Shown here: in pieces, positions 1 through 42,076 of the stretch
Layout of the letters: each line of letters opens with the position of its first letter
Position numbering within the stretch: position 1 is the first letter of the stretch
Assembly: GCA_005880445.1 (NCBI GenBank)
Contig: VBGJ01000070.1
Span: 1-42,076, forward strand
Source: Chloroflexota bacterium
GTDB lineage: Bacteria > Chloroflexota > Dormibacteria > Aeolococcales > Aeolococcaceae
Reading direction: 5' to 3'
Length of the DNA: 42,076 nucleotides
Made by a program: the position numbers and the translations under genes
Notes under the pieces: model-generated
What the model saw: only the letters and a program-made list of their open reading frames with translations
Database searches by the model: none
Told to the model about the DNA's origin: nothing

Positions 1-748
1 CGACGCCGTCCGACGCGGATGGCTGCAGCGGGAGCGATGTGACGTCGACGCCGCGCGGGATCGCGAAGCGAATACGCGTGTGCCGTTCGGTCCCCGCGCG
101 CAGCGCCTCCGGCGTCCCCTGTGCGACTACGACACCGCCGGCGATCACGCAGATGCGATCGGCGAGATACTGCGCCTCGTCCATGTAGTGCGTCGTCAGC
201 AGGATCGTTTTGCCCAGGCGCCGCAGGTTGCGGATGATCTCCCAAGCATTGCGTCGAGCCGACGGATCGAAGCCAGTCGTCGGTTCATCCAGAAAGATGA
301 GCTCGGGGTCGCCGACCAGCCCCAGCGCCACGTCGAGGCGCCGTTGCTGGCCCCCCGACAGCGTTTTGACGCGCGCGTCCGCCTTCTCGGTCAGGCCGAC
401 GAGGTCGAGGATCTCATCGGTGGGCCGGGGCGCGGGATAGAAACCGCGGTACAGGTCGATCAGCTCGGTCACCGAAAGCAGCGGGGGCACCTCTGCCTCC
501 TGCAGCACCAGGCCGACCCGCTCGCGAAGCCGGCGCCCGCCTCGACGTGGGTCGACGCCGAGCACGCTGACGTCACCGCCGTCGCGGTTGCGGTAGCCCT
601 CGAGGATTTCGACGATCGTCGTCTTGCCGGCGCCGTTCGGCCCCAACAGACCGAACACCTCCCCCGCTTCCACCGTAAAGCTCACGCCGCGCACGGCCTC
701 GACCGGTCCGTACGACTTGTGCAGGCCATCGACGACGACCGCAGCCAC
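1..748 (-). CDS. ABC transporter ATP-binding protein (partial)
   Basis: This is the nucleotide-binding subunit of an ABC exporter of the DrrA/CcmA-like class; ATP hydrolysis would drive a membrane permease that is not in the window. Translating the minus strand by hand gives the full motif set: Walker A GPNGAGKTT (about residue 36), signature LSGGQQRR, Walker B LIFLDEPTTG and H-loop THYMDEA. The ORF track shows only shadow frames here. I place the GTG start at 748 because AGGAG lies 7 nt upstream. The C-terminus runs off the left edge; about 249 residues are present. The gene is divergent from the TPR-like gene across a 76-nt gap that must hold both promoters. The substrate cannot be told from the ATPase alone. 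Confidence 0.93.
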   Translation of the reverse strand, partial: MAAVVVDGLHKSYGPVEAVRGVSFTVEAGEVFGLLGPNGAGKTTIVEILEGYRNRDGGDVSVLGVDPRRGGRRLRERVGLVLQEAEVPPLLSVTELIDLYRGFYPAPRPTDEILDLVGLTEKADARVKTLSGGQQRRLDVALGLVGDPELIFLDEPTTGFDPSARRNAWEIIRNLRRLGKTILLTTHYMDEAQYLADRICVIAGGVVVAQGTPEALRAGTERHTRIRFAIPRGVDVTSLPLQPSASDGV

Positions 749-824
749 CCGACTCTCCTGTCTGACGATAGGTCACAGATTCGTTGCGCCATGGTGCCAG
801 AGTCGGCAAAGGGGCCCGCCGACA

Positions 825-2618
825 ATGAGCCGCAGCGCGATGACTCTTGCGGCTGTGAATGTTGATGTGCTGCGTCAAGGCTGGGACGACGCTGTCTCTG
901 CGCTTGCGCCCGATCTGCCCGAGGTGAGCGCGATGCTGGGAGCACGCCTCGAGCAGGCTGAGCGCGAAGGCCGGCTGGACGAGGCCTCGCTGCTCGCCAT
1001 AGTCGACGACGTGCGAGCGGCGACAGCCCGTGCCGGAGGCGCGGACGTCGCTCGACCCCTCACCCGGCGGCTGCAACGCGCAGTGTACGAGTACCTGCTC
1101 TCGCTGGACGCGCTCGCGCCCCAAGAGACGGCGCCGGCGCCGGTCGTGACCGTGTCGCATGAAGTGCGCGGCGATCTCATCGGCGTCGAAGAGGTGGCCG
1201 AGCTGGCCGGACGCCAGGCGACGAGAGCTGAAGCCGCCGAACCCGCCGGCGACGACGCGCCCGCTGCGGAAGCAGCACCGATGGAGGTGGCGCCGCCGAA
1301 GGATCAACCCCACGTCGAAGCTCCTCCTCCCGGCGAGGCACTCGATGGCGACTTGGATGCGGAGCCAGACGTACCGGAAGCCGCAGAGACACAGCCTGAG
1401 GTGGTGCCCGAGGCGAGCGCGGGCGATGCCGGGTCCGAGTCGGTGGCGGCCGATCCCGCCGCGGCTGAGCTCGGAAAGGCGGAGGCGGAGGCGAGTGCCG
1501 AACCGTCCGCGGTCGAGACCGAGGCCGCGCAGGTCGACGAGGACACATCGGAGAGCACGCCGGCGGCCGACGACACCGTGAAGAGCGAGACCGCTGAGGC
1601 CGCACCACCCGAGGCAAACGGGGACGGGTCGCGCGATGGAGCGCGACGGTTGCGGTTCATGATCTTCCGCCAGCCGGCCCGCCGAGAGGAAGCACCCAAG
1701 GCACCGGAAGCGTCGCCGGCACCGGAAGCGATCCCTGCCACGGACACGTCCCCACTCCCGGATGCATCCGCTGCACCGGACGCATCCCCTGCACCGGACG
1801 GGGCTGTGGCCCCGCCCTACCCCGTCGCGCCACGCGACGGATTCCACCTCACCGACTATCCGGATCTTCTGCCGCCATCGCGCCCGGATGACAAGGGCCG
1901 CGTGACGATCCTCGAGGACTTCGAGCCGCCGCCGGCACCGCCTGCCCCGGCACCGCCTACCCCGGTTCGCGACGTCTCGGTCCCAGCTTCGGCTGAACCT
2001 CCGCCAACCCAGCACGCCGCCGAACCGGAGGTTCCGGTGCTCGCCGCCCAGCCGGCGCCGGACGATAAGGGCTGGCACATTCGCAAGTCGGGGCGGAACC
2101 AGCCGGGTGACGGCCGGAACGGAACGCCCGAGCAACTCGCCGACGAAGACGACTCGGAGAGCCGGGCGCGGTTCGAGAACGACCCGGTCGTCGTCGAGGC
2201 GCGGCACCAGATCGGCGACCGGCTGCGCCGACGTCGGTGCGACGAAGCTGCTTCCCTCCTCCAGAAGCTCGCCGCGGAAGTGGGCGGACGGCAGGTCTCC
2301 GAGCTCGCCCTCGACGCCGGAGACCGGTGCCGCGCACTGGGCAAGGCGAACGCGGCGCTGAGCTGCTACCTGGCGGCATCGCGATCGGATCCTGTCCACG
2401 AACCGCCGCTGATGCGTCTCGCGGACATCTGCCTCGACGACAGAGACATCGAACTGGCCGTCTCATACCTCGAGCGAGTCGCGCGGCTTCGACGTATGCG
2501 CGACGACCACAAGGGCGCGCTGCGCATCTATCGAAAGATCACCACCGTGGCGCCGTATCGCGATGACATCCTCGCCGTGCTCATGCGCGCGCAAGCAACG
2601 GGGCGTTTCGAGGAATGA
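825..2618 (+). CDS. acidic, Ala/Pro/Glu-rich protein with C-terminal TPR-like region
   Basis: A protein of about 597 residues with three parts. The N-terminal ~115 residues look helical. A long low-complexity segment (roughly 115–450) is rich in Ala, Pro, Glu and Asp, with repeated short units such as PDASPAPD. The last ~145 residues are helical, with TPR-like spacing (AALSCYLAASRSDP, AVSYLERVARL, GALRIYRKI). No catalytic motif is visible. The track starts at 624, but that extension covers the divergent ABC gene; ATG 825 (MSRSAM) fits better, with AAAGGGG about 10 nt upstream, and ATG 840 is possible. It precedes cpaB by 188 nt on the same strand, so a scaffold role in pilus assembly is plausible but only inferred. 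The family is not recognised. Confidence 0.75.
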   Translation: MSRSAMTLAAVNVDVLRQGWDDAVSALAPDLPEVSAMLGARLEQAEREGRLDEASLLAIVDDVRAATARAGGADVARPLTRRLQRAVYEYLLSLDALAPQETAPAPVVTVSHEVRGDLIGVEEVAELAGRQATRAEAAEPAGDDAPAAEAAPMEVAPPKDQPHVEAPPPGEALDGDLDAEPDVPEAAETQPEVVPEASAGDAGSESVAADPAAAELGKAEAEASAEPSAVETEAAQVDEDTSESTPAADDTVKSETAEAAPPEANGDGSRDGARRLRFMIFRQPARREEAPKAPEASPAPEAIPATDTSPLPDASAAPDASPAPDGAVAPPYPVAPRDGFHLTDYPDLLPPSRPDDKGRVTILEDFEPPPAPPAPAPPTPVRDVSVPASAEPPPTQHAAEPEVPVLAAQPAPDDKGWHIRKSGRNQPGDGRNGTPEQLADEDDSESRARFENDPVVVEARHQIGDRLRRRRCDEAASLLQKLAAEVGGRQVSELALDAGDRCRALGKANAALSCYLAASRSDPVHEPPLMRLADICLDDRDIELAVSYLERVARLRRMRDDHKGALRIYRKITTVAPYRDDILAVLMRAQATGRFEE

Positions 2619-2729
2619 TCAGTCACGTCGGCTGTGCCCGATGCGGTGCGGCACGCGATCTGTTTGTTACCGAAAGGCGATGCTGCCCGGCGCGGCTTGG
2701 GGCACACTCGTTGCGGTCCTCGCGGCCTA

Positions 2730-2746
2730 GCGGCGGATCCCGCCGC
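2730..2746. other. perfect 7-bp hairpin between the TPR-like gene and cpaB
   Basis: GCGGCGG-ATC-CCGCCGC is a perfect inverted repeat with a 3-nt loop inside the 188-nt gap. It has no following T-run, so it is not a textbook intrinsic terminator. It could be a transcript-end or processing structure, or a chance product of high GC. Nothing else recognisable was seen in 2619–2795. Confidence 0.35.
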
Positions 2747-2806
2747 ATCAGCTGACGGCGGCTGCTCAACCGCCAAACCAACCGTCTGACAGCGCAAGGA
2801 GAACAG

Positions 2807-3643
2807 GTGGCCATACAGGCGAACAAACCGAACAACCGAGTGTTCCTCCTCCTGGGGATCCTGCTCGCCGCACTCGCGTTCGGCGGCGTGCTCTTTGCGC
2901 TTCGCCAGAATGGGGGCAATACGTCCACCGTTGTGGTCGCCAAGCACAGCATCCCCGCGGGCACGACACTCACGAGCGACCTCGTCAACACTGTGTCCGA
3001 GCCGAGCAGCGCGGTGCCCTCCGATGCGTACACGGTGACCACAGCCGTGGTGGGCAAGACTTCACAAGTCACGATCGGCGCCAACGACCCCATCGTGCCG
3101 GCGTTCTTCGCTGCGCAGCCGCTTGCCGCACAGGCCTCGACCAACGGCGGCACAGCGCCCGTGTCGATCGAGGGATCGATCACCAAGGGCTACGTGGCGC
3201 TTGCGATCCCCACGAACCTGAGCGGAACCGGCATCACGGGCAACACCGGTGACCAGTCGTCCGTCGGCTACTACATCATCCCCGGCGATCACATCGACAT
3301 CCTCATCGTCACCAATCCGGGCGCCCCGAATGCGGCCGTGCGCTTCTCGTTCCAGGATGTTCCGGTGCTGCGTGTCGGTGCCTCCGGCTCATCGGGCGCG
3401 CCGAGCGTCTTCGTCGTCGAAGTGCCTCGCAGCCAGGCCGAGCTGATCACCACGGTTCTGTCCAACAACAACACCGCCGAGGGCGTCAAGTACGTGCTAC
3501 GTCCCACCTCGGAATGGGGCAAGGTCGGGCCCGACAACTCGAAGTACACGCCCAACTACGAAGACAACTCCGGCCCGCCGCCACCCCCGGTGAAGGACGG
3601 CGGGGTCAATGCGGCCGCGCTGAAAGCGCTCTTCGGCGGCTGA
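2807..3643 (+). CDS. cpaB: Flp pilus assembly protein CpaB/RcpC
   Basis: CpaB/RcpC proteins are periplasm- or exterior-facing assembly factors of Tad (type IVb) pili. This 278-aa protein has one N-terminal membrane segment (about residues 11–32, LLLGILLAALAFGGVLFAL) followed directly by a SAF-type domain (VVVAKHSIPAGTTLTSDLV, about 42–105) and a C-terminal RcpC-like domain (PGDHIDILIVTNP). The tail is Pro-rich (GPPPPPVKDGG). GTG 2807 has AAGGAG 5 nt upstream. The next gene, tadB, starts 4 nt after its stop, so the two are co-transcribed. In many Tad loci tadZ and tadA sit between cpaB and tadB; here they do not. Confidence 0.9.
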   Translation: MAIQANKPNNRVFLLLGILLAALAFGGVLFALRQNGGNTSTVVVAKHSIPAGTTLTSDLVNTVSEPSSAVPSDAYTVTTAVVGKTSQVTIGANDPIVPAFFAAQPLAAQASTNGGTAPVSIEGSITKGYVALAIPTNLSGTGITGNTGDQSSVGYYIIPGDHIDILIVTNPGAPNAAVRFSFQDVPVLRVGASGSSGAPSVFVVEVPRSQAELITTVLSNNNTAEGVKYVLRPTSEWGKVGPDNSKYTPNYEDNSGPPPPPVKDGGVNAAALKALFGG

Positions 3644-3647
3644 CCGG

Positions 3648-4625
3648 GTGAACCCGGCCTCCCTGATCGCCGCCGCGCTCGTCGCGTCGTCGGTCCTCGC
3701 CTTCGCCGCCTTCTTCATGAGCGGGCGCAACAGCCAGGCTGAGGAGATCGCACGGCGGCTCAATCGATATGGCGGCGTGGCGGTGGCGGCGGCACCGACG
3801 CGGCAGAGCACGGGCAACGCACTTCGCGACGCTCTCGACTCGGTCACGTCCGCGCTCAACCCCGTCCTGTCACGCAGCTCGCACACGGGAAAACTTGCAG
3901 ACGACCTGCAGAAGGCCGACCTGAAGCTGAAGTCGTCCGAATGGCTGCTGGCCGTGGTCGGCATCGGCGTGCTGGTGGGCTTGGTCGTCGCGCTCCGGTT
4001 TGGCTCAGTGATCGCGTTCATCCCCTGCCCCATCGTCGTCTGGATTCTCTCGGGGTTCTTCCTCAAGTTTCGGCAGCGGCGGCGCACGCGGGCGTTCAAC
4101 AACCAGCTCGGCGACACCATCATGCTGATGAGCAACGCGCTGAAGGCGGGCCATTCGTTCGCTCAGGCCCTCTCGTCCGTGGCGAAGAATGCCAACCCGC
4201 CGATCTCCGAGGAGTTCTCCCGCGCCACGCGCGAGATCGCACTGGGCATCAACGTCGACGACGCGTTGAACCACATGGTCGAGCGCAACAAGTCGGAAGA
4301 CTTCGATCTGTTGGTGACCGCCGTGCAGATCCAGCGCGTAGTCGGCGGAAACCTCGCCGAGATCCTGGACACGATCGCGTACACGATCCGTGAGCGCATC
4401 CGCATCCAGGGTGAGATCCGCACACTCACGGCACAAGCGCGCACCTCGGGTTGGATCATCACCGTGCTTCCCTTCGCGCTTGCCGGCGCCCTGGCATTGA
4501 TCTCACCGAGTTACTTCGGCCCATTCCTCACCGATCCACTCGGCCACATCATGATCGGAATAGGCTTGGTGTCCATCGCTATAGGCGCAGCCGCGATCCA
4601 GAAGATCGTGCGCATCGAGGTCTGA
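3648..4625 (+). CDS. tadB: Tad pilus inner-membrane platform protein TadB (T2SSF family)
   Basis: TadB and TadC form the inner-membrane platform on which the TadA ATPase works during Flp pilus extrusion. This 325-aa protein has an N-terminal membrane segment (residues ~5–25), a pair near 95–140, the cytoplasmic T2SSF core (LMSNALKAGHSFAQAL, then GGNLAEILDTIAYTIRERIRI), and a C-terminal pair near 270–320. The length fits the family. The GTG start lies 4 nt behind the cpaB stop and tadC follows after a single base, so translation is probably coupled. Confidence 0.92.
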   Translation: MNPASLIAAALVASSVLAFAAFFMSGRNSQAEEIARRLNRYGGVAVAAAPTRQSTGNALRDALDSVTSALNPVLSRSSHTGKLADDLQKADLKLKSSEWLLAVVGIGVLVGLVVALRFGSVIAFIPCPIVVWILSGFFLKFRQRRRTRAFNNQLGDTIMLMSNALKAGHSFAQALSSVAKNANPPISEEFSRATREIALGINVDDALNHMVERNKSEDFDLLVTAVQIQRVVGGNLAEILDTIAYTIRERIRIQGEIRTLTAQARTSGWIITVLPFALAGALALISPSYFGPFLTDPLGHIMIGIGLVSIAIGAAAIQKIVRIEV

Positions 4626-4626
4626 G

Positions 4627-5574
4627 ATGTCGCTGCTCGCTGTCGTCATCGCCGCCGCAGCTGCGGTCGGTGTGCTCTTGATCGTCTTCGGCCTGACACT
4701 CTCGATCTCACCGCGACCGGGAGACCTCCTCGAAGCGCGACTCGCGCAGTTCACCGAGGAGGGTCGCGCTCCCACGACCCTTTCCGAGGTCGAGCTGTCG
4801 ATGCCGCTCTTCGAACGAGTGGTCCGCCCCATGCTCGACGGCCTTGGCGCATTCACCACACGCTTCCTGCACGCGGGAAGCCTCGAGGGTTTGCAGGACA
4901 GGCTCAACCTCGCTGGCCGCCCGTGGGGCATCACAGCGAGTGGTTTCGCCGCGCTGCGCATCCTCTCGCTGCTGCTCTTCACATGCGTCGGCCTGGCGCT
5001 GACCATCGTCATGCAGTTCGAGATGCCCACCCTGCTCCTGGGGCCGGTGGGTGGTGGTGCACTCGGCTACCTCATGCCGCAAATGACGGTTTCACGCAGG
5101 ATCAAGAAGCGGCAGAAGAAGATCCTGCTCGCGATGCCGAGCGCACTCGATCTGCTGACGATCAGCGTGGAGGCCGGGCTCAGCTTCGACGCAGCCTTGA
5201 TGCGCGTCGCGGAGAAGTACCAGAACGCGCTGACCCAGGAGCTCACGCAGGTGCTCAACGAAGTGCGTCTTGGACGGCCGCGGATCGACGCCCTCGACGA
5301 TATGGCGAAACGATGCCACGTCGAAGAGCTGACCAACTTCGTGCAAGCGATCATCCAGTCGGAGCAGCTCGGTGTCGGTATCGCCAACGTGCTGCGCATC
5401 CAGTCTGAGGAGATTCGCCGCCGCCGCCGTCAGCGTGCCGAGGAGCTGGGACAGAAAGCTCCGTTGAAAATGCTCTTTCCCATGGTCGGGTGCATCTTCC
5501 CGACGCTGTTCATCGTTCTCCTGGGCCCGGCGGTCATCGAGGTGGCGCACACCCTCGGCGGCAAATCGGGCTGA
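4627..5574 (+). CDS. tadC: Tad pilus inner-membrane platform protein TadC (T2SSF family)
   Basis: Partner of TadB in the pilus platform, 315 aa. It has an N-terminal hydrophobic segment (residues 1–27), membrane pairs near 105–150, the T2SSF core (LDLLTISVEAGLSFDAAL; SEQLGVGIANVLRIQSEE) and a C-terminal hydrophobic segment (MVGCIFPTLFIVLLGPAVI). The ATG lies one base after the tadB stop. The gene ends in a hairpin whose arms hold its own TGA and the TGA of the convergent gene. The cpaB-tadB-tadC run ends here without tadA or a prepilin peptidase. Confidence 0.92.
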   Translation: MSLLAVVIAAAAAVGVLLIVFGLTLSISPRPGDLLEARLAQFTEEGRAPTTLSEVELSMPLFERVVRPMLDGLGAFTTRFLHAGSLEGLQDRLNLAGRPWGITASGFAALRILSLLLFTCVGLALTIVMQFEMPTLLLGPVGGGALGYLMPQMTVSRRIKKRQKKILLAMPSALDLLTISVEAGLSFDAALMRVAEKYQNALTQELTQVLNEVRLGRPRIDALDDMAKRCHVEELTNFVQAIIQSEQLGVGIANVLRIQSEEIRRRRRQRAEELGQKAPLKMLFPMVGCIFPTLFIVLLGPAVIEVAHTLGGKSG

Positions 5575-5590
5575 CCCCCGCCGGGGTCAG
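5571..5590. terminator. bidirectional hairpin spanning both convergent stop codons
   Basis: CTGACCCC-CGCC-GGGGTCAG is a perfect 8-bp stem with a 4-nt loop. The TGA stops of tadC (plus) and of the convergent minus-strand gene each lie within an arm, leaving only 12 nt between genes. It would fold in either transcript. No T-run follows, so a Rho-independent mechanism is uncertain. Confidence 0.6.
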
Positions 5591-6438
5591 GCGTTCGTCT
5601 CGACTCGCTCTTCGCTGAGGCGCTGCAGGGTCCGCTCGAGGAGCCGGCGCCGGCGCACCCTCCATCGTTCCCGCAGCACGACGTTCGAGCGGTACACGTC
5701 GGGCTCATCGGCCGCGTCATCGCCCCGCTGCAACGCCAGCACTTCACTGCGCAGCTCGCTGAGCCGCAACGCGCCGATCACCTCCACCGCAGCGTGGACC
5801 CGCGCTTCCTCCCCGGATGCGAGCCAGCCGGCGAGCGCCTCCACGAGATCCTCGCGACCCTCTTCGAGGATGGTGTGCGCATACCGCTGCACCTCGACGG
5901 TCAGCGCCTCGATGTGGGATTCGATGCGCCGTTCGACGTAGGCGAGGATCGCGTCACGCGCAGCCTGGTAGGCGAGGACCGCGGCCAAGCCGGGCGCGGC
6001 ACGGCCCAGCAGCAGCTTCTCGAATGGCGTCAGCTCGAGATACCCGAGCTGCTCCGCGGCGATGGAGACGAGCCAGGGGCTCCCGTCCGCACGTAGCAGG
6101 GCCAGGTCCTGCGGCAGCTTGGGCTGCCGCCACGCGTATAGACCGCGTGCAGCCGCCTTCAGCGTGGCCACCGATTCTCGATTGAGCGTGTAGCGGTGAA
6201 TGCTCACCGCAGACGCATCGCTCGTGCTGCCGAGGTGCGGGGCCAGCTCGTCGAGCACCTCGCGCGCCGCTGGGTCACCCGAATCCCGCGGGACGGCGAG
6301 CACAAACGTGGCGCACTGCGTCAATGCGCAGTCGAGGAGTGCATCGTAGTCGGCGCCGACCGGCTCGTCGATGAGGTCGTACGTCTTGCGCGCCGACACG
6401 TCGGAGCGCGAGGTGCGCAGAAGCTGTCGCGTTGCCAT
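5587..6438 (-). CDS. hypothetical protein
   Basis: A 283-aa protein I do not recognise. The first ~150 residues look globular, with a stretch DLALLRADGSPWLVSIAAEQ and a following LELTPFEKLLL. The second half is strongly helical and charged (AYVERRIESHIEALTVEVQRYAH, then an Arg-rich end RWRVRRRRLLERTLQRL). There is no signal peptide and no clear membrane segment. ATG 6438 is preceded by a purine-rich stretch. It is convergent with tadC and divergent from the CvpA-like gene. Codon use looks native. Confidence 0.75.
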   Translation of the reverse strand: MATRQLLRTSRSDVSARKTYDLIDEPVGADYDALLDCALTQCATFVLAVPRDSGDPAAREVLDELAPHLGSTSDASAVSIHRYTLNRESVATLKAAARGLYAWRQPKLPQDLALLRADGSPWLVSIAAEQLGYLELTPFEKLLLGRAAPGLAAVLAYQAARDAILAYVERRIESHIEALTVEVQRYAHTILEEGREDLVEALAGWLASGEEARVHAAVEVIGALRLSELRSEVLALQRGDDAADEPDVYRSNVVLRERWRVRRRRLLERTLQRLSEERVETNA

Positions 6439-6641
6439 CCTCGTCCCTATGTGTTTCGGGCAGATCGTATCAGTAGGACGGCGGAATCGCCCCGAGAATC
6501 ACCGTCAAGGGCGCCGCGGCCAGCCTGATGAACGGAGCCATCGGGGCTTGTCAAAGCGTTGACGCGGCGGAGTGACGATTGCGGCAGATCCGTCACAGAT
6601 ATCGCATTGCCCGGGGGACAGGCCGGTGCTACGTTCGCGCC

Positions 6642-7244
6642 GTGGTGGCACTCGTCGCTTCCCTGGACACCTCGCTTGGCACCCTCACAGCGGACTTCGT
6701 GCTGCTCGCGTTGGTGGTGGTGAACGGCTATTTGGGCTGGCGCCTCGGCCTAATGCGGCGGCTCGTCGGCTTCGCCGGGCTGTACGTGGGGGTTCTGGCA
6801 GCGAGCAACATCGGCAACGGACTTGCTGCGATGTTTGCGCCGCACAGTCTGTACGCGAATGCCTGGATGTTCACCGCCGTGCTCATCTTTGTCGTCGTGC
6901 TGTTCGAAGCGCTCGGTTGGGCGTTCAACGAGCGCCTGCAGCGCATCGTCGTCTTCGTCTTCGACCGCATCGTCGGCACCGCCACCGGCGTAATCGTCGG
7001 CGTCGCGCAAGCCCTGGTCCTGTTCCTGGTGGCGTATGCAGTCGCCGGAGTACCCGCGACCAATTCCAACGACGCTCCACCGGGACGCGCTTCTGCCGCG
7101 CAGGCGATTCAAGCGTCCACGCTGGGCGGCCAGGTGGTACGCATGGAGCCGCAAGCGCGTGCGGTGTTCGGTCCAGTGCTGCCGAGCGACCTCACGGATC
7201 ACCTCGCCCAGGGAACACAGATCTCCACGCTGCCCGGCGTGTAG
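6642..7244 (+). CDS. CvpA-family-like membrane protein
   Basis: About 200 aa. Four hydrophobic segments fill the first two thirds (FVLLALVVVNGYLGWRLGLM, LVGFAGLYVGVLAASNI, MFTAVLIFVVVLFEALGWAF, ATGVIVGVAQALVLFLVAYAV), with a basic loop between the third and fourth, followed by a short soluble tail. This is the layout of CvpA/colicin-V-production-type proteins: small membrane proteins of poorly defined role that often start with a G-x(n)-G-rich helix pair. The track begins at TTG 6579; GTG 6642 or 6645 (VVALVASLD) better fits a membrane N-terminus, though no strong ribosome site is visible at either. The 203-nt gap before it (6439–6641) holds nothing I can name. Confidence 0.7.
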   Translation: MVALVASLDTSLGTLTADFVLLALVVVNGYLGWRLGLMRRLVGFAGLYVGVLAASNIGNGLAAMFAPHSLYANAWMFTAVLIFVVVLFEALGWAFNERLQRIVVFVFDRIVGTATGVIVGVAQALVLFLVAYAVAGVPATNSNDAPPGRASAAQAIQASTLGGQVVRMEPQARAVFGPVLPSDLTDHLAQGTQISTLPGV

Positions 7245-7250
7245 AGGATC

Positions 7251-7673
7251 TCAGCCCTCGCCGGAGCCCGATTCCGTCGCTGCCGCGTCGGAAGTTTGCT
7301 CCCGTGGCTGGAAGAACGAGCCCACCACGGCCCCCAGGCCAACCAGGTTGAACGGCTTCGTGATCAGGTGATTGGCGCCCGCGAGACGCGCGCGCTCCAC
7401 GTCATCGTCGCCGGAGAGCGCCGAGAACATCAGCACTGGCACGTCAGCCGTCTGCGAATTGGTGCGGATCCTCCGGCAGACTTCAATCCCGTCCATGCCG
7501 GGCATCATGATGTCGAGTACCACGAGGTCCGGCCGGTTTGCGCCGATCTCCGTCAGACCGTCCTCGCCGCTTTCGGCGGTGACCACGTCGTAGCCCTCGA
7601 TGCCGAGGTACATGGCGACGATGTGGAGCAGCCGCGGATCGTCGTCGACGATGAGAACGCGCCCGCGACTCAT
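7251..7673 (-). CDS. stand-alone response-regulator receiver protein
   Basis: A 140-aa single-domain receiver with no output domain. All phosphorylation residues are visible: the acidic pair in VLIVDDDPR, the phospho-acceptor Asp in LVVLDIMMPGMDG, the Ser switch in LMFSALSGD, and Lys in ITKPF. The tail is short, polar and Ala/Ser/Glu-rich. The track's 197-aa version starts inside the upstream gene; ATG 7673 (MSRGRVLIV) overlaps that gene's stop in an ATGA arrangement, which implies translational coupling. Single-domain receivers usually pass phosphate on or act by protein contact. No kinase is present in the window. Confidence 0.9.
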   Translation of the reverse strand: MSRGRVLIVDDDPRLLHIVAMYLGIEGYDVVTAESGEDGLTEIGANRPDLVVLDIMMPGMDGIEVCRRIRTNSQTADVPVLMFSALSGDDDVERARLAGANHLITKPFNLVGLGAVVGSFFQPREQTSDAAATESGSGEG

Positions 7674-8416
7674 GCGGCGCCCTCTGCGGAATCGCCCATG
7701 CGCAGCCGCGATGCGAGCTGGAGCTCGCGCTCGCGCAACAACCCGCGCTCGACTGCATCGAGGACCCTTTGATTGAACGCCTCTCGTTCTCTGCGGTCGG
7801 TGTCGGGATCCACCGGCTCGCTGCCCCGGCGTTCGGTGATCCACGGCGGTGACAGCCTGCCGACGACATTCGCGCCGACCTTGACCGCGAGCTCGTCGTC
7901 ATGCGCCTCCTCCACCATCAGGCTCACGCGACGGCTGACGCCCGTGTGGGTCACGAGCTTCCAGGCTCGTTCCCAGGCGCGCAGCCTGTCCACCCCGGTG
8001 AAGACGAGGACCACTGGGTCGGCGATCAACTCGCCGCCTTCCGTATCCAGCTCGTGCAGCAGCAAGCGCCAGACATCGCCGTCGAGCTGCCGCGCCACCC
8101 ACGCGACGAGCGACGGCGCCCGGTTGTCGAGGTCGGGAAGCGGCGTGACCAGCGTCGAGTCCGCGACGGGCAGCGCGCTGACCACTCCGGCATGGCGCCG
8201 GCAGTACAGATGTCCCTCGACGATGACACGGTGCTGCGGGCACCAGGCGGTGCGGCACTGACGCGCGCGCCGATCAGCATACTCGCAGGCAATTGCGGTC
8301 ATGGCTGAACAGCCATCGACGGTGCACGGTAGCGTGCCCTCGCGCTGCGCGAGCTCCTGATAGCGGGGTGGGGAGTCCTGAGGACCAGGGAACGCTGGAG
8401 TCACTGCACTGACCAT
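7670..8416 (-). CDS. hypothetical protein with Cys/His-rich N-terminal region
   Basis: A 248-aa protein of unknown function. Residues ~28–75 hold a dense set of Cys and His (PCTVDGCSAM, QCRTAWCPQHR, YCRRHAG), consistent with one or two zinc sites. The middle is a mixed alpha/beta segment (DPVVLVFTGVDRLRAWERAW) and the C-terminus is helical and charged. Its stop overlaps the start of the receiver gene, so the pair is probably one functional unit, with this protein as a partner or target of the receiver (inference). ATG 8416 is kept; no strong Shine-Dalgarno is visible. Confidence 0.75.
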   Translation of the reverse strand: MVSAVTPAFPGPQDSPPRYQELAQREGTLPCTVDGCSAMTAIACEYADRRARQCRTAWCPQHRVIVEGHLYCRRHAGVVSALPVADSTLVTPLPDLDNRAPSLVAWVARQLDGDVWRLLLHELDTEGGELIADPVVLVFTGVDRLRAWERAWKLVTHTGVSRRVSLMVEEAHDDELAVKVGANVVGRLSPPWITERRGSEPVDPDTDRREREAFNQRVLDAVERGLLRERELQLASRLRMGDSAEGAA

Positions 8417-8429
8417 AACATCGCCGTGG

Positions 8430-9167
8430 TCACCAGAACAGAGGAATCAAGCGTTTGGTCCGCGCTGCGTATGCGCGGTACGCAGGAAATGTTCTCTGCA
8501 GCAGTCGCTCCTCAAACGACGCGCGCGTCAACTGCACCGCGATGAACGGGATGACTGTCACGACTGCCCACAGCGCCGGGCGCGAGATCACGATGGCAAG
8601 CGCGGCGAGTATCTCGGCTGCATACAGCGGGTGCCTGATCAGACGGTACGGACCGCCGGTGACCAGCCGCCGCGCCTCTGGAATGATGCTCAAGCTGCGC
8701 CGCAGGAACAGCAATCCGGAGACCGCCACCGAGAACGCCACGATCGTCAGCGGTGTGGACGCGTCGCGGAGCGCATCCGGCGGCGTGAACAGCGCGGGAT
8801 CCGGGAAGGCGCCCACCACGAGAAGCATCGTGGTGCCGATCAGTCCCGCAGCCCTGGCGATCAGTCGCCCGTCCCTGGCAGTGGGCCGGGGGCGGGTCAG
8901 ATAGATTCCGACAGGAATGGCACAAAACAGAAAGTAGAGCCCCGCCGGCAGCGGCCCCGCGACCACATCGAGAGGGCTGGCATGCGCCGGCAGCCGGTGC
9001 ACCTGGGGTACCAGGTTGAAGACCACCACCCGGTAGCCAAGCACGGCGAAGAGCACCGCGGGCAGGGACCGGCCGAACACGAGGAAGCGGATCTCCTCGA
9101 GCCGCACCCGCACGCGGCTCGCGGATCCCTTCAGGTGATGGGCGCGATCCAGCGCGCGCTCGGCCAT
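8430..9167 (-). CDS. ICMT/PEMT-like membrane methyltransferase family protein
   Basis: A 245-aa integral membrane protein with about five hydrophobic segments. The C-terminal part carries the signature of the isoprenylcysteine carboxyl methyltransferase / phospholipid methyltransferase group: GPYRLIRHPLY (SAM-binding region), then EERLLQRTFPAYRAYAARTKRLIPLFW, which matches the usual EE..L...F...Y..Y...V.R..P end. Bacterial members methylate a range of lipids or small hydrophobic acceptors, so the substrate is unknown. ATG 9167. The gene reads towards the Cys-rich gene with a 13-nt gap and may share its transcript. Confidence 0.82.
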   Translation of the reverse strand: MAERALDRAHHLKGSASRVRVRLEEIRFLVFGRSLPAVLFAVLGYRVVVFNLVPQVHRLPAHASPLDVVAGPLPAGLYFLFCAIPVGIYLTRPRPTARDGRLIARAAGLIGTTMLLVVGAFPDPALFTPPDALRDASTPLTIVAFSVAVSGLLFLRRSLSIIPEARRLVTGGPYRLIRHPLYAAEILAALAIVISRPALWAVVTVIPFIAVQLTRASFEERLLQRTFPAYRAYAARTKRLIPLFW

Positions 9168-9348
9168 GGCGGGAGTCTAGGCCAGGCCCAACCTGGGCAA
9201 CCGGACCGTGTCCCGGTTGTCATACCCTCCCCACCGGATCGGATTCTTTACGCGTCTCCGGGTGCTGTCGGACCCTTTGTTACGGTTCCTTAGCAGTCAG
9301 GCCATTCCATCGTTCCAGCCGGGCGTCATAGTCGCAGACAGCCAGATG

Positions 9349-9366
9349 AGCGGCTAATTTGCCGCT
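9349..9366 (+). promoter_or_regulatory. small hairpin upstream of the Flp pilin gene
   Basis: AGCGGC-TAATTT-GCCGCT is a perfect 6-bp inverted repeat with an AT-rich centre, 47 nt before the pilin start. It could be an operator or a leader hairpin. I found no convincing -35/-10 pair in 9168–9348. The rest of that gap holds only weak inverted repeats (such as GCCCA-ACC-TGGGC). Confidence 0.35.
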
Positions 9367-9392
9367 GTCGAACTACCCTATCCCAGGCGCAA

Positions 9393-9402
9393 AAGGAGGT
9401 GA
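9393..9402 (+). promoter_or_regulatory. full-length Shine-Dalgarno AAGGAGGTGA before the pilin
   Basis: AAGGAGGTGA matches the 16S anti-SD over its full length and is the strongest ribosome site noticed in the window. It decides the pilin start at ATG 9413 (10-nt spacing) rather than the track's upstream start at 9359, and fits a very highly translated structural subunit. Confidence 0.85.
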
Positions 9403-9412
9403 AACAATACAG

Positions 9413-9607
9413 ATGCTCAGCGACTTGTACATTCGTCTTCGCGAGTTCATGGCTCGTAAGGTCCAGAAGGATGAGGAAGGTCAGGGCATGGTTGAGTATG
9501 CACTCATCCTGGTCCTGATCGCTATCGTCGTCATCGTCATCTTGCAGGTGGTCGGCAAGCAGGTGAACAACGTGTTCTCCAACATCAGCAACGGCCTGGC
9601 CCAGTAG
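9413..9607 (+). CDS. flp: Flp/Fap-type (type IVb) pilin
   Basis: Major subunit of the Tad/Flp pilus, 64 aa from ATG 9413. It has a short charged leader, then the prepilin cleavage motif EEG|QGMVEYALI: Gly at -1, Glu at +5 and Tyr at +6 of the mature protein. A continuous hydrophobic helix follows (LILVLIAIVVIVILQVV) and a short polar tail (NNVFSNISNGLAQ). The length is typical for Flp pilins. The gene has a strong ribosome site and its own intrinsic terminator, so it is probably a single-gene, highly expressed unit, separate from the cpaB-tadB-tadC operon 3.8 kb upstream. The prepilin peptidase needed for maturation is not in the window. Confidence 0.93.
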   Translation: MLSDLYIRLREFMARKVQKDEEGQGMVEYALILVLIAIVVIVILQVVGKQVNNVFSNISNGLAQ

Positions 9608-9629
9608 CCACCACTCGTTGTAACCAGTG

Positions 9630-9659
9630 AAAGGAGCCGTCCCGTCGGGCGGCTCCTTT
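9630..9659 (+). terminator. Rho-independent terminator after the pilin gene
   Basis: AAAGGAGCCG-T-CCC-GTC-GGG-CGGCTCCTTT: a perfect 10-bp outer stem plus a 3-bp inner stem around a GTC loop, with TTTCTCGT downstream. It starts 22 nt after the pilin stop and lies inside the track's overlong ORF 9627–11024, which supports a later start for that gene. Confidence 0.85.
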
Positions 9660-9740
9660 CTCGTGCACAGAACAATTCCGGCGGCCGACAGCATGGTCAC
9701 GGCGTCGCCATCGGCCCGTTATTCGACGTACCATGCCGCC

Positions 9741-11024
9741 ATGCCTGAGGGCCCGGGCACAGCGCCGGTGATCCGGGTGCTGATTGCTGATCAGATCGCT
9801 CACATCGTCGAGGATCTGGCGAAGCTGGCCGACTTCTCGGACCAGGTGGATGTGTGTGGGATCGCCCGTCACGACGATGATGTCATCGAGGAAGCACGCC
9901 TCCGCCGGCCGGACGTGCTGCTGGTCAGCTCCGCCATGGGGGGAGCCGACGCGGCGACCCTCGCGGCGCAGCTGGCCGACGCGGCCCCTGGAGCCAAGAT
10001 CCTGTTCGTCACTCCACCGGGCGTCGAGGACGGCGTGGCGGCGCCCGAGATCGGCGAGACCGTCGCGCCGTCCACCACCGGCGCGGAGCTCGTCGCCGCC
10101 ATACGCCGGGCTCAAGGCGTCGATGCACATGAGCCGGCCGTCGCGGCCGAGCCTGAGGAGCCCATGCAGGAGATCATCCCGCGACGTCCTCGTCGGGCGG
10201 GTCGCACGCGCGGCGAGATCTTCCTCGTGTACTCGGGCAAGGGCGGCGTCGGCAAATCGATGATCGCCACGAACCTCGCCGTCGGACTCTCGATCGACAC
10301 GGGTGCGCGCGTCGCACTGGTCGACCTCGACCTGCAATACGGCGATGCCGGCGTGATGATGCAGGTCGACAAGCACCTCACCTCCATCGAGGATCTTGCG
10401 CAACACGGCGAGGTCGTCGACCCCGAAGTTCTCCAAGAGGTGCTCGCCACCGGACCCGCCAGCGTTCGTGTGCTCCTTGCCCCCGCCAGCCCGGAGCTCG
10501 CCGACTTGGTGACGACCGCCAATTTGCGTGCCATCCTCCGCGAGCTGGGCAAGACGCACGATTACATCGTGGTCGACGCACCTGCGCATCTGGAGGAACG
10601 CACGCTCGAGGTCATCGAGCAGGCAGACCAGATCTTGGTGGTGACCGCATTCAACGTGACCGCCGTGAAGAGCACGCGGGTCGCACTCAAGCTCTTCCAG
10701 TCGCTCGGTGTCGAGATGGATCGCATAGCGATCGTGCTCAACCAGTCGCGGCAGAAGGTGACGTTCGCGCGCGGCGACATCGAGCAGCTGCTGCGCTTCA
10801 GGGTGCTTGTGCAGCTCCCTTTCGACACGCGCGTCGACGAGTCCATCGACCACGGGCAGCCGCTCGTGATGAGCGAACCCCGATCCGAGATGAGCAAACA
10901 GTTTCGGGCGCTGGTCGACTACCTCACACCCGACGCGGCCGAGACGGACCGCGCACATGCTGACGACCGGGCTCGCGTGCCCGCGAGCCGGAGGCGTTTC
11001 AGCCTCGGACGACGGCAGTCGTGA
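9741..11024 (+). CDS. TadZ/CpaE-type protein: degenerate receiver + MinD-like ATPase (paralogue 1)
   Basis: TadZ/CpaE proteins place the Tad pilus machine at a site in the cell. Here the N-terminal ~115 residues have the receiver fold outline (VIRVLIADQIAHIVEDL) but the phospho-acceptor position reads VLLVSSAMGG and the conserved Lys is missing, so it should not be phosphorylated. The C-terminal domain is a MinD/ParA-class ATPase with a deviant Walker A ([10 protein letters not shown]), switch I VALVDLDLQYGD, and YIVVDAPAHL as the Walker B region. I start at ATG 9741 (MPEGPGT) because the track start lies in the pilin terminator; ATG 9693 is possible. The C-terminus is Arg-rich. Paralogue 2 follows 13 nt later. 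Confidence 0.88.
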   Translation: MPEGPGTAPVIRVLIADQIAHIVEDLAKLADFSDQVDVCGIARHDDDVIEEARLRRPDVLLVSSAMGGADAATLAAQLADAAPGAKILFVTPPGVEDGVAAPEIGETVAPSTTGAELVAAIRRAQGVDAHEPAVAAEPEEPMQEIIPRRPRRAGRTRGEIFLVYSGKGGVGKSMIATNLAVGLSIDTGARVALVDLDLQYGDAGVMMQVDKHLTSIEDLAQHGEVVDPEVLQEVLATGPASVRVLLAPASPELADLVTTANLRAILRELGKTHDYIVVDAPAHLEERTLEVIEQADQILVVTAFNVTAVKSTRVALKLFQSLGVEMDRIAIVLNQSRQKVTFARGDIEQLLRFRVLVQLPFDTRVDESIDHGQPLVMSEPRSEMSKQFRALVDYLTPDAAETDRAHADDRARVPASRRRFSLGRRQS

Positions 11025-11037
11025 GTTCGCGGCCCTC

Positions 11038-12242
11038 ATGATCCGCGTGCTGCTCGCCGACGGCAGCGAGCAAATCGTCGCCAATCTGAGTCGCTCGCTG
11101 GCGGGGGTGAGCGAGCTGGTCGTCTGCGGGACGGCCGGAGACGGTGAGCACGCGATCCAGGAGGCGCTGCACCTCCGGCCGGATGTGGCCGTCGTCGACG
11201 CCAGCCTGCCGGGGATGGACGGCATCCAGGTCACCGAGATGCTCGCGCAATTCGTTCCGGACGCGGGTGTGATCATCACCTCGCTCGAGGGCGAGACCGA
11301 CCTGATCCGGCGCGCCATGCTGGCCGGCGCCCGCGAAGTGCTCCGAAAGCCGTTCCGGGGCGATGACCTCGTGTCCGCGATCCAGGGGGTCCACGCCTTT
11401 CAGGAGCGCAAGCGCGCGAACAACCCGCCGCCGCCGGCGGCCAGCGCGCTCGAGACGGTTGCCGGTGGAGGACGCGCCGCGGCCGCCCCTGCGACGCCGG
11501 TCGGTAACGGGCGGCTGTTCACCGTCCTCGCGGGCAAGGGCGGGGTGGGCAAGACCGTGGTCGCGACCAACCTTGCGGTCGCGCTGGCACGCGGAGACAG
11601 CCAGCGCGTGGCGCTGCTGGACCTGTCACTGCAGTTCGGTGATGTCGCCGCACTGCTGAACATCCACTCACCACGCACGATCGCCGACCTGGCCGCGCAT
11701 GATGCCGTCGCCGATCGCGAAGTTGTGCGGACTACGTCACGACACACCATCTTCGCGCGCTTCTCGACGATCTCCGGGTGAGTCACCAACTGCTCGTGGC
11801 CGACACGACCTCGCAGCTCAACGAGATAACCCTCGAGGCGGTCGAGAGCTCTGACCGCATCGTTCTGGTGACGGACTACAGCGTGACGGGAGTGAAGAAC
11901 ACGCGCTTGTTGCTGACCGTCCTCGAGGTGCTGCACGTGCCTCCGGAGCACATTGTGCTGGTGGCCAATACGCGCGATCCCAGGACCGACAACCACCTCG
12001 ATCGTGCGCAGGCGGAGAGCTTCCTCCACCAGCCGATTGCCTTGGAGATTCCGCACGATCCGGCTGTCGTGGGCGCATCCATCAGCCGCGGAGTCCCATT
12101 TCTGTCGAGCGCACCGCAGAGCCTTGCAGGACGTGCCATCACGCAGCTGGCAGACGTGCTTGCGGGGCGCCAGGCTGAGACGATGACGGACACGACTCCA
12201 GAGCGGAAGCGTCAGCGCCGCCTGTTGGGATTCGCTCGCTGA
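11038..12242 (+). pseudogene. TadZ/CpaE-type receiver–MinD ATPase, paralogue 2, split by an internal deletion and frameshift
   Basis: ORFs 10957–11781 and 11778–12242 are two halves of one paralogue. The first, from ATG 11038, has a receiver with an intact phospho-site (VAVVDASLPGMDG), Lys (LRKPF) and Walker A (AGKGGVGKT), and runs in frame to ADREVV. The second resumes in another frame at DYVTTHHLRALL, matching DLVTTANLRAIL of paralogue 1. Aligning DNA with paralogue 1, the segment between GAAGTT plus 5 nt and GACTACGTCACG is 67 nt shorter; 67 leaves a remainder of 1 on division by 3, exactly the frame change seen. The lost part covers the ATG/GPASVRVLLAP loop of the ATPase core. A real disabling deletion is the simplest reading; an assembly error cannot be excluded. 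Confidence 0.85.
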
Positions 12243-12252
12243 GGACTGCGAT

Positions 12253-13482
12253 CTAGCGGCCGAAGAGACCGCGCCGCCGTCGCTGCTTCTCCGGACCGGG
12301 CGGACCGGGCGCACCGACCGCCACCGGATGCTCGCGCCCGATCTGCCCGGCCAGGTCCCGTACTACGCGCGTGATCTCAGACTCCGGGTGAAGGGTGACG
12401 AATGGCGCACCGTGGGTCACCGCGTCGCCGACGATGCGCGGCTCGTGCGGCACCTGCGCGGCAACCGTATGGCGCAGGGTTTGCTCAATCGATTCCCGGT
12501 TGAAGTCGGAGTGGCCGTCGCTTCGGTTGACTACGAGCAAGATGCTTGCAGAATCGACGTTCAGCGACTCGAGGACCTTCAGGCTGAGCTTCGCATCCTT
12601 GATTGCAGGGATGGTGAGCGCTGTGACCACCAGGATTCGCTGCGCCTGCTCGATCACCTCGAGATTGAACTCCGCCAGGTGGCATGCGGTGTCGACCACC
12701 ACGTAGTCATAGTTCTTGCGCAGCTCACCGATGACGGTGCGGACGTGTTCTGTGTTGACGAGGTCTGCCAGCTCTGGGCTGATCGGCGCCAGAAGAACGC
12801 GCACTCCACCAGGCCCGGTGGCAAGGATCTCGTTGAGCAGCTCGGCGTCAAGACCATCCCCGGCATCGACCACATCGGTGATCGACCGGCTGTGGTCCAG
12901 GGCGAGCATCACACCGACGTCACCAAACTGCAGGTTCAGGTCGGCGAGAGCGACACGTGCCTTGGTCTCGTTGGCAAGCGCGACAGCGAGGTTGGTCGCG
13001 AGCAGCGTCTTGCCGACGCCACCCTTGCCGGAGAACAGGACGATGACGTCGCCGGGCGCGGATTTGCGCGCCACGTCCGGCTCGCCCGGCGTTCGCCCCG
13101 CCGTCCCCTTCTTCTGCTCGAGCTGGTGGACGCGCCGGATGGCCGCGACGAGCTCATCGTGGCTGAACGGCTTGATCAAGTATTCGCGTGCGCCGGCCTG
13201 CATGGCGCGACGCAGATAGTCGCGCTCACCCTGCACCGACATGATGATCACGGGCGAAGCCGGCAGCTCGGCGGCCAGGCGTTCGGTGAGCTGGATGCCG
13301 TCCATGTTGGGCATGTTCACGTCGGTGAGCACGATGTCCGGTCGCACGCGGTGCGCCTCTTCGAGCCCCTGCCGGCCGTCACCGGCGGTGCCGGCCACCT
13401 CGATGTCCTCCTCGAAGCTGAGCAGCTTCTGGAGGTTGTCTCGCGTGCTCGCGATGTCGTCGACGATGAGAATGCGGATCAA
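12253..13482 (-). CDS. TadZ/CpaE-type response regulator: intact receiver + MinD-like ATPase (paralogue 3)
   Basis: A 409-aa protein and the most complete of the three paralogues. The receiver (residues 1–120) has every key residue: the acidic pair in ILIVDDIAS, Asp in [13 protein letters not shown], Ser in IIMSVQGE and Lys in [11 protein letters not shown] short linker leads to the MinD-like ATPase: Walker [23 protein letters not shown], and [10 protein letters not shown]. The C-terminus is Pro/Arg-rich ([13 protein letters not shown]). The TTG start at 13482 lies 7 nt behind the rplA stop on the same strand, so it is probably read from the ribosomal-protein operon. It ends 10 nt from paralogue 2, convergently. 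Confidence 0.92.
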
Positions 13483-13489
13483 GCGACGC

Positions 13490-14200
13490 TCAACCTGCAG
13501 AGAGCCGCGATGCCTGCGCCGGATCGACGTGGATGCCCGGTCCCATCGTCGCGGCGACCGTGACCGTCTTCACGTACGTTCCCTTGGCAGCCTGTGGCTT
13601 GGCGCGCATGATCGCGTCCATCAACGCGGTAAAATTGTCGCGCAGCTTGTCGTCGTCGAACGATGCCTTGCCGATCGCGGCGTGCACGATCCCGAATCGA
13701 TCGACGCGGAACTCGATGCGGCCTCCCTGGACATCGCGGATCGCTTTGGCGATGTCGAAGGTCACCGTACCGGCTTTCGGGTTCGGCATGAGTCCGCGCG
13801 GCCCGAGGAGCTTGCCGAGCCTTCCTACCGTGCCCATCAGATCGGGCGTGGCCAGCGCGACATCGAAGTCGACTGCGCCGTCCTGCACCTTCTTGACCAG
13901 ATCCTCCCCACCGACCAGATCGGCGCCCGCCTCCAACGCTTCGCGCGCCTTCTCGCCCTGCGCGAACACGGCGATGCGCCGGGTCTTGCCGGTGCCGTGC
14001 GGAAGCACGACGCTGCTGCGCACCATCTGGTCGGCATGGCGCGGATCGACGCCGAGGCGGACGTGCGCCTCGACGGATGAGTCGAATTTGGTCGTGGCCG
14101 TCTGACGCACCAGCGCCATCGCTTCGGCAGGCGCGTACAGCTTGCCGTTCTCCAGAGCCGATGCGGCGTCGCGGTACTTCTTTCCGTGTGGGTGCGGCAT
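13490..14200 (-). CDS. rplA: 50S ribosomal protein L1
   Basis: L1 forms the mobile stalk of the large subunit at the E site and in many bacteria represses its own L11–L1 transcript. The sequence is clear L1: [17 protein letters not shown] at the N-terminus, [23 protein letters not shown] in the middle, and [22 protein letters not shown] near the end. The track starts at ATG 14209, but AGGAG directly abuts that codon; ATG 14200 (MPHPHGKK) has the same AGGAG 9 nt upstream and is preferred, giving 236 aa. Downstream, where rplJ–rplL–rpoB usually follow, lies a TadZ-type gene. Confidence 0.97.
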
Positions 14201-14255
14201 GGTGGTCATCTCCTGTGGTGCGAGCGGCCGGGGACGCGGCCTCCCACGTGATGGA

Positions 14256-14681
14256 TCAGTTGACGGTGAGGCCCATGGATCGCGCGGAGCCTTCGACGAT
14301 CTTCATCGCGTGCTCGATGTCGTGCGCGTTGAGATCTTCCATCTTGGTCTCCGCGATCTCGCGGAGCTGCTGACGCGTGACGGCGCCCACCTTGTCGCGG
14401 TTGGGAGTCGCCGACCCCTTCTCCACCCCGGCTGCCTTCTTGAGCAGGTCGGCGGCAGGTGGCGTCTTGGTGATGAAGGTGAAGCTCCTGTCCTCGAAGA
14501 TCGTGATCTCGGCCGGGATGATGCTGCCTGCCTGATTCGCGGTTCGCTCGTTGTAGGTCTTGCAGAACTCCATGATGTTGATTCCGTGCGGACCCAGCGC
14601 GGTGCCGACCGGCGGCGCCGGCGTGGCCTTCCCGGCCGGGATCTGCAGGCGAATCACCGCTTTGACCTTCTTCTTTCCCAC
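14256..14681 (-). CDS. rplK: 50S ribosomal protein L11
   Basis: L11 binds the 23S GTPase-associated centre and takes part in factor binding and the stringent response. The 141-aa sequence is typical: [23 protein letters not shown] at the N-terminus, the [12 protein letters not shown] motif, and C-terminal RNA-binding helices ending [12 protein letters not shown]. It lies 12 nt downstream of nusG and about 55 nt before rplA, in the standard order. Confidence 0.98.
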
Positions 14682-14693
14682 GTGCTTGTCCGC

Positions 14694-15245
14694 CTACCGG
14701 AGGCGCTCGACCTGCAGGAGGTCGAGCTCGACAGGGGTCTCGCGTCCGAACATGTTCACCAGGACCTTCAGCTTGCCCTTCTCGACGTTGATCTCTGTGA
14801 CCTTGCCGTGAAAGTCCGTGAACGGCCCGTCGATGACGCGCACGTTCTCATCGACCTCGTACTCGACCGAGACCTTCGTCGGCGCTTCCTGCTTCACCTG
14901 CTTCTGGATGCCGCGTATCTCATGCTCCTGGAGCGGCACCGGCTTGTTGCCGGAGCCCACGAAGGACGTCACGCCCGGCGTGTTGCGGACGACGTACCAG
15001 GCTTCGTCGTCCATGATCATGTTGACCAGGATGTAGCCGGGGAAGATCCGCTTGCTCACCTTCCGCCGCTGCCCGTCCTTGATCTCCATGACCTCCTCGG
15101 TGGGCACCAGCACGTCGAAGATCTTGTCGTGCATGTCCATCGAGTCGACGCGCTTCAGCAGATTCGCGCGCACCTTCTCCTCATGCCCCGAGTAGGCGTG
15201 AACCACGTACCAGCGGGCGTCTTTTGCGGTACTTACATTTGCCAT
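14694..15245 (-). CDS. nusG: transcription termination/antitermination factor NusG
   Basis: NusG binds RNA polymerase and couples it to Rho or to the ribosome. The 183-aa protein has the NGN domain (RWYVVHAYSGHEEKVRANL; RKVSKRIFPGYILVNM; WYVVRNTPGVTSFVG) and the C-terminal KOW domain (VRVIDGPFTDFHGKVTEIN). The length is typical. It follows secE by 18 nt. Confidence 0.97.
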   Translation of the reverse strand: MANVSTAKDARWYVVHAYSGHEEKVRANLLKRVDSMDMHDKIFDVLVPTEEVMEIKDGQRRKVSKRIFPGYILVNMIMDDEAWYVVRNTPGVTSFVGSGNKPVPLQEHEIRGIQKQVKQEAPTKVSVEYEVDENVRVIDGPFTDFHGKVTEINVEKGKLKVLVNMFGRETPVELDLLQVERLR

Positions 15246-15263
15246 GGCTTTCCCAATCTGAGT

Positions 15264-15584
15264 CTACGGAAGGGGGGTGGCGTGAGGAACGCCGGTGACC
15301 GGGGTGGGCGCGGGCGAGGCCGCGCCCGACGATGTGGACGAGGTCGTGTAGAGCTGACGGACGCCGATGCTGAGAATGTAGTCAGCGCCGCCGATGAGGA
15401 TGCCGAACAGGATCACGGTCGCCACCACGATCCCGGTCATGCGAAGGAGCTCATCCCGTCCGGGCCAGACGACCTTGCGCAGCTCGTCCCAGACGCCGCG
15501 GAAGTACTCCCGCAACCCCGCACGTTCAGCCCGCGCCGGCGCGAGAGGGGGCCGCCGGCCGCCTGCCGTCGTCCTCGTCGCCAC
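15264..15584 (-). CDS. secE: preprotein translocase subunit SecE
   Basis: SecE clamps the SecY channel of the general protein-export machine. This 106-aa protein has a basic N-terminus, the conserved amphipathic stretch YFRGVWDELRKVVWPGRDEL, and a single membrane helix (TGIVVATVILFGILIGGADYIL). It differs from short SecE proteins by a polar Ser/Thr/Pro/Ala tail of about 30 residues after the helix (TTSSTSSGAASPAPTPV), which should face outwards. GTG start. It lies 56 nt downstream of tRNA-Trp in the standard operon order. Confidence 0.93.
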   Translation of the reverse strand: MATRTTAGGRRPPLAPARAERAGLREYFRGVWDELRKVVWPGRDELLRMTGIVVATVILFGILIGGADYILSIGVRQLYTTSSTSSGAASPAPTPVTGVPHATPLP

Positions 15585-15640
15585 GGTCTCTGATCAGCCT
15601 CCTCGTGTCTGATTTGCTGTTGTCGCCGCTGGTGCTGTCG

Positions 15641-15716
15641 TGGCAGGGGCGGCACGACTCGAACGCGCGACCCTCGGTTTTGGAGACCGATGCTCTACCA
15701 GCTGAGCTACGCCCCT
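15641..15716 (-). tRNA. tRNA-Trp (anticodon CCA)
   Basis: Minus-strand 76-nt tRNA. The acceptor stem AGGGGCG/CGCCCCU is a perfect 7 bp, with discriminator G and an encoded CCA end. The D arm is GCTC AGCTGGTA GAGC, and the anticodon stem TCGGT/ACCGA holds the loop CTCCAAA with anticodon CCA (Trp). The T arm contains GTTCGAGTC. It sits 4 nt behind rpmG and just before secE, its usual place in many bacteria. Confidence 0.97.
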
Positions 15717-15720
15717 TCGG

Positions 15721-15888
15721 TCACTTGGTCTCGCGGTGCTGCGTGTGTTGGCGGCATCGCCTGCAGAACTTGCGCAGCTCCAGGCGGTCTGGATCATTGC
15801 GCTTGTTCTTGACCGTGGTGTAGTTGCGCTCCTTGCAGTCCGAGCACTGCAAGGTGGTGATGGACGACCCGCCCTTGGCCGTGGCCAC
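15721..15888 (-). CDS. rpmG: 50S ribosomal protein L33 (zinc-ribbon form)
   Basis: Too short for the ORF track. Hand translation from GTG 15888 gives 55 aa with the L33 pattern: [17 protein letters not shown], then [20 protein letters not shown]. Both Cys pairs (CSDC and CRRC) are present, so this is the zinc-binding C+ form; a zinc-free paralogue may exist elsewhere. GAGG lies about 10 nt upstream of the start. It opens the tRNA-Trp–secE–nusG–rplK–rplA block. Confidence 0.95.
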
Positions 15889-15917
15889 GTCAGTACTGCC
15901 TCGATATATATAAAAGA

Positions 15918-15936
15918 GACCTAGCGGCGCTAGGTC
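15918..15936 (-). terminator. GACCTAG hairpin followed by a U-rich tract
   Basis: On the minus strand GACCTAG-CGCCG-CTAGGTC (7-bp stem, 5-nt loop) is followed by TCTTTTATATATA. This has the form of an intrinsic terminator for cspA, which ends 160 nt upstream. It also lies within a few bases of the start expected from the rpmG promoter, so it could instead be a 5'-end stabilising hairpin of the ribosomal-protein transcript. Confidence 0.6.
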
Positions 15937-15942
15937 GGTGCG

Positions 15943-15969
15943 AGTTTACCACAGGCCTCGGAGGGCCAA
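15943..15969 (-). promoter_or_regulatory. promoter for rpmG–tRNA-Trp–secE–nusG–rplKA
   Basis: On the minus strand: TTGGCC, 15 nt, then TAAACT, with TGG directly before the -10 (extended -10 form). It lies about 55 nt upstream of the rpmG GTG. The same layout is seen at the cspA promoter. A slightly shifted -35 (GTTTGG) would give the usual 17-nt spacing. Confidence 0.55.
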
Positions 15970-16096
15970 ACGCGCGCGGTCGGGGCCTGCCTCCACTCGT
16001 GCCCCCAAGGCGGCCGGGCGGCGGCTCCGATGCGCTCGAGCGAAGGTCCGGTCACCGCGGTCCGACCGCGATGACCGAACGCTCACGCAGCGAGGA

Positions 16097-16297
16097 TCAG
16101 GCGGCGCGGACCTGCCGGGCGCGCGGACCCTTGTCGCTGCGCTCCACTTCGAAGCTCACGCGCTCGTCCACGGCCAGGTTCTCGAAGCTCAGCGTGCCGT
16201 CGAGAGCACTGCGATGGAAGAAGTACTCCTCTCCATCCTCTGCCGTGATGAAGCCGAAGCCGCGATCGGCAACGACCTTTTTTACCGTACCAGTCAC
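16097..16297 (-). CDS. cold-shock domain protein
   Basis: A 66-aa single cold-shock (OB-fold) domain that binds single-stranded RNA or DNA as a chaperone. The RNP motifs are visible as DRGFGFITAEDG (RNP1 region) and EYFFHRSAL (RNP2 region); the end is SFEVERSDKGPRARQVRAA. The track's 102-aa version starts inside the leader; GTG 16297 is right because GGAG lies 8 nt upstream and CSPs begin VTGTVKK. It has its own promoter, a leader of about 100 nt with a stable hairpin, and a terminator-like hairpin downstream. It is divergent from rtcB. Confidence 0.95.
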   Translation of the reverse strand: MTGTVKKVVADRGFGFITAEDGEEYFFHRSALDGTLSFENLAVDERVSFEVERSDKGPRARQVRAA

Positions 16298-16329
16298 TCT
16301 GGTATCTCCATTTCCTTCTTCGATTCTGT

Positions 16330-16348
16330 ACGGACGCTGCGCGTCCGT
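16330..16348 (-). promoter_or_regulatory. 5'-leader hairpin of the cold-shock gene
   Basis: ACGGACGC-GCA-GCGTCCGT on the minus strand is a perfect 8-bp stem with a 3-nt loop in the untranslated leader, about 30 nt before the start codon. Long structured leaders control cold-shock genes in well-studied bacteria; whether this one acts that way is inference. Confidence 0.5.
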
Positions 16349-16403
16349 TCGAGAAGGAAAGACGACCACGAGCGACGCGCCTCGACTATGAGGCGACGCC
16401 AGC

Positions 16404-16430
16404 ACTATACCACGCCGTCCGAGCCGCCAA
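16404..16430 (-). promoter_or_regulatory. promoter for the cold-shock gene
   Basis: Minus strand: TTGGCG, 15 nt, TATAGT, with TGG just before the -10 (extended -10). Transcription would begin near 16396, giving a leader of about 100 nt. This is the best sigma-70-like match I saw in the window. Confidence 0.6.
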
Positions 16431-16449
16431 TCGGTCCGGGCCCCTCGAG

Positions 16450-17910
16450 GTGCCGCTCGAGCTCAGGCGGAGGATCGAGGTCGGCATCTGGCAGCGTGGG
16501 GAGCCTGCGCGAGAAACTGGGCCGATGGTCGCCGCAGACGCATGGAAAGAGCGCCTCGTGCATGTGGCAGACGAGGGCTACTTCCAGATGGACCCAGAGG
16601 AGACTGCGGGGATCCCCGTCCGTCTCTTTCTCACACCCTCGCTGCTGGATGCATTGGAGGACTCGGTACGGGCACAGATCGTCACCGCCGCGCGCTTTCC
16701 CGGCGTGAAGATGGTGGTGATCATGCCGGATGTTCACCACGGGTATGGAGTGCCGGTGGGGTGTGCGATCGTCTCGGATCCCGATGAAGGCGCCGTCGCG
16801 CTCGGACCGGTTGGCTTCGACATCGGCTGCGGCATGGTGTCGCTGCGATCGAACGTCGACGCGCGCGCCGCAACCGCGGAGCGACGGCTCGCATTCAACC
16901 GCTCGGTCATGGAGCGGGTGAACATGGGCGTCGGCGAGCGAGGTGTCGAGCGCATGGGCCGCATCGACCGCGCGGAGTTCGAGCGGCTCATCCGTGGGGG
17001 CGCCGACTACTACACGTCCAGGTACGGGCAGCGGATCGATCGCACGAAGGCGGAACGCAATCGCATCCCCGTCGATGACGGCTGGGAGATTCCCGCGAGC
17101 CGAGCCGATCGAGGCATCGGTCAGCTGGGTTCATTGGGCGGTGGCAATCACTTCATCGAGCTGCAGCGGAGTGAGCAGACGGAAACCCTCTTCGTGCAGA
17201 TCCACACCGGCAGCCGGGGTTTCGGACACGGGCTCGCCGAGCACTACTTTCGGGTCGCCAAGGACGAGCAACCGGACGTGATCCGCCATCTCGATGAAGC
17301 GTGGTTCCCGCCGAGCTCGCCGCGGCGGGACGAGTACCTGGCAGCCGTGGCAGCCGGGGGCAACTACGCGATCATCAACCGGCTGATCATCGCCGAGGAG
17401 GTGTCCGCGGCCTTCCACAAGGTCTTCCATGCCGATCTCGATCTGCTGTACGAGATCAGTCACAACCTCGTGCAGCGTGAATGGCACGCGGACGCCGGGT
17501 GGGTCAACGTGCACCGCAAAGGCGCGACGCGGGCGTTCCCCGCCAAGCATCCGTCCCTGGAGGGAAGTCCGTGGTTCGACACGGGTCATCCGGTGCTGAT
17601 TCCGGGAAGCAATCGCGACTGGTCCTACATCCTGCGACCGACAGACTCGGCGAAGAGCGCGTACACGGTGAACCACGGCGCGGGGCGGCGCATGTCCAGG
17701 ACTGCGGCCAGAAAACAGCTCAACCAGGACGCTGTGAACCGGGACTACCGCCAGGCAGGGATCGTCGTGAACCTTGATCGCCGCGTTCCGATCGATGAGT
17801 CGGGTGCAGCCTACAAGTCGAGCAGGAGCGTCATCGCGGCCATCACGCGCGCACGGCTCGCCGAGGTCGAGCACGAGCTGTGGCCGCTGGCCTCGCTCAA
17901 GGGAATGTGA
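16450..17910 (+). CDS. rtcB: RtcB-family RNA-splicing ligase
   Basis: RtcB joins RNA 2',3'-cyclic phosphate or 3'-phosphate ends to 5'-OH ends, using GTP and Mn2+, in tRNA splicing or RNA repair. The 486-aa sequence carries the family motifs: MPDVHHGYGVPVG, FDIGCGM (metal Cys), LGGGNHFIE, HTGSRGFGH, HNLVQRE, HRKGATRAFP, PGSNRDWSYI, and HGAGRRMSR with the guanylylated His near residue 409. The first ~30 residues vary in the family; GTG 16450 is kept, with ATG 16525 as an alternative. No archease or RtcA partner is adjacent. It is divergent from the cold-shock gene. Confidence 0.95.
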   Translation: MPLELRRRIEVGIWQRGEPARETGPMVAADAWKERLVHVADEGYFQMDPEETAGIPVRLFLTPSLLDALEDSVRAQIVTAARFPGVKMVVIMPDVHHGYGVPVGCAIVSDPDEGAVALGPVGFDIGCGMVSLRSNVDARAATAERRLAFNRSVMERVNMGVGERGVERMGRIDRAEFERLIRGGADYYTSRYGQRIDRTKAERNRIPVDDGWEIPASRADRGIGQLGSLGGGNHFIELQRSEQTETLFVQIHTGSRGFGHGLAEHYFRVAKDEQPDVIRHLDEAWFPPSSPRRDEYLAAVAAGGNYAIINRLIIAEEVSAAFHKVFHADLDLLYEISHNLVQREWHADAGWVNVHRKGATRAFPAKHPSLEGSPWFDTGHPVLIPGSNRDWSYILRPTDSAKSAYTVNHGAGRRMSRTAARKQLNQDAVNRDYRQAGIVVNLDRRVPIDESGAAYKSSRSVIAAITRARLAEVEHELWPLASLKGM

Positions 17911-18001
17911 CGAGGCCGCAGGGTCATCCTTCAAACGGCCATCGCGGGCCGCCGAGCTGTCCCGAGACACCGCGCGCCGCGTCGGGGAGAGTTGCATTCT
18001 T

Positions 18002-18032
18002 GGCGAGCGGGGTGGCATGATCTCCGCTCGCC
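18002..18032. other. 9-bp inverted repeat in the gap before the glycan operon
   Basis: GGCGAGCGG, a 13-nt loop, then CCGCTCGCC (perfect), in the 274-nt gap 17911–18184. It is followed by two copies of CGCAAGGG 13 nt apart. No T-run follows. It may end the rtcB transcript or be a regulatory site for the downstream operon. No gene was seen in this gap. Confidence 0.35.
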
Positions 18033-18184
18033 GCAAGGGTCGTGCGCAAGGGACGCTCACCCGGCGGCGTTAAGCGACGTAGGAAGGGATCCACAGGAAG
18101 GCGGGAAGTGCGCTTGGGGATTGATTGGGACGCTATTCGTATTGCCGTAAGGGCGGTCTGGCACGCTGAACGAGGTCGCCTGAC

Positions 18185-19939
18185 GTGACCCAGATCCGCC
18201 TCCAGAACCTGACCGCTCCGAGCGGAGCCGCGTCGGAGTTGGGGCGCCCGATCCCGCTGTGGCGCGCGCGCCGGCAATCAGCGCGAAACGCCGTCGAGGA
18301 ACTGGCGAGCGGAGCACTCCACGTTGCTCGCGCGCTCCTGCTCCGAGCCTCGAGAGTTCGCGCTGACATCGCGGTGCTCGTGCCGCTGCTCATGGGCGTC
18401 GGGTTCGTCCAAGCGACGAACATGCTGCACTGGCCGGACATCAACTTCGACGAGGGCACATACATCGGGAACGCCTGGGCTGTCCAGCATCACGGCGCCC
18501 TCGGCTTCTACACGTTCAGCTATGGCCACCCACCGCTGGCATGGATCGCCATGTCACTCTGGACGTGGGTCACCGGTTTTTTCGGCCACATCGTCTACTC
18601 GATCGACAGCGAGCGCACGTTCATGCTCGTCGTCAGCCTGGTCAGCTGCTGGCTCGTCTACCTGCTCGCGCGACGGCTTCGCATGCGCAGGGCTTTTGCA
18701 GCCGGTGCCGTGGTGCTCTTCGCACTGTCGCCACTGGCGCTGTACTTCCATCGCCTCGTGCTCCTCGACAACCCGGCCATTGCCTGGGTGCTCGCCGCGT
18801 TCGTGCTGGCTCTGTCGCCACGGCGCAGGCTCTGGGCGTTTGCGGCGAGCGGCGCATGCTTTGCCGCCGCAGTGCTGTCCAAGGAGACGGTGTTCGTGCT
18901 CCTCCCCGCGCTTGTGGTGGCGGCCGTGCAGAACTCCGACCGGCGAACGCGTCGTTACTGCCTGACGCTGTTCATATCGTTCCTCAGTATCACGCTGATC
19001 ACGTATCCGCTCTATGCGCTCCTGAAGGGCGAGCTACTTCCCGGTCAGGGCCACGTGAGTCTGGTGGGCTCGATCGTGTATCAGCTGTACAGCCGCGACA
19101 CCACGGGAAGTGTCCTGAACCCGCACAGCGCCGGGCACGCGACCGCCGCCTTCTGGCTGCAACTGGACCCGTGGCTGCTGGTGGCAGCTCTTGCGCTGTC
19201 GCCGCTTGCACTCGCCCGTCGTGGTACGAGAGCGGTCACGGTCGCATACCTCCTCCAAGTTCTGATGATCTTCCGCGCGGGATACCTGCCCAACATGTAC
19301 GTGATCGGGCTGTTGCCCTTTGCCGCCCTCATGGTGGCGGGAACCGCTGATGGGATCTGGCGCAATCTGGTGCGCGGCTGGTACATCCTGAGACGCGACC
19401 GGCGCATGCGCCGGCTCCTCCGCGCGAAGGGGAAATGGCGCGCCGCGGGCGCTCGAGCGTCCATCGCGCTGACGCCGGTCTGGGCTCTCGCACTGGCAGC
19501 GACCATCTGGCTCGCGAGTCCGGCGTGGATCCAGAGCGACCGCCGCGCGATGTCGGTGCAGCTGGACAGCTCCACGCGCGCCGCGGAGAGCTGGCTTGCC
19601 ACGCACGTCAGCCACAACCAGCGAACGCTGGTCGGAGAGGATTCGTTCTGGATCTATCTCATCGAACACGGCTTCGCGTCTCAACCGATTGCCGGTGGCT
19701 TCTACTCCCCGACGGTCGTCTCGTACTGGACCCTTGATTACGACCCTGCGGTCAAACATTATTTCCCGCAGGGCTGGCGCGAGTTCGATTACGTCGTGTC
19801 GACACTCACGATGCGCGTCACCGCCTACGAGACGCCGAACACGGCGCAGGCATTGCAGCACTCTCGTCTAGTTGTCAGCTTTGGTCGGGGTGCCGATCGA
19901 ATCGAGATCCGCACGATCAACAAGGGAATGGGCACATGA
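18185..19939 (+). CDS. GT39/ArnT-like membrane glycosyltransferase (GT-C fold)
   Basis: A 584-aa polytopic membrane protein of the dolichyl-phosphate-mannose/ArnT-type group, which moves a sugar from a polyprenyl-phosphate donor to an acceptor on the outer face of the membrane. Family marks: the acidic motif in the first outer loop (PDINFDEGTYIGNAWA, Asp/Glu near residue 90), the following GHPPLAWIAMSLW, LLDNPAIAWVLAAF, and SKETVFVLLPAL. About ten hydrophobic segments are visible, with an outer C-terminal domain of about 120 residues (TRAAESWLATHV...). GTG 18185 has GAGGT 10 nt upstream. Its TGA overlaps the ATG of the next glycosyltransferase (ATGA), so it opens a long coupled operon. Confidence 0.85.
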   Translation: MTQIRLQNLTAPSGAASELGRPIPLWRARRQSARNAVEELASGALHVARALLLRASRVRADIAVLVPLLMGVGFVQATNMLHWPDINFDEGTYIGNAWAVQHHGALGFYTFSYGHPPLAWIAMSLWTWVTGFFGHIVYSIDSERTFMLVVSLVSCWLVYLLARRLRMRRAFAAGAVVLFALSPLALYFHRLVLLDNPAIAWVLAAFVLALSPRRRLWAFAASGACFAAAVLSKETVFVLLPALVVAAVQNSDRRTRRYCLTLFISFLSITLITYPLYALLKGELLPGQGHVSLVGSIVYQLYSRDTTGSVLNPHSAGHATAAFWLQLDPWLLVAALALSPLALARRGTRAVTVAYLLQVLMIFRAGYLPNMYVIGLLPFAALMVAGTADGIWRNLVRGWYILRRDRRMRRLLRAKGKWRAAGARASIALTPVWALALAATIWLASPAWIQSDRRAMSVQLDSSTRAAESWLATHVSHNQRTLVGEDSFWIYLIEHGFASQPIAGGFYSPTVVSYWTLDYDPAVKHYFPQGWREFDYVVSTLTMRVTAYETPNTAQALQHSRLVVSFGRGADRIEIRTINKGMGT

Positions 19940-22023
19940 CTTTCCTCTACCTGATGTACATCGCTGGTTCGCTTCTGCTGGTACTGGTGACGTGGACGAC
20001 CCTCGTGTGGATGCTCGATGCGTGGCGCACGCCACGATCGCTGGCAGAAACGCGATTGAATACCCATGCGGCGGAGCCACAGCATTCCTTCTCGCTCATA
20101 GTGCCGGCCCGCCACGAGGACGAGGTGCTCGAGGCAACGCTGTCGCGGCTGGTTGCAACCGACCACCCGGCCTTCAACGTGCTCGTCGTGGTGGGGCACG
20201 ACGACGAGCCTACCCGCCGCGTCGCGCAGCGCGTCGCCCGCCAGTTTCCAAAGCTCGTCAAGGTCGTGGTCGACCGCAACATCTCCAAGAACAAGCCGAA
20301 GGCACTGAACACCGCATTGCGCCACTGCACCGGGGACATCACCGGCGTGTTCGATGCCGAGGATGTCGTGCATCCTGCGCTGCTGCGCAGGATCGATCAC
20401 TGCTTCCAGAGAACCGACGCAGACGTCGTGCAGTCCGGTGTCCAGTTGATGAACTTCCGCTCGGGTTGGCTCGCCGTCCGGAGCGCGCTCGAGTACTACT
20501 TCTGGTTTCGCAGCCGCCTACACTTTCACGCGCGGCAGGGCTTCATCCCGCTTGGGGGGAATACGGTCTTCGTGCGCACAGAGCTCCTGCGCCAGGCCGG
20601 CGGATGGGACCCCAACTGCCTCGCCGAGGACTGCGAGCTGGGCGTGCGCCTGAGCACCCTCGGCGCGCGCACGGTGGTCGTCTACGAGCCCGCGCTCGCC
20701 ACGCGTGAGGAGAGCCCGCGATCTCTTCGCGCTTTCGTGCGGCAGAGAACACGCTGGAACCAGGGATACCTCCAGACGCTGAGGAAGGGCTACTGGCGGA
20801 GCCTGCCACCGCGCCGGCGCCTGCTGGGCGTGTTCACGCTGGCGATGCCCTATCTCCTCACGCTCGCGTGGATTCTCTTCCCGCTGGCGATCGCGACCGC
20901 GTTCATCCTCAAGGCACCCATACCGGTGACGCTCGTCTCCTTCCTGCCGCTACTGCCGGCGCTATCCATCCTCGCGGTCGAGATTGCCGGTCTCAACGAG
21001 TTCGCTCGAGCGTACGGACTGCGCACATCGCTTCGAGACTACGTGCGCCTCGTGCTGGGGCTCGTGCCCTACCAGCTCGTGCTGGCGTTCGCAGCCATGC
21101 GAGCCGTGGTTCGGGAGCTGCTGGGCGCTCGAGGCTGGGAGAAGACCGCCCATTTTGGGGCGCATTTCGCGGCGTTGAGAGATGGTGTCCCCAGCGCCAT
21201 CGCGTCTCTGCAACGGGCCGCCAATGACTATGGCCTCAGCCTCGATTCGGGCGCACGCGCATTGGGCTTCAGGCGGCGGCACGCGCGCAAGACCGGAATG
21301 GTGGGCACATGCATAACCGCTCTCATCGCCGTGGTTGTGGTGCCGTTCTTCATCACGCATCTCGGCTTGAACCCGTTCATCGCCCGGGGAGGCGGCGGGA
21401 AGGCGCCGGCACAGACACGACCGTCGTGGTCCGCGCCATGGTCGCCGCCCCAGCAGGGTCCGTGGGGATTTGGAGCGTTCAACACAGCGGGTGCCTATCG
21501 CGGCGCAGCGCTTGCGACCGGGGCGGGGCAATCCCAGGGTGGGCTCGCCAATACGTATGGGGGCGTAACCCCGCCCCCACCTGGGTCGATTGGCACCCTG
21601 CCGGGCCTGCCGGGCCTGCCACCGTTGCCGTTGCCGGTGCCGTTGCCGGTGCCGCTGCCGGTGCCGCCGACGAGCCTGCCGCCGCTGCCGCCGACGAGCC
21701 TGCCGCCGGTGCCGCCGCCGCCGGCGCCGTTGCCGGCACCCACGCCGCCGCCGCCGCCGCCGCTGCCGGTGCCCACGCCGAGCCTGCCACCGGTGCCGCT
21801 GCCACCACCGCTGCCGGTGCCCACGCCGAGCCTGCCACCGGTGCCGACGCTGCCGCCGCTGCCGGTGCCCACGCCGAGCCTGTCGTCGGTGCCGCCGCCG
21901 CCACCACTGCCGGTGCCCACGCCGAGCCTGCCGCCGGTGCCGACGCCGCCGCCACCACCGCTGCCGGTGCCCACGCCGAGCCCGCGCCCGGTGCCCACGC
22001 CCGGCGTGCCGAGCATCGGCTGA
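19936..22023 (+). CDS. processive-type GT2 membrane glycosyltransferase with a long proline-rich C-terminal tail
   Basis: A 695-aa protein. After an N-terminal membrane helix, residues ~45–290 form a GT2 (BcsA/HAS-like) domain: SLIVPARHED, the metal motif DAED (about 140–143), GGNTVFVR, the catalytic EDCELGVRL (about 231) and QRTRWNQG (about 270). Membrane segments follow near 290–380 and a last one near 455–480 (CITALIAVVVVPFFITHLGL). The final ~140 residues are almost only Pro, Val, Leu, Thr and Ser in repeats of PLPVPTPSLPPV, and by topology probably lie outside the cell. I know of no such tail on ordinary BcsA-like enzymes. It overlaps the GT39-like gene by 4 nt and is followed after 13 nt by a secreted glycosidase-like gene. 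Confidence 0.88.
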   Translation: MTFLYLMYIAGSLLLVLVTWTTLVWMLDAWRTPRSLAETRLNTHAAEPQHSFSLIVPARHEDEVLEATLSRLVATDHPAFNVLVVVGHDDEPTRRVAQRVARQFPKLVKVVVDRNISKNKPKALNTALRHCTGDITGVFDAEDVVHPALLRRIDHCFQRTDADVVQSGVQLMNFRSGWLAVRSALEYYFWFRSRLHFHARQGFIPLGGNTVFVRTELLRQAGGWDPNCLAEDCELGVRLSTLGARTVVVYEPALATREESPRSLRAFVRQRTRWNQGYLQTLRKGYWRSLPPRRRLLGVFTLAMPYLLTLAWILFPLAIATAFILKAPIPVTLVSFLPLLPALSILAVEIAGLNEFARAYGLRTSLRDYVRLVLGLVPYQLVLAFAAMRAVVRELLGARGWEKTAHFGAHFAALRDGVPSAIASLQRAANDYGLSLDSGARALGFRRRHARKTGMVGTCITALIAVVVVPFFITHLGLNPFIARGGGGKAPAQTRPSWSAPWSPPQQGPWGFGAFNTAGAYRGAALATGAGQSQGGLANTYGGVTPPPPGSIGTLPGLPGLPPLPLPVPLPVPLPVPPTSLPPLPPTSLPPVPPPPAPLPAPTPPPPPPLPVPTPSLPPVPLPPPLPVPTPSLPPVPTLPPLPVPTPSLSSVPPPPPLPVPTPSLPPVPTPPPPPLPVPTPSPRPVPTPGVPSIG
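21590..22020 (+). repeat. GC-rich tandem repeats encoding the Pro-rich tail
   Basis: Imperfect repeats of units such as GTGCCCACGCCGAGCCTGCC and CCGTTGCCGGTG across about 430 bp. They code for PLPVPTPSLPPV units in the GT2 tail. The shortest units are 6–12 bp, so copy number is likely to vary by slippage. Several long shadow ORFs on both strands arise only from this repeat. Confidence 0.85.
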
Positions 22024-22036
22024 TGCGCGAGCGTCA

Positions 22037-23077
22037 ATGCTCCTCGGAAATGTCGCACGGACCACTGTCGTCGTCGTCATCGCCGTGTGCGTGTGCCTCG
22101 ACGCGGGAGACACGGTTGCCCAACCCGCCGGAGGCGCCCCTCGCGGGCGTGCTGCGCCGCAATCCGGAGGCGCTCATCGCGGGCACCTGGCTGCTCCGCT
22201 GCCACATCGGCCGGCAGCGAGACCCAGCTCAACCCCCCATCCTGTCGTCTCGCCAAGCGTTGTTCACGGCGCAGGCGCGAACATCGATGTCAACCTCAGC
22301 TCCAATCTCGCCGCGGCGATGACGACGCTGCACCTGCGCACCGTGCGCGACGCGCACGACGACCCCGACCTGGCGAGTCACCTCGAGCAGATGGAAGCCG
22401 CCGGCATCCAGCCGCTCATCGTCATGTACGGGTGCAGTGTCAGCGATGCCCATCGGCTGGCGGACAACAGGTTCTTGCTGCAGCGGGTACATCGGATTTT
22501 CGGTGACGCCAGCATCTGGTGGGAGCTGGGAAACGAGAACGACATCCAGTGCGGTCTCACGGCCCGGCAGTACACCGCGATGTGGAACGGGGAGATCCCT
22601 GCACTTCGGAACATTTACCCTCACGACTGGTTCGGTGGGCCGGTCACCTTCCAGGCGAATCCAAGCTTCATCGCCTACTTCGTGGCACACGCTTCGCCAG
22701 GTCCCGACTTCATCTCGTGGCACGAATACACGTGCAGCAGCGCCGACTCGGCGCGCACGTGTATTGACAATGTCGCCCGGTGGCCAGCGCACATCGCGAC
22801 CACGCGGCAGCGCATCAGCGCCGAGGGATTGTCGGCGCCGCCTGTGTTCATCACGGAGTGGAACTACGCTCCAGACGGCGGGGTCGCATCGGACGGTAAG
22901 CACGGCAACGCGACCTTCATGAATCAGTGGACGACGATGGCCCTGCGAACGCTCGCAGAGAACGACGTTGCCGAGAGCTACCAGTTCGACACATCCGGCG
23001 TCTTGCCTCTGGTTGATTCCCGCGGGACAGCCACGGCGCAGGGCGTGGCGTTCTCCGGCTTTTGGGGGTCGCGGTGA
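22037..23077 (+). CDS. secreted glycoside-hydrolase-like protein (clan GH-A type)
   Basis: A 346-aa protein with an N-terminal signal or anchor (ARTTVVVVIAVCVCLDAG) and a Pro/Arg/Ala-rich linker to about residue 75. The rest resembles a TIM-barrel glycosidase. It has WWELGNENDI, with Asn-Glu as the usual GH-A acid/base pair, and VFITEWNYAPDGG, with Glu as the candidate nucleophile. ISWHEYTCS and ALRTLAENDVAESYQFDT also fit a GH39/GH5-like scaffold. The track starts it in the repeat at 21590; ATG 22037 is the first sensible start. It shares a GTGA overlap with the next gene. Likely role: trimming or hydrolysing the glycan made by the operon (inference); the exact GH family is not known. Confidence 0.75.
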   Translation: MLLGNVARTTVVVVIAVCVCLDAGDTVAQPAGGAPRGRAAPQSGGAHRGHLAAPLPHRPAARPSSTPHPVVSPSVVHGAGANIDVNLSSNLAAAMTTLHLRTVRDAHDDPDLASHLEQMEAAGIQPLIVMYGCSVSDAHRLADNRFLLQRVHRIFGDASIWWELGNENDIQCGLTARQYTAMWNGEIPALRNIYPHDWFGGPVTFQANPSFIAYFVAHASPGPDFISWHEYTCSSADSARTCIDNVARWPAHIATTRQRISAEGLSAPPVFITEWNYAPDGGVASDGKHGNATFMNQWTTMALRTLAENDVAESYQFDTSGVLPLVDSRGTATAQGVAFSGFWGSR

Positions 23078-25200
23078 ACCCACGCTCCCACGAGACGGAA
23101 CGGAATCGGGCGCTCTCAGAGTCGCGCGCGGGGCGGCTGCATGTGGGACTGCTAGGGAGCTTCCGCGTCGAGGGACCCCAGGGCATCGTTCCCGAGAGCG
23201 CCTGGCTGCAGCGGCGATCGGCCAAGACGCTGCTGAAGCTGGTCGCGACCGATCCCGCCCATATGCTCCATCGCGAACAGATCATGGAAATGCTCTGGCG
23301 TGACGTCAACGCCGCGTCCGCGCGCAACAGTTTCGCGAAGGCATTGCACGCCGCCCGCCACGCGCTCGAGCCCCAGCGCACACGAGGGTCGAACACGTAC
23401 CTCCTGCTCCACGACGACATGCTTTGGCTCGACACCGAGAACGTCATCGTCGATGCCGACCGATTTGAGCGATTGGCGACCGCGGCGCTCGAGCGGGGAG
23501 ATCTCGAGCGGTACGAGATCGCGCTTGCGGCGTATTCCGGTGAGCTCCTTCCTGCAGACCGCTATGAGGACTGGTCTTACGGCCGCCGCGACTACCTCGC
23601 GTACTTGCATACGAAATTGCTGCGGGGAGCCGCCGAGGCCCTGGAAAGAATGGGCTCCAGTCAGCAGGCAGTAGACCATCTGCTCATCGCGCTGCAGCAC
23701 GACCCGGCGAACGAGGTCATTCATCGACAGCTCATCCGCATCTACGCGGAGCAAGGCATGCGTGGCGAAGCGGTGCGCCAATTCCACGCTTGCCGCGATG
23801 CGCTCAAGCACACGCTGGATGTGAGTCCTGATGCGCAGACCGTTGCCCTGTATGAGGACATCGTCGCCGACCGATTCCAGAGACGAGGTCCAACATACGC
23901 GCAGATTTCGAATTTCGGTGACGCCGGCACTGCGCCCTTGTGTCGGGCCGTATCCGAACCCCCCTTCGTCGGTCGTGACGAGTCGCTTCGGCTGCTGCGG
24001 GACCGACTGAAGCTCGCGGATGAGATGAGGGGTGGCCTCATTCTGCTCAGCGGTGAGGCAGGGGTCGGCAAGACGCGCTTGGTGGCCGAGTTCGTCGCCG
24101 AAGCGAGTGAGCGCGGCGCGACGGTGCTCGTCGGAGGCACCACGACCCATCCAAGGATGCTCCCCTACAGCGCATTCAGCCTCGCCATCGAGAGTCACGT
24201 GGCCAGCCAGCCGGACGACGAACGCCAGCGGCTGGCCGATAGGCATAGAGCATTGGTCCGGCTCATACCGTCGCTTGGAGTGGAAGCGAACCCATGGTTC
24301 GACCGAGCCGGCTCGGTCGCCCGCCACAGTCATCTCGTGGCCGCAATTGTCCGCTTGCTGACAGACCTGGCCGCAGAACGCACGGTCGTGCTGACAGTGG
24401 GAGACCTCGACGCGATCGATCCGCTGAGCTTGCAGCTGCTCTGGTATCTGGCACATCTGGCCGGCAACCGGAGATGGGTCATCGTCGCCACGTGCCGCGA
24501 GGAACGATTGGATGCAGAGAGTGAGCTTCTGGGCGCTCTCGATGCCGCCGTGCACCAAGGCGTATGCACACACATGCGGCTGCCATGCCTCCCCCGGCCG
24601 GAGTGCGACCAGCTTGTACGTGCGATCCTGCGCGACTACCCAGTCGACGGCGTGCTGCTGGATCATATGTTTTCGCTCACACTGGGGAATGCGCTGTTTG
24701 TCGTGGAGCTGGCCCGAGCGTTGCGAGAGTGCGGTGATGTCGACGCGACTGCGGCTACACCCACCACGTTGTCGCACGTTTCGAAGCATGTGCCCGAAGC
24801 CATCAGGAAGCTCGTGGAATCGACCGTATCCAACCTAGAACCGAATGTGCGCCAGGTTCTTCGACTCGTTGCCGCCGCTCAAGGCGACCTCACACTGGCG
24901 GAGCTTCGAGTCGCCGCGAAGGCGTTGCGACCTTCAGTGCCAGCCGCAGCCTTCTTCGATGCACTGGACCGGGCGCTGGCAGTGCAGATGATCGAGGAGC
25001 TGGAAGGAACGTATTCGTTTCGGCACCCGCTGGTCGGTGCAACCTTGTATGAGAGGCTCCCCGCTCACCGCCGTCTCCAGTACGAGGCGGCGCTGCGGCC
25101 CGCCCGGAGGATGGATGGGAAACTCTCGAAGCTCACCGTGCTCACCGCACCGGTACCTGCATCGGGTCCTGTGGCCCGTCGTGTGGAGGTGACCCAATGA
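23074..25200 (+). CDS. BTAD-type transcriptional regulator with AAA ATPase domain
   Basis: About 708 aa, SARP/AfsR-like layout without a C-terminal LuxR helix. Residues ~10–110 form a winged-helix DNA-binding domain (HVGLLGSFRVEG, LHREQIMEMLWRD). Residues ~110–260 form the BTAD helical domain (YSGELLPADRYEDW, IYAEQGMRGEAVRQF). An AAA_16-type ATPase follows: FVGRDESLRLLRDRL, Walker A GEAGVGKT (about residue 327), then helical repeats. In the Walker B region the sequence reads VVLTVGDLDAID, where the first Asp of the usual DD pair is Gly. GTG 23074 overlaps the previous TGA and is preferred to the track's TTG 23062. It is probably the operon's own regulator. Confidence 0.88.
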   Translation: MNPRSHETERNRALSESRAGRLHVGLLGSFRVEGPQGIVPESAWLQRRSAKTLLKLVATDPAHMLHREQIMEMLWRDVNAASARNSFAKALHAARHALEPQRTRGSNTYLLLHDDMLWLDTENVIVDADRFERLATAALERGDLERYEIALAAYSGELLPADRYEDWSYGRRDYLAYLHTKLLRGAAEALERMGSSQQAVDHLLIALQHDPANEVIHRQLIRIYAEQGMRGEAVRQFHACRDALKHTLDVSPDAQTVALYEDIVADRFQRRGPTYAQISNFGDAGTAPLCRAVSEPPFVGRDESLRLLRDRLKLADEMRGGLILLSGEAGVGKTRLVAEFVAEASERGATVLVGGTTTHPRMLPYSAFSLAIESHVASQPDDERQRLADRHRALVRLIPSLGVEANPWFDRAGSVARHSHLVAAIVRLLTDLAAERTVVLTVGDLDAIDPLSLQLLWYLAHLAGNRRWVIVATCREERLDAESELLGALDAAVHQGVCTHMRLPCLPRPECDQLVRAILRDYPVDGVLLDHMFSLTLGNALFVVELARALRECGDVDATAATPTTLSHVSKHVPEAIRKLVESTVSNLEPNVRQVLRLVAAAQGDLTLAELRVAAKALRPSVPAAAFFDALDRALAVQMIEELEGTYSFRHPLVGATLYERLPAHRRLQYEAALRPARRMDGKLSKLTVLTAPVPASGPVARRVEVTQ

Positions 25201-25415
25201 CCTGCCCGCAGTGTGGTGCCGCAACGCCCGACGACGAGTGGAACTGCACTTCATGCCGCATCAACCTCTACTGGGCCAGCCGCCACTATCCAGAGTTGGC
25301 CAAGGGTTCGGGGGATAGCCCGACGCTTCATTCGCGGCGACCGCAAGGAACTGGAAGAGCATCGGAATATGCATGGAATCACCAACGCGTAGGCTTCACG
25401 GCAGCTTGGCGCTAG
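25197..25415 (+). CDS. small zinc-ribbon protein
   Basis: A 72-aa protein with one zinc ribbon at its N-terminus (MTCPQCGAATPDDEWNCTSCR: CPQC and CTSC pairs) and a polar tail with no recognisable domain. It overlaps the regulator's stop codon (ATGA), so translation is coupled. It could act with the regulator or with the following enzymes. Its TAG stop lies in one arm of a hairpin. Confidence 0.75.
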   Translation: MTCPQCGAATPDDEWNCTSCRINLYWASRHYPELAKGSGDSPTLHSRRPQGTGRASEYAWNHQRVGFTAAWR

Positions 25416-25430
25416 GGGGGTAACTAGCGC
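25409..25430 (+). promoter_or_regulatory. hairpin overlapping the zinc-ribbon stop, in a G-rich gap
   Basis: GCGCTAG-GGGGGTAA-CTAGCGC: a 7-bp perfect stem with a G-rich loop. The sequence also reads as a direct repeat (GCGCTAGGGGGG / GCGCTAAGGGGG). It sits in the 48-nt gap before the GT2–GGDEF-like gene, the largest internal gap of the operon. It could tune expression between the two halves of the operon. Confidence 0.4.
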
Positions 25431-25463
25431 TAAGGGGGAAACTGGAAGGAAGGGAACGGAGAC

Positions 25464-26855
25464 ATGACTGTCCGCCTCGACACACGACTGTCGGGCATGG
25501 CTTGGGACGGCGATCAGCCGAACGCTCCGGACGCCGAGACGACCTCTTGCAGCGTCGGGATCATGGCGTACAACGAAGAAGCGAACATCGCCAGCGCGAT
25601 CAATACGATCCTGCCGCAGCGTCTTGCTTCCGGCAGGATCGACGAGCTGATCGTGGTCGCCAGCGGCTGCACGGATCGCACCGCTGAGATCGTCGCGAAG
25701 ATCGCGAAGCGCGAGCCTAGAGTTCGCCTCATTGTGCAGCCGCGTCGCGAGGGGAAGGCCTCCGCCATCAACCTCTTCATCGAAGCGGCGCGATCGCCTG
25801 TGCTGCTCATGGTCGGCGCGGATGTGCTGGTCGAGGAGGGGACGATCGAGGCGATGGTCCGCAATTTCGACGATCCAACGGTCGGCATGGTCGGCGGGCA
25901 TGCCATCCCGGTCAACGACGAGACGAGATTTCTCGGATATGCCGCTCATCTGCTCTGGCGCCTTCACGACCGGCTGGCGCGGGAGGCGCCGAAACTTGGC
26001 GAGATCGTCTCGTTCCGCAATGTGGTGCCGAGCCTCCCGGTCGACACGTCGGTCGACGAGATCTCACTCCAAGCGCTGATAACCCAACTGGGATACCGGA
26101 CCGTGTACGAGCCCAAGGCCATCGTTTACAACCGCGGCCCCGGAACAGTGCGGGACTTCGTGCGTCAACGGCGGCGGATCTTCGCTGGTCACCTGCGTGT
26201 GCGCAAGCAACAGGGGTATGCGGCGTCCACGATGAGCATCCGGCGGATCGGCCGCGCGTTTCGAGGATCGGGGGCCTTCAGCTCGCTGCGCGCGGTTCTC
26301 TGGACGACGTGCACGATCGCACTCGAGGCGACTGCCCGCGCGCTCGGCCGATATGACTTCGTGCGTCGCCACTCGCATCACGTATGGCGACCCATCAGCA
26401 CAACCAAGCGCTACATCGCGGAGGGCGCCATCGGTCAGCTGCAGCCCAGCGTGCTTGTGTTCCACATCGTCAATTTCCACCGACAGCAGCTGGAATTCGG
26501 CATGCGCGCCAGCAAGCAGATGGCCGGACGGGTGCTGCAATACATCCGGCTGTCCCTGGGGCCGAATTCGCAAGTCTCAGTGCAGCGAGGTGGCACGATC
26601 ATCGCTGTCATACCGGCTCCGCGCGAGGAGGCCGAGCGCATCGCAGGCGAGATTGTGCGTGGCCTCGATGACGGAGCGTTGGACCTCCATGACTCGACAG
26701 ACGGCCCGACGATCCGGCTCGCCTGCGGGATCATCGCGTTCTCGTTCGCCGGGCAGGCGGCGGCTGGGTCCGTGCAAGCGGCTGGACTGGCACCAGGGGA
26801 CTTCGGCACCGGACTCGATCGCCGTCTCGACGAAGCCCTTTCCGAGGCCGTCTAG
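25464..26855 (+). CDS. GT2 glycosyltransferase fused to a degenerate GGDEF-like domain
   Basis: 463 aa. Residues ~30–270 form a GT2 domain: VGIMAYNEEANIASAI, ELIVVASGCTDRT, GADV in the DxD position, and RQRRRIFAGHLRVRKQQGY at the acceptor side. No strong membrane helices are visible, so it is probably peripheral. Residues ~325–445 follow the order of a GGDEF domain: SVLVFHIVNF (where FDIDNF is usual), the helix RASKQMAGRVLQYIRLSL, VQRGGTIIAVIP (where RxGGDEFxxxxP is usual), EEAERIAGEIV, and IRLACGIIAFS (where VTxSIGIA is usual). The metal Asp (now His 334) and the DEF residues are lost, so it should not make c-di-GMP; it may bind a nucleotide or be structural. ATG 25464 has GGAG-like purines upstream. 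Confidence 0.85.
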   Translation: MTVRLDTRLSGMAWDGDQPNAPDAETTSCSVGIMAYNEEANIASAINTILPQRLASGRIDELIVVASGCTDRTAEIVAKIAKREPRVRLIVQPRREGKASAINLFIEAARSPVLLMVGADVLVEEGTIEAMVRNFDDPTVGMVGGHAIPVNDETRFLGYAAHLLWRLHDRLAREAPKLGEIVSFRNVVPSLPVDTSVDEISLQALITQLGYRTVYEPKAIVYNRGPGTVRDFVRQRRRIFAGHLRVRKQQGYAASTMSIRRIGRAFRGSGAFSSLRAVLWTTCTIALEATARALGRYDFVRRHSHHVWRPISTTKRYIAEGAIGQLQPSVLVFHIVNFHRQQLEFGMRASKQMAGRVLQYIRLSLGPNSQVSVQRGGTIIAVIPAPREEAERIAGEIVRGLDDGALDLHDSTDGPTIRLACGIIAFSFAGQAAAGSVQAAGLAPGDFGTGLDRRLDEALSEAV

Positions 26856-26883
26856 CCGCAATGCCACTGAGGACGAGTAATCG

Positions 26884-28026
26884 ATGGGCATGATGCAGGT
26901 CATACCGCAGATCCCGGTGCTGAAGGCATCGTATGTGACGGGGCGTGTGCTCACGCTGCCGGCGAACATCACCGTGAGCGTCAGCTATCGCTGCAACTCT
27001 CGTTGCAAGACATGCAACGTGTGGCTCCTTCCCAACGATGATCTCACGCTCACCGAGTGGGATCGCGTGTTCGAGTCCTTGGGCAAGGCCCCATATTGGT
27101 TCACCTTCAGTGGTGGAGAGCCCACCCTGCGCAGTGACCTCCCCGACATGGTGGCCAGCGCCTACCGCCACTGTCAACCGGGCATCATCAACATTCCGAC
27201 CAATGGCATCCAGGACAAGGTCATTCCGGGACGCATCGAGCGGGTGCTGCAGGCGGCTCCGAAGGCCGAGGTCATCATCAACCTCTCGCTCGACGCCGTG
27301 GGACTGAAGCACAACGAGATTCGTGGCGTCCGGAACAACTGGTCACGCGCCATGAGCACATACGCAAGTCTCAAGGACTTGAAGACGCGCTACAAGAATC
27401 TGACCCTCGGAGTGCACACGGTCATCTCGAACTTCAACGTGGACTCCTTCCCTGAGCTGTGCGAGGTCGTCCAGCGCGACCTGAAGCCTGACTCCTACAT
27501 CACCGAGATCGCTGAGGAGCGCGTCGAGCTCGACACCGTCGGCCTGGGTATCACCCCGACAGCAGAGCGTTACGAGGTCGCCATCGATACGCTGCTCGAA
27601 AGCCTTCGCGACCGGAACCTCACCGGGGTTGCGGAGGTCACACAGTCGTTCCGGCGCAGGTACTACGAGCTCGTCAAGCGGACGCTGCGCGAGCAGCGGC
27701 AGGTCATTCCGTGCATGGCCGGCGTGGCATCAGCCCAGATCGCTCCGAATGGCGACGTCTGGACGTGCTGCATCCGAGCCGAATCCATGGGCAACCTCCG
27801 GGAGCACGGGTACGACTTCGGAGCCGTCTGGAGAACGGGCAAGGCGGCGGCGCTGCGCCGCAGCATCAAGGCGGGTGAGTGTTATTGCCCGCTTGCCAAC
27901 GCGGCCTACACGAACATGTTGCTCCACGAGCCGACCGTGCTGAAGGTGGCAGCGGAGGTGACGCGCTCTCGGCTCAAATCCCGACTTGTCAATCATAGAG
28001 CTCACGCGAGCGAGGCGCTCGCGTGA
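26884..28026 (+). CDS. radical SAM/SPASM-domain enzyme
   Basis: 380 aa. The radical SAM 4Fe-4S motif is CNSRCKTC (Cys 37, 41, 44; CX3CX2C), followed by the SAM-binding FTFSGGEPTLR. The C-terminal part holds a SPASM/Twitch-like Cys set (IPCMAGVASAQIAPNGDVWTCCIR, then AGECYCPLANA) that would bind an extra Fe-S cluster. SPASM enzymes modify peptides, sugars or lipids; the neighbours here point to a glycan or lipid step (inference). No small precursor-peptide gene is seen next to it. The gene starts 28 nt after the GT2–GGDEF-like gene and its TGA overlaps the next GTG. Confidence 0.9.
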   Translation: MGMMQVIPQIPVLKASYVTGRVLTLPANITVSVSYRCNSRCKTCNVWLLPNDDLTLTEWDRVFESLGKAPYWFTFSGGEPTLRSDLPDMVASAYRHCQPGIINIPTNGIQDKVIPGRIERVLQAAPKAEVIINLSLDAVGLKHNEIRGVRNNWSRAMSTYASLKDLKTRYKNLTLGVHTVISNFNVDSFPELCEVVQRDLKPDSYITEIAEERVELDTVGLGITPTAERYEVAIDTLLESLRDRNLTGVAEVTQSFRRRYYELVKRTLREQRQVIPCMAGVASAQIAPNGDVWTCCIRAESMGNLREHGYDFGAVWRTGKAAALRRSIKAGECYCPLANAAYTNMLLHEPTVLKVAAEVTRSRLKSRLVNHRAHASEALA

Positions 28027-29048
28027 GCTCGCCACTCCATCGTTCGGACGAGGTGGTGCTCGTCACCGGTGCAACCGGGTTTCTTGGTTCCCATCTGGTG
28101 AAGCGGCTCGTCTCGGACGGGGCACGCGTGCGCATCCTCGTGAGGTCCGCGAATCGCGCTCGATCACTCGCCGAGCTCGGAGCTGAGGTAACGGTGGGAG
28201 ACATCCAGGACGAGACAGCTGTGCGCAGTGCTCTTCGTGGGGCGCTGACCGTGTATCACCTTGCCGGCAAGCTGCTGGTGCCCGGTGCGCGCGATGCTGA
28301 GTACCGAGCCACCCACGTCGACGCGACCAAGCTCCTCCTCGCCCACAGTCGCGGCCAGTCGCAGCTGCGGCGGTTCGTACATTGCAGCACGACGGGTGTC
28401 CTGGGCGTGACCGGTGCAGAGCCGGCTGACGAGGGCGCCCCACTCCGACCCACCAACATTTATGAGGCGACGAAGGCTGAGGCAGAGCTCGCCATACGCG
28501 ACGCCATGCGGTCGGGCTTCCCCGCCGTCATCGTCCGGCCGGGCCTTGTCTACGGACCGGGCGATCTGCATCTTCTTGGATTCTTCCGCTCGGTGTTCAG
28601 GGGGCGCTTTCGTCCCATCGGCCGGCGACCGGTCTGGTTGCATCCCATCTACGTCGACGACATGGTCGACGCGGTGGTTCGGTGTGGACGGCATCCCGCC
28701 GCCGTCGGTGAGTGTTTTCACATCGCCGGCCCGGAGCCCGTGTCGCTTGCTGCCTTGGCGGCGGCGATAGCCAACGCAGAGGGCACGGATGTGCCGTCAG
28801 GAACGATCCCTCTTCCGGCCGCGCGTGCGGTCGCAATTGCAGGCGATCTCCTGCCCAGCAACGTGCGTCGCGCTGCGCCGCTGACGCGCAGCCGCCTCGA
28901 CTTCCTGACACACAGCCGGGTGTACAGCGTGGCGAAGGCCAAGCGGGTCATCGACTTCACTCCGGCGACCGATCTCTCGACGGGGATGGCCCGCACGGTG
29001 GCGTGGTATCGCGAGCATGGCTACCTTCCCGCACGGTCCGCGGCATGA
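28023..29048 (+). CDS. NAD(P)-dependent epimerase/dehydratase (extended SDR) 1
   Basis: 341 aa. The Rossmann motif VLVTGATGFLGSHL lies at residues ~12–25, the catalytic Tyr-Lys pair at YEATK (147/151), and the upstream Ser in HCSTTGVLG. It is closest in style to HpnA/3-beta-hydroxysteroid-dehydrogenase-like extended SDRs (RPGLVYGPGDLHLLGFF), so the substrate may be a sugar nucleotide or a terpenoid/steroid-like lipid. The GTG start overlaps the radical SAM stop (GTGA). Confidence 0.9.
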   Translation: MSSPLHRSDEVVLVTGATGFLGSHLVKRLVSDGARVRILVRSANRARSLAELGAEVTVGDIQDETAVRSALRGALTVYHLAGKLLVPGARDAEYRATHVDATKLLLAHSRGQSQLRRFVHCSTTGVLGVTGAEPADEGAPLRPTNIYEATKAEAELAIRDAMRSGFPAVIVRPGLVYGPGDLHLLGFFRSVFRGRFRPIGRRPVWLHPIYVDDMVDAVVRCGRHPAAVGECFHIAGPEPVSLAALAAAIANAEGTDVPSGTIPLPAARAVAIAGDLLPSNVRRAAPLTRSRLDFLTHSRVYSVAKAKRVIDFTPATDLSTGMARTVAWYREHGYLPARSAA

Positions 29049-29067
29049 GGGTGTCGTAGGAGCAGCG

Positions 29068-29586
29068 GTGCGGGTCAGAGATCACATCGCTCTCTCCACT
29101 GCCGGGGCTGCCGCGCTGGCGCCCTGGGCGGGTCGGCGCGCGCTCGGAGCGTGGGCAGCGAGCATCCTCATCGACATCGACCATTACCTGTGGTTCTCGG
29201 TACACGAGCGGCAGGTCAGCCCGCGTCGCGCCGTGCGTTTCTTCAACCAGCCGGATGCGCCGCACCACCCCGCCACGCGCGTGCTGCATCATCCAACGAC
29301 GCTCCTGGCGGTCGCGTTGCTCGGTACTCGGCGCCGGGCGGCTCTGCCCGTGGCATTGGGCATGGCGTTCCATGTCGCGCTCGACGTGCAGCACGAACGG
29401 CGGCTTCGGGACATGCGCACGTCGGCCATGCGCCGCGATGACTTCACGTGTCAGGCCTGTGGCGTTCCGGGGCGGCCCGTCACGTCGCACGTGTGGCGTC
29501 AACCACGACTGCTTCCCTCCTACCGGATGCAAGACGTCGTCACGCTGTGCACCAGCTGTCATGAGGCCGCGCACGCGGATGCTTGA
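29068..29586 (+). CDS. YdjM-like membrane segment fused to a C-terminal HNH-type zinc domain
   Basis: About 172 aa from GTG 29068, which has AGGAG 5 nt upstream; the track start 29017 lies inside the previous gene. The N-terminal ~110 residues have hydrophobic stretches and metal-like motifs resembling YdjM/DUF457 membrane-bound hydrolases (SILIDIDHYLWF, HHPATRVLHHPTTLL, MAFHVALDVQHE). The last ~50 residues look like an HNH/McrA module: RDDFTCQACGV, SHVWRQP, and TLCTSCHEAAH, with two CxxC pairs and the His positions. The combination in one small protein is unusual. Function unknown; the HNH part could be purely structural. Confidence 0.7.
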   Translation: MRVRDHIALSTAGAAALAPWAGRRALGAWAASILIDIDHYLWFSVHERQVSPRRAVRFFNQPDAPHHPATRVLHHPTTLLAVALLGTRRRAALPVALGMAFHVALDVQHERRLRDMRTSAMRRDDFTCQACGVPGRPVTSHVWRQPRLLPSYRMQDVVTLCTSCHEAAHADA

Positions 29587-30649
29587 CGTCCGCCTGGTGC
29601 CGCCTCCCCTTGTCCGAGCGCTGCGCGGGCACACCGTTGGACTGCGCATGGCTGCCGGCCTTGGCGTCGGAGCGTTGCTGGTCGTCGCCTTCTTGAAGAT
29701 CGTCGGCATCGGTGGCGTGCTCCAGAGGCTGCAGCACCTGGACATCACCCTGGCCCTGCTCAGCGGCGCCGTCTTTCTCGGTGCCTGGGCGGTGCGCGCT
29801 CTCCGCTGGCGCTGGTTCCTGGCGCCGTACGTGGTCAGCATTCCGCGCGCGATCGGAATCTATCTGGTTGCCATCTTCATCAACTGGCTTCTTCCCATGC
29901 GCGGGGGCGAGTTCGCCAAGAGCCTGCTGCTGCGGCACTCGAACGACATCCCTGTCAGCGCCTCGCTGCCAACCGTGACGATGGACAAGGCGATGGACCT
30001 GCTCCCTGCTGTGGCGCTCATCGCGTTGCTCCCGATCGCGCATCTGCCCATGACGCAGCCAGTCTGGATACTCCTGCTGACCATCGTCGGCGTCCTGACG
30101 TGCGTTGCGATCGTGCTCGTGTTTGCGGCATGGCGCCGCGATCGCACCTTGGCGTGGCTGACTCGGAGCGTCGCCAGGATCCTTCCCGCGAGCGTGCGCC
30201 CGAACGTGGGTGCATTCGTGGTGCGCTTCACCGACACGATGCTTACGCTCGTGCGCCGGCCTCGACTCCTGATCATCACGGCCGCCTACACAGCGGTCGC
30301 CGTCGCGCTCGACGCGCTGTTCTGCTATCTCGCGTTTCGAGCCGTTGGAGCGGCGATTGCCTTTCCGGTCGTGCTCTATGGCTACACGCTGTACAACCTC
30401 GCATACATCCTCCCTACACCTCCGGGCCAGGTCGGCAGCAACGAGGTGATGGGCCTGCTGGTCTTCTCCGGCATGTTTGGCGTCAGCCGCTCCGCGGTTG
30501 GTGCGATGTTTCTCTTCTCCCACCCGTGGACGGCTGCTCTGATGGTGGCGTGTGGCCTCCTGTGCTTGAGCGCAATGGGGTTGACCTTGCTCGGCACCTT
30601 CAGCCTGGCACGCAGTCGAGTGACCGTCGCCGAAGAGACCGCGACGTGA
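29579..30649 (+). CDS. LPG-synthase-TM (UPF0104) family membrane protein, flippase-like
   Basis: 356 aa with about eight membrane segments. Family motifs are INWLLPMRGGEFAKSLLL in the first half and LPTPPGQVGSNEVMGLLVF in the second, as in the transmembrane domain of MprF and in AglD-like proteins. There is no C-terminal aminoacyl-transfer domain, so it is not a full MprF. In glycan loci such proteins are thought to handle or flip lipid-linked intermediates (inference). I place the start at ATG 29579, overlapping the previous stop by 8 nt; the track's 29255 start covers the upstream gene. Confidence 0.87.
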   Translation: MLDVRLVPPPLVRALRGHTVGLRMAAGLGVGALLVVAFLKIVGIGGVLQRLQHLDITLALLSGAVFLGAWAVRALRWRWFLAPYVVSIPRAIGIYLVAIFINWLLPMRGGEFAKSLLLRHSNDIPVSASLPTVTMDKAMDLLPAVALIALLPIAHLPMTQPVWILLLTIVGVLTCVAIVLVFAAWRRDRTLAWLTRSVARILPASVRPNVGAFVVRFTDTMLTLVRRPRLLIITAAYTAVAVALDALFCYLAFRAVGAAIAFPVVLYGYTLYNLAYILPTPPGQVGSNEVMGLLVFSGMFGVSRSAVGAMFLFSHPWTAALMVACGLLCLSAMGLTLLGTFSLARSRVTVAEETAT

Positions 30650-30656
30650 GGCAACG

Positions 30657-31655
30657 ATGACGTCGCTGGTGACAGGAGCGACCGGGTTGCTCGGCAGCCA
30701 TCTGACGGACCTGCTGGTGGCGCGTGGCGAGCGGCCGCGTATCCTGGTGCGGCCGGGGGAGTCACTGGACGGGCTCGCGCACGCGGGCGTCGACGTGTGC
30801 TGGGGCGACATGACGGACGCGGCATCGCTGGAGATCGCGGTGCGGGATGTCGACCGAGTCTTTCACTGCGCGGCGAGGACCGGACCTTGGGGCCCGCCGG
30901 CCGAGTATCGCGCCGTCAACGTGTGGGGCCTCGAGACGCTCTTGGGCGTCGCCCTCACCGCCGGTGTACGCCGCTTCGTGCATGTCAGCTCGATCACGGT
31001 GCACGGCAACGACGTGCGCGGCACGGCTGATGAAACAGCGCCGATGCGCGTGGAGCCCAATCCGTACAGCCGATCCAAGGTCGCCGCTGAACGGCTGCTG
31101 GCGCGCGCAGTGCGTGAACGCGGCGCTCCGGTGACCATCGTGCGTCCGGGATGGATCTACGGGCCTCGCGACACCGCGAGCTTCGCCCGGTTCGCGGCGC
31201 TGATCGAACAGAGACGGATGATCGTCATCGGCCCCGGAACGAACCACGTGCCGCTGGTGTTCGCTCAGGATGCGGCGGCGAGTCTGCTTCTGGCGAGCGA
31301 AGCTGCGCACGCAGTGGGCAGGGAGTACGTGATCGTCAATGACGAGCCCGTCACGCAGCGCGACTTCCTCGACGCCATCGCGACGGAGCTCAACGTCGCT
31401 CCGCCCACTCGCCATCTGCCGTACCGGCTCGCCGTCCTCCTGGGTGCGACAGCTGAGGCGGGAGCCCGCCTCACGCGAAGGCGGCAGCCGCCACCGCTCA
31501 TGCGGTACGGAGTGAACCTGCTCGGGGGAGAGAACCGGTTCGTCATCACGCGAGCGAGGCGGGAGCTGGGATTCTCTCCGCAGGTCCGTCTGGCCGAGGG
31601 TGTCAAGCGCGCGGTCGAGTGGTTTCGCGCAGGTCATGAAGCGCTGGCGGCGTAG
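30657..31655 (+). CDS. NAD(P)-dependent epimerase/dehydratase (extended SDR) 2
   Basis: 332 aa. The Rossmann motif SLVTGATGLLGSHL lies at residues 3–16, the catalytic YSRSK at 137/141, and a Ser in HVSSITVHG upstream. It is 3-beta-HSD/sterol-dehydrogenase-like in style (RPGWIYGPRDTASFARFAAL). The ATG lies 7 nt after the flippase-like gene. It is related to, but less similar than, the pair SDR 3 and SDR 5 downstream. Confidence 0.9.
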   Translation: MTSLVTGATGLLGSHLTDLLVARGERPRILVRPGESLDGLAHAGVDVCWGDMTDAASLEIAVRDVDRVFHCAARTGPWGPPAEYRAVNVWGLETLLGVALTAGVRRFVHVSSITVHGNDVRGTADETAPMRVEPNPYSRSKVAAERLLARAVRERGAPVTIVRPGWIYGPRDTASFARFAALIEQRRMIVIGPGTNHVPLVFAQDAAASLLLASEAAHAVGREYVIVNDEPVTQRDFLDAIATELNVAPPTRHLPYRLAVLLGATAEAGARLTRRRQPPPLMRYGVNLLGGENRFVITRARRELGFSPQVRLAEGVKRAVEWFRAGHEALAA

Positions 31656-31671
31656 CGGCGAGAGCGGAACG

Positions 31672-32718
31672 ATGAATGTACTGGTCACCGGTGGCAACGG
31701 ATTCGTAGGGCGACATGTGGTGGCTGCTCTCCAGGAGCGGGGTGACCGCGTTCGCGTGCTTGCTCTGCCTGGCGAGGAAACGTCGTGGCTCGAGACGCGT
31801 GGCGTCGACGTCCGTCGAGGCGATGTCCGGCAGCCAGAGACGCTTGCCGAACCCGTGCGCGGGGTGCAGAAGTTGATCCATCTGGCGGCCATGATGGATG
31901 TGTGGCGCCCGATCCGTGACTACCGCACTGTGAATGTGAGCGGCACCGAGAATGTGTGTCGCGCCGCGCTGACGGCCGGCGTTAGACACCTTGTACACAT
32001 GAGCTCATCGAGCGTCTACGGGATGGGGAATGGGCGCCCGGTCGACGAAGACTTTCCCCTGGCCCCGTTCAAGGATCCCTACCCCGTCTCCAAAGCCGAG
32101 GGCGACGCGTTGGTGCAGCATATGATCGCCGAGCACGGCTTGCCGGCCGTCATCGTCCGACCCGACCAGATCTTCGGTCCCGGCGACCACCTTCACTTCG
32201 CTCACATGGCGGACAGAATCGCCCGTGGACGGAGCGTCATCGTCGGATCAGGACGCAACGCGATGCCGTTCGTGTATGTCAGCGATGCGGTGCAAGGGCT
32301 GCTGCTCGCGCTCGACAACGAACGTGCACTTGGCCGGGCGTTCAACATCACGAATGACGAGCGCCTCACGCAGCAAGAGCTGCTCGCAGCGATTGCAAGC
32401 GAGGTCGGCGCCGAGACGCCCCGGCTGCACCTCCCGTTTCGCGCCCTGTACATCGCCGGCTGGCTGGCTGAACGAGTAGCCGGCTTCGCCGGCTCCGGAC
32501 GCCGTCCACCCATCACACGGCTCGGCGCCGCGTTCTTCGGGACCGACAACCGGTATTCGATCGACAGAGCCCGGCGAGAGCTTGGTTACAGGCCACGCGT
32601 CGGGCTGCGCGAGGGCGTGCGGCTGGCCGCTCTGTGGTACCGGCATCGCAACCCATCTGGGACGACATCTGCTCGCGCGACCACGCCCGCGGTCGAGTGG
32701 GTGGCCGGAGAGAGGTGA
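31672..32718 (+). CDS. NAD(P)-dependent epimerase/dehydratase (extended SDR) 3
   Basis: 348 aa from ATG 31672; the track's 31600 start overlaps SDR 2. The N-terminus is MNVLVTGGNGFVGRHVV, the catalytic YPVSK is at 137/141, and there is a Ser in HMSSSSVYG. It is very similar along its whole length to SDR 5 (33496): both share GEETSW/DEDTSWL, GSGRNA(M/L)PFVYVSD and FGTDNRYSIDRARRELGY-type segments. The two flank a classical SDR, so they look like a tandem duplication around it. Its stop overlaps the next start (GTGA). Confidence 0.9.
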   Translation: MNVLVTGGNGFVGRHVVAALQERGDRVRVLALPGEETSWLETRGVDVRRGDVRQPETLAEPVRGVQKLIHLAAMMDVWRPIRDYRTVNVSGTENVCRAALTAGVRHLVHMSSSSVYGMGNGRPVDEDFPLAPFKDPYPVSKAEGDALVQHMIAEHGLPAVIVRPDQIFGPGDHLHFAHMADRIARGRSVIVGSGRNAMPFVYVSDAVQGLLLALDNERALGRAFNITNDERLTQQELLAAIASEVGAETPRLHLPFRALYIAGWLAERVAGFAGSGRRPPITRLGAAFFGTDNRYSIDRARRELGYRPRVGLREGVRLAALWYRHRNPSGTTSARATTPAVEWVAGER

Positions 32719-33485
32719 AACCGGTGCCCAAACCGTTGATCGGAGAGGTGGCGATCGTGACGGGCGCCAGCTCGGGCATCGGCGCCGTCACCGCCCGAGT
32801 GCTGGCCGCGCGCGGAGCGAGCGTCGTGCTCGCCGCCCGGCGGCGCGCCGAGCTGGAAGCGCAAGCCCGGGCGATAGAGGCCGACGCGGGCCAATCGATT
32901 GCGGTTCCCGTCGACGTCGCCGACCCCGACCAGGTGGCCCGGCTCGTCGAGCGGGCTCTCGCCGCGTTCGGGAAGGTCGATGTGCTGGTGAACAACGCTG
33001 GGATCAATTGGTCGCGTCCGCTGGCTCGCAGCGACGCCGACGACATCGTCCGGGTGGTCGGCATCGATCTCCTGGGCGCCATGGTGCTCACGCGTGCCGT
33101 CCTGCCCGGGATGCTCGACCGGCGCCACGGCGCGATCGTCTCGGTTGGATCGCTGTCGGGGCGTGTTGCGATGGAGCCGCTCTACTCTGCCGCGAAGTAC
33201 GGCCTGCGCGGTTTCTCGCTGTCATTGCGGCGTCAGCTCGCCGGCAGCGGTGTGTCGGTGTCGCTCGTGTCGCCGGGGAACATTCGCACCGCAATGACGG
33301 GTCATCTGCAGGCCCGGTTGCCCGAGCCCGATCTGGTGGCGACGACGATCGCAGATCTCGTCACGCGCCCGCGTCGTGAGGTTGTTGTGCCACGAAGGCA
33401 CTACGTGATCGCTTGGCTCGAGGAGGCACTTCCCGGCTTGGCGGATCTGGCATATCGCCGGCGCCACTGGTCGCCGGTGTCGTAG
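32715..33485 (+). CDS. classical short-chain dehydrogenase/reductase (SDR 4)
   Basis: 256 aa. It has the nucleotide motif TGASSGIG, the structural NNAG, the catalytic Ser in VSVGSLSG, and YSAAK at 157/161, so all active-site residues are present. GTG 32715 overlaps the previous TGA and has GGAGAG upstream; GTG 32724 is an alternative, and the track's 32634 start is inside SDR 3. The substrate is unknown; a keto group made or used by the neighbouring extended SDRs is a reasonable guess. Confidence 0.9.
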   Translation: MKPVPKPLIGEVAIVTGASSGIGAVTARVLAARGASVVLAARRRAELEAQARAIEADAGQSIAVPVDVADPDQVARLVERALAAFGKVDVLVNNAGINWSRPLARSDADDIVRVVGIDLLGAMVLTRAVLPGMLDRRHGAIVSVGSLSGRVAMEPLYSAAKYGLRGFSLSLRRQLAGSGVSVSLVSPGNIRTAMTGHLQARLPEPDLVATTIADLVTRPRREVVVPRRHYVIAWLEEALPGLADLAYRRRHWSPVS

Positions 33486-33495
33486 AGGAAGAGAC

Positions 33496-34527
33496 ATGAA
33501 CGTGCTGATCACCGGGGGCAACGGCCTGCTCGGCCGCCATCTCGTACCGGAACTTCAGGGGCGCGGCGATGCAGTGCGAGTGCTCACGCTTCCGGATGAA
33601 GACACCTCGTGGCTCGATGAGCGTGGCGTCCCGGTGGTTGCCGGTGACGTCCGCCGGCCCGAGACGCTGGTTGCTCCCATGCGTGGGGTGGAAGCGGTGC
33701 TGCACCTCGCCGGCATGATGGGCGTCTGGCGGCCACTCGCCGACTACCGTGCGGTCAACGTGACGGGCGCAGAGAACGTCGCCCGGGCGGCTCTGGCGGT
33801 GGGCGTGCGTCGCTTCGTCCATGTCAGCTCGTGGACGGTGTACGGCATGAACCTGGGAAGACCCGCCGACGAGGATTTCCCGCTCAGGCCGTTTCATGAG
33901 CCATACGCCGTCACCAAGGCCGAGGGCGACCGTCTGATCCAACGCCTGATCCGTGAAGCCGGACTGCCGGCTGTCATCATCAGGCCGGGCACGTTTTTCG
34001 GTCCCGGTGACCGGCTGCATTTCGGGCGAACAGCGGATCGCCTGCGCGCCGGCAGGGGCCTCATCGTGGGCTCCGGCCGGAACGCCCTGCCATTCGTGTA
34101 CGTGAGCGACGTGGTCCAGGGGCTCCTGCTGGCGCTCGACGTCGACGCGGCGACGGGTCATGCGTACAACATCGCTCACGACCAACCCCTCACCCAGCAG
34201 CAGTTCCTCAACACGGTTGCGGCCGCAACCGGTGCCAAGCGACCGTCGCTCCACGCGCCCTACAACGCGCTGTACGTCGCTGGGTATGCGGCGGAACGTC
34301 TCGCCGCCCTGACCGGCTCTCGCCGGCAGCCGGTGTTGACCAGGCTGGGCGTCAAGGTCTTCGGTAGCGACAACCGGCATGCCATTGACAAGGCGCGCCG
34401 AGAGCTCGGCTATGCGCCTCGCGTCGCGCTGCGTGACGGTGTCGTCCGTGCTGCGGAGTGGTACTTGCAGCAGGGCTCGTCCGCAAAGCTTTCCGTAGCG
34501 GCGGCGGGTGCCGGAATCACGGTTTGA
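33496..34527 (+). CDS. NAD(P)-dependent epimerase/dehydratase (extended SDR) 5
   Basis: 343 aa. MNVLITGGNGLLGRHLV, catalytic YAVTK at 137/141, Ser in HVSSWTVYG, and RPGTFFGPGDRLHF. A close paralogue of SDR 3 with collinear motifs throughout. It is the last gene of the 16-kb operon: a gap of 60 nt follows before the large secreted protein, without an obvious terminator. Confidence 0.9.
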   Translation: MNVLITGGNGLLGRHLVPELQGRGDAVRVLTLPDEDTSWLDERGVPVVAGDVRRPETLVAPMRGVEAVLHLAGMMGVWRPLADYRAVNVTGAENVARAALAVGVRRFVHVSSWTVYGMNLGRPADEDFPLRPFHEPYAVTKAEGDRLIQRLIREAGLPAVIIRPGTFFGPGDRLHFGRTADRLRAGRGLIVGSGRNALPFVYVSDVVQGLLLALDVDAATGHAYNIAHDQPLTQQQFLNTVAAATGAKRPSLHAPYNALYVAGYAAERLAALTGSRRQPVLTRLGVKVFGSDNRHAIDKARRELGYAPRVALRDGVVRAAEWYLQQGSSAKLSVAAAGAGITV

Positions 34528-34587
34528 CTTCGAAAAAGGGACCCGCCAAAATATCGGGTAGTTCGAGCAACAGGAAGGGATTTGTCG

Positions 34588-37575
34588 GTGTTGCCGTGGC
34601 GTAGTCGGCGCAAGCTGACGTTTCCGGCTAGGGTCATCGTCCTGCTCGCCGGCGCGACACTCGCGCTCGCCCTGGTCGGCTCGACTATCGATGGTGGCGG
34701 CTCACAGGCGACCTCCGCGTCCCCCGGCGGGAGCGGGGTCGAGATTCTCCCGGGCCGCGTGGTGCACGTCGGCGCCCCGCAGACGTTTGCGACCTCGACG
34801 CCTTCGGCTGAGGGCCTCTCCGTGCCGGTAACCCTGCAGAACGTGAGCGGGCGCCCGCTCATGGCGAAGGCGGCGGACTTCCTTTTAATGGCAGAAGGGG
34901 ACACGTTCAGCCAGGTTGGCGCCCCGGCCCCGGCCGGTTCCCTCTCGGGTCAGATCGCGCCGGGAGCGTCGCGCGCATCGACACTCACCTTCTTGGTGCC
35001 ACCGGCGGCGGTCCCCGCGGCCAGCATCCTGTACCACTCGACCACCGACGGCGTGACCGGCTTCATCCGATTCAACTCGACGACGGGTGTGCCGCCGGGG
35101 GCGTCTACCACGCGGGCAGCCGCCGGGTCCGTAACGGCCGCCGCTACCACGACCAACACGGTCGAGGACAACTTCACGCGGGCGAACCAGGCGGGCTGGG
35201 GCACCAGCACCAACGCGGACGGCGTCGCCAATGTCGCCTGGGGCATGGACGGCAGCGGCTCGCTGACCAACGTCACGATCGCCGGCAACACCGGCCAGTA
35301 CGGGTATCCGGGCACGGTCAACCAAGTCGGCATCGCCTCTGCGGGCGGCACCAGCCATAACGGCGGCGATGCCCTGGTGCAGTTCTCGGTCAGCGCGGTG
35401 GGACACGTGACCCCTTACGTGGTGGAGAACGCCTGCGCCGACAAGTCCTGCTACTACGGCGCTCGGATGCACACATCCCAGCACCTGCTGGAGGTGGCCC
35501 GGCGCATGGCCGGAGGCACGGGCATCCTGGCCTCGGTCGCCTTCACGCCGACGGCGGGCACGCTCTACTGGATGCGGCTCGACGTCGTCGTGGGGAGTGG
35601 CAGCGACACCATCCGGGCCAAGGTCTGGGCCGACGGGGCGGCCGAGCCCAGCTGGATGGTCAGCGCGACCGACCTCCTCCCGCTGGCAGCGAACCTCTCG
35701 GGCACCGGTGGGTCCTGGGATCAGGCGGGCCCTGGCGAGACCATGAACTACCACTGCTACGCCTACGCGAGCAGCGGCCTGGCGACGGGGTGCGGGCAGA
35801 GCGGCACTCCCACACCGACGCCCACGCCCACGCCGACCCCCACGCCCACACCCACACCAACTCCAACATCCACACCCACACCGACACCGACACCCGGACA
35901 GCTGGCTCTGCTTCGGGCGAAGATCTGGGCGGCCGGCACGACGGAGCCGGGCAGCTGGATGGTGACCGGCGCCTCCCAGGCTGGTCCTCTGGCAGCCGAG
36001 GTGGTGGGCGCCGGGGGCTCGTGGGATCAGGCCGGCACAGGCGAGGCCATCAACTACTCGTGCTTCGCATATGCGACAGGCACTGCGGCTGCGCCGTGCG
36101 GCGGCGGTGCTGGCATCAACACGATCGAGGACAACTTCACCCGGGCGAACCAGGCGGGCTGGGGCACCAGCACCAACGCGGACGGCGTCGCCAATGTCGC
36201 CTGGGGCATGGACGGCGGCGGCTCGCTGACCAACGTCGCCATCGCAGGCAACACCGGCCAGTACGGGTATCCGGGCACGGTCAACCAGGTCGGCATCGCC
36301 TCTGCGGGCGGCACCAGCCATAACGGCGGCGATGCCTTGGTGCAGTTCTCGGTCAGCGCGGTGGGACACGTGACCCCCTACGTGGTGGAGAACGCCTGCG
36401 CCGACAAGTCCTGTTACTACGCAGCCCGGATGCACACATCTCAGAACCGACTGGAGGTTGCCGAGGGCTCCGGCGGAAACACGAGCGTTGTTGCAGCTGT
36501 GCCATTCACTGCGTCCGCAGGCCACTCCTTTTGGATGCGCCTCGACGTGACCTATGTGTCAGGCTCGTTCAACGAGCACGCCGCCAATGGGGTCGGGGAT
36601 CCATGGGGCACCGCGGTGGACGGAGCAGGCAACGTCTGGTTCGCCGAACCGGGCTGCGACTTCGGCAGCGGCTGCAGCTCATCGACACCACCCGGTCAGA
36701 TCGGTGAGGTGATAGCTGCGACGGGTTCCGTCAATCTCTATCCGCTGCCGAATCTCACCAACAACCAGCCCCTCTTCGTGGCATTGGACGGGATGGGCAA
36801 CGTCTGGTTCACCACGCCGAACAACGACATGATCGGCGAGTTCAACCCGCTCACGCACAGCTTTGTTGGCCAATGGGCCGTCACGCCCGGCACAGGCCCT
36901 TGGGATCTGACCTTCAACAAAGGTGTCATCTGGTACAGCGAGCACTATGTCAGCGCGGTGGGCGAGTTCAATCCGGCTGCGCACACGCACGCCGACTTCC
37001 AAACGCCAACCGGAAGCAGTAATCCTTATGGCATCGTCGGTAATGACCCAGCCAACGGCAACCTGGTCTGGTTCACCGAGAACAACGGGAACGTTGCGCG
37101 CATCGGCGTAGTCGACACCGCCAACGGCAACGCCATCGCCGAGTACCTCATTCGCTCGGTCTTACCCGGTTCATCGCTGACGGCTCACAGCATCGCGCTC
37201 GACGCGCAAGGACATCCATGGTGGACGGAGGGATGGGTGCACGACATCGGCACGCTCAATCCTGGTGGAGGGACTCCCGGTTCGTGTGGGACCGCGAGTG
37301 GAGACTGCCTCGGCGTGAGCGAATATGCACTGCCGACCGGCGGGTGCAGCGGTTCACATGTCTCTGGCATCCACATCACGAGCTCAGGATCGGTGTGGTC
37401 GGATGACTCGCTGTCCGCGCAGCTCTTCAGCTTCGACCCGAGCGCGGGCCAGTTCTCAGGCTATGCACTGACCAACTGCGGTGCGCACCCGCACGACGGT
37501 CTCAATGTGGACTCATCGAACCACCTGTGGTGGGACGAGGAGTTCGCCAACAACATTGGCAACTTGATCCCCTAG
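34588..37575 (+). CDS. large secreted protein: duplicated lectin-like modules, Thr-Pro linker and streptogramin-lyase-like beta-propeller
   Basis: About 995 aa. An N-terminal anchor (ARVIVLLAGATLALALVGS) is followed by a ~150-residue beta-rich domain, then module A1 (EDNFTRANQAGWG...), half-module B1 (RAKVWADGAAEPSW...GSWDQAGPGE), a 30-residue Thr-Pro linker, half-module B2, module A2 and, after an abrupt junction (WMRLDVTYVSGSFNEHA), a C-terminal beta-propeller with repeats such as GTAVDGAGNVWFAEP and VALDGMGNVWFTTP, as in virginiamycin B lyase-like (Vgb) proteins. Vgb catalytic residues cannot be confirmed by eye. The track starts at TTG 34582; GTG 34588 has AGGAAGGG at better spacing. Likely a surface carbohydrate-binding or adhesion protein (inference). 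Confidence 0.85.
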   Translation: MLPWRSRRKLTFPARVIVLLAGATLALALVGSTIDGGGSQATSASPGGSGVEILPGRVVHVGAPQTFATSTPSAEGLSVPVTLQNVSGRPLMAKAADFLLMAEGDTFSQVGAPAPAGSLSGQIAPGASRASTLTFLVPPAAVPAASILYHSTTDGVTGFIRFNSTTGVPPGASTTRAAAGSVTAAATTTNTVEDNFTRANQAGWGTSTNADGVANVAWGMDGSGSLTNVTIAGNTGQYGYPGTVNQVGIASAGGTSHNGGDALVQFSVSAVGHVTPYVVENACADKSCYYGARMHTSQHLLEVARRMAGGTGILASVAFTPTAGTLYWMRLDVVVGSGSDTIRAKVWADGAAEPSWMVSATDLLPLAANLSGTGGSWDQAGPGETMNYHCYAYASSGLATGCGQSGTPTPTPTPTPTPTPTPTPTPTSTPTPTPTPGQLALLRAKIWAAGTTEPGSWMVTGASQAGPLAAEVVGAGGSWDQAGTGEAINYSCFAYATGTAAAPCGGGAGINTIEDNFTRANQAGWGTSTNADGVANVAWGMDGGGSLTNVAIAGNTGQYGYPGTVNQVGIASAGGTSHNGGDALVQFSVSAVGHVTPYVVENACADKSCYYAARMHTSQNRLEVAEGSGGNTSVVAAVPFTASAGHSFWMRLDVTYVSGSFNEHAANGVGDPWGTAVDGAGNVWFAEPGCDFGSGCSSSTPPGQIGEVIAATGSVNLYPLPNLTNNQPLFVALDGMGNVWFTTPNNDMIGEFNPLTHSFVGQWAVTPGTGPWDLTFNKGVIWYSEHYVSAVGEFNPAAHTHADFQTPTGSSNPYGIVGNDPANGNLVWFTENNGNVARIGVVDTANGNAIAEYLIRSVLPGSSLTAHSIALDAQGHPWWTEGWVHDIGTLNPGGGTPGSCGTASGDCLGVSEYALPTGGCSGSHVSGIHITSSGSVWSDDSLSAQLFSFDPSAGQFSGYALTNCGAHPHDGLNVDSSNHLWWDEEFANNIGNLIP
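35155..35499 (+). repeat. 345-bp direct repeat, copy 1 (module A1)
   Basis: Encodes the first EDNFTRANQAGWG module. It is collinear with 36118–36462 at an offset of exactly 963 bp, with about 18 mismatches by eye (roughly 95% identity), many of them silent. The offset is a multiple of three, so recombination between copies would keep the frame. Confidence 0.9.
35806..35895 (+). repeat. Thr-Pro dipeptide repeat (ACGCCC-type hexamers)
   Basis: Fifteen consecutive Thr/Ser-Pro codon pairs coding for the linker between half-modules B1 and B2. All units keep the 6-bp period; third positions vary (ACG/ACC/ACA/ACT with CCC/CCG/CCA). Length variation by slippage is expected. Confidence 0.9.
36118..36462 (+). 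repeat. 345-bp direct repeat, copy 2 (module A2)
   Basis: Second copy of the EDNFTRANQAGWG module, about 95% identical to 35155–35499 by eye. In this copy the downstream half-module B is cut short and joined to the beta-propeller; a separate B half lies before it. Confidence 0.9.
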
Positions 37576-37685
37576 CGGCTTTCGCCAATAGGCGATCGAC
37601 TCGCCCGAAACGCGACGGATGGGAGCCGATGCGGCGCGCGGGTCGGATCGAAGAGCACGTAGACTGCGGGCCGGAGGTGACGCCC

Positions 37686-38054
37686 ATGTTTGCATCGGTC
37701 GACGACATCGCTCCCCACGTCCTCATGGAAGGTATCCACGCGCGGCCTGTGCACGGCGACCAGATCACACTTGCTATCGTCGAGCTCGGCCCCGGCATTC
37801 GCATGCCGGAGCACCGTCATCTCAACGAGCAGGTCGGCGTGGTGCTGCGCGGAGAGTTCACGTTCACTGTCGGCGGAGAGACGCAGGTGCGCCGGCCTGG
37901 TGACATGTGGGTGATTCCATCGGACGTGCCGCACAGCGTCGACGCGACCGGTGACGCAGGGTGCACGCTCGTCGAGACCTTCTGCCCGCCCCGAGGAGAC
38001 TGGGCCGACACTCGCCGCGAGCCTCCGGCTCGAGGAGTGTGGCCGCCGCGCTGA
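37686..38054 (+). CDS. cupin-domain protein
   Basis: A 122-aa single-domain cupin. Motif 1 is MPEHRHLNEQVGVVLRGEF (metal-type His, His, Glu) and motif 2 is GDMWVIPSDVPHSV with His. The C-terminus is short and Arg/Pro-rich. ATG 37686 has GGAGGTGA 6 nt upstream, clearly better than the track's 37527 start. Small cupins of this type bind a metal and may act as sugar- or small-molecule-binding proteins or enzymes; no specific role is evident. The 110-nt gap before it holds nothing I recognise. Confidence 0.88.
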   Translation: MFASVDDIAPHVLMEGIHARPVHGDQITLAIVELGPGIRMPEHRHLNEQVGVVLRGEFTFTVGGETQVRRPGDMWVIPSDVPHSVDATGDAGCTLVETFCPPRGDWADTRREPPARGVWPPR

Positions 38055-38156
38055 GCGGCGTCAGTAGTACGCAAGAACACGCGCCAAGCAACGCAAGTTT
38101 CCCCGGATTCCGGTCGTTGGTCGTCGTAGAACCACGTGAACCGGGGAGGCGTTTCC

Positions 38157-41069
38157 TTGCGATCCCATCCGAGCCGCGGACACTTCGGCCGCATCGCCGT
38201 GCCGATCGGAATTCTTGCCGCCCTCACCGGCACCTTCGCCTACACGTCGAGTAGTCCGCATAGATCCATCAGCCAAGGTTGTCCCACTGGGACCCGCACA
38301 GAAGCACAGGACGGCGCAGCGGCAGATGCATGCCGGCCGCTGGGCGGTCCGGAAACAATTGGCGACCTCGCCGCGAGATACAGCATGGAGGTGGCCCGCC
38401 AGGCAGCCCCGTTCGACTCGACGGCGCCCGGCGCATACGACGCGGCGGTGGCACAAGCCGCGCAACTGCCAACGACGACGCACAGCTGGTCTCCCTACGC
38501 CCCCGCCCCGCTGTGCGCTGCCCCGACCACCAGCTCGACGGTGTGTCCCCCCGCCGGAGCGGCCAACGGAAGCTACGGAAGCGACCCCACGGCCGGGTCG
38601 GGTGTGGGCAAGCTCGGCTTCCGGACCCTCTCGGGACGGATCACGAGCTTCGCGACCGATCCAGCGAACGCATTGCATCTCTGGGCATCCCCGACGGCGG
38701 GCGGTGTCTTCGAGAGCACGGACGGGGCCGTGACGTGGAAGTCGGTTGGCGATCGCCTGCCCACCCAGGTGGTGGGCGCGATCGCATACGACGCTCCTCG
38801 GCACACGCTTCTGGTCGGGACTGGCGATAACTCATTTGGCGGCGACGGCATCAGCGGCCACGGGCTCCTGTTGAGCACGAACGACGGCAGCACCTGGAGC
38901 CGCGCCGCGGGAGTCCCTGACCTCGCGCTGAGCTTCCGCATCGTCGTCTCCCCGGCTGATCCAACCGGCAAGACCATCTACTTCGCCAGCAGCAAGGGTC
39001 TCTTCCGGTCGTGCTTCTTCGCCAGCATCGTCTCCGACGTCGTGGTGAAGGGATCCAAGTCGAGCAACGCGCCGGCAGGCGCCGTGATGGCGGTGGTCGG
39101 TTGGCGTGCCGGCAGCCGGGGTGACACCAACCCCGACGGCTCAAAAAACATGAGTTGCACGCTGAACGGCGCGACGACGCAGTGCATCCAGGCACCTCGC
39201 GACGGCGTGTACATCTCCAGCAGTGGCGCGCCAGGAAGCTTCACGTATCAGGATCAACCGACGGCACCCTCGACCAACGGGTTTGCCGCCAATCGGTTTG
39301 TCGGACGCACCGCGTTGGGTATCGCCCATGGCGCCGGCCAGAACAACGACGCCGTCTACGCGCTCGTCCAGGATGCGCAGAAATTCCAGGGATGCCTTGA
39401 CGTGCTGGACACAGCATCAAGCCCGGCGTGCAGCACCACGGTGAATGGTGAGACGTACGCGACGGTGCTCGATGGGATGTACGCCAGCTACAACTTCGGC
39501 CACAGCTGGACGAAGATCATGGACTTCACGCAAACGAAATATCCAGGCACCAACAGCAGCCTCATCGGTCAACCCGGGTACAGCCCCGGAGTCCAGGCTT
39601 GGTACAACCTCTGGGTCGACCCGGACCCCACAGTCAAGGACGCAAGCGGCAATCCGCAGCGCGTCGCCTTTGGCCTAGAGGAGATCTGGGAAAACAATCT
39701 GACGGTGCCCGGCGTCCTCAGCACTGCCTACACCCTGCAGCCGCCCGCTCCCGCGCCGTGGCACGTTGTTGGCCGCTACTGGAATGCGTGCACCGTCCTC
39801 AGCACCGGCGTTCCCTGCAATCCCGATCTCAAGTCAAACCCGATACCCGGGACAACCACCCACCCTGATCAGCATGCTTCCTTGTTCGTGCCAGATGCCG
39901 CCGGCGGCGGTGTGACCCTCTATGCAGGAAGCGACGGTGGGGTGTTCAAGCAACACGTCGCCAGTGGTTCGGATTTCACCAACGACCAGTGGGGCGACGG
40001 CCAGAATCTCGGGCTCAACACGCTGCAACCCTACGACGCGGAGATCGCCAAGGACGGCACCGTCGTGTCGGGCGCACAGGACAATGGCGAAGACAAGATC
40101 GCCCCGGATGGACACATCTACGAGATCTATGGTGGTGACGGCTTCTACAACACGATCGACCCGAACAACAGCCAGAGCATCATCGAGGAATACACATACG
40201 GAGCGAGCAGCCTGACCAATGACGGCGGCGCCACCTGGTTCAACATCTCCCCGGGGTGCGATTCGTCGAACTCGCTCTTCGCAACACCGATCGAGCAGGA
40301 TCCGACCACACCGGGTCACGTGATCGAAGGATGCACGCAGATCCAGGAGGCGACCAACGCCTACGCCAATCCTTGCGCTGTCCCCCCCGGAGCGCCTGCA
40401 AACCAGTGTGTGCTCAACAACGTCCCATTCACCGTCGCGTTCGATCTGGGCACGGCGCCATCTGGGCAAACCAACAATATTCCGTCCGCCATCGGCGTCC
40501 GGGGCAGCAACATCTACGTCGGCTTCTGCGGATATTGCGACGTGGTCACCGGCGGACTCCCCTTCCACAGCGGCATCGCCACGAGTGTCGGTGGTTGGCA
40601 CATCATCAGCAACCCGCTCTGCGCCAACTGCGGGACGCCGGATGGCACACTGCCACAGCGCTACATCACATCCACACAGCTTGATCCGGTTGATCCCAAC
40701 ACCGTGTACGTGTCGATGGGTGGGTACGGACGGCGTTGGATCCCACCAGGAGCGATCGGCGATGCAGTCAATCGCGTGGGAGACGGCCACCTCTTCGTCT
40801 CGCATGATGCGGGAGTCCACTTCACCAACATCTCCGGCAATCTGCCTGATGCGCCGGCAAACTGGACGGTCATCCGCGGCGGGGCGCTCTATGTGGCAAC
40901 CGATGTGGGTGTGTTCACGTCCAGCACGACAAGTCCCGGCAGCTTCTCGAGATTCGGTACGGGGCTGCCGGCGTCGCCGGTGTTCACGCTGCGACTGAGT
41001 CCGGCCAACGACGCCTTGATGATTGCAGCGACGTACGGGCGAGGCGTCTACAAGGTGACCCTTCACTAA
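38157..41069 (+). CDS. large secreted beta-propeller protein with BNR/sialidase-like (VPS10/Ycf48-type) repeats
   Basis: About 970 aa. An N-terminal signal or anchor (RIAVPIGILAALTGTFAYTS) is followed by a Pro/Thr-rich linker and repeated BNR/Asp-box-like motifs: STDGAVTWKSVGDRLP, STNDGSTWSRAAGVP, TNDGGATWFNISPG and SHDAGVHFTNISGNLP. This pattern is typical of 'WD40/YVTN/BNR-like' secreted propellers, found in sialidases, xyloglucanases and Ycf48. Pairs of Cys (RSCFFAS, MSCTLNGATTQC, NPLCANCG) suggest disulfides. I cannot identify catalytic residues, so binding or hydrolysis is open. TTG 38157 has GGGGAGG 7 nt upstream and is preferred to the track's GTG 38136. It is Asn/Gly/Thr-rich, as usual for exported beta proteins. 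Confidence 0.83.
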   Translation: MRSHPSRGHFGRIAVPIGILAALTGTFAYTSSSPHRSISQGCPTGTRTEAQDGAAADACRPLGGPETIGDLAARYSMEVARQAAPFDSTAPGAYDAAVAQAAQLPTTTHSWSPYAPAPLCAAPTTSSTVCPPAGAANGSYGSDPTAGSGVGKLGFRTLSGRITSFATDPANALHLWASPTAGGVFESTDGAVTWKSVGDRLPTQVVGAIAYDAPRHTLLVGTGDNSFGGDGISGHGLLLSTNDGSTWSRAAGVPDLALSFRIVVSPADPTGKTIYFASSKGLFRSCFFASIVSDVVVKGSKSSNAPAGAVMAVVGWRAGSRGDTNPDGSKNMSCTLNGATTQCIQAPRDGVYISSSGAPGSFTYQDQPTAPSTNGFAANRFVGRTALGIAHGAGQNNDAVYALVQDAQKFQGCLDVLDTASSPACSTTVNGETYATVLDGMYASYNFGHSWTKIMDFTQTKYPGTNSSLIGQPGYSPGVQAWYNLWVDPDPTVKDASGNPQRVAFGLEEIWENNLTVPGVLSTAYTLQPPAPAPWHVVGRYWNACTVLSTGVPCNPDLKSNPIPGTTTHPDQHASLFVPDAAGGGVTLYAGSDGGVFKQHVASGSDFTNDQWGDGQNLGLNTLQPYDAEIAKDGTVVSGAQDNGEDKIAPDGHIYEIYGGDGFYNTIDPNNSQSIIEEYTYGASSLTNDGGATWFNISPGCDSSNSLFATPIEQDPTTPGHVIEGCTQIQEATNAYANPCAVPPGAPANQCVLNNVPFTVAFDLGTAPSGQTNNIPSAIGVRGSNIYVGFCGYCDVVTGGLPFHSGIATSVGGWHIISNPLCANCGTPDGTLPQRYITSTQLDPVDPNTVYVSMGGYGRRWIPPGAIGDAVNRVGDGHLFVSHDAGVHFTNISGNLPDAPANWTVIRGGALYVATDVGVFTSSTTSPGSFSRFGTGLPASPVFTLRLSPANDALMIAATYGRGVYKVTLH

Positions 41070-41080
41070 CGGCGCGCGGT

Positions 41081-41605
41081 TTGCGTGGACAGGAGCCCGG
41101 CCAGCCACCGGCCGGTCAGCCACCGGCCGGTCCGCTCATCGACAGGCTTCGTGCAGTCAGAGACACGCATCTCAACTATCGCCGCCGCGCTGCGCTGCGC
41201 ATCTTCGTGTCCTTCATCGTCACGTTTGGCCTGATCCGGCTGCTGACGTACTCGATCCATCGCAATCTGGGACCGTTTCATGACATCACGATCGGTGGAG
41301 GCGCCAACGGCACGTTCCACATCCATCACTACTTGTGGGGCATCCTTCTCGTCTGCGTTTGCGGCCTCCTGGCTCTCAGCCTGGACGCAGCGCGGTGGCA
41401 CCCTGTCCTCGCCGTGCCATTCGGCATCGGCTTGGCGCTCATCCTCGACGAGTTCGCGCTGTTGCTCCAGCTCAAAGACGTCTACTGGGCCGCGCAGGGA
41501 CGCGTCAGCGTCGACATCGGACTCCTGACGGCAGCCTGCCTCGGTGTGTATTGCGCCGGTCCGACCTTCTGGCACGCCGTCGTGCGCGAGTTGAGAGGCG
41601 GTTGA
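41081..41605 (+). CDS. small integral membrane protein with a HIHHYLWG motif
   Basis: 174 aa with an N-terminal Pro/Gly/Gln repeat (GQPPAGQPPAG) and four hydrophobic segments. Between the first and second lies GTFHIHHYLWGILLV, and later LDEFALLLQLKDVYW; the clustered His and the Asp/Glu could bind metal within the membrane. I do not recognise the family. TTG 41081 is taken from the track; it lies 11 nt after the large secreted protein and may share its transcript. Confidence 0.7.
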   Translation: MRGQEPGQPPAGQPPAGPLIDRLRAVRDTHLNYRRRAALRIFVSFIVTFGLIRLLTYSIHRNLGPFHDITIGGGANGTFHIHHYLWGILLVCVCGLLALSLDAARWHPVLAVPFGIGLALILDEFALLLQLKDVYWAAQGRVSVDIGLLTAACLGVYCAGPTFWHAVVRELRGG

Positions 41606-41682
41606 GCGCCGCACGCGCGCCGACCCGCTATGGTTGCGCTGCACACGAGGCCCAGACCGTGACATGCGAGGAGATGCGAACC

Positions 41683-42076
41683 ATGCGCCCTGAACAGATC
41701 GAGACGGCGCTTCGCGCCCGCCTGCAAGGCCGCTGGCTCCTTGATCATCCCTTCTACCGCCGGTGGACGGCCGGCGAGGTGAGCGTCGACGAGCTGCGCG
41801 CGTACGCGGCGCAGTACCGCCACTTCGAGGCCATGGTGCCGTCACACCTGCGCGCTGTCGCGCGTACCGCCGACCACCCGCCGCTGCGCGAGCAGGCGCT
41901 GCGCAACCTCGCCGACGAGGCGGGTGGCACGCCCACGCACCTCGAGCTGTTCGAGCGCTTCGCCTCGGCCCTCGGCGCGCCCGTGCACGCGCAGCCGAGC
42001 CCGGCGATGACACGCCTTCTCGAAACATACCGCGCCACGACCGTCGCCGGCGCTGCCGCAGGGTTCGCCGCACTGC
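41683..42076 (+). CDS. TenA/PqqC-like (iron-containing redox enzyme family) protein, partial
   Basis: Absent from the ORF track because it runs off the right edge. From ATG 41683 (AGGAG about 10 nt upstream) 131 residues can be read. They are helical and match the start of TenA/THI-4/PqqC-type haem-oxygenase-fold proteins: LLDHPFYRRWTAGEVSVDELRAYAAQYRHF, then LRAVARTADHPPLREQALRNLADEAGG and HLELFERFASALG. Family members include thiaminase II, PqqC, CADD and di-iron oxidases; the C-terminal metal ligands lie outside the window, so the subgroup cannot be given. Confidence 0.85.
   Translation, partial: MRPEQIETALRARLQGRWLLDHPFYRRWTAGEVSVDELRAYAAQYRHFEAMVPSHLRAVARTADHPPLREQALRNLADEAGGTPTHLELFERFASALGAPVHAQPSPAMTRLLETYRATTVAGAAAGFAAL

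Follow-up and report, generated by a model that had tools for sequence, protein, structure and literature searches.

Three TadZ/CpaE Paralogs With Different Receiver Domains in the Tad Pilus Locus of a Dormibacterota Bacterium

Genes and Features of the tad Locus

The DNA analyzed (the window, the whole stretch of 42,076 nucleotides) came from a soil bacterium of the Dormibacterota represented by a MAG (251 contigs, 86% complete; G000) and was compared with relatives within Candidatus Dormiibacterota, where f1 denotes the family of the window, type A the gene arrangement of most f1 members, and type B that of G008, G010, and G016. The preliminary description had placed three receiver-MinD paralogs of the TadZ/CpaE kind (P1, P2, and P3) at 9741-13482, and both its coordinates and its domain calls were right (Table 1). 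The Tad/Flp pilus genes flp, cpaB, tadB, and tadC were found in the same cluster, giving the gene context typical of TadZ/CpaE. A cpaF-like gene (N-terminus MSLLDRVQR) was on contig C198 and a second T2SSE (cpaF-like motor) gene on contig C46, both away from the tad cluster; contig C46 additionally carried MinD-like and response-regulator genes. A plasmid search returned distant matches only (identity under 60%).

Table 1. Positions of the paralogs and neighboring features in the window.
Feature	Position	Strand	Basis
P1: TadZ/CpaE paralog, pseudo-receiver (no phospho-Asp, no Lys), ATPase motifs intact (KGGVGKS)	9741..11024	+	Pfam, AlphaFold, residues, PDB 3fkq match
P2, whole: two frames	11038-12242	+	
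P2, first frame: receiver retaining D57 and K109, then ATPase N-half, frameshift at end	11038..11781	+	
P2, lesion: 22 residues of intact orthologs (P3 residues 217-238) gone, frame altered	11720..11735	+	
P2, second frame: ATPase C-half and basic/amphipathic tail at the C-terminus; GTG at 11778 overlaps first-frame TGA	11718..12242	+	
P3: TadZ/CpaE ortholog, complete receiver and ATPase; same strand as rplA, directly behind it	12253..13482	-	
flp: Flp/Fap pilin gene, upstream of P1	9413..9607	+	Pfam Flp_Fap
Strong terminator-like hairpin in flp-P1 gap; after flp in 21/21 loci examined, sequence changing	9627..9666	+	
rplA: ribosomal protein L1, directly upstream of P3	13490..14209	-	
cpaB-like (SAF/RcpC)	2807..3643	+	
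tadB-like platform protein	3648..4625	+	Domain search and synteny
tadC-like platform protein	4627..5574	+	Domain search and synteny
Response-regulator receiver gene, no other Pfam domain; in gene group of most type-A relatives	7251..7844	-	

The start of P3 was 7 bases from the rplA stop, within a nusG-rplK-rplA string (12253-14209) kept in those type-A relatives with contig coverage, and the counterpart of this rplA-linked gene in families f2, f3, and f4 sits in the tad operon instead. The hairpin between flp and P1 was considered as a P1-specific element and rejected; because G009, which has no P1, still carries a hairpin after flp, the element is most simply the flp terminator. Two further proteins without a Pfam match (7673-8416 and 5587-6438) keep their place within the tad gene group; the former includes a stretch rich in Cys and His, a possible metal-binding site. 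Upstream of cpaB, two proteins of no clear family (80-2618) were conserved in most type-A relatives and are perhaps unrecognized pilus parts.

Receiver and ATPase Domains

Pfam searches detected a receiver (Response_reg, 108 bits) followed by AAA_31/ParA in P3 and a receiver (70 bits) with the N-half of the ATPase in P2, while P1 had a strong ATPase match and a receiver score of 22 bits that was under the Pfam cut-off of 30.2. Receiver residues were read at CheY positions 12, 13, 57, 87, and 109. P3 in the window had D, D, D, S, and K, the complete set of acidic pair, phospho-Asp, Thr/Ser, and Lys that was retained in all 23 of 23 genomes, P2 had D, G, D, S, and K with one acidic residue absent, and P1 had D, Q, S, T, and P with both the phospho-Asp and the Lys absent. 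The full residue set of a phosphorylatable receiver was thus present in P3 and in neither of the other two. P2 orthologs kept the phospho-Asp (D57) and the Lys (K109) in 22 of 22 cases, and neither was found in any of 19 readable P1 receivers, so that P1 was an atypical receiver by absence of the phospho-Asp and P2 and P3 were not. These residue states agree with those first described for each paralog. Among more distant proteins, an Anaerolineae TadZ (L050:1231-2448) had Glu at the phospho-Asp position.

In the ATPase domain, P1 and P3 of the window both retained the signature Lys and the Walker-A Lys. The Walker-A Lys was missing from 7 of 15 P1 proteins in the first ortholog set, and the P1 of G015 had no receiver domain. 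All three paralogs ended in a basic/hydrophobic tail resembling the GFLKRLFGG of Escherichia coli MinD (RQRRLLGFAR in P3 and RRRFSLGRRQS in P1; KGFLKRLFGG in E. coli MinD), and this resemblance suggests a membrane role for the tails.

TadZ Identity, Structure, and Phylogeny

The two-domain TadZ/CpaE architecture of a receiver-like domain and a MinD/ParA-type ATPase was identified by Pfam and AlphaFold in P1 and P3 and was spread across two frames in P2. The AlphaFold model of P3 had a full receiver and a MinD-like domain (pLDDT 82.7), and that of P1 had a receiver fold with no alpha4 helix assigned between beta4 and beta5 (pLDDT 77 overall, low in this region). Among the top Foldseek hits, PDB 3fkq, which we take to be the solved TadZ of Eubacterium rectale, was the match covering both domains for P1 (E 6e-14) and P3 (E 9e-15), over alignments of 384-394 columns with a TM score of just 0.44-0.53 and a large rmsd.

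Phylogenetic analysis placed P1, P2, and P3 inside one Dormibacterota TadZ clade (SH-aLRT 99) with the non-Dormibacterota TadZ proteins outside, P1 and P2 each forming one clade (SH-aLRT 96 and 98, respectively). P3 grouped with the type-B TadZ, the P3 proteins of g14 being unplaced on a long branch. A wider tree, from a quick search with long branches and hence an uncertain deep order, joined P3 to the single TadZ of other families and left MinD of E. coli outside the TadZ clade, together with three MinD-like proteins encoded in the window genome. The outcome that would have refuted the preliminary description, a phylogeny with paralogs 1 and 3 in unrelated families, therefore did not occur, as both were TadZ/CpaE proteins. 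An identity as MinD or FlhG was rejected from the tree and from minD_bact scores of 87.5 and 79.6 bits against a cut-off of 212.9, as was Ssd, the actinobacterial CpaE homolog (TIGR03815; P1 65.7 and P3 63.5 bits against a cut-off of 154.45). In topology tests, a duplication strictly within the type-A lineage was borderline rejected (AU p = 0.044) and P1 and P2 as sisters were not rejected (p = 0.52).

Distribution and Gene Order

Across the 110 scanned genomes of the class, f1 had several close TadZ copies and, at the scan threshold, each f2 and f3 member had one, with one exception. The f2, f3, and sampled f4 loci had one complete-receiver TadZ in the order flp-cpaB-tadZ-cpaF-tadB-tadC, or most of it, and the P3 ortholog in f3 sits between cpaB and cpaF; a single TadZ per Tad system, the usual state according to the preliminary description, was thus confirmed for the sister families f2 and f3. 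Type-A loci, which make up most of f1, had rplK-rplA-P3, P2 and P1 convergent to P3, flp, a conserved group, and tadC-tadB-cpaB, with cpaF absent from the tad cluster. Type-B genomes had the canonical operon with one TadZ of the P3 kind and no P3 behind rplA in the stretches read (the G010 contig ends there). G021 clustered with type B when rplA was used for the tree, yet gave no P3-type match, and G009 lacked P1 and P2 with the tad genes and P3 otherwise present. In genus g7, a coiled-coil gene that is EnvC-like by eye only was between P1 and P2 (L125:4378-5760 and L127:13333-14709).

The best reading of these data is that P3 is the ancestral TadZ gene and that P1 and P2 are copies added behind the pilin gene flp, the set being a lineage-specific TadZ triplication with receiver specialization. 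P1 and P2 are expendable, since G009 has neither and the type-B relatives are without the arrangement.

Selective Constraint

Mean identity within each paralog for receiver and ATPase, respectively, was 0.87 and 0.67 in P3, 0.69 and 0.55 in P2, and 0.42 and 0.56 in P1, indicating that constraint falls on the receiver of P3 and P2 and, in P1, on the ATPase. Linker lengths by alignment were 26-31 amino acids in P3, 23-46 in P2, and 3-250 in P1. The dN/dS of the P1 receiver in close pairs was 0.03-0.25 (simple Nei-Gojobori counts, with some pairs near silent-site saturation), as for a maintained pseudo-receiver, and the sequence comparisons point to an ancient pseudo-receiver still held by purifying selection. 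Of the "graded receiver decay" first described, the gradient therefore stands and is family-wide, whereas "decay" does not fit P1.

The P2 Lesion

The report of a broken P2 ATPase was borne out by the loss of exactly 22 amino acids, equal to P3 residues 217-238, together with a frameshift, for which a deletion of 67 nt is deduced from the sequence. The gap takes out L, L, P, P, and E positions that do not vary in alignment A1, and the first frame ends at a TGA (11779-11781) overlapping the GTG. A programmed frameshift or two-protein P2 using this GTGA overlap (11778-11781) was rejected, as the orthologs are single-frame and the missing 22 residues hold conserved ATPase positions. The 14 P2 orthologs of the first set were uninterrupted, as were those added later except at contig ends. 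Among the nearest relatives of the window by rplA (G009 and G002), P2 was absent from G009, and the short G002 contigs had no P2 after P1 or P3. Both halves of the window P2 were well conserved (ATPase 68% identical to that of G001, short end branch in the tree). The best reading is of a redundant P2 inactivated in the window genome.

Proposed Function and Alternative Explanations

The Caulobacter CpaE has an atypical receiver, is predicted to be a homodimer, and has been modeled as six dimers round CpaF with inter-dimer contacts likely via the receivers (PMC13170226), and TadZ has been described as an early hub recruiting Tad components (PMC6668835). We suggest that P1, P2, and P3 are paralogs of one Tad (type IVc) pilus, with P3 as phosphorylatable core, P1 as pseudo-receiver partner, and P2 redundant, an explanation for which our confidence and our doubt are evenly balanced. 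Its groundwork, namely the TadZ identity, orthology, residue pattern, selection, gene order, and P2 lesion, can be read from the sequences with high confidence. P3 would be a membrane-associated MinD-like ATPase with a receiver able to accept phosphate, likely organizing the Tad motor at a cell site by analogy with known systems, and its receiver would likely be the entry for regulatory input. No kinase gene was recognized among the window genes tested (21 HATPase_c matches were elsewhere in the genome), so the case for P3 phosphorylation is made from its residues. The position of P3 directly behind rplA in most of the family makes its co-transcription with the ribosomal protein genes probable. 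P1, which has kept its ATPase along with a pseudo-receiver with a degenerate beta4-alpha4-beta5 region and a variable linker, is probably a phosphorylation-blind partner within the same TadZ assembly, again by analogy. P2 would be a redundant further copy that carries a receiver and has been inactivated in the window. Taken jointly, membrane binding by the tails, a shared ring, P3 phosphorylation, and co-transcription with rplA are a tentative set. Against the explanation as a whole are G009 without P1 and P2, the type-B relatives with one TadZ of the P3 kind, the receiver-less P1 of G015, and the loss of the P1 Walker-A Lys in several genomes.

The pilus could plausibly be modulated by a ring mixing P1 and P3; an elaboration of this idea, in which ribosomal-linked phosphorylatable P3 and pilin-linked P1 compete round CpaF and their ratio and phosphorylation set pilus activity with growth rate, seems quite improbable. 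We give equally little credence to the switch suggested in the preliminary description, taken as an obligate P1/P3 heterodimer in which phosphorylating the P3 half would move the pilus from one position or state to another. Most of the family does have phosphorylatable-type and pseudo-receiver copies side by side, the window P1 and P3 share both lysines, and regulation by pseudo-receiver/receiver heterodimers is known or has been proposed in cases such as WhiI-BldM and CmrRST (PMC12632262). However, G009 has its P3 and tad genes without P1 or P2 and type B likewise lacks both, so the pilus cannot depend on a P1/P3 switch; the single-copy ortholog as the only one in f2 and f3, the predicted CpaE homodimer (PMC13170226), the P1 proteins without a Walker-A Lys, and the one without a receiver also count against obligate pairing.

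Alternatively, P1 and P2 could be leftovers of relaxed redundancy drifting to loss, with P3 doing all the work and the gradient functionless. The window subclade (G000, G002, and G009) fits this, with P2 broken, not found, and absent in the three genomes, respectively, a highly divergent P1 in G002 (SGGAGTS as Walker A, and D replaced by Y in Walker B), and P1 absent in G009. In the other genera, however, both genes are undamaged, their dN/dS is about 0.003-0.25, and their residue patterns stay strict across deep divergence, so that they are considered functional there, which makes general redundancy unlikely. A narrower reading applies to P2 alone and can be held alongside any of the others: as the genome is a fragmented MAG, the frameshift could be an assembly or sequencing error, leaving all three copies intact. 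The good conservation of both P2 halves and the frame-split P1 or P3 in other MAGs (G046, G043, and G016) are consistent with such an error, but a 22-residue loss is atypical for a single-base error and the two nearest relatives also have no detectable P2, so that we regard it as rather unlikely, if slightly less so than general redundancy.

Comparison With Known Systems

The TadZ/CpaE receiver has been called atypical where studied. A complete receiver (P3) and a maintained pseudo-receiver (P1) in one lineage offer a natural comparison for the role of the receiver in Tad pili, which could reveal whether pseudo-receivers act as partners of real receivers. The three paralogs with graded receivers form a family-level pattern, read here as a TadZ triplication with receiver specialization. 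A literature search of incomplete coverage returned no paper on TadZ paralogs within one tad locus and nothing on Tad pili in Dormibacterota, a silence that is a weak sign of novelty.

The E. rectale TadZ (3fkq) and Caulobacter CpaE share with the window proteins a receiver-like domain followed by a MinD/ParA-type ATPase and the Tad gene context, but have an atypical receiver (PMC13170226) where that of P3 is complete, and are one protein rather than three paralogs. The single TadZ of f2, f3, and f4 is closer, being a P3 ortholog with a complete receiver in a canonical tad operon; it is one copy beside cpaF, whereas in the window family P3 has moved behind rplA, P1 and P2 have been added, and the cpaF-like gene of the window genome is on a separate contig. 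MinD and FlhG (FleN) are similar in the ATPase fold, the deviant Walker A, and the C-terminal basic/hydrophobic tail, but E. coli MinD has no receiver and is outside the TadZ clade, and NCBIfam MinD models scored under their cut-off. WhiI-BldM is alike in including a non-phosphorylatable receiver protein, paired there with another response regulator; these are transcription factors, whereas the output of P1 and P3 is a MinD-like ATPase and their partnership is putative.

Follow-up and report, generated by a model that had tools for sequence, protein, structure and literature searches.

GGDEF domains are among the commonest signalling domains of bacteria, and the usual explanation for dead ones is that they are receptors that bind c-di-GMP at the I-site. 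GGDEF_2 (PF17853), a short GGDEF-like domain without the signature, is found in transcription factors, namely the CdaR/PucR-type regulators. Regulatory domains also occur on the chain of GT2-type synthases, as in NfrB, a glycosyltransferase with a c-di-GMP-binding MshEN domain. BcsA has the same layout, with a c-di-GMP-binding PilZ domain on its own GT2 chain (PMC8461298). In the Pel polysaccharide system, the degenerate GGDEF domain of PelD has no cyclase signature but keeps an RxxD motif (R367/D370) for c-di-GMP, and PelD is a separate membrane protein that also contains a GAF domain (PMC8461298). PssE from Listeria and BcsE from E. coli are likewise separate proteins whose catalytically dead GGDEF domains serve polysaccharide synthesis, and both bind c-di-GMP through a retained I-site (PMC4125290, PMC8461298).

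Here we analysed a 42,076-nucleotide stretch of DNA from a Chloroflexota bacterium (the window), in which a gene on the + strand (25464..26855, ATG start) encodes a 463-aa protein made of a GT2 glycosyltransferase and a degenerate GGDEF-derived C-terminal domain. Unlike the domains of PelD, PssE and BcsE, this tail is fused to the GT2 and lacks the RxxD I-site. The one-chain layout resembles that of BcsA and NfrB, but the fused domain in those proteins is a c-di-GMP-binding PilZ or MshEN domain, whereas the domain found here is GGDEF-derived and without known binding motifs. No paper on a GT2–GGDEF fusion was found among the open-access papers searched, and, judged from that literature, the architecture appears to be undescribed. 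A first-pass annotation had suggested that it might be a new and compact means of sensing a nucleotide; what is new is the GGDEF origin of the fused domain, as on-chain c-di-GMP domains on GT2 enzymes are already known from the PilZ of BcsA and the MshEN of NfrB. The tail has lost both sites of a GGDEF domain and yet selection maintains it as part of a glycosyltransferase in two phyla. We consider it probable, at roughly 60%, that it is a catalytically dead GGDEF-derived domain reused as a non-enzymatic module for GT2 dimerisation or partner docking, which would make it a small and testable example of a signalling-enzyme domain re-used within a biosynthetic enzyme.

A GGDEF-derived domain on a GT2 chain

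The GT2 assignment is certain, with residues 30-163 matching PF00535 at 92.1 bits (E 5e-26; Pfam cut-off 23.3). The catalytic module, including a C-terminal amphipathic/hydrophobic helix, spans residues 28-316 (25545..26411, + strand), and tailless archaeal relatives (L037, L038) match this module and end where it ends. With a five-sequence family profile, the closest solved relative of the module was the archaeal mannosyltransferase PcManGT (6yv7; E 3e-17), which has a three-helix transmembrane region instead of the GGDEF tail (PMC10569066). The position of the DxD motif (residues 118-120; 25815-25823) reads GAD or SAD, and its second Asp, D120, is invariant. We also observed that the first Asp is replaced by Gly or Ser across the whole GT2 family, the archaeal relative included.

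The C-terminal domain comprises about 105 aa, and its core is a minimal degenerate GGDEF fold of order beta-alpha-alpha-beta-beta-alpha-beta (residues 327-428; 26442..26747, + strand), delimited by Pfam matches, an AlphaFold model, a fold search and an alignment. Residues 327-438 of the window protein align in order with positions 32-145 of the 161 in PF00990 (15.9 bits, E 0.011). This match falls below the curated cut-off of 23.8 bits, and taken by itself it is marginal and suggestive. All four orthologous tails matched PF00990, however, and the tail of a 60%-identical orthologue (L036) exceeded the cut-off (26.6 bits, E 5.9e-6). In the reverse direction, we used a four-tail profile in six-frame searches of 110, 299, 397 and 201 genomes, sets that partly overlap. 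Outside the family, the profile matched 11 loci at E<=1e-3. Every one of them encodes a GGDEF protein and scores E 1e-15 or better against a GGDEF model, of which three of the 11 were themselves members. For the tail, AF2 was given no templates and no sequences besides the four orthologues; the resulting model, of moderate confidence, had pLDDT values of 74-89 over residues 326-405 and showed the same order of strands and helices. The top PDB matches of this model were GGDEF domains, with YfiN/TpbB (4iob) at E 1.8e-5, TM 0.58 and rmsd 1.9 Å over 104 columns, and PleD and DosC also among the best. The full-length model was poor (pLDDT 49) and served only to check the tail. On these three lines (the Pfam match of L036 above the cut-off, the reverse profile and the predicted fold), the homology of the tail to GGDEF domains is secure.

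These results bear out the first-pass annotation, which had read a degenerate GGDEF-like domain in full GGDEF order (residues ~325–445) from the GT2 sequence. Evidence that would speak against that reading had been named beforehand, namely a non-cyclase fold or a different family matched with confidence; the fold recovered was of the cyclase type, with GGDEF domains as the best matches. Class III cyclases and GGDEF domains form one structural superfamily, and both appeared in the fold search. That the tail is some other ferredoxin-like or class III cyclase fold, not derived from GGDEF, is nevertheless extremely unlikely. Class III cyclases ranked below GGDEF domains, which came first by both fold and sequence, and neither the orthologue above the PF00990 cut-off nor the exclusively GGDEF profile matches fit such an origin. 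GGDEF_2, although also a short domain without the signature, matched three of the four tails only weakly (E 0.0018-0.0084; best 19.0 bits, under the curated cut-off of 24.5), and PF00990 matched all four and outscored it in three.

Other comparisons gave weaker signals. A phmmer search of PDB sequences with a single tail returned only a chance match (MtxA, E 0.88), and the tail profile placed the diguanylate cyclases 4zmm, 4zmu and 4iob at E 0.1-1, behind a chance match. Aligning the four tails with nine GGDEF domains from the same genome in hhalign gave the correct register over 104 columns at a low probability (9%), because both alignments were thin; we left this result out of the support for homology. 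Against a profile of a dozen GGDEF sequences, two tails scored 19.7 and 18.8, compared with a shuffled maximum of 7.5, and the other two scored 6.7 and 4.5. The window tail belongs to the low-scoring pair, so the case for GGDEF rests on the family and not on this single sequence.

Loss of catalytic and ligand-binding residues

The roles of the conserved GGDEF residues are established from PleD and its relatives, and we followed these positions in a joint alignment of the four tails with a dozen canonical GGDEF domains. One stretch covers strand 1 together with the former GTP-pocket loop (residues 330-346, VLVFHIVNFHRQQLEFG; 26451..26501, + strand), and here His334 takes the place of the strand-1 metal Asp in every orthologue. 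The canonical loop DxF(K)xxND has become (V/A)(N/D)FHxxxLE, and the list of residues invariant among the four includes Phe338, His339, Leu343, Glu344 and Gly346. The former GGDEF beta-hairpin, located by the alignment and the AF2 model (residues 370-383, QVSVQRGGTIIAVI; 26571..26612, + strand), now reads (R/K/E)(G/V/S/A)GT(I/V/A), with an invariant Gly377-Thr378 in place of the acidic pair in 4/4. Loss of the metal Asp and of the DEF, as first read from the window protein, thus extends to every orthologue. The register read by eye needs a slight amendment: the RGG of the window protein varies (RVG, KSG and EAG in the orthologues) and only the Gly-Thr after it is kept, so the match of its GG to that of GGDEF may be off by one residue.

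Other positions have changed too. The Asp of GHxxGD is replaced by Lys or Arg, no single residue has taken the place of the guanine-binding Asn (Q, Q, R, E), and the N-terminal NRR segment is missing. The tails also lack the C-terminal DxxLYxAKxxGRN segment, including the Lys/Arg of AKxxGRN; the window protein ends instead in a variable extension modelled with low confidence (residues 429-463; 26748..26852, + strand). None of the four orthologues has an RxxD I-site upstream of the hairpin; the aligned positions read GPNS, APDA, GRTA and GPAA. Judged from these alignments, the tail is without the features of an active diguanylate cyclase, the signature, the metal Asp and the GTP-binding residues all being replaced or missing in 4/4, and no known nucleotide-binding motif is left.

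The first-pass annotation had proposed that the tail may sense a nucleotide. In its c-di-GMP form, this reading would have an on-chain sensor of c-di-GMP (or GTP) switch the GT2 on through a non-canonical site, much as PilZ acts in BcsA. The organism probably contains c-di-GMP, given at least 12 canonical GGDEF proteins in the source genome; the tail-bearing GT2 sits in a glycan cluster, and polysaccharide production is known to be governed by degenerate GGDEF proteins, namely PelD, PssE and BcsE (PMC8461298, PMC4125290). Those three proteins, however, keep an I-site that the tails lack, which leaves canonical c-di-GMP sensing without support. With the metal Asp and the GD position replaced and the Asn position drifting among Q, R and E, we regard a sensor of this kind as quite unlikely. 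No c-di-GMP domain was detected elsewhere among the cluster proteins scanned with Pfam. The alternative raised alongside sensing, a remodelled structural domain, fits better: because the known nucleotide-binding motifs are all absent, a structural role is the most likely one.

Conservation and distribution of the tail

A search of related genomes, as first suggested with the domain call, recovered the same GT2 and tail architecture in three other genomes at 56-65% identity. Two orthologues belong to the window's class (L006/L035, Candidatus Dormibacteraeota, and L007) and one to a Streptosporangiaceae MAG (L036); all four sequences come from metagenome assemblies. The tail is rare, occurring in three of 110 class-mate genomes and one actinobacterial MAG, and it is always fused. 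Searches with the tail profile and, independently, with the neighbouring radical-SAM protein both gave the count of 3/110, and a wider profile search of Actinomycetota yielded no tail-bearing relative beyond the one MAG. Distant GT2 relatives in DPANN/Nanoarchaeota/Woesearchaeota MAGs are 36-41% identical and end where the tail starts. This restricts the fusion to a small bacterial branch and shows that the GT module can fold without the tail.

Across the four orthologues, residues 28-316 align without gaps at 67-73% identity and residues 317-428 (112 residues), also gapless, at 44-55%. Differences in the tail are more often silent (pS 0.58-0.74) than replacing (pN 0.27-0.36), which indicates that the tail is under purifying selection, weaker than that on the GT2. 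That the tail is a functionless, neutral remnant of the fusion is very improbable. It does evolve faster than the GT2, and the archaeal relatives do without it, but the selection and the gapless alignment, together with the lack of any truncation in four lineages of two phyla, run counter to neutrality. In addition, the residues that replace the canonical ones (His334, His339 and Gly377-Thr378) are themselves invariant, so the pattern looks like re-use and not decay.

Strand 1 and the pocket loop appear to be the best conserved part of the tail, with nine of 17 positions invariant in residues 330-346 as against 19 of 82 in residues 347-428, although with four orthologues such statistics are coarse. 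The region around His334 and His339 might just as well bind a ligand, which counts against dimerisation or docking. One possible, if somewhat unlikely, explanation is that a rebuilt pocket (His334, His339, Glu344 and the Gly-Thr hairpin) senses a sugar nucleotide or other nucleotide and exerts direct control over the GT2 to which it is fused; if true, this would be a new on-chain allosteric module for glycosyltransferases. We find it rather unlikely that the former GTP pocket was remodelled for another ligand (a sugar nucleotide, the product, or a metal held by His334/His339) in feedback control of the GT2. Conservation is highest in the pocket wall, and the replacements there are invariant, but no match suggests a ligand, nothing beyond the replaced pocket residues points to binding, and the comparison covers four sequences.

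Gene neighbourhood and proposed role

The tail-bearing GT2 lies in a cluster whose genes named here run on the + strand. Upstream are a membrane glycosyltransferase of PMT_2 type and a processive-type GT2 (18185..22023), both kept in the Streptosporangiaceae MAG, and, immediately before the gene, a BTAD/AAA_16 transcriptional regulator (23062..25200) that is kept there as well. It is followed by an adjacent radical SAM/SPASM protein (26884..28026), an SDR of the NAD-dependent epimerase/dehydratase family (28023..29048), a flippase-like LPG_synthase_TM membrane protein (29255..30649) and four SDR-family genes (starting at 30657, 31600, 32634 and 33496; 30657..34527), three of which are kept in the MAG. 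From this gene content we infer that the cluster makes a surface glycan. The radical-SAM protein is 82-88% identical between the genomes and always lies next to the tail-bearing GT2, pairing with it in the same three of 110 genomes as well as in the Streptosporangiaceae MAG.

We propose that a GGDEF domain was once fused to the C terminus of a GT2 in a surface-glycan cluster and later stripped to its beta-alpha core. The remaining domain would be unable to synthesise c-di-GMP, having lost the metal ligands and the GTP-binding residues, and, without RxxD, unable to bind it at an I-site. It would instead act as a structural module, in dimerisation of the transferase or in docking to a partner, for instance the adjacent radical-SAM/SPASM protein or a different enzyme of the cluster. 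The contact would probably be made by the face of the former substrate pocket, the best conserved part of the domain. What the analysis shows is the homology and fold, the loss of catalytic and I-site residues, the purifying selection, and the constancy of fusion and neighbours; the dimerisation or docking role and the choice of partner are inferred. Docking to the radical-SAM partner is countered by the archaeal relatives, which pair with radical-SAM genes without a tail; the association in general therefore does not need one.

In the archaeal MAGs, a GT2 gene of this family adjoins radical-SAM/SPASM-like genes at three loci (L037 4998-7628, L038 4998-9912 and L039 5025-9060; DPANN/Nanoarchaeota/Woesearchaeota). 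At two of them the translation of the neighbour reads by eye as a single chain that combines a GT2 with a radical-SAM domain. The cluster joins the GT2 to a radical-SAM enzyme in a core that recurs in DPANN archaea, and the pair (25464-28026 in the window) looks like a module shared by bacteria and archaea.

The cluster at 18185-34527 shares the regulator, GT2, PMT-type glycosyltransferase, tail-bearing GT2, radical SAM protein, SDRs and flippase with L036/L067/L068, at 41-82% protein identity. Because the Streptosporangiaceae MAG keeps nearly the whole cluster, a transfer between phyla is suggested, or else a mis-binned contig. The processive-type GT2 (19936-22023, 695 aa) ends in a proline-rich repeat region clearly longer than 100 residues, and in the relative it is conserved only to about residue 424. 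The ORF at 21590-23077 encodes a secreted glycosidase-like protein of about 300 aa, recognised by eye from motifs such as WWELGNEND and FITEWNY, with no Pfam match at E 1e-3; the L036 cluster likewise contains a glycosidase-like gene. Two large secreted-looking proteins of 997 and 977 aa (34582-41069) also gave no Pfam match at E 1e-3, and one of them has a TP-rich linker between repeated domains.
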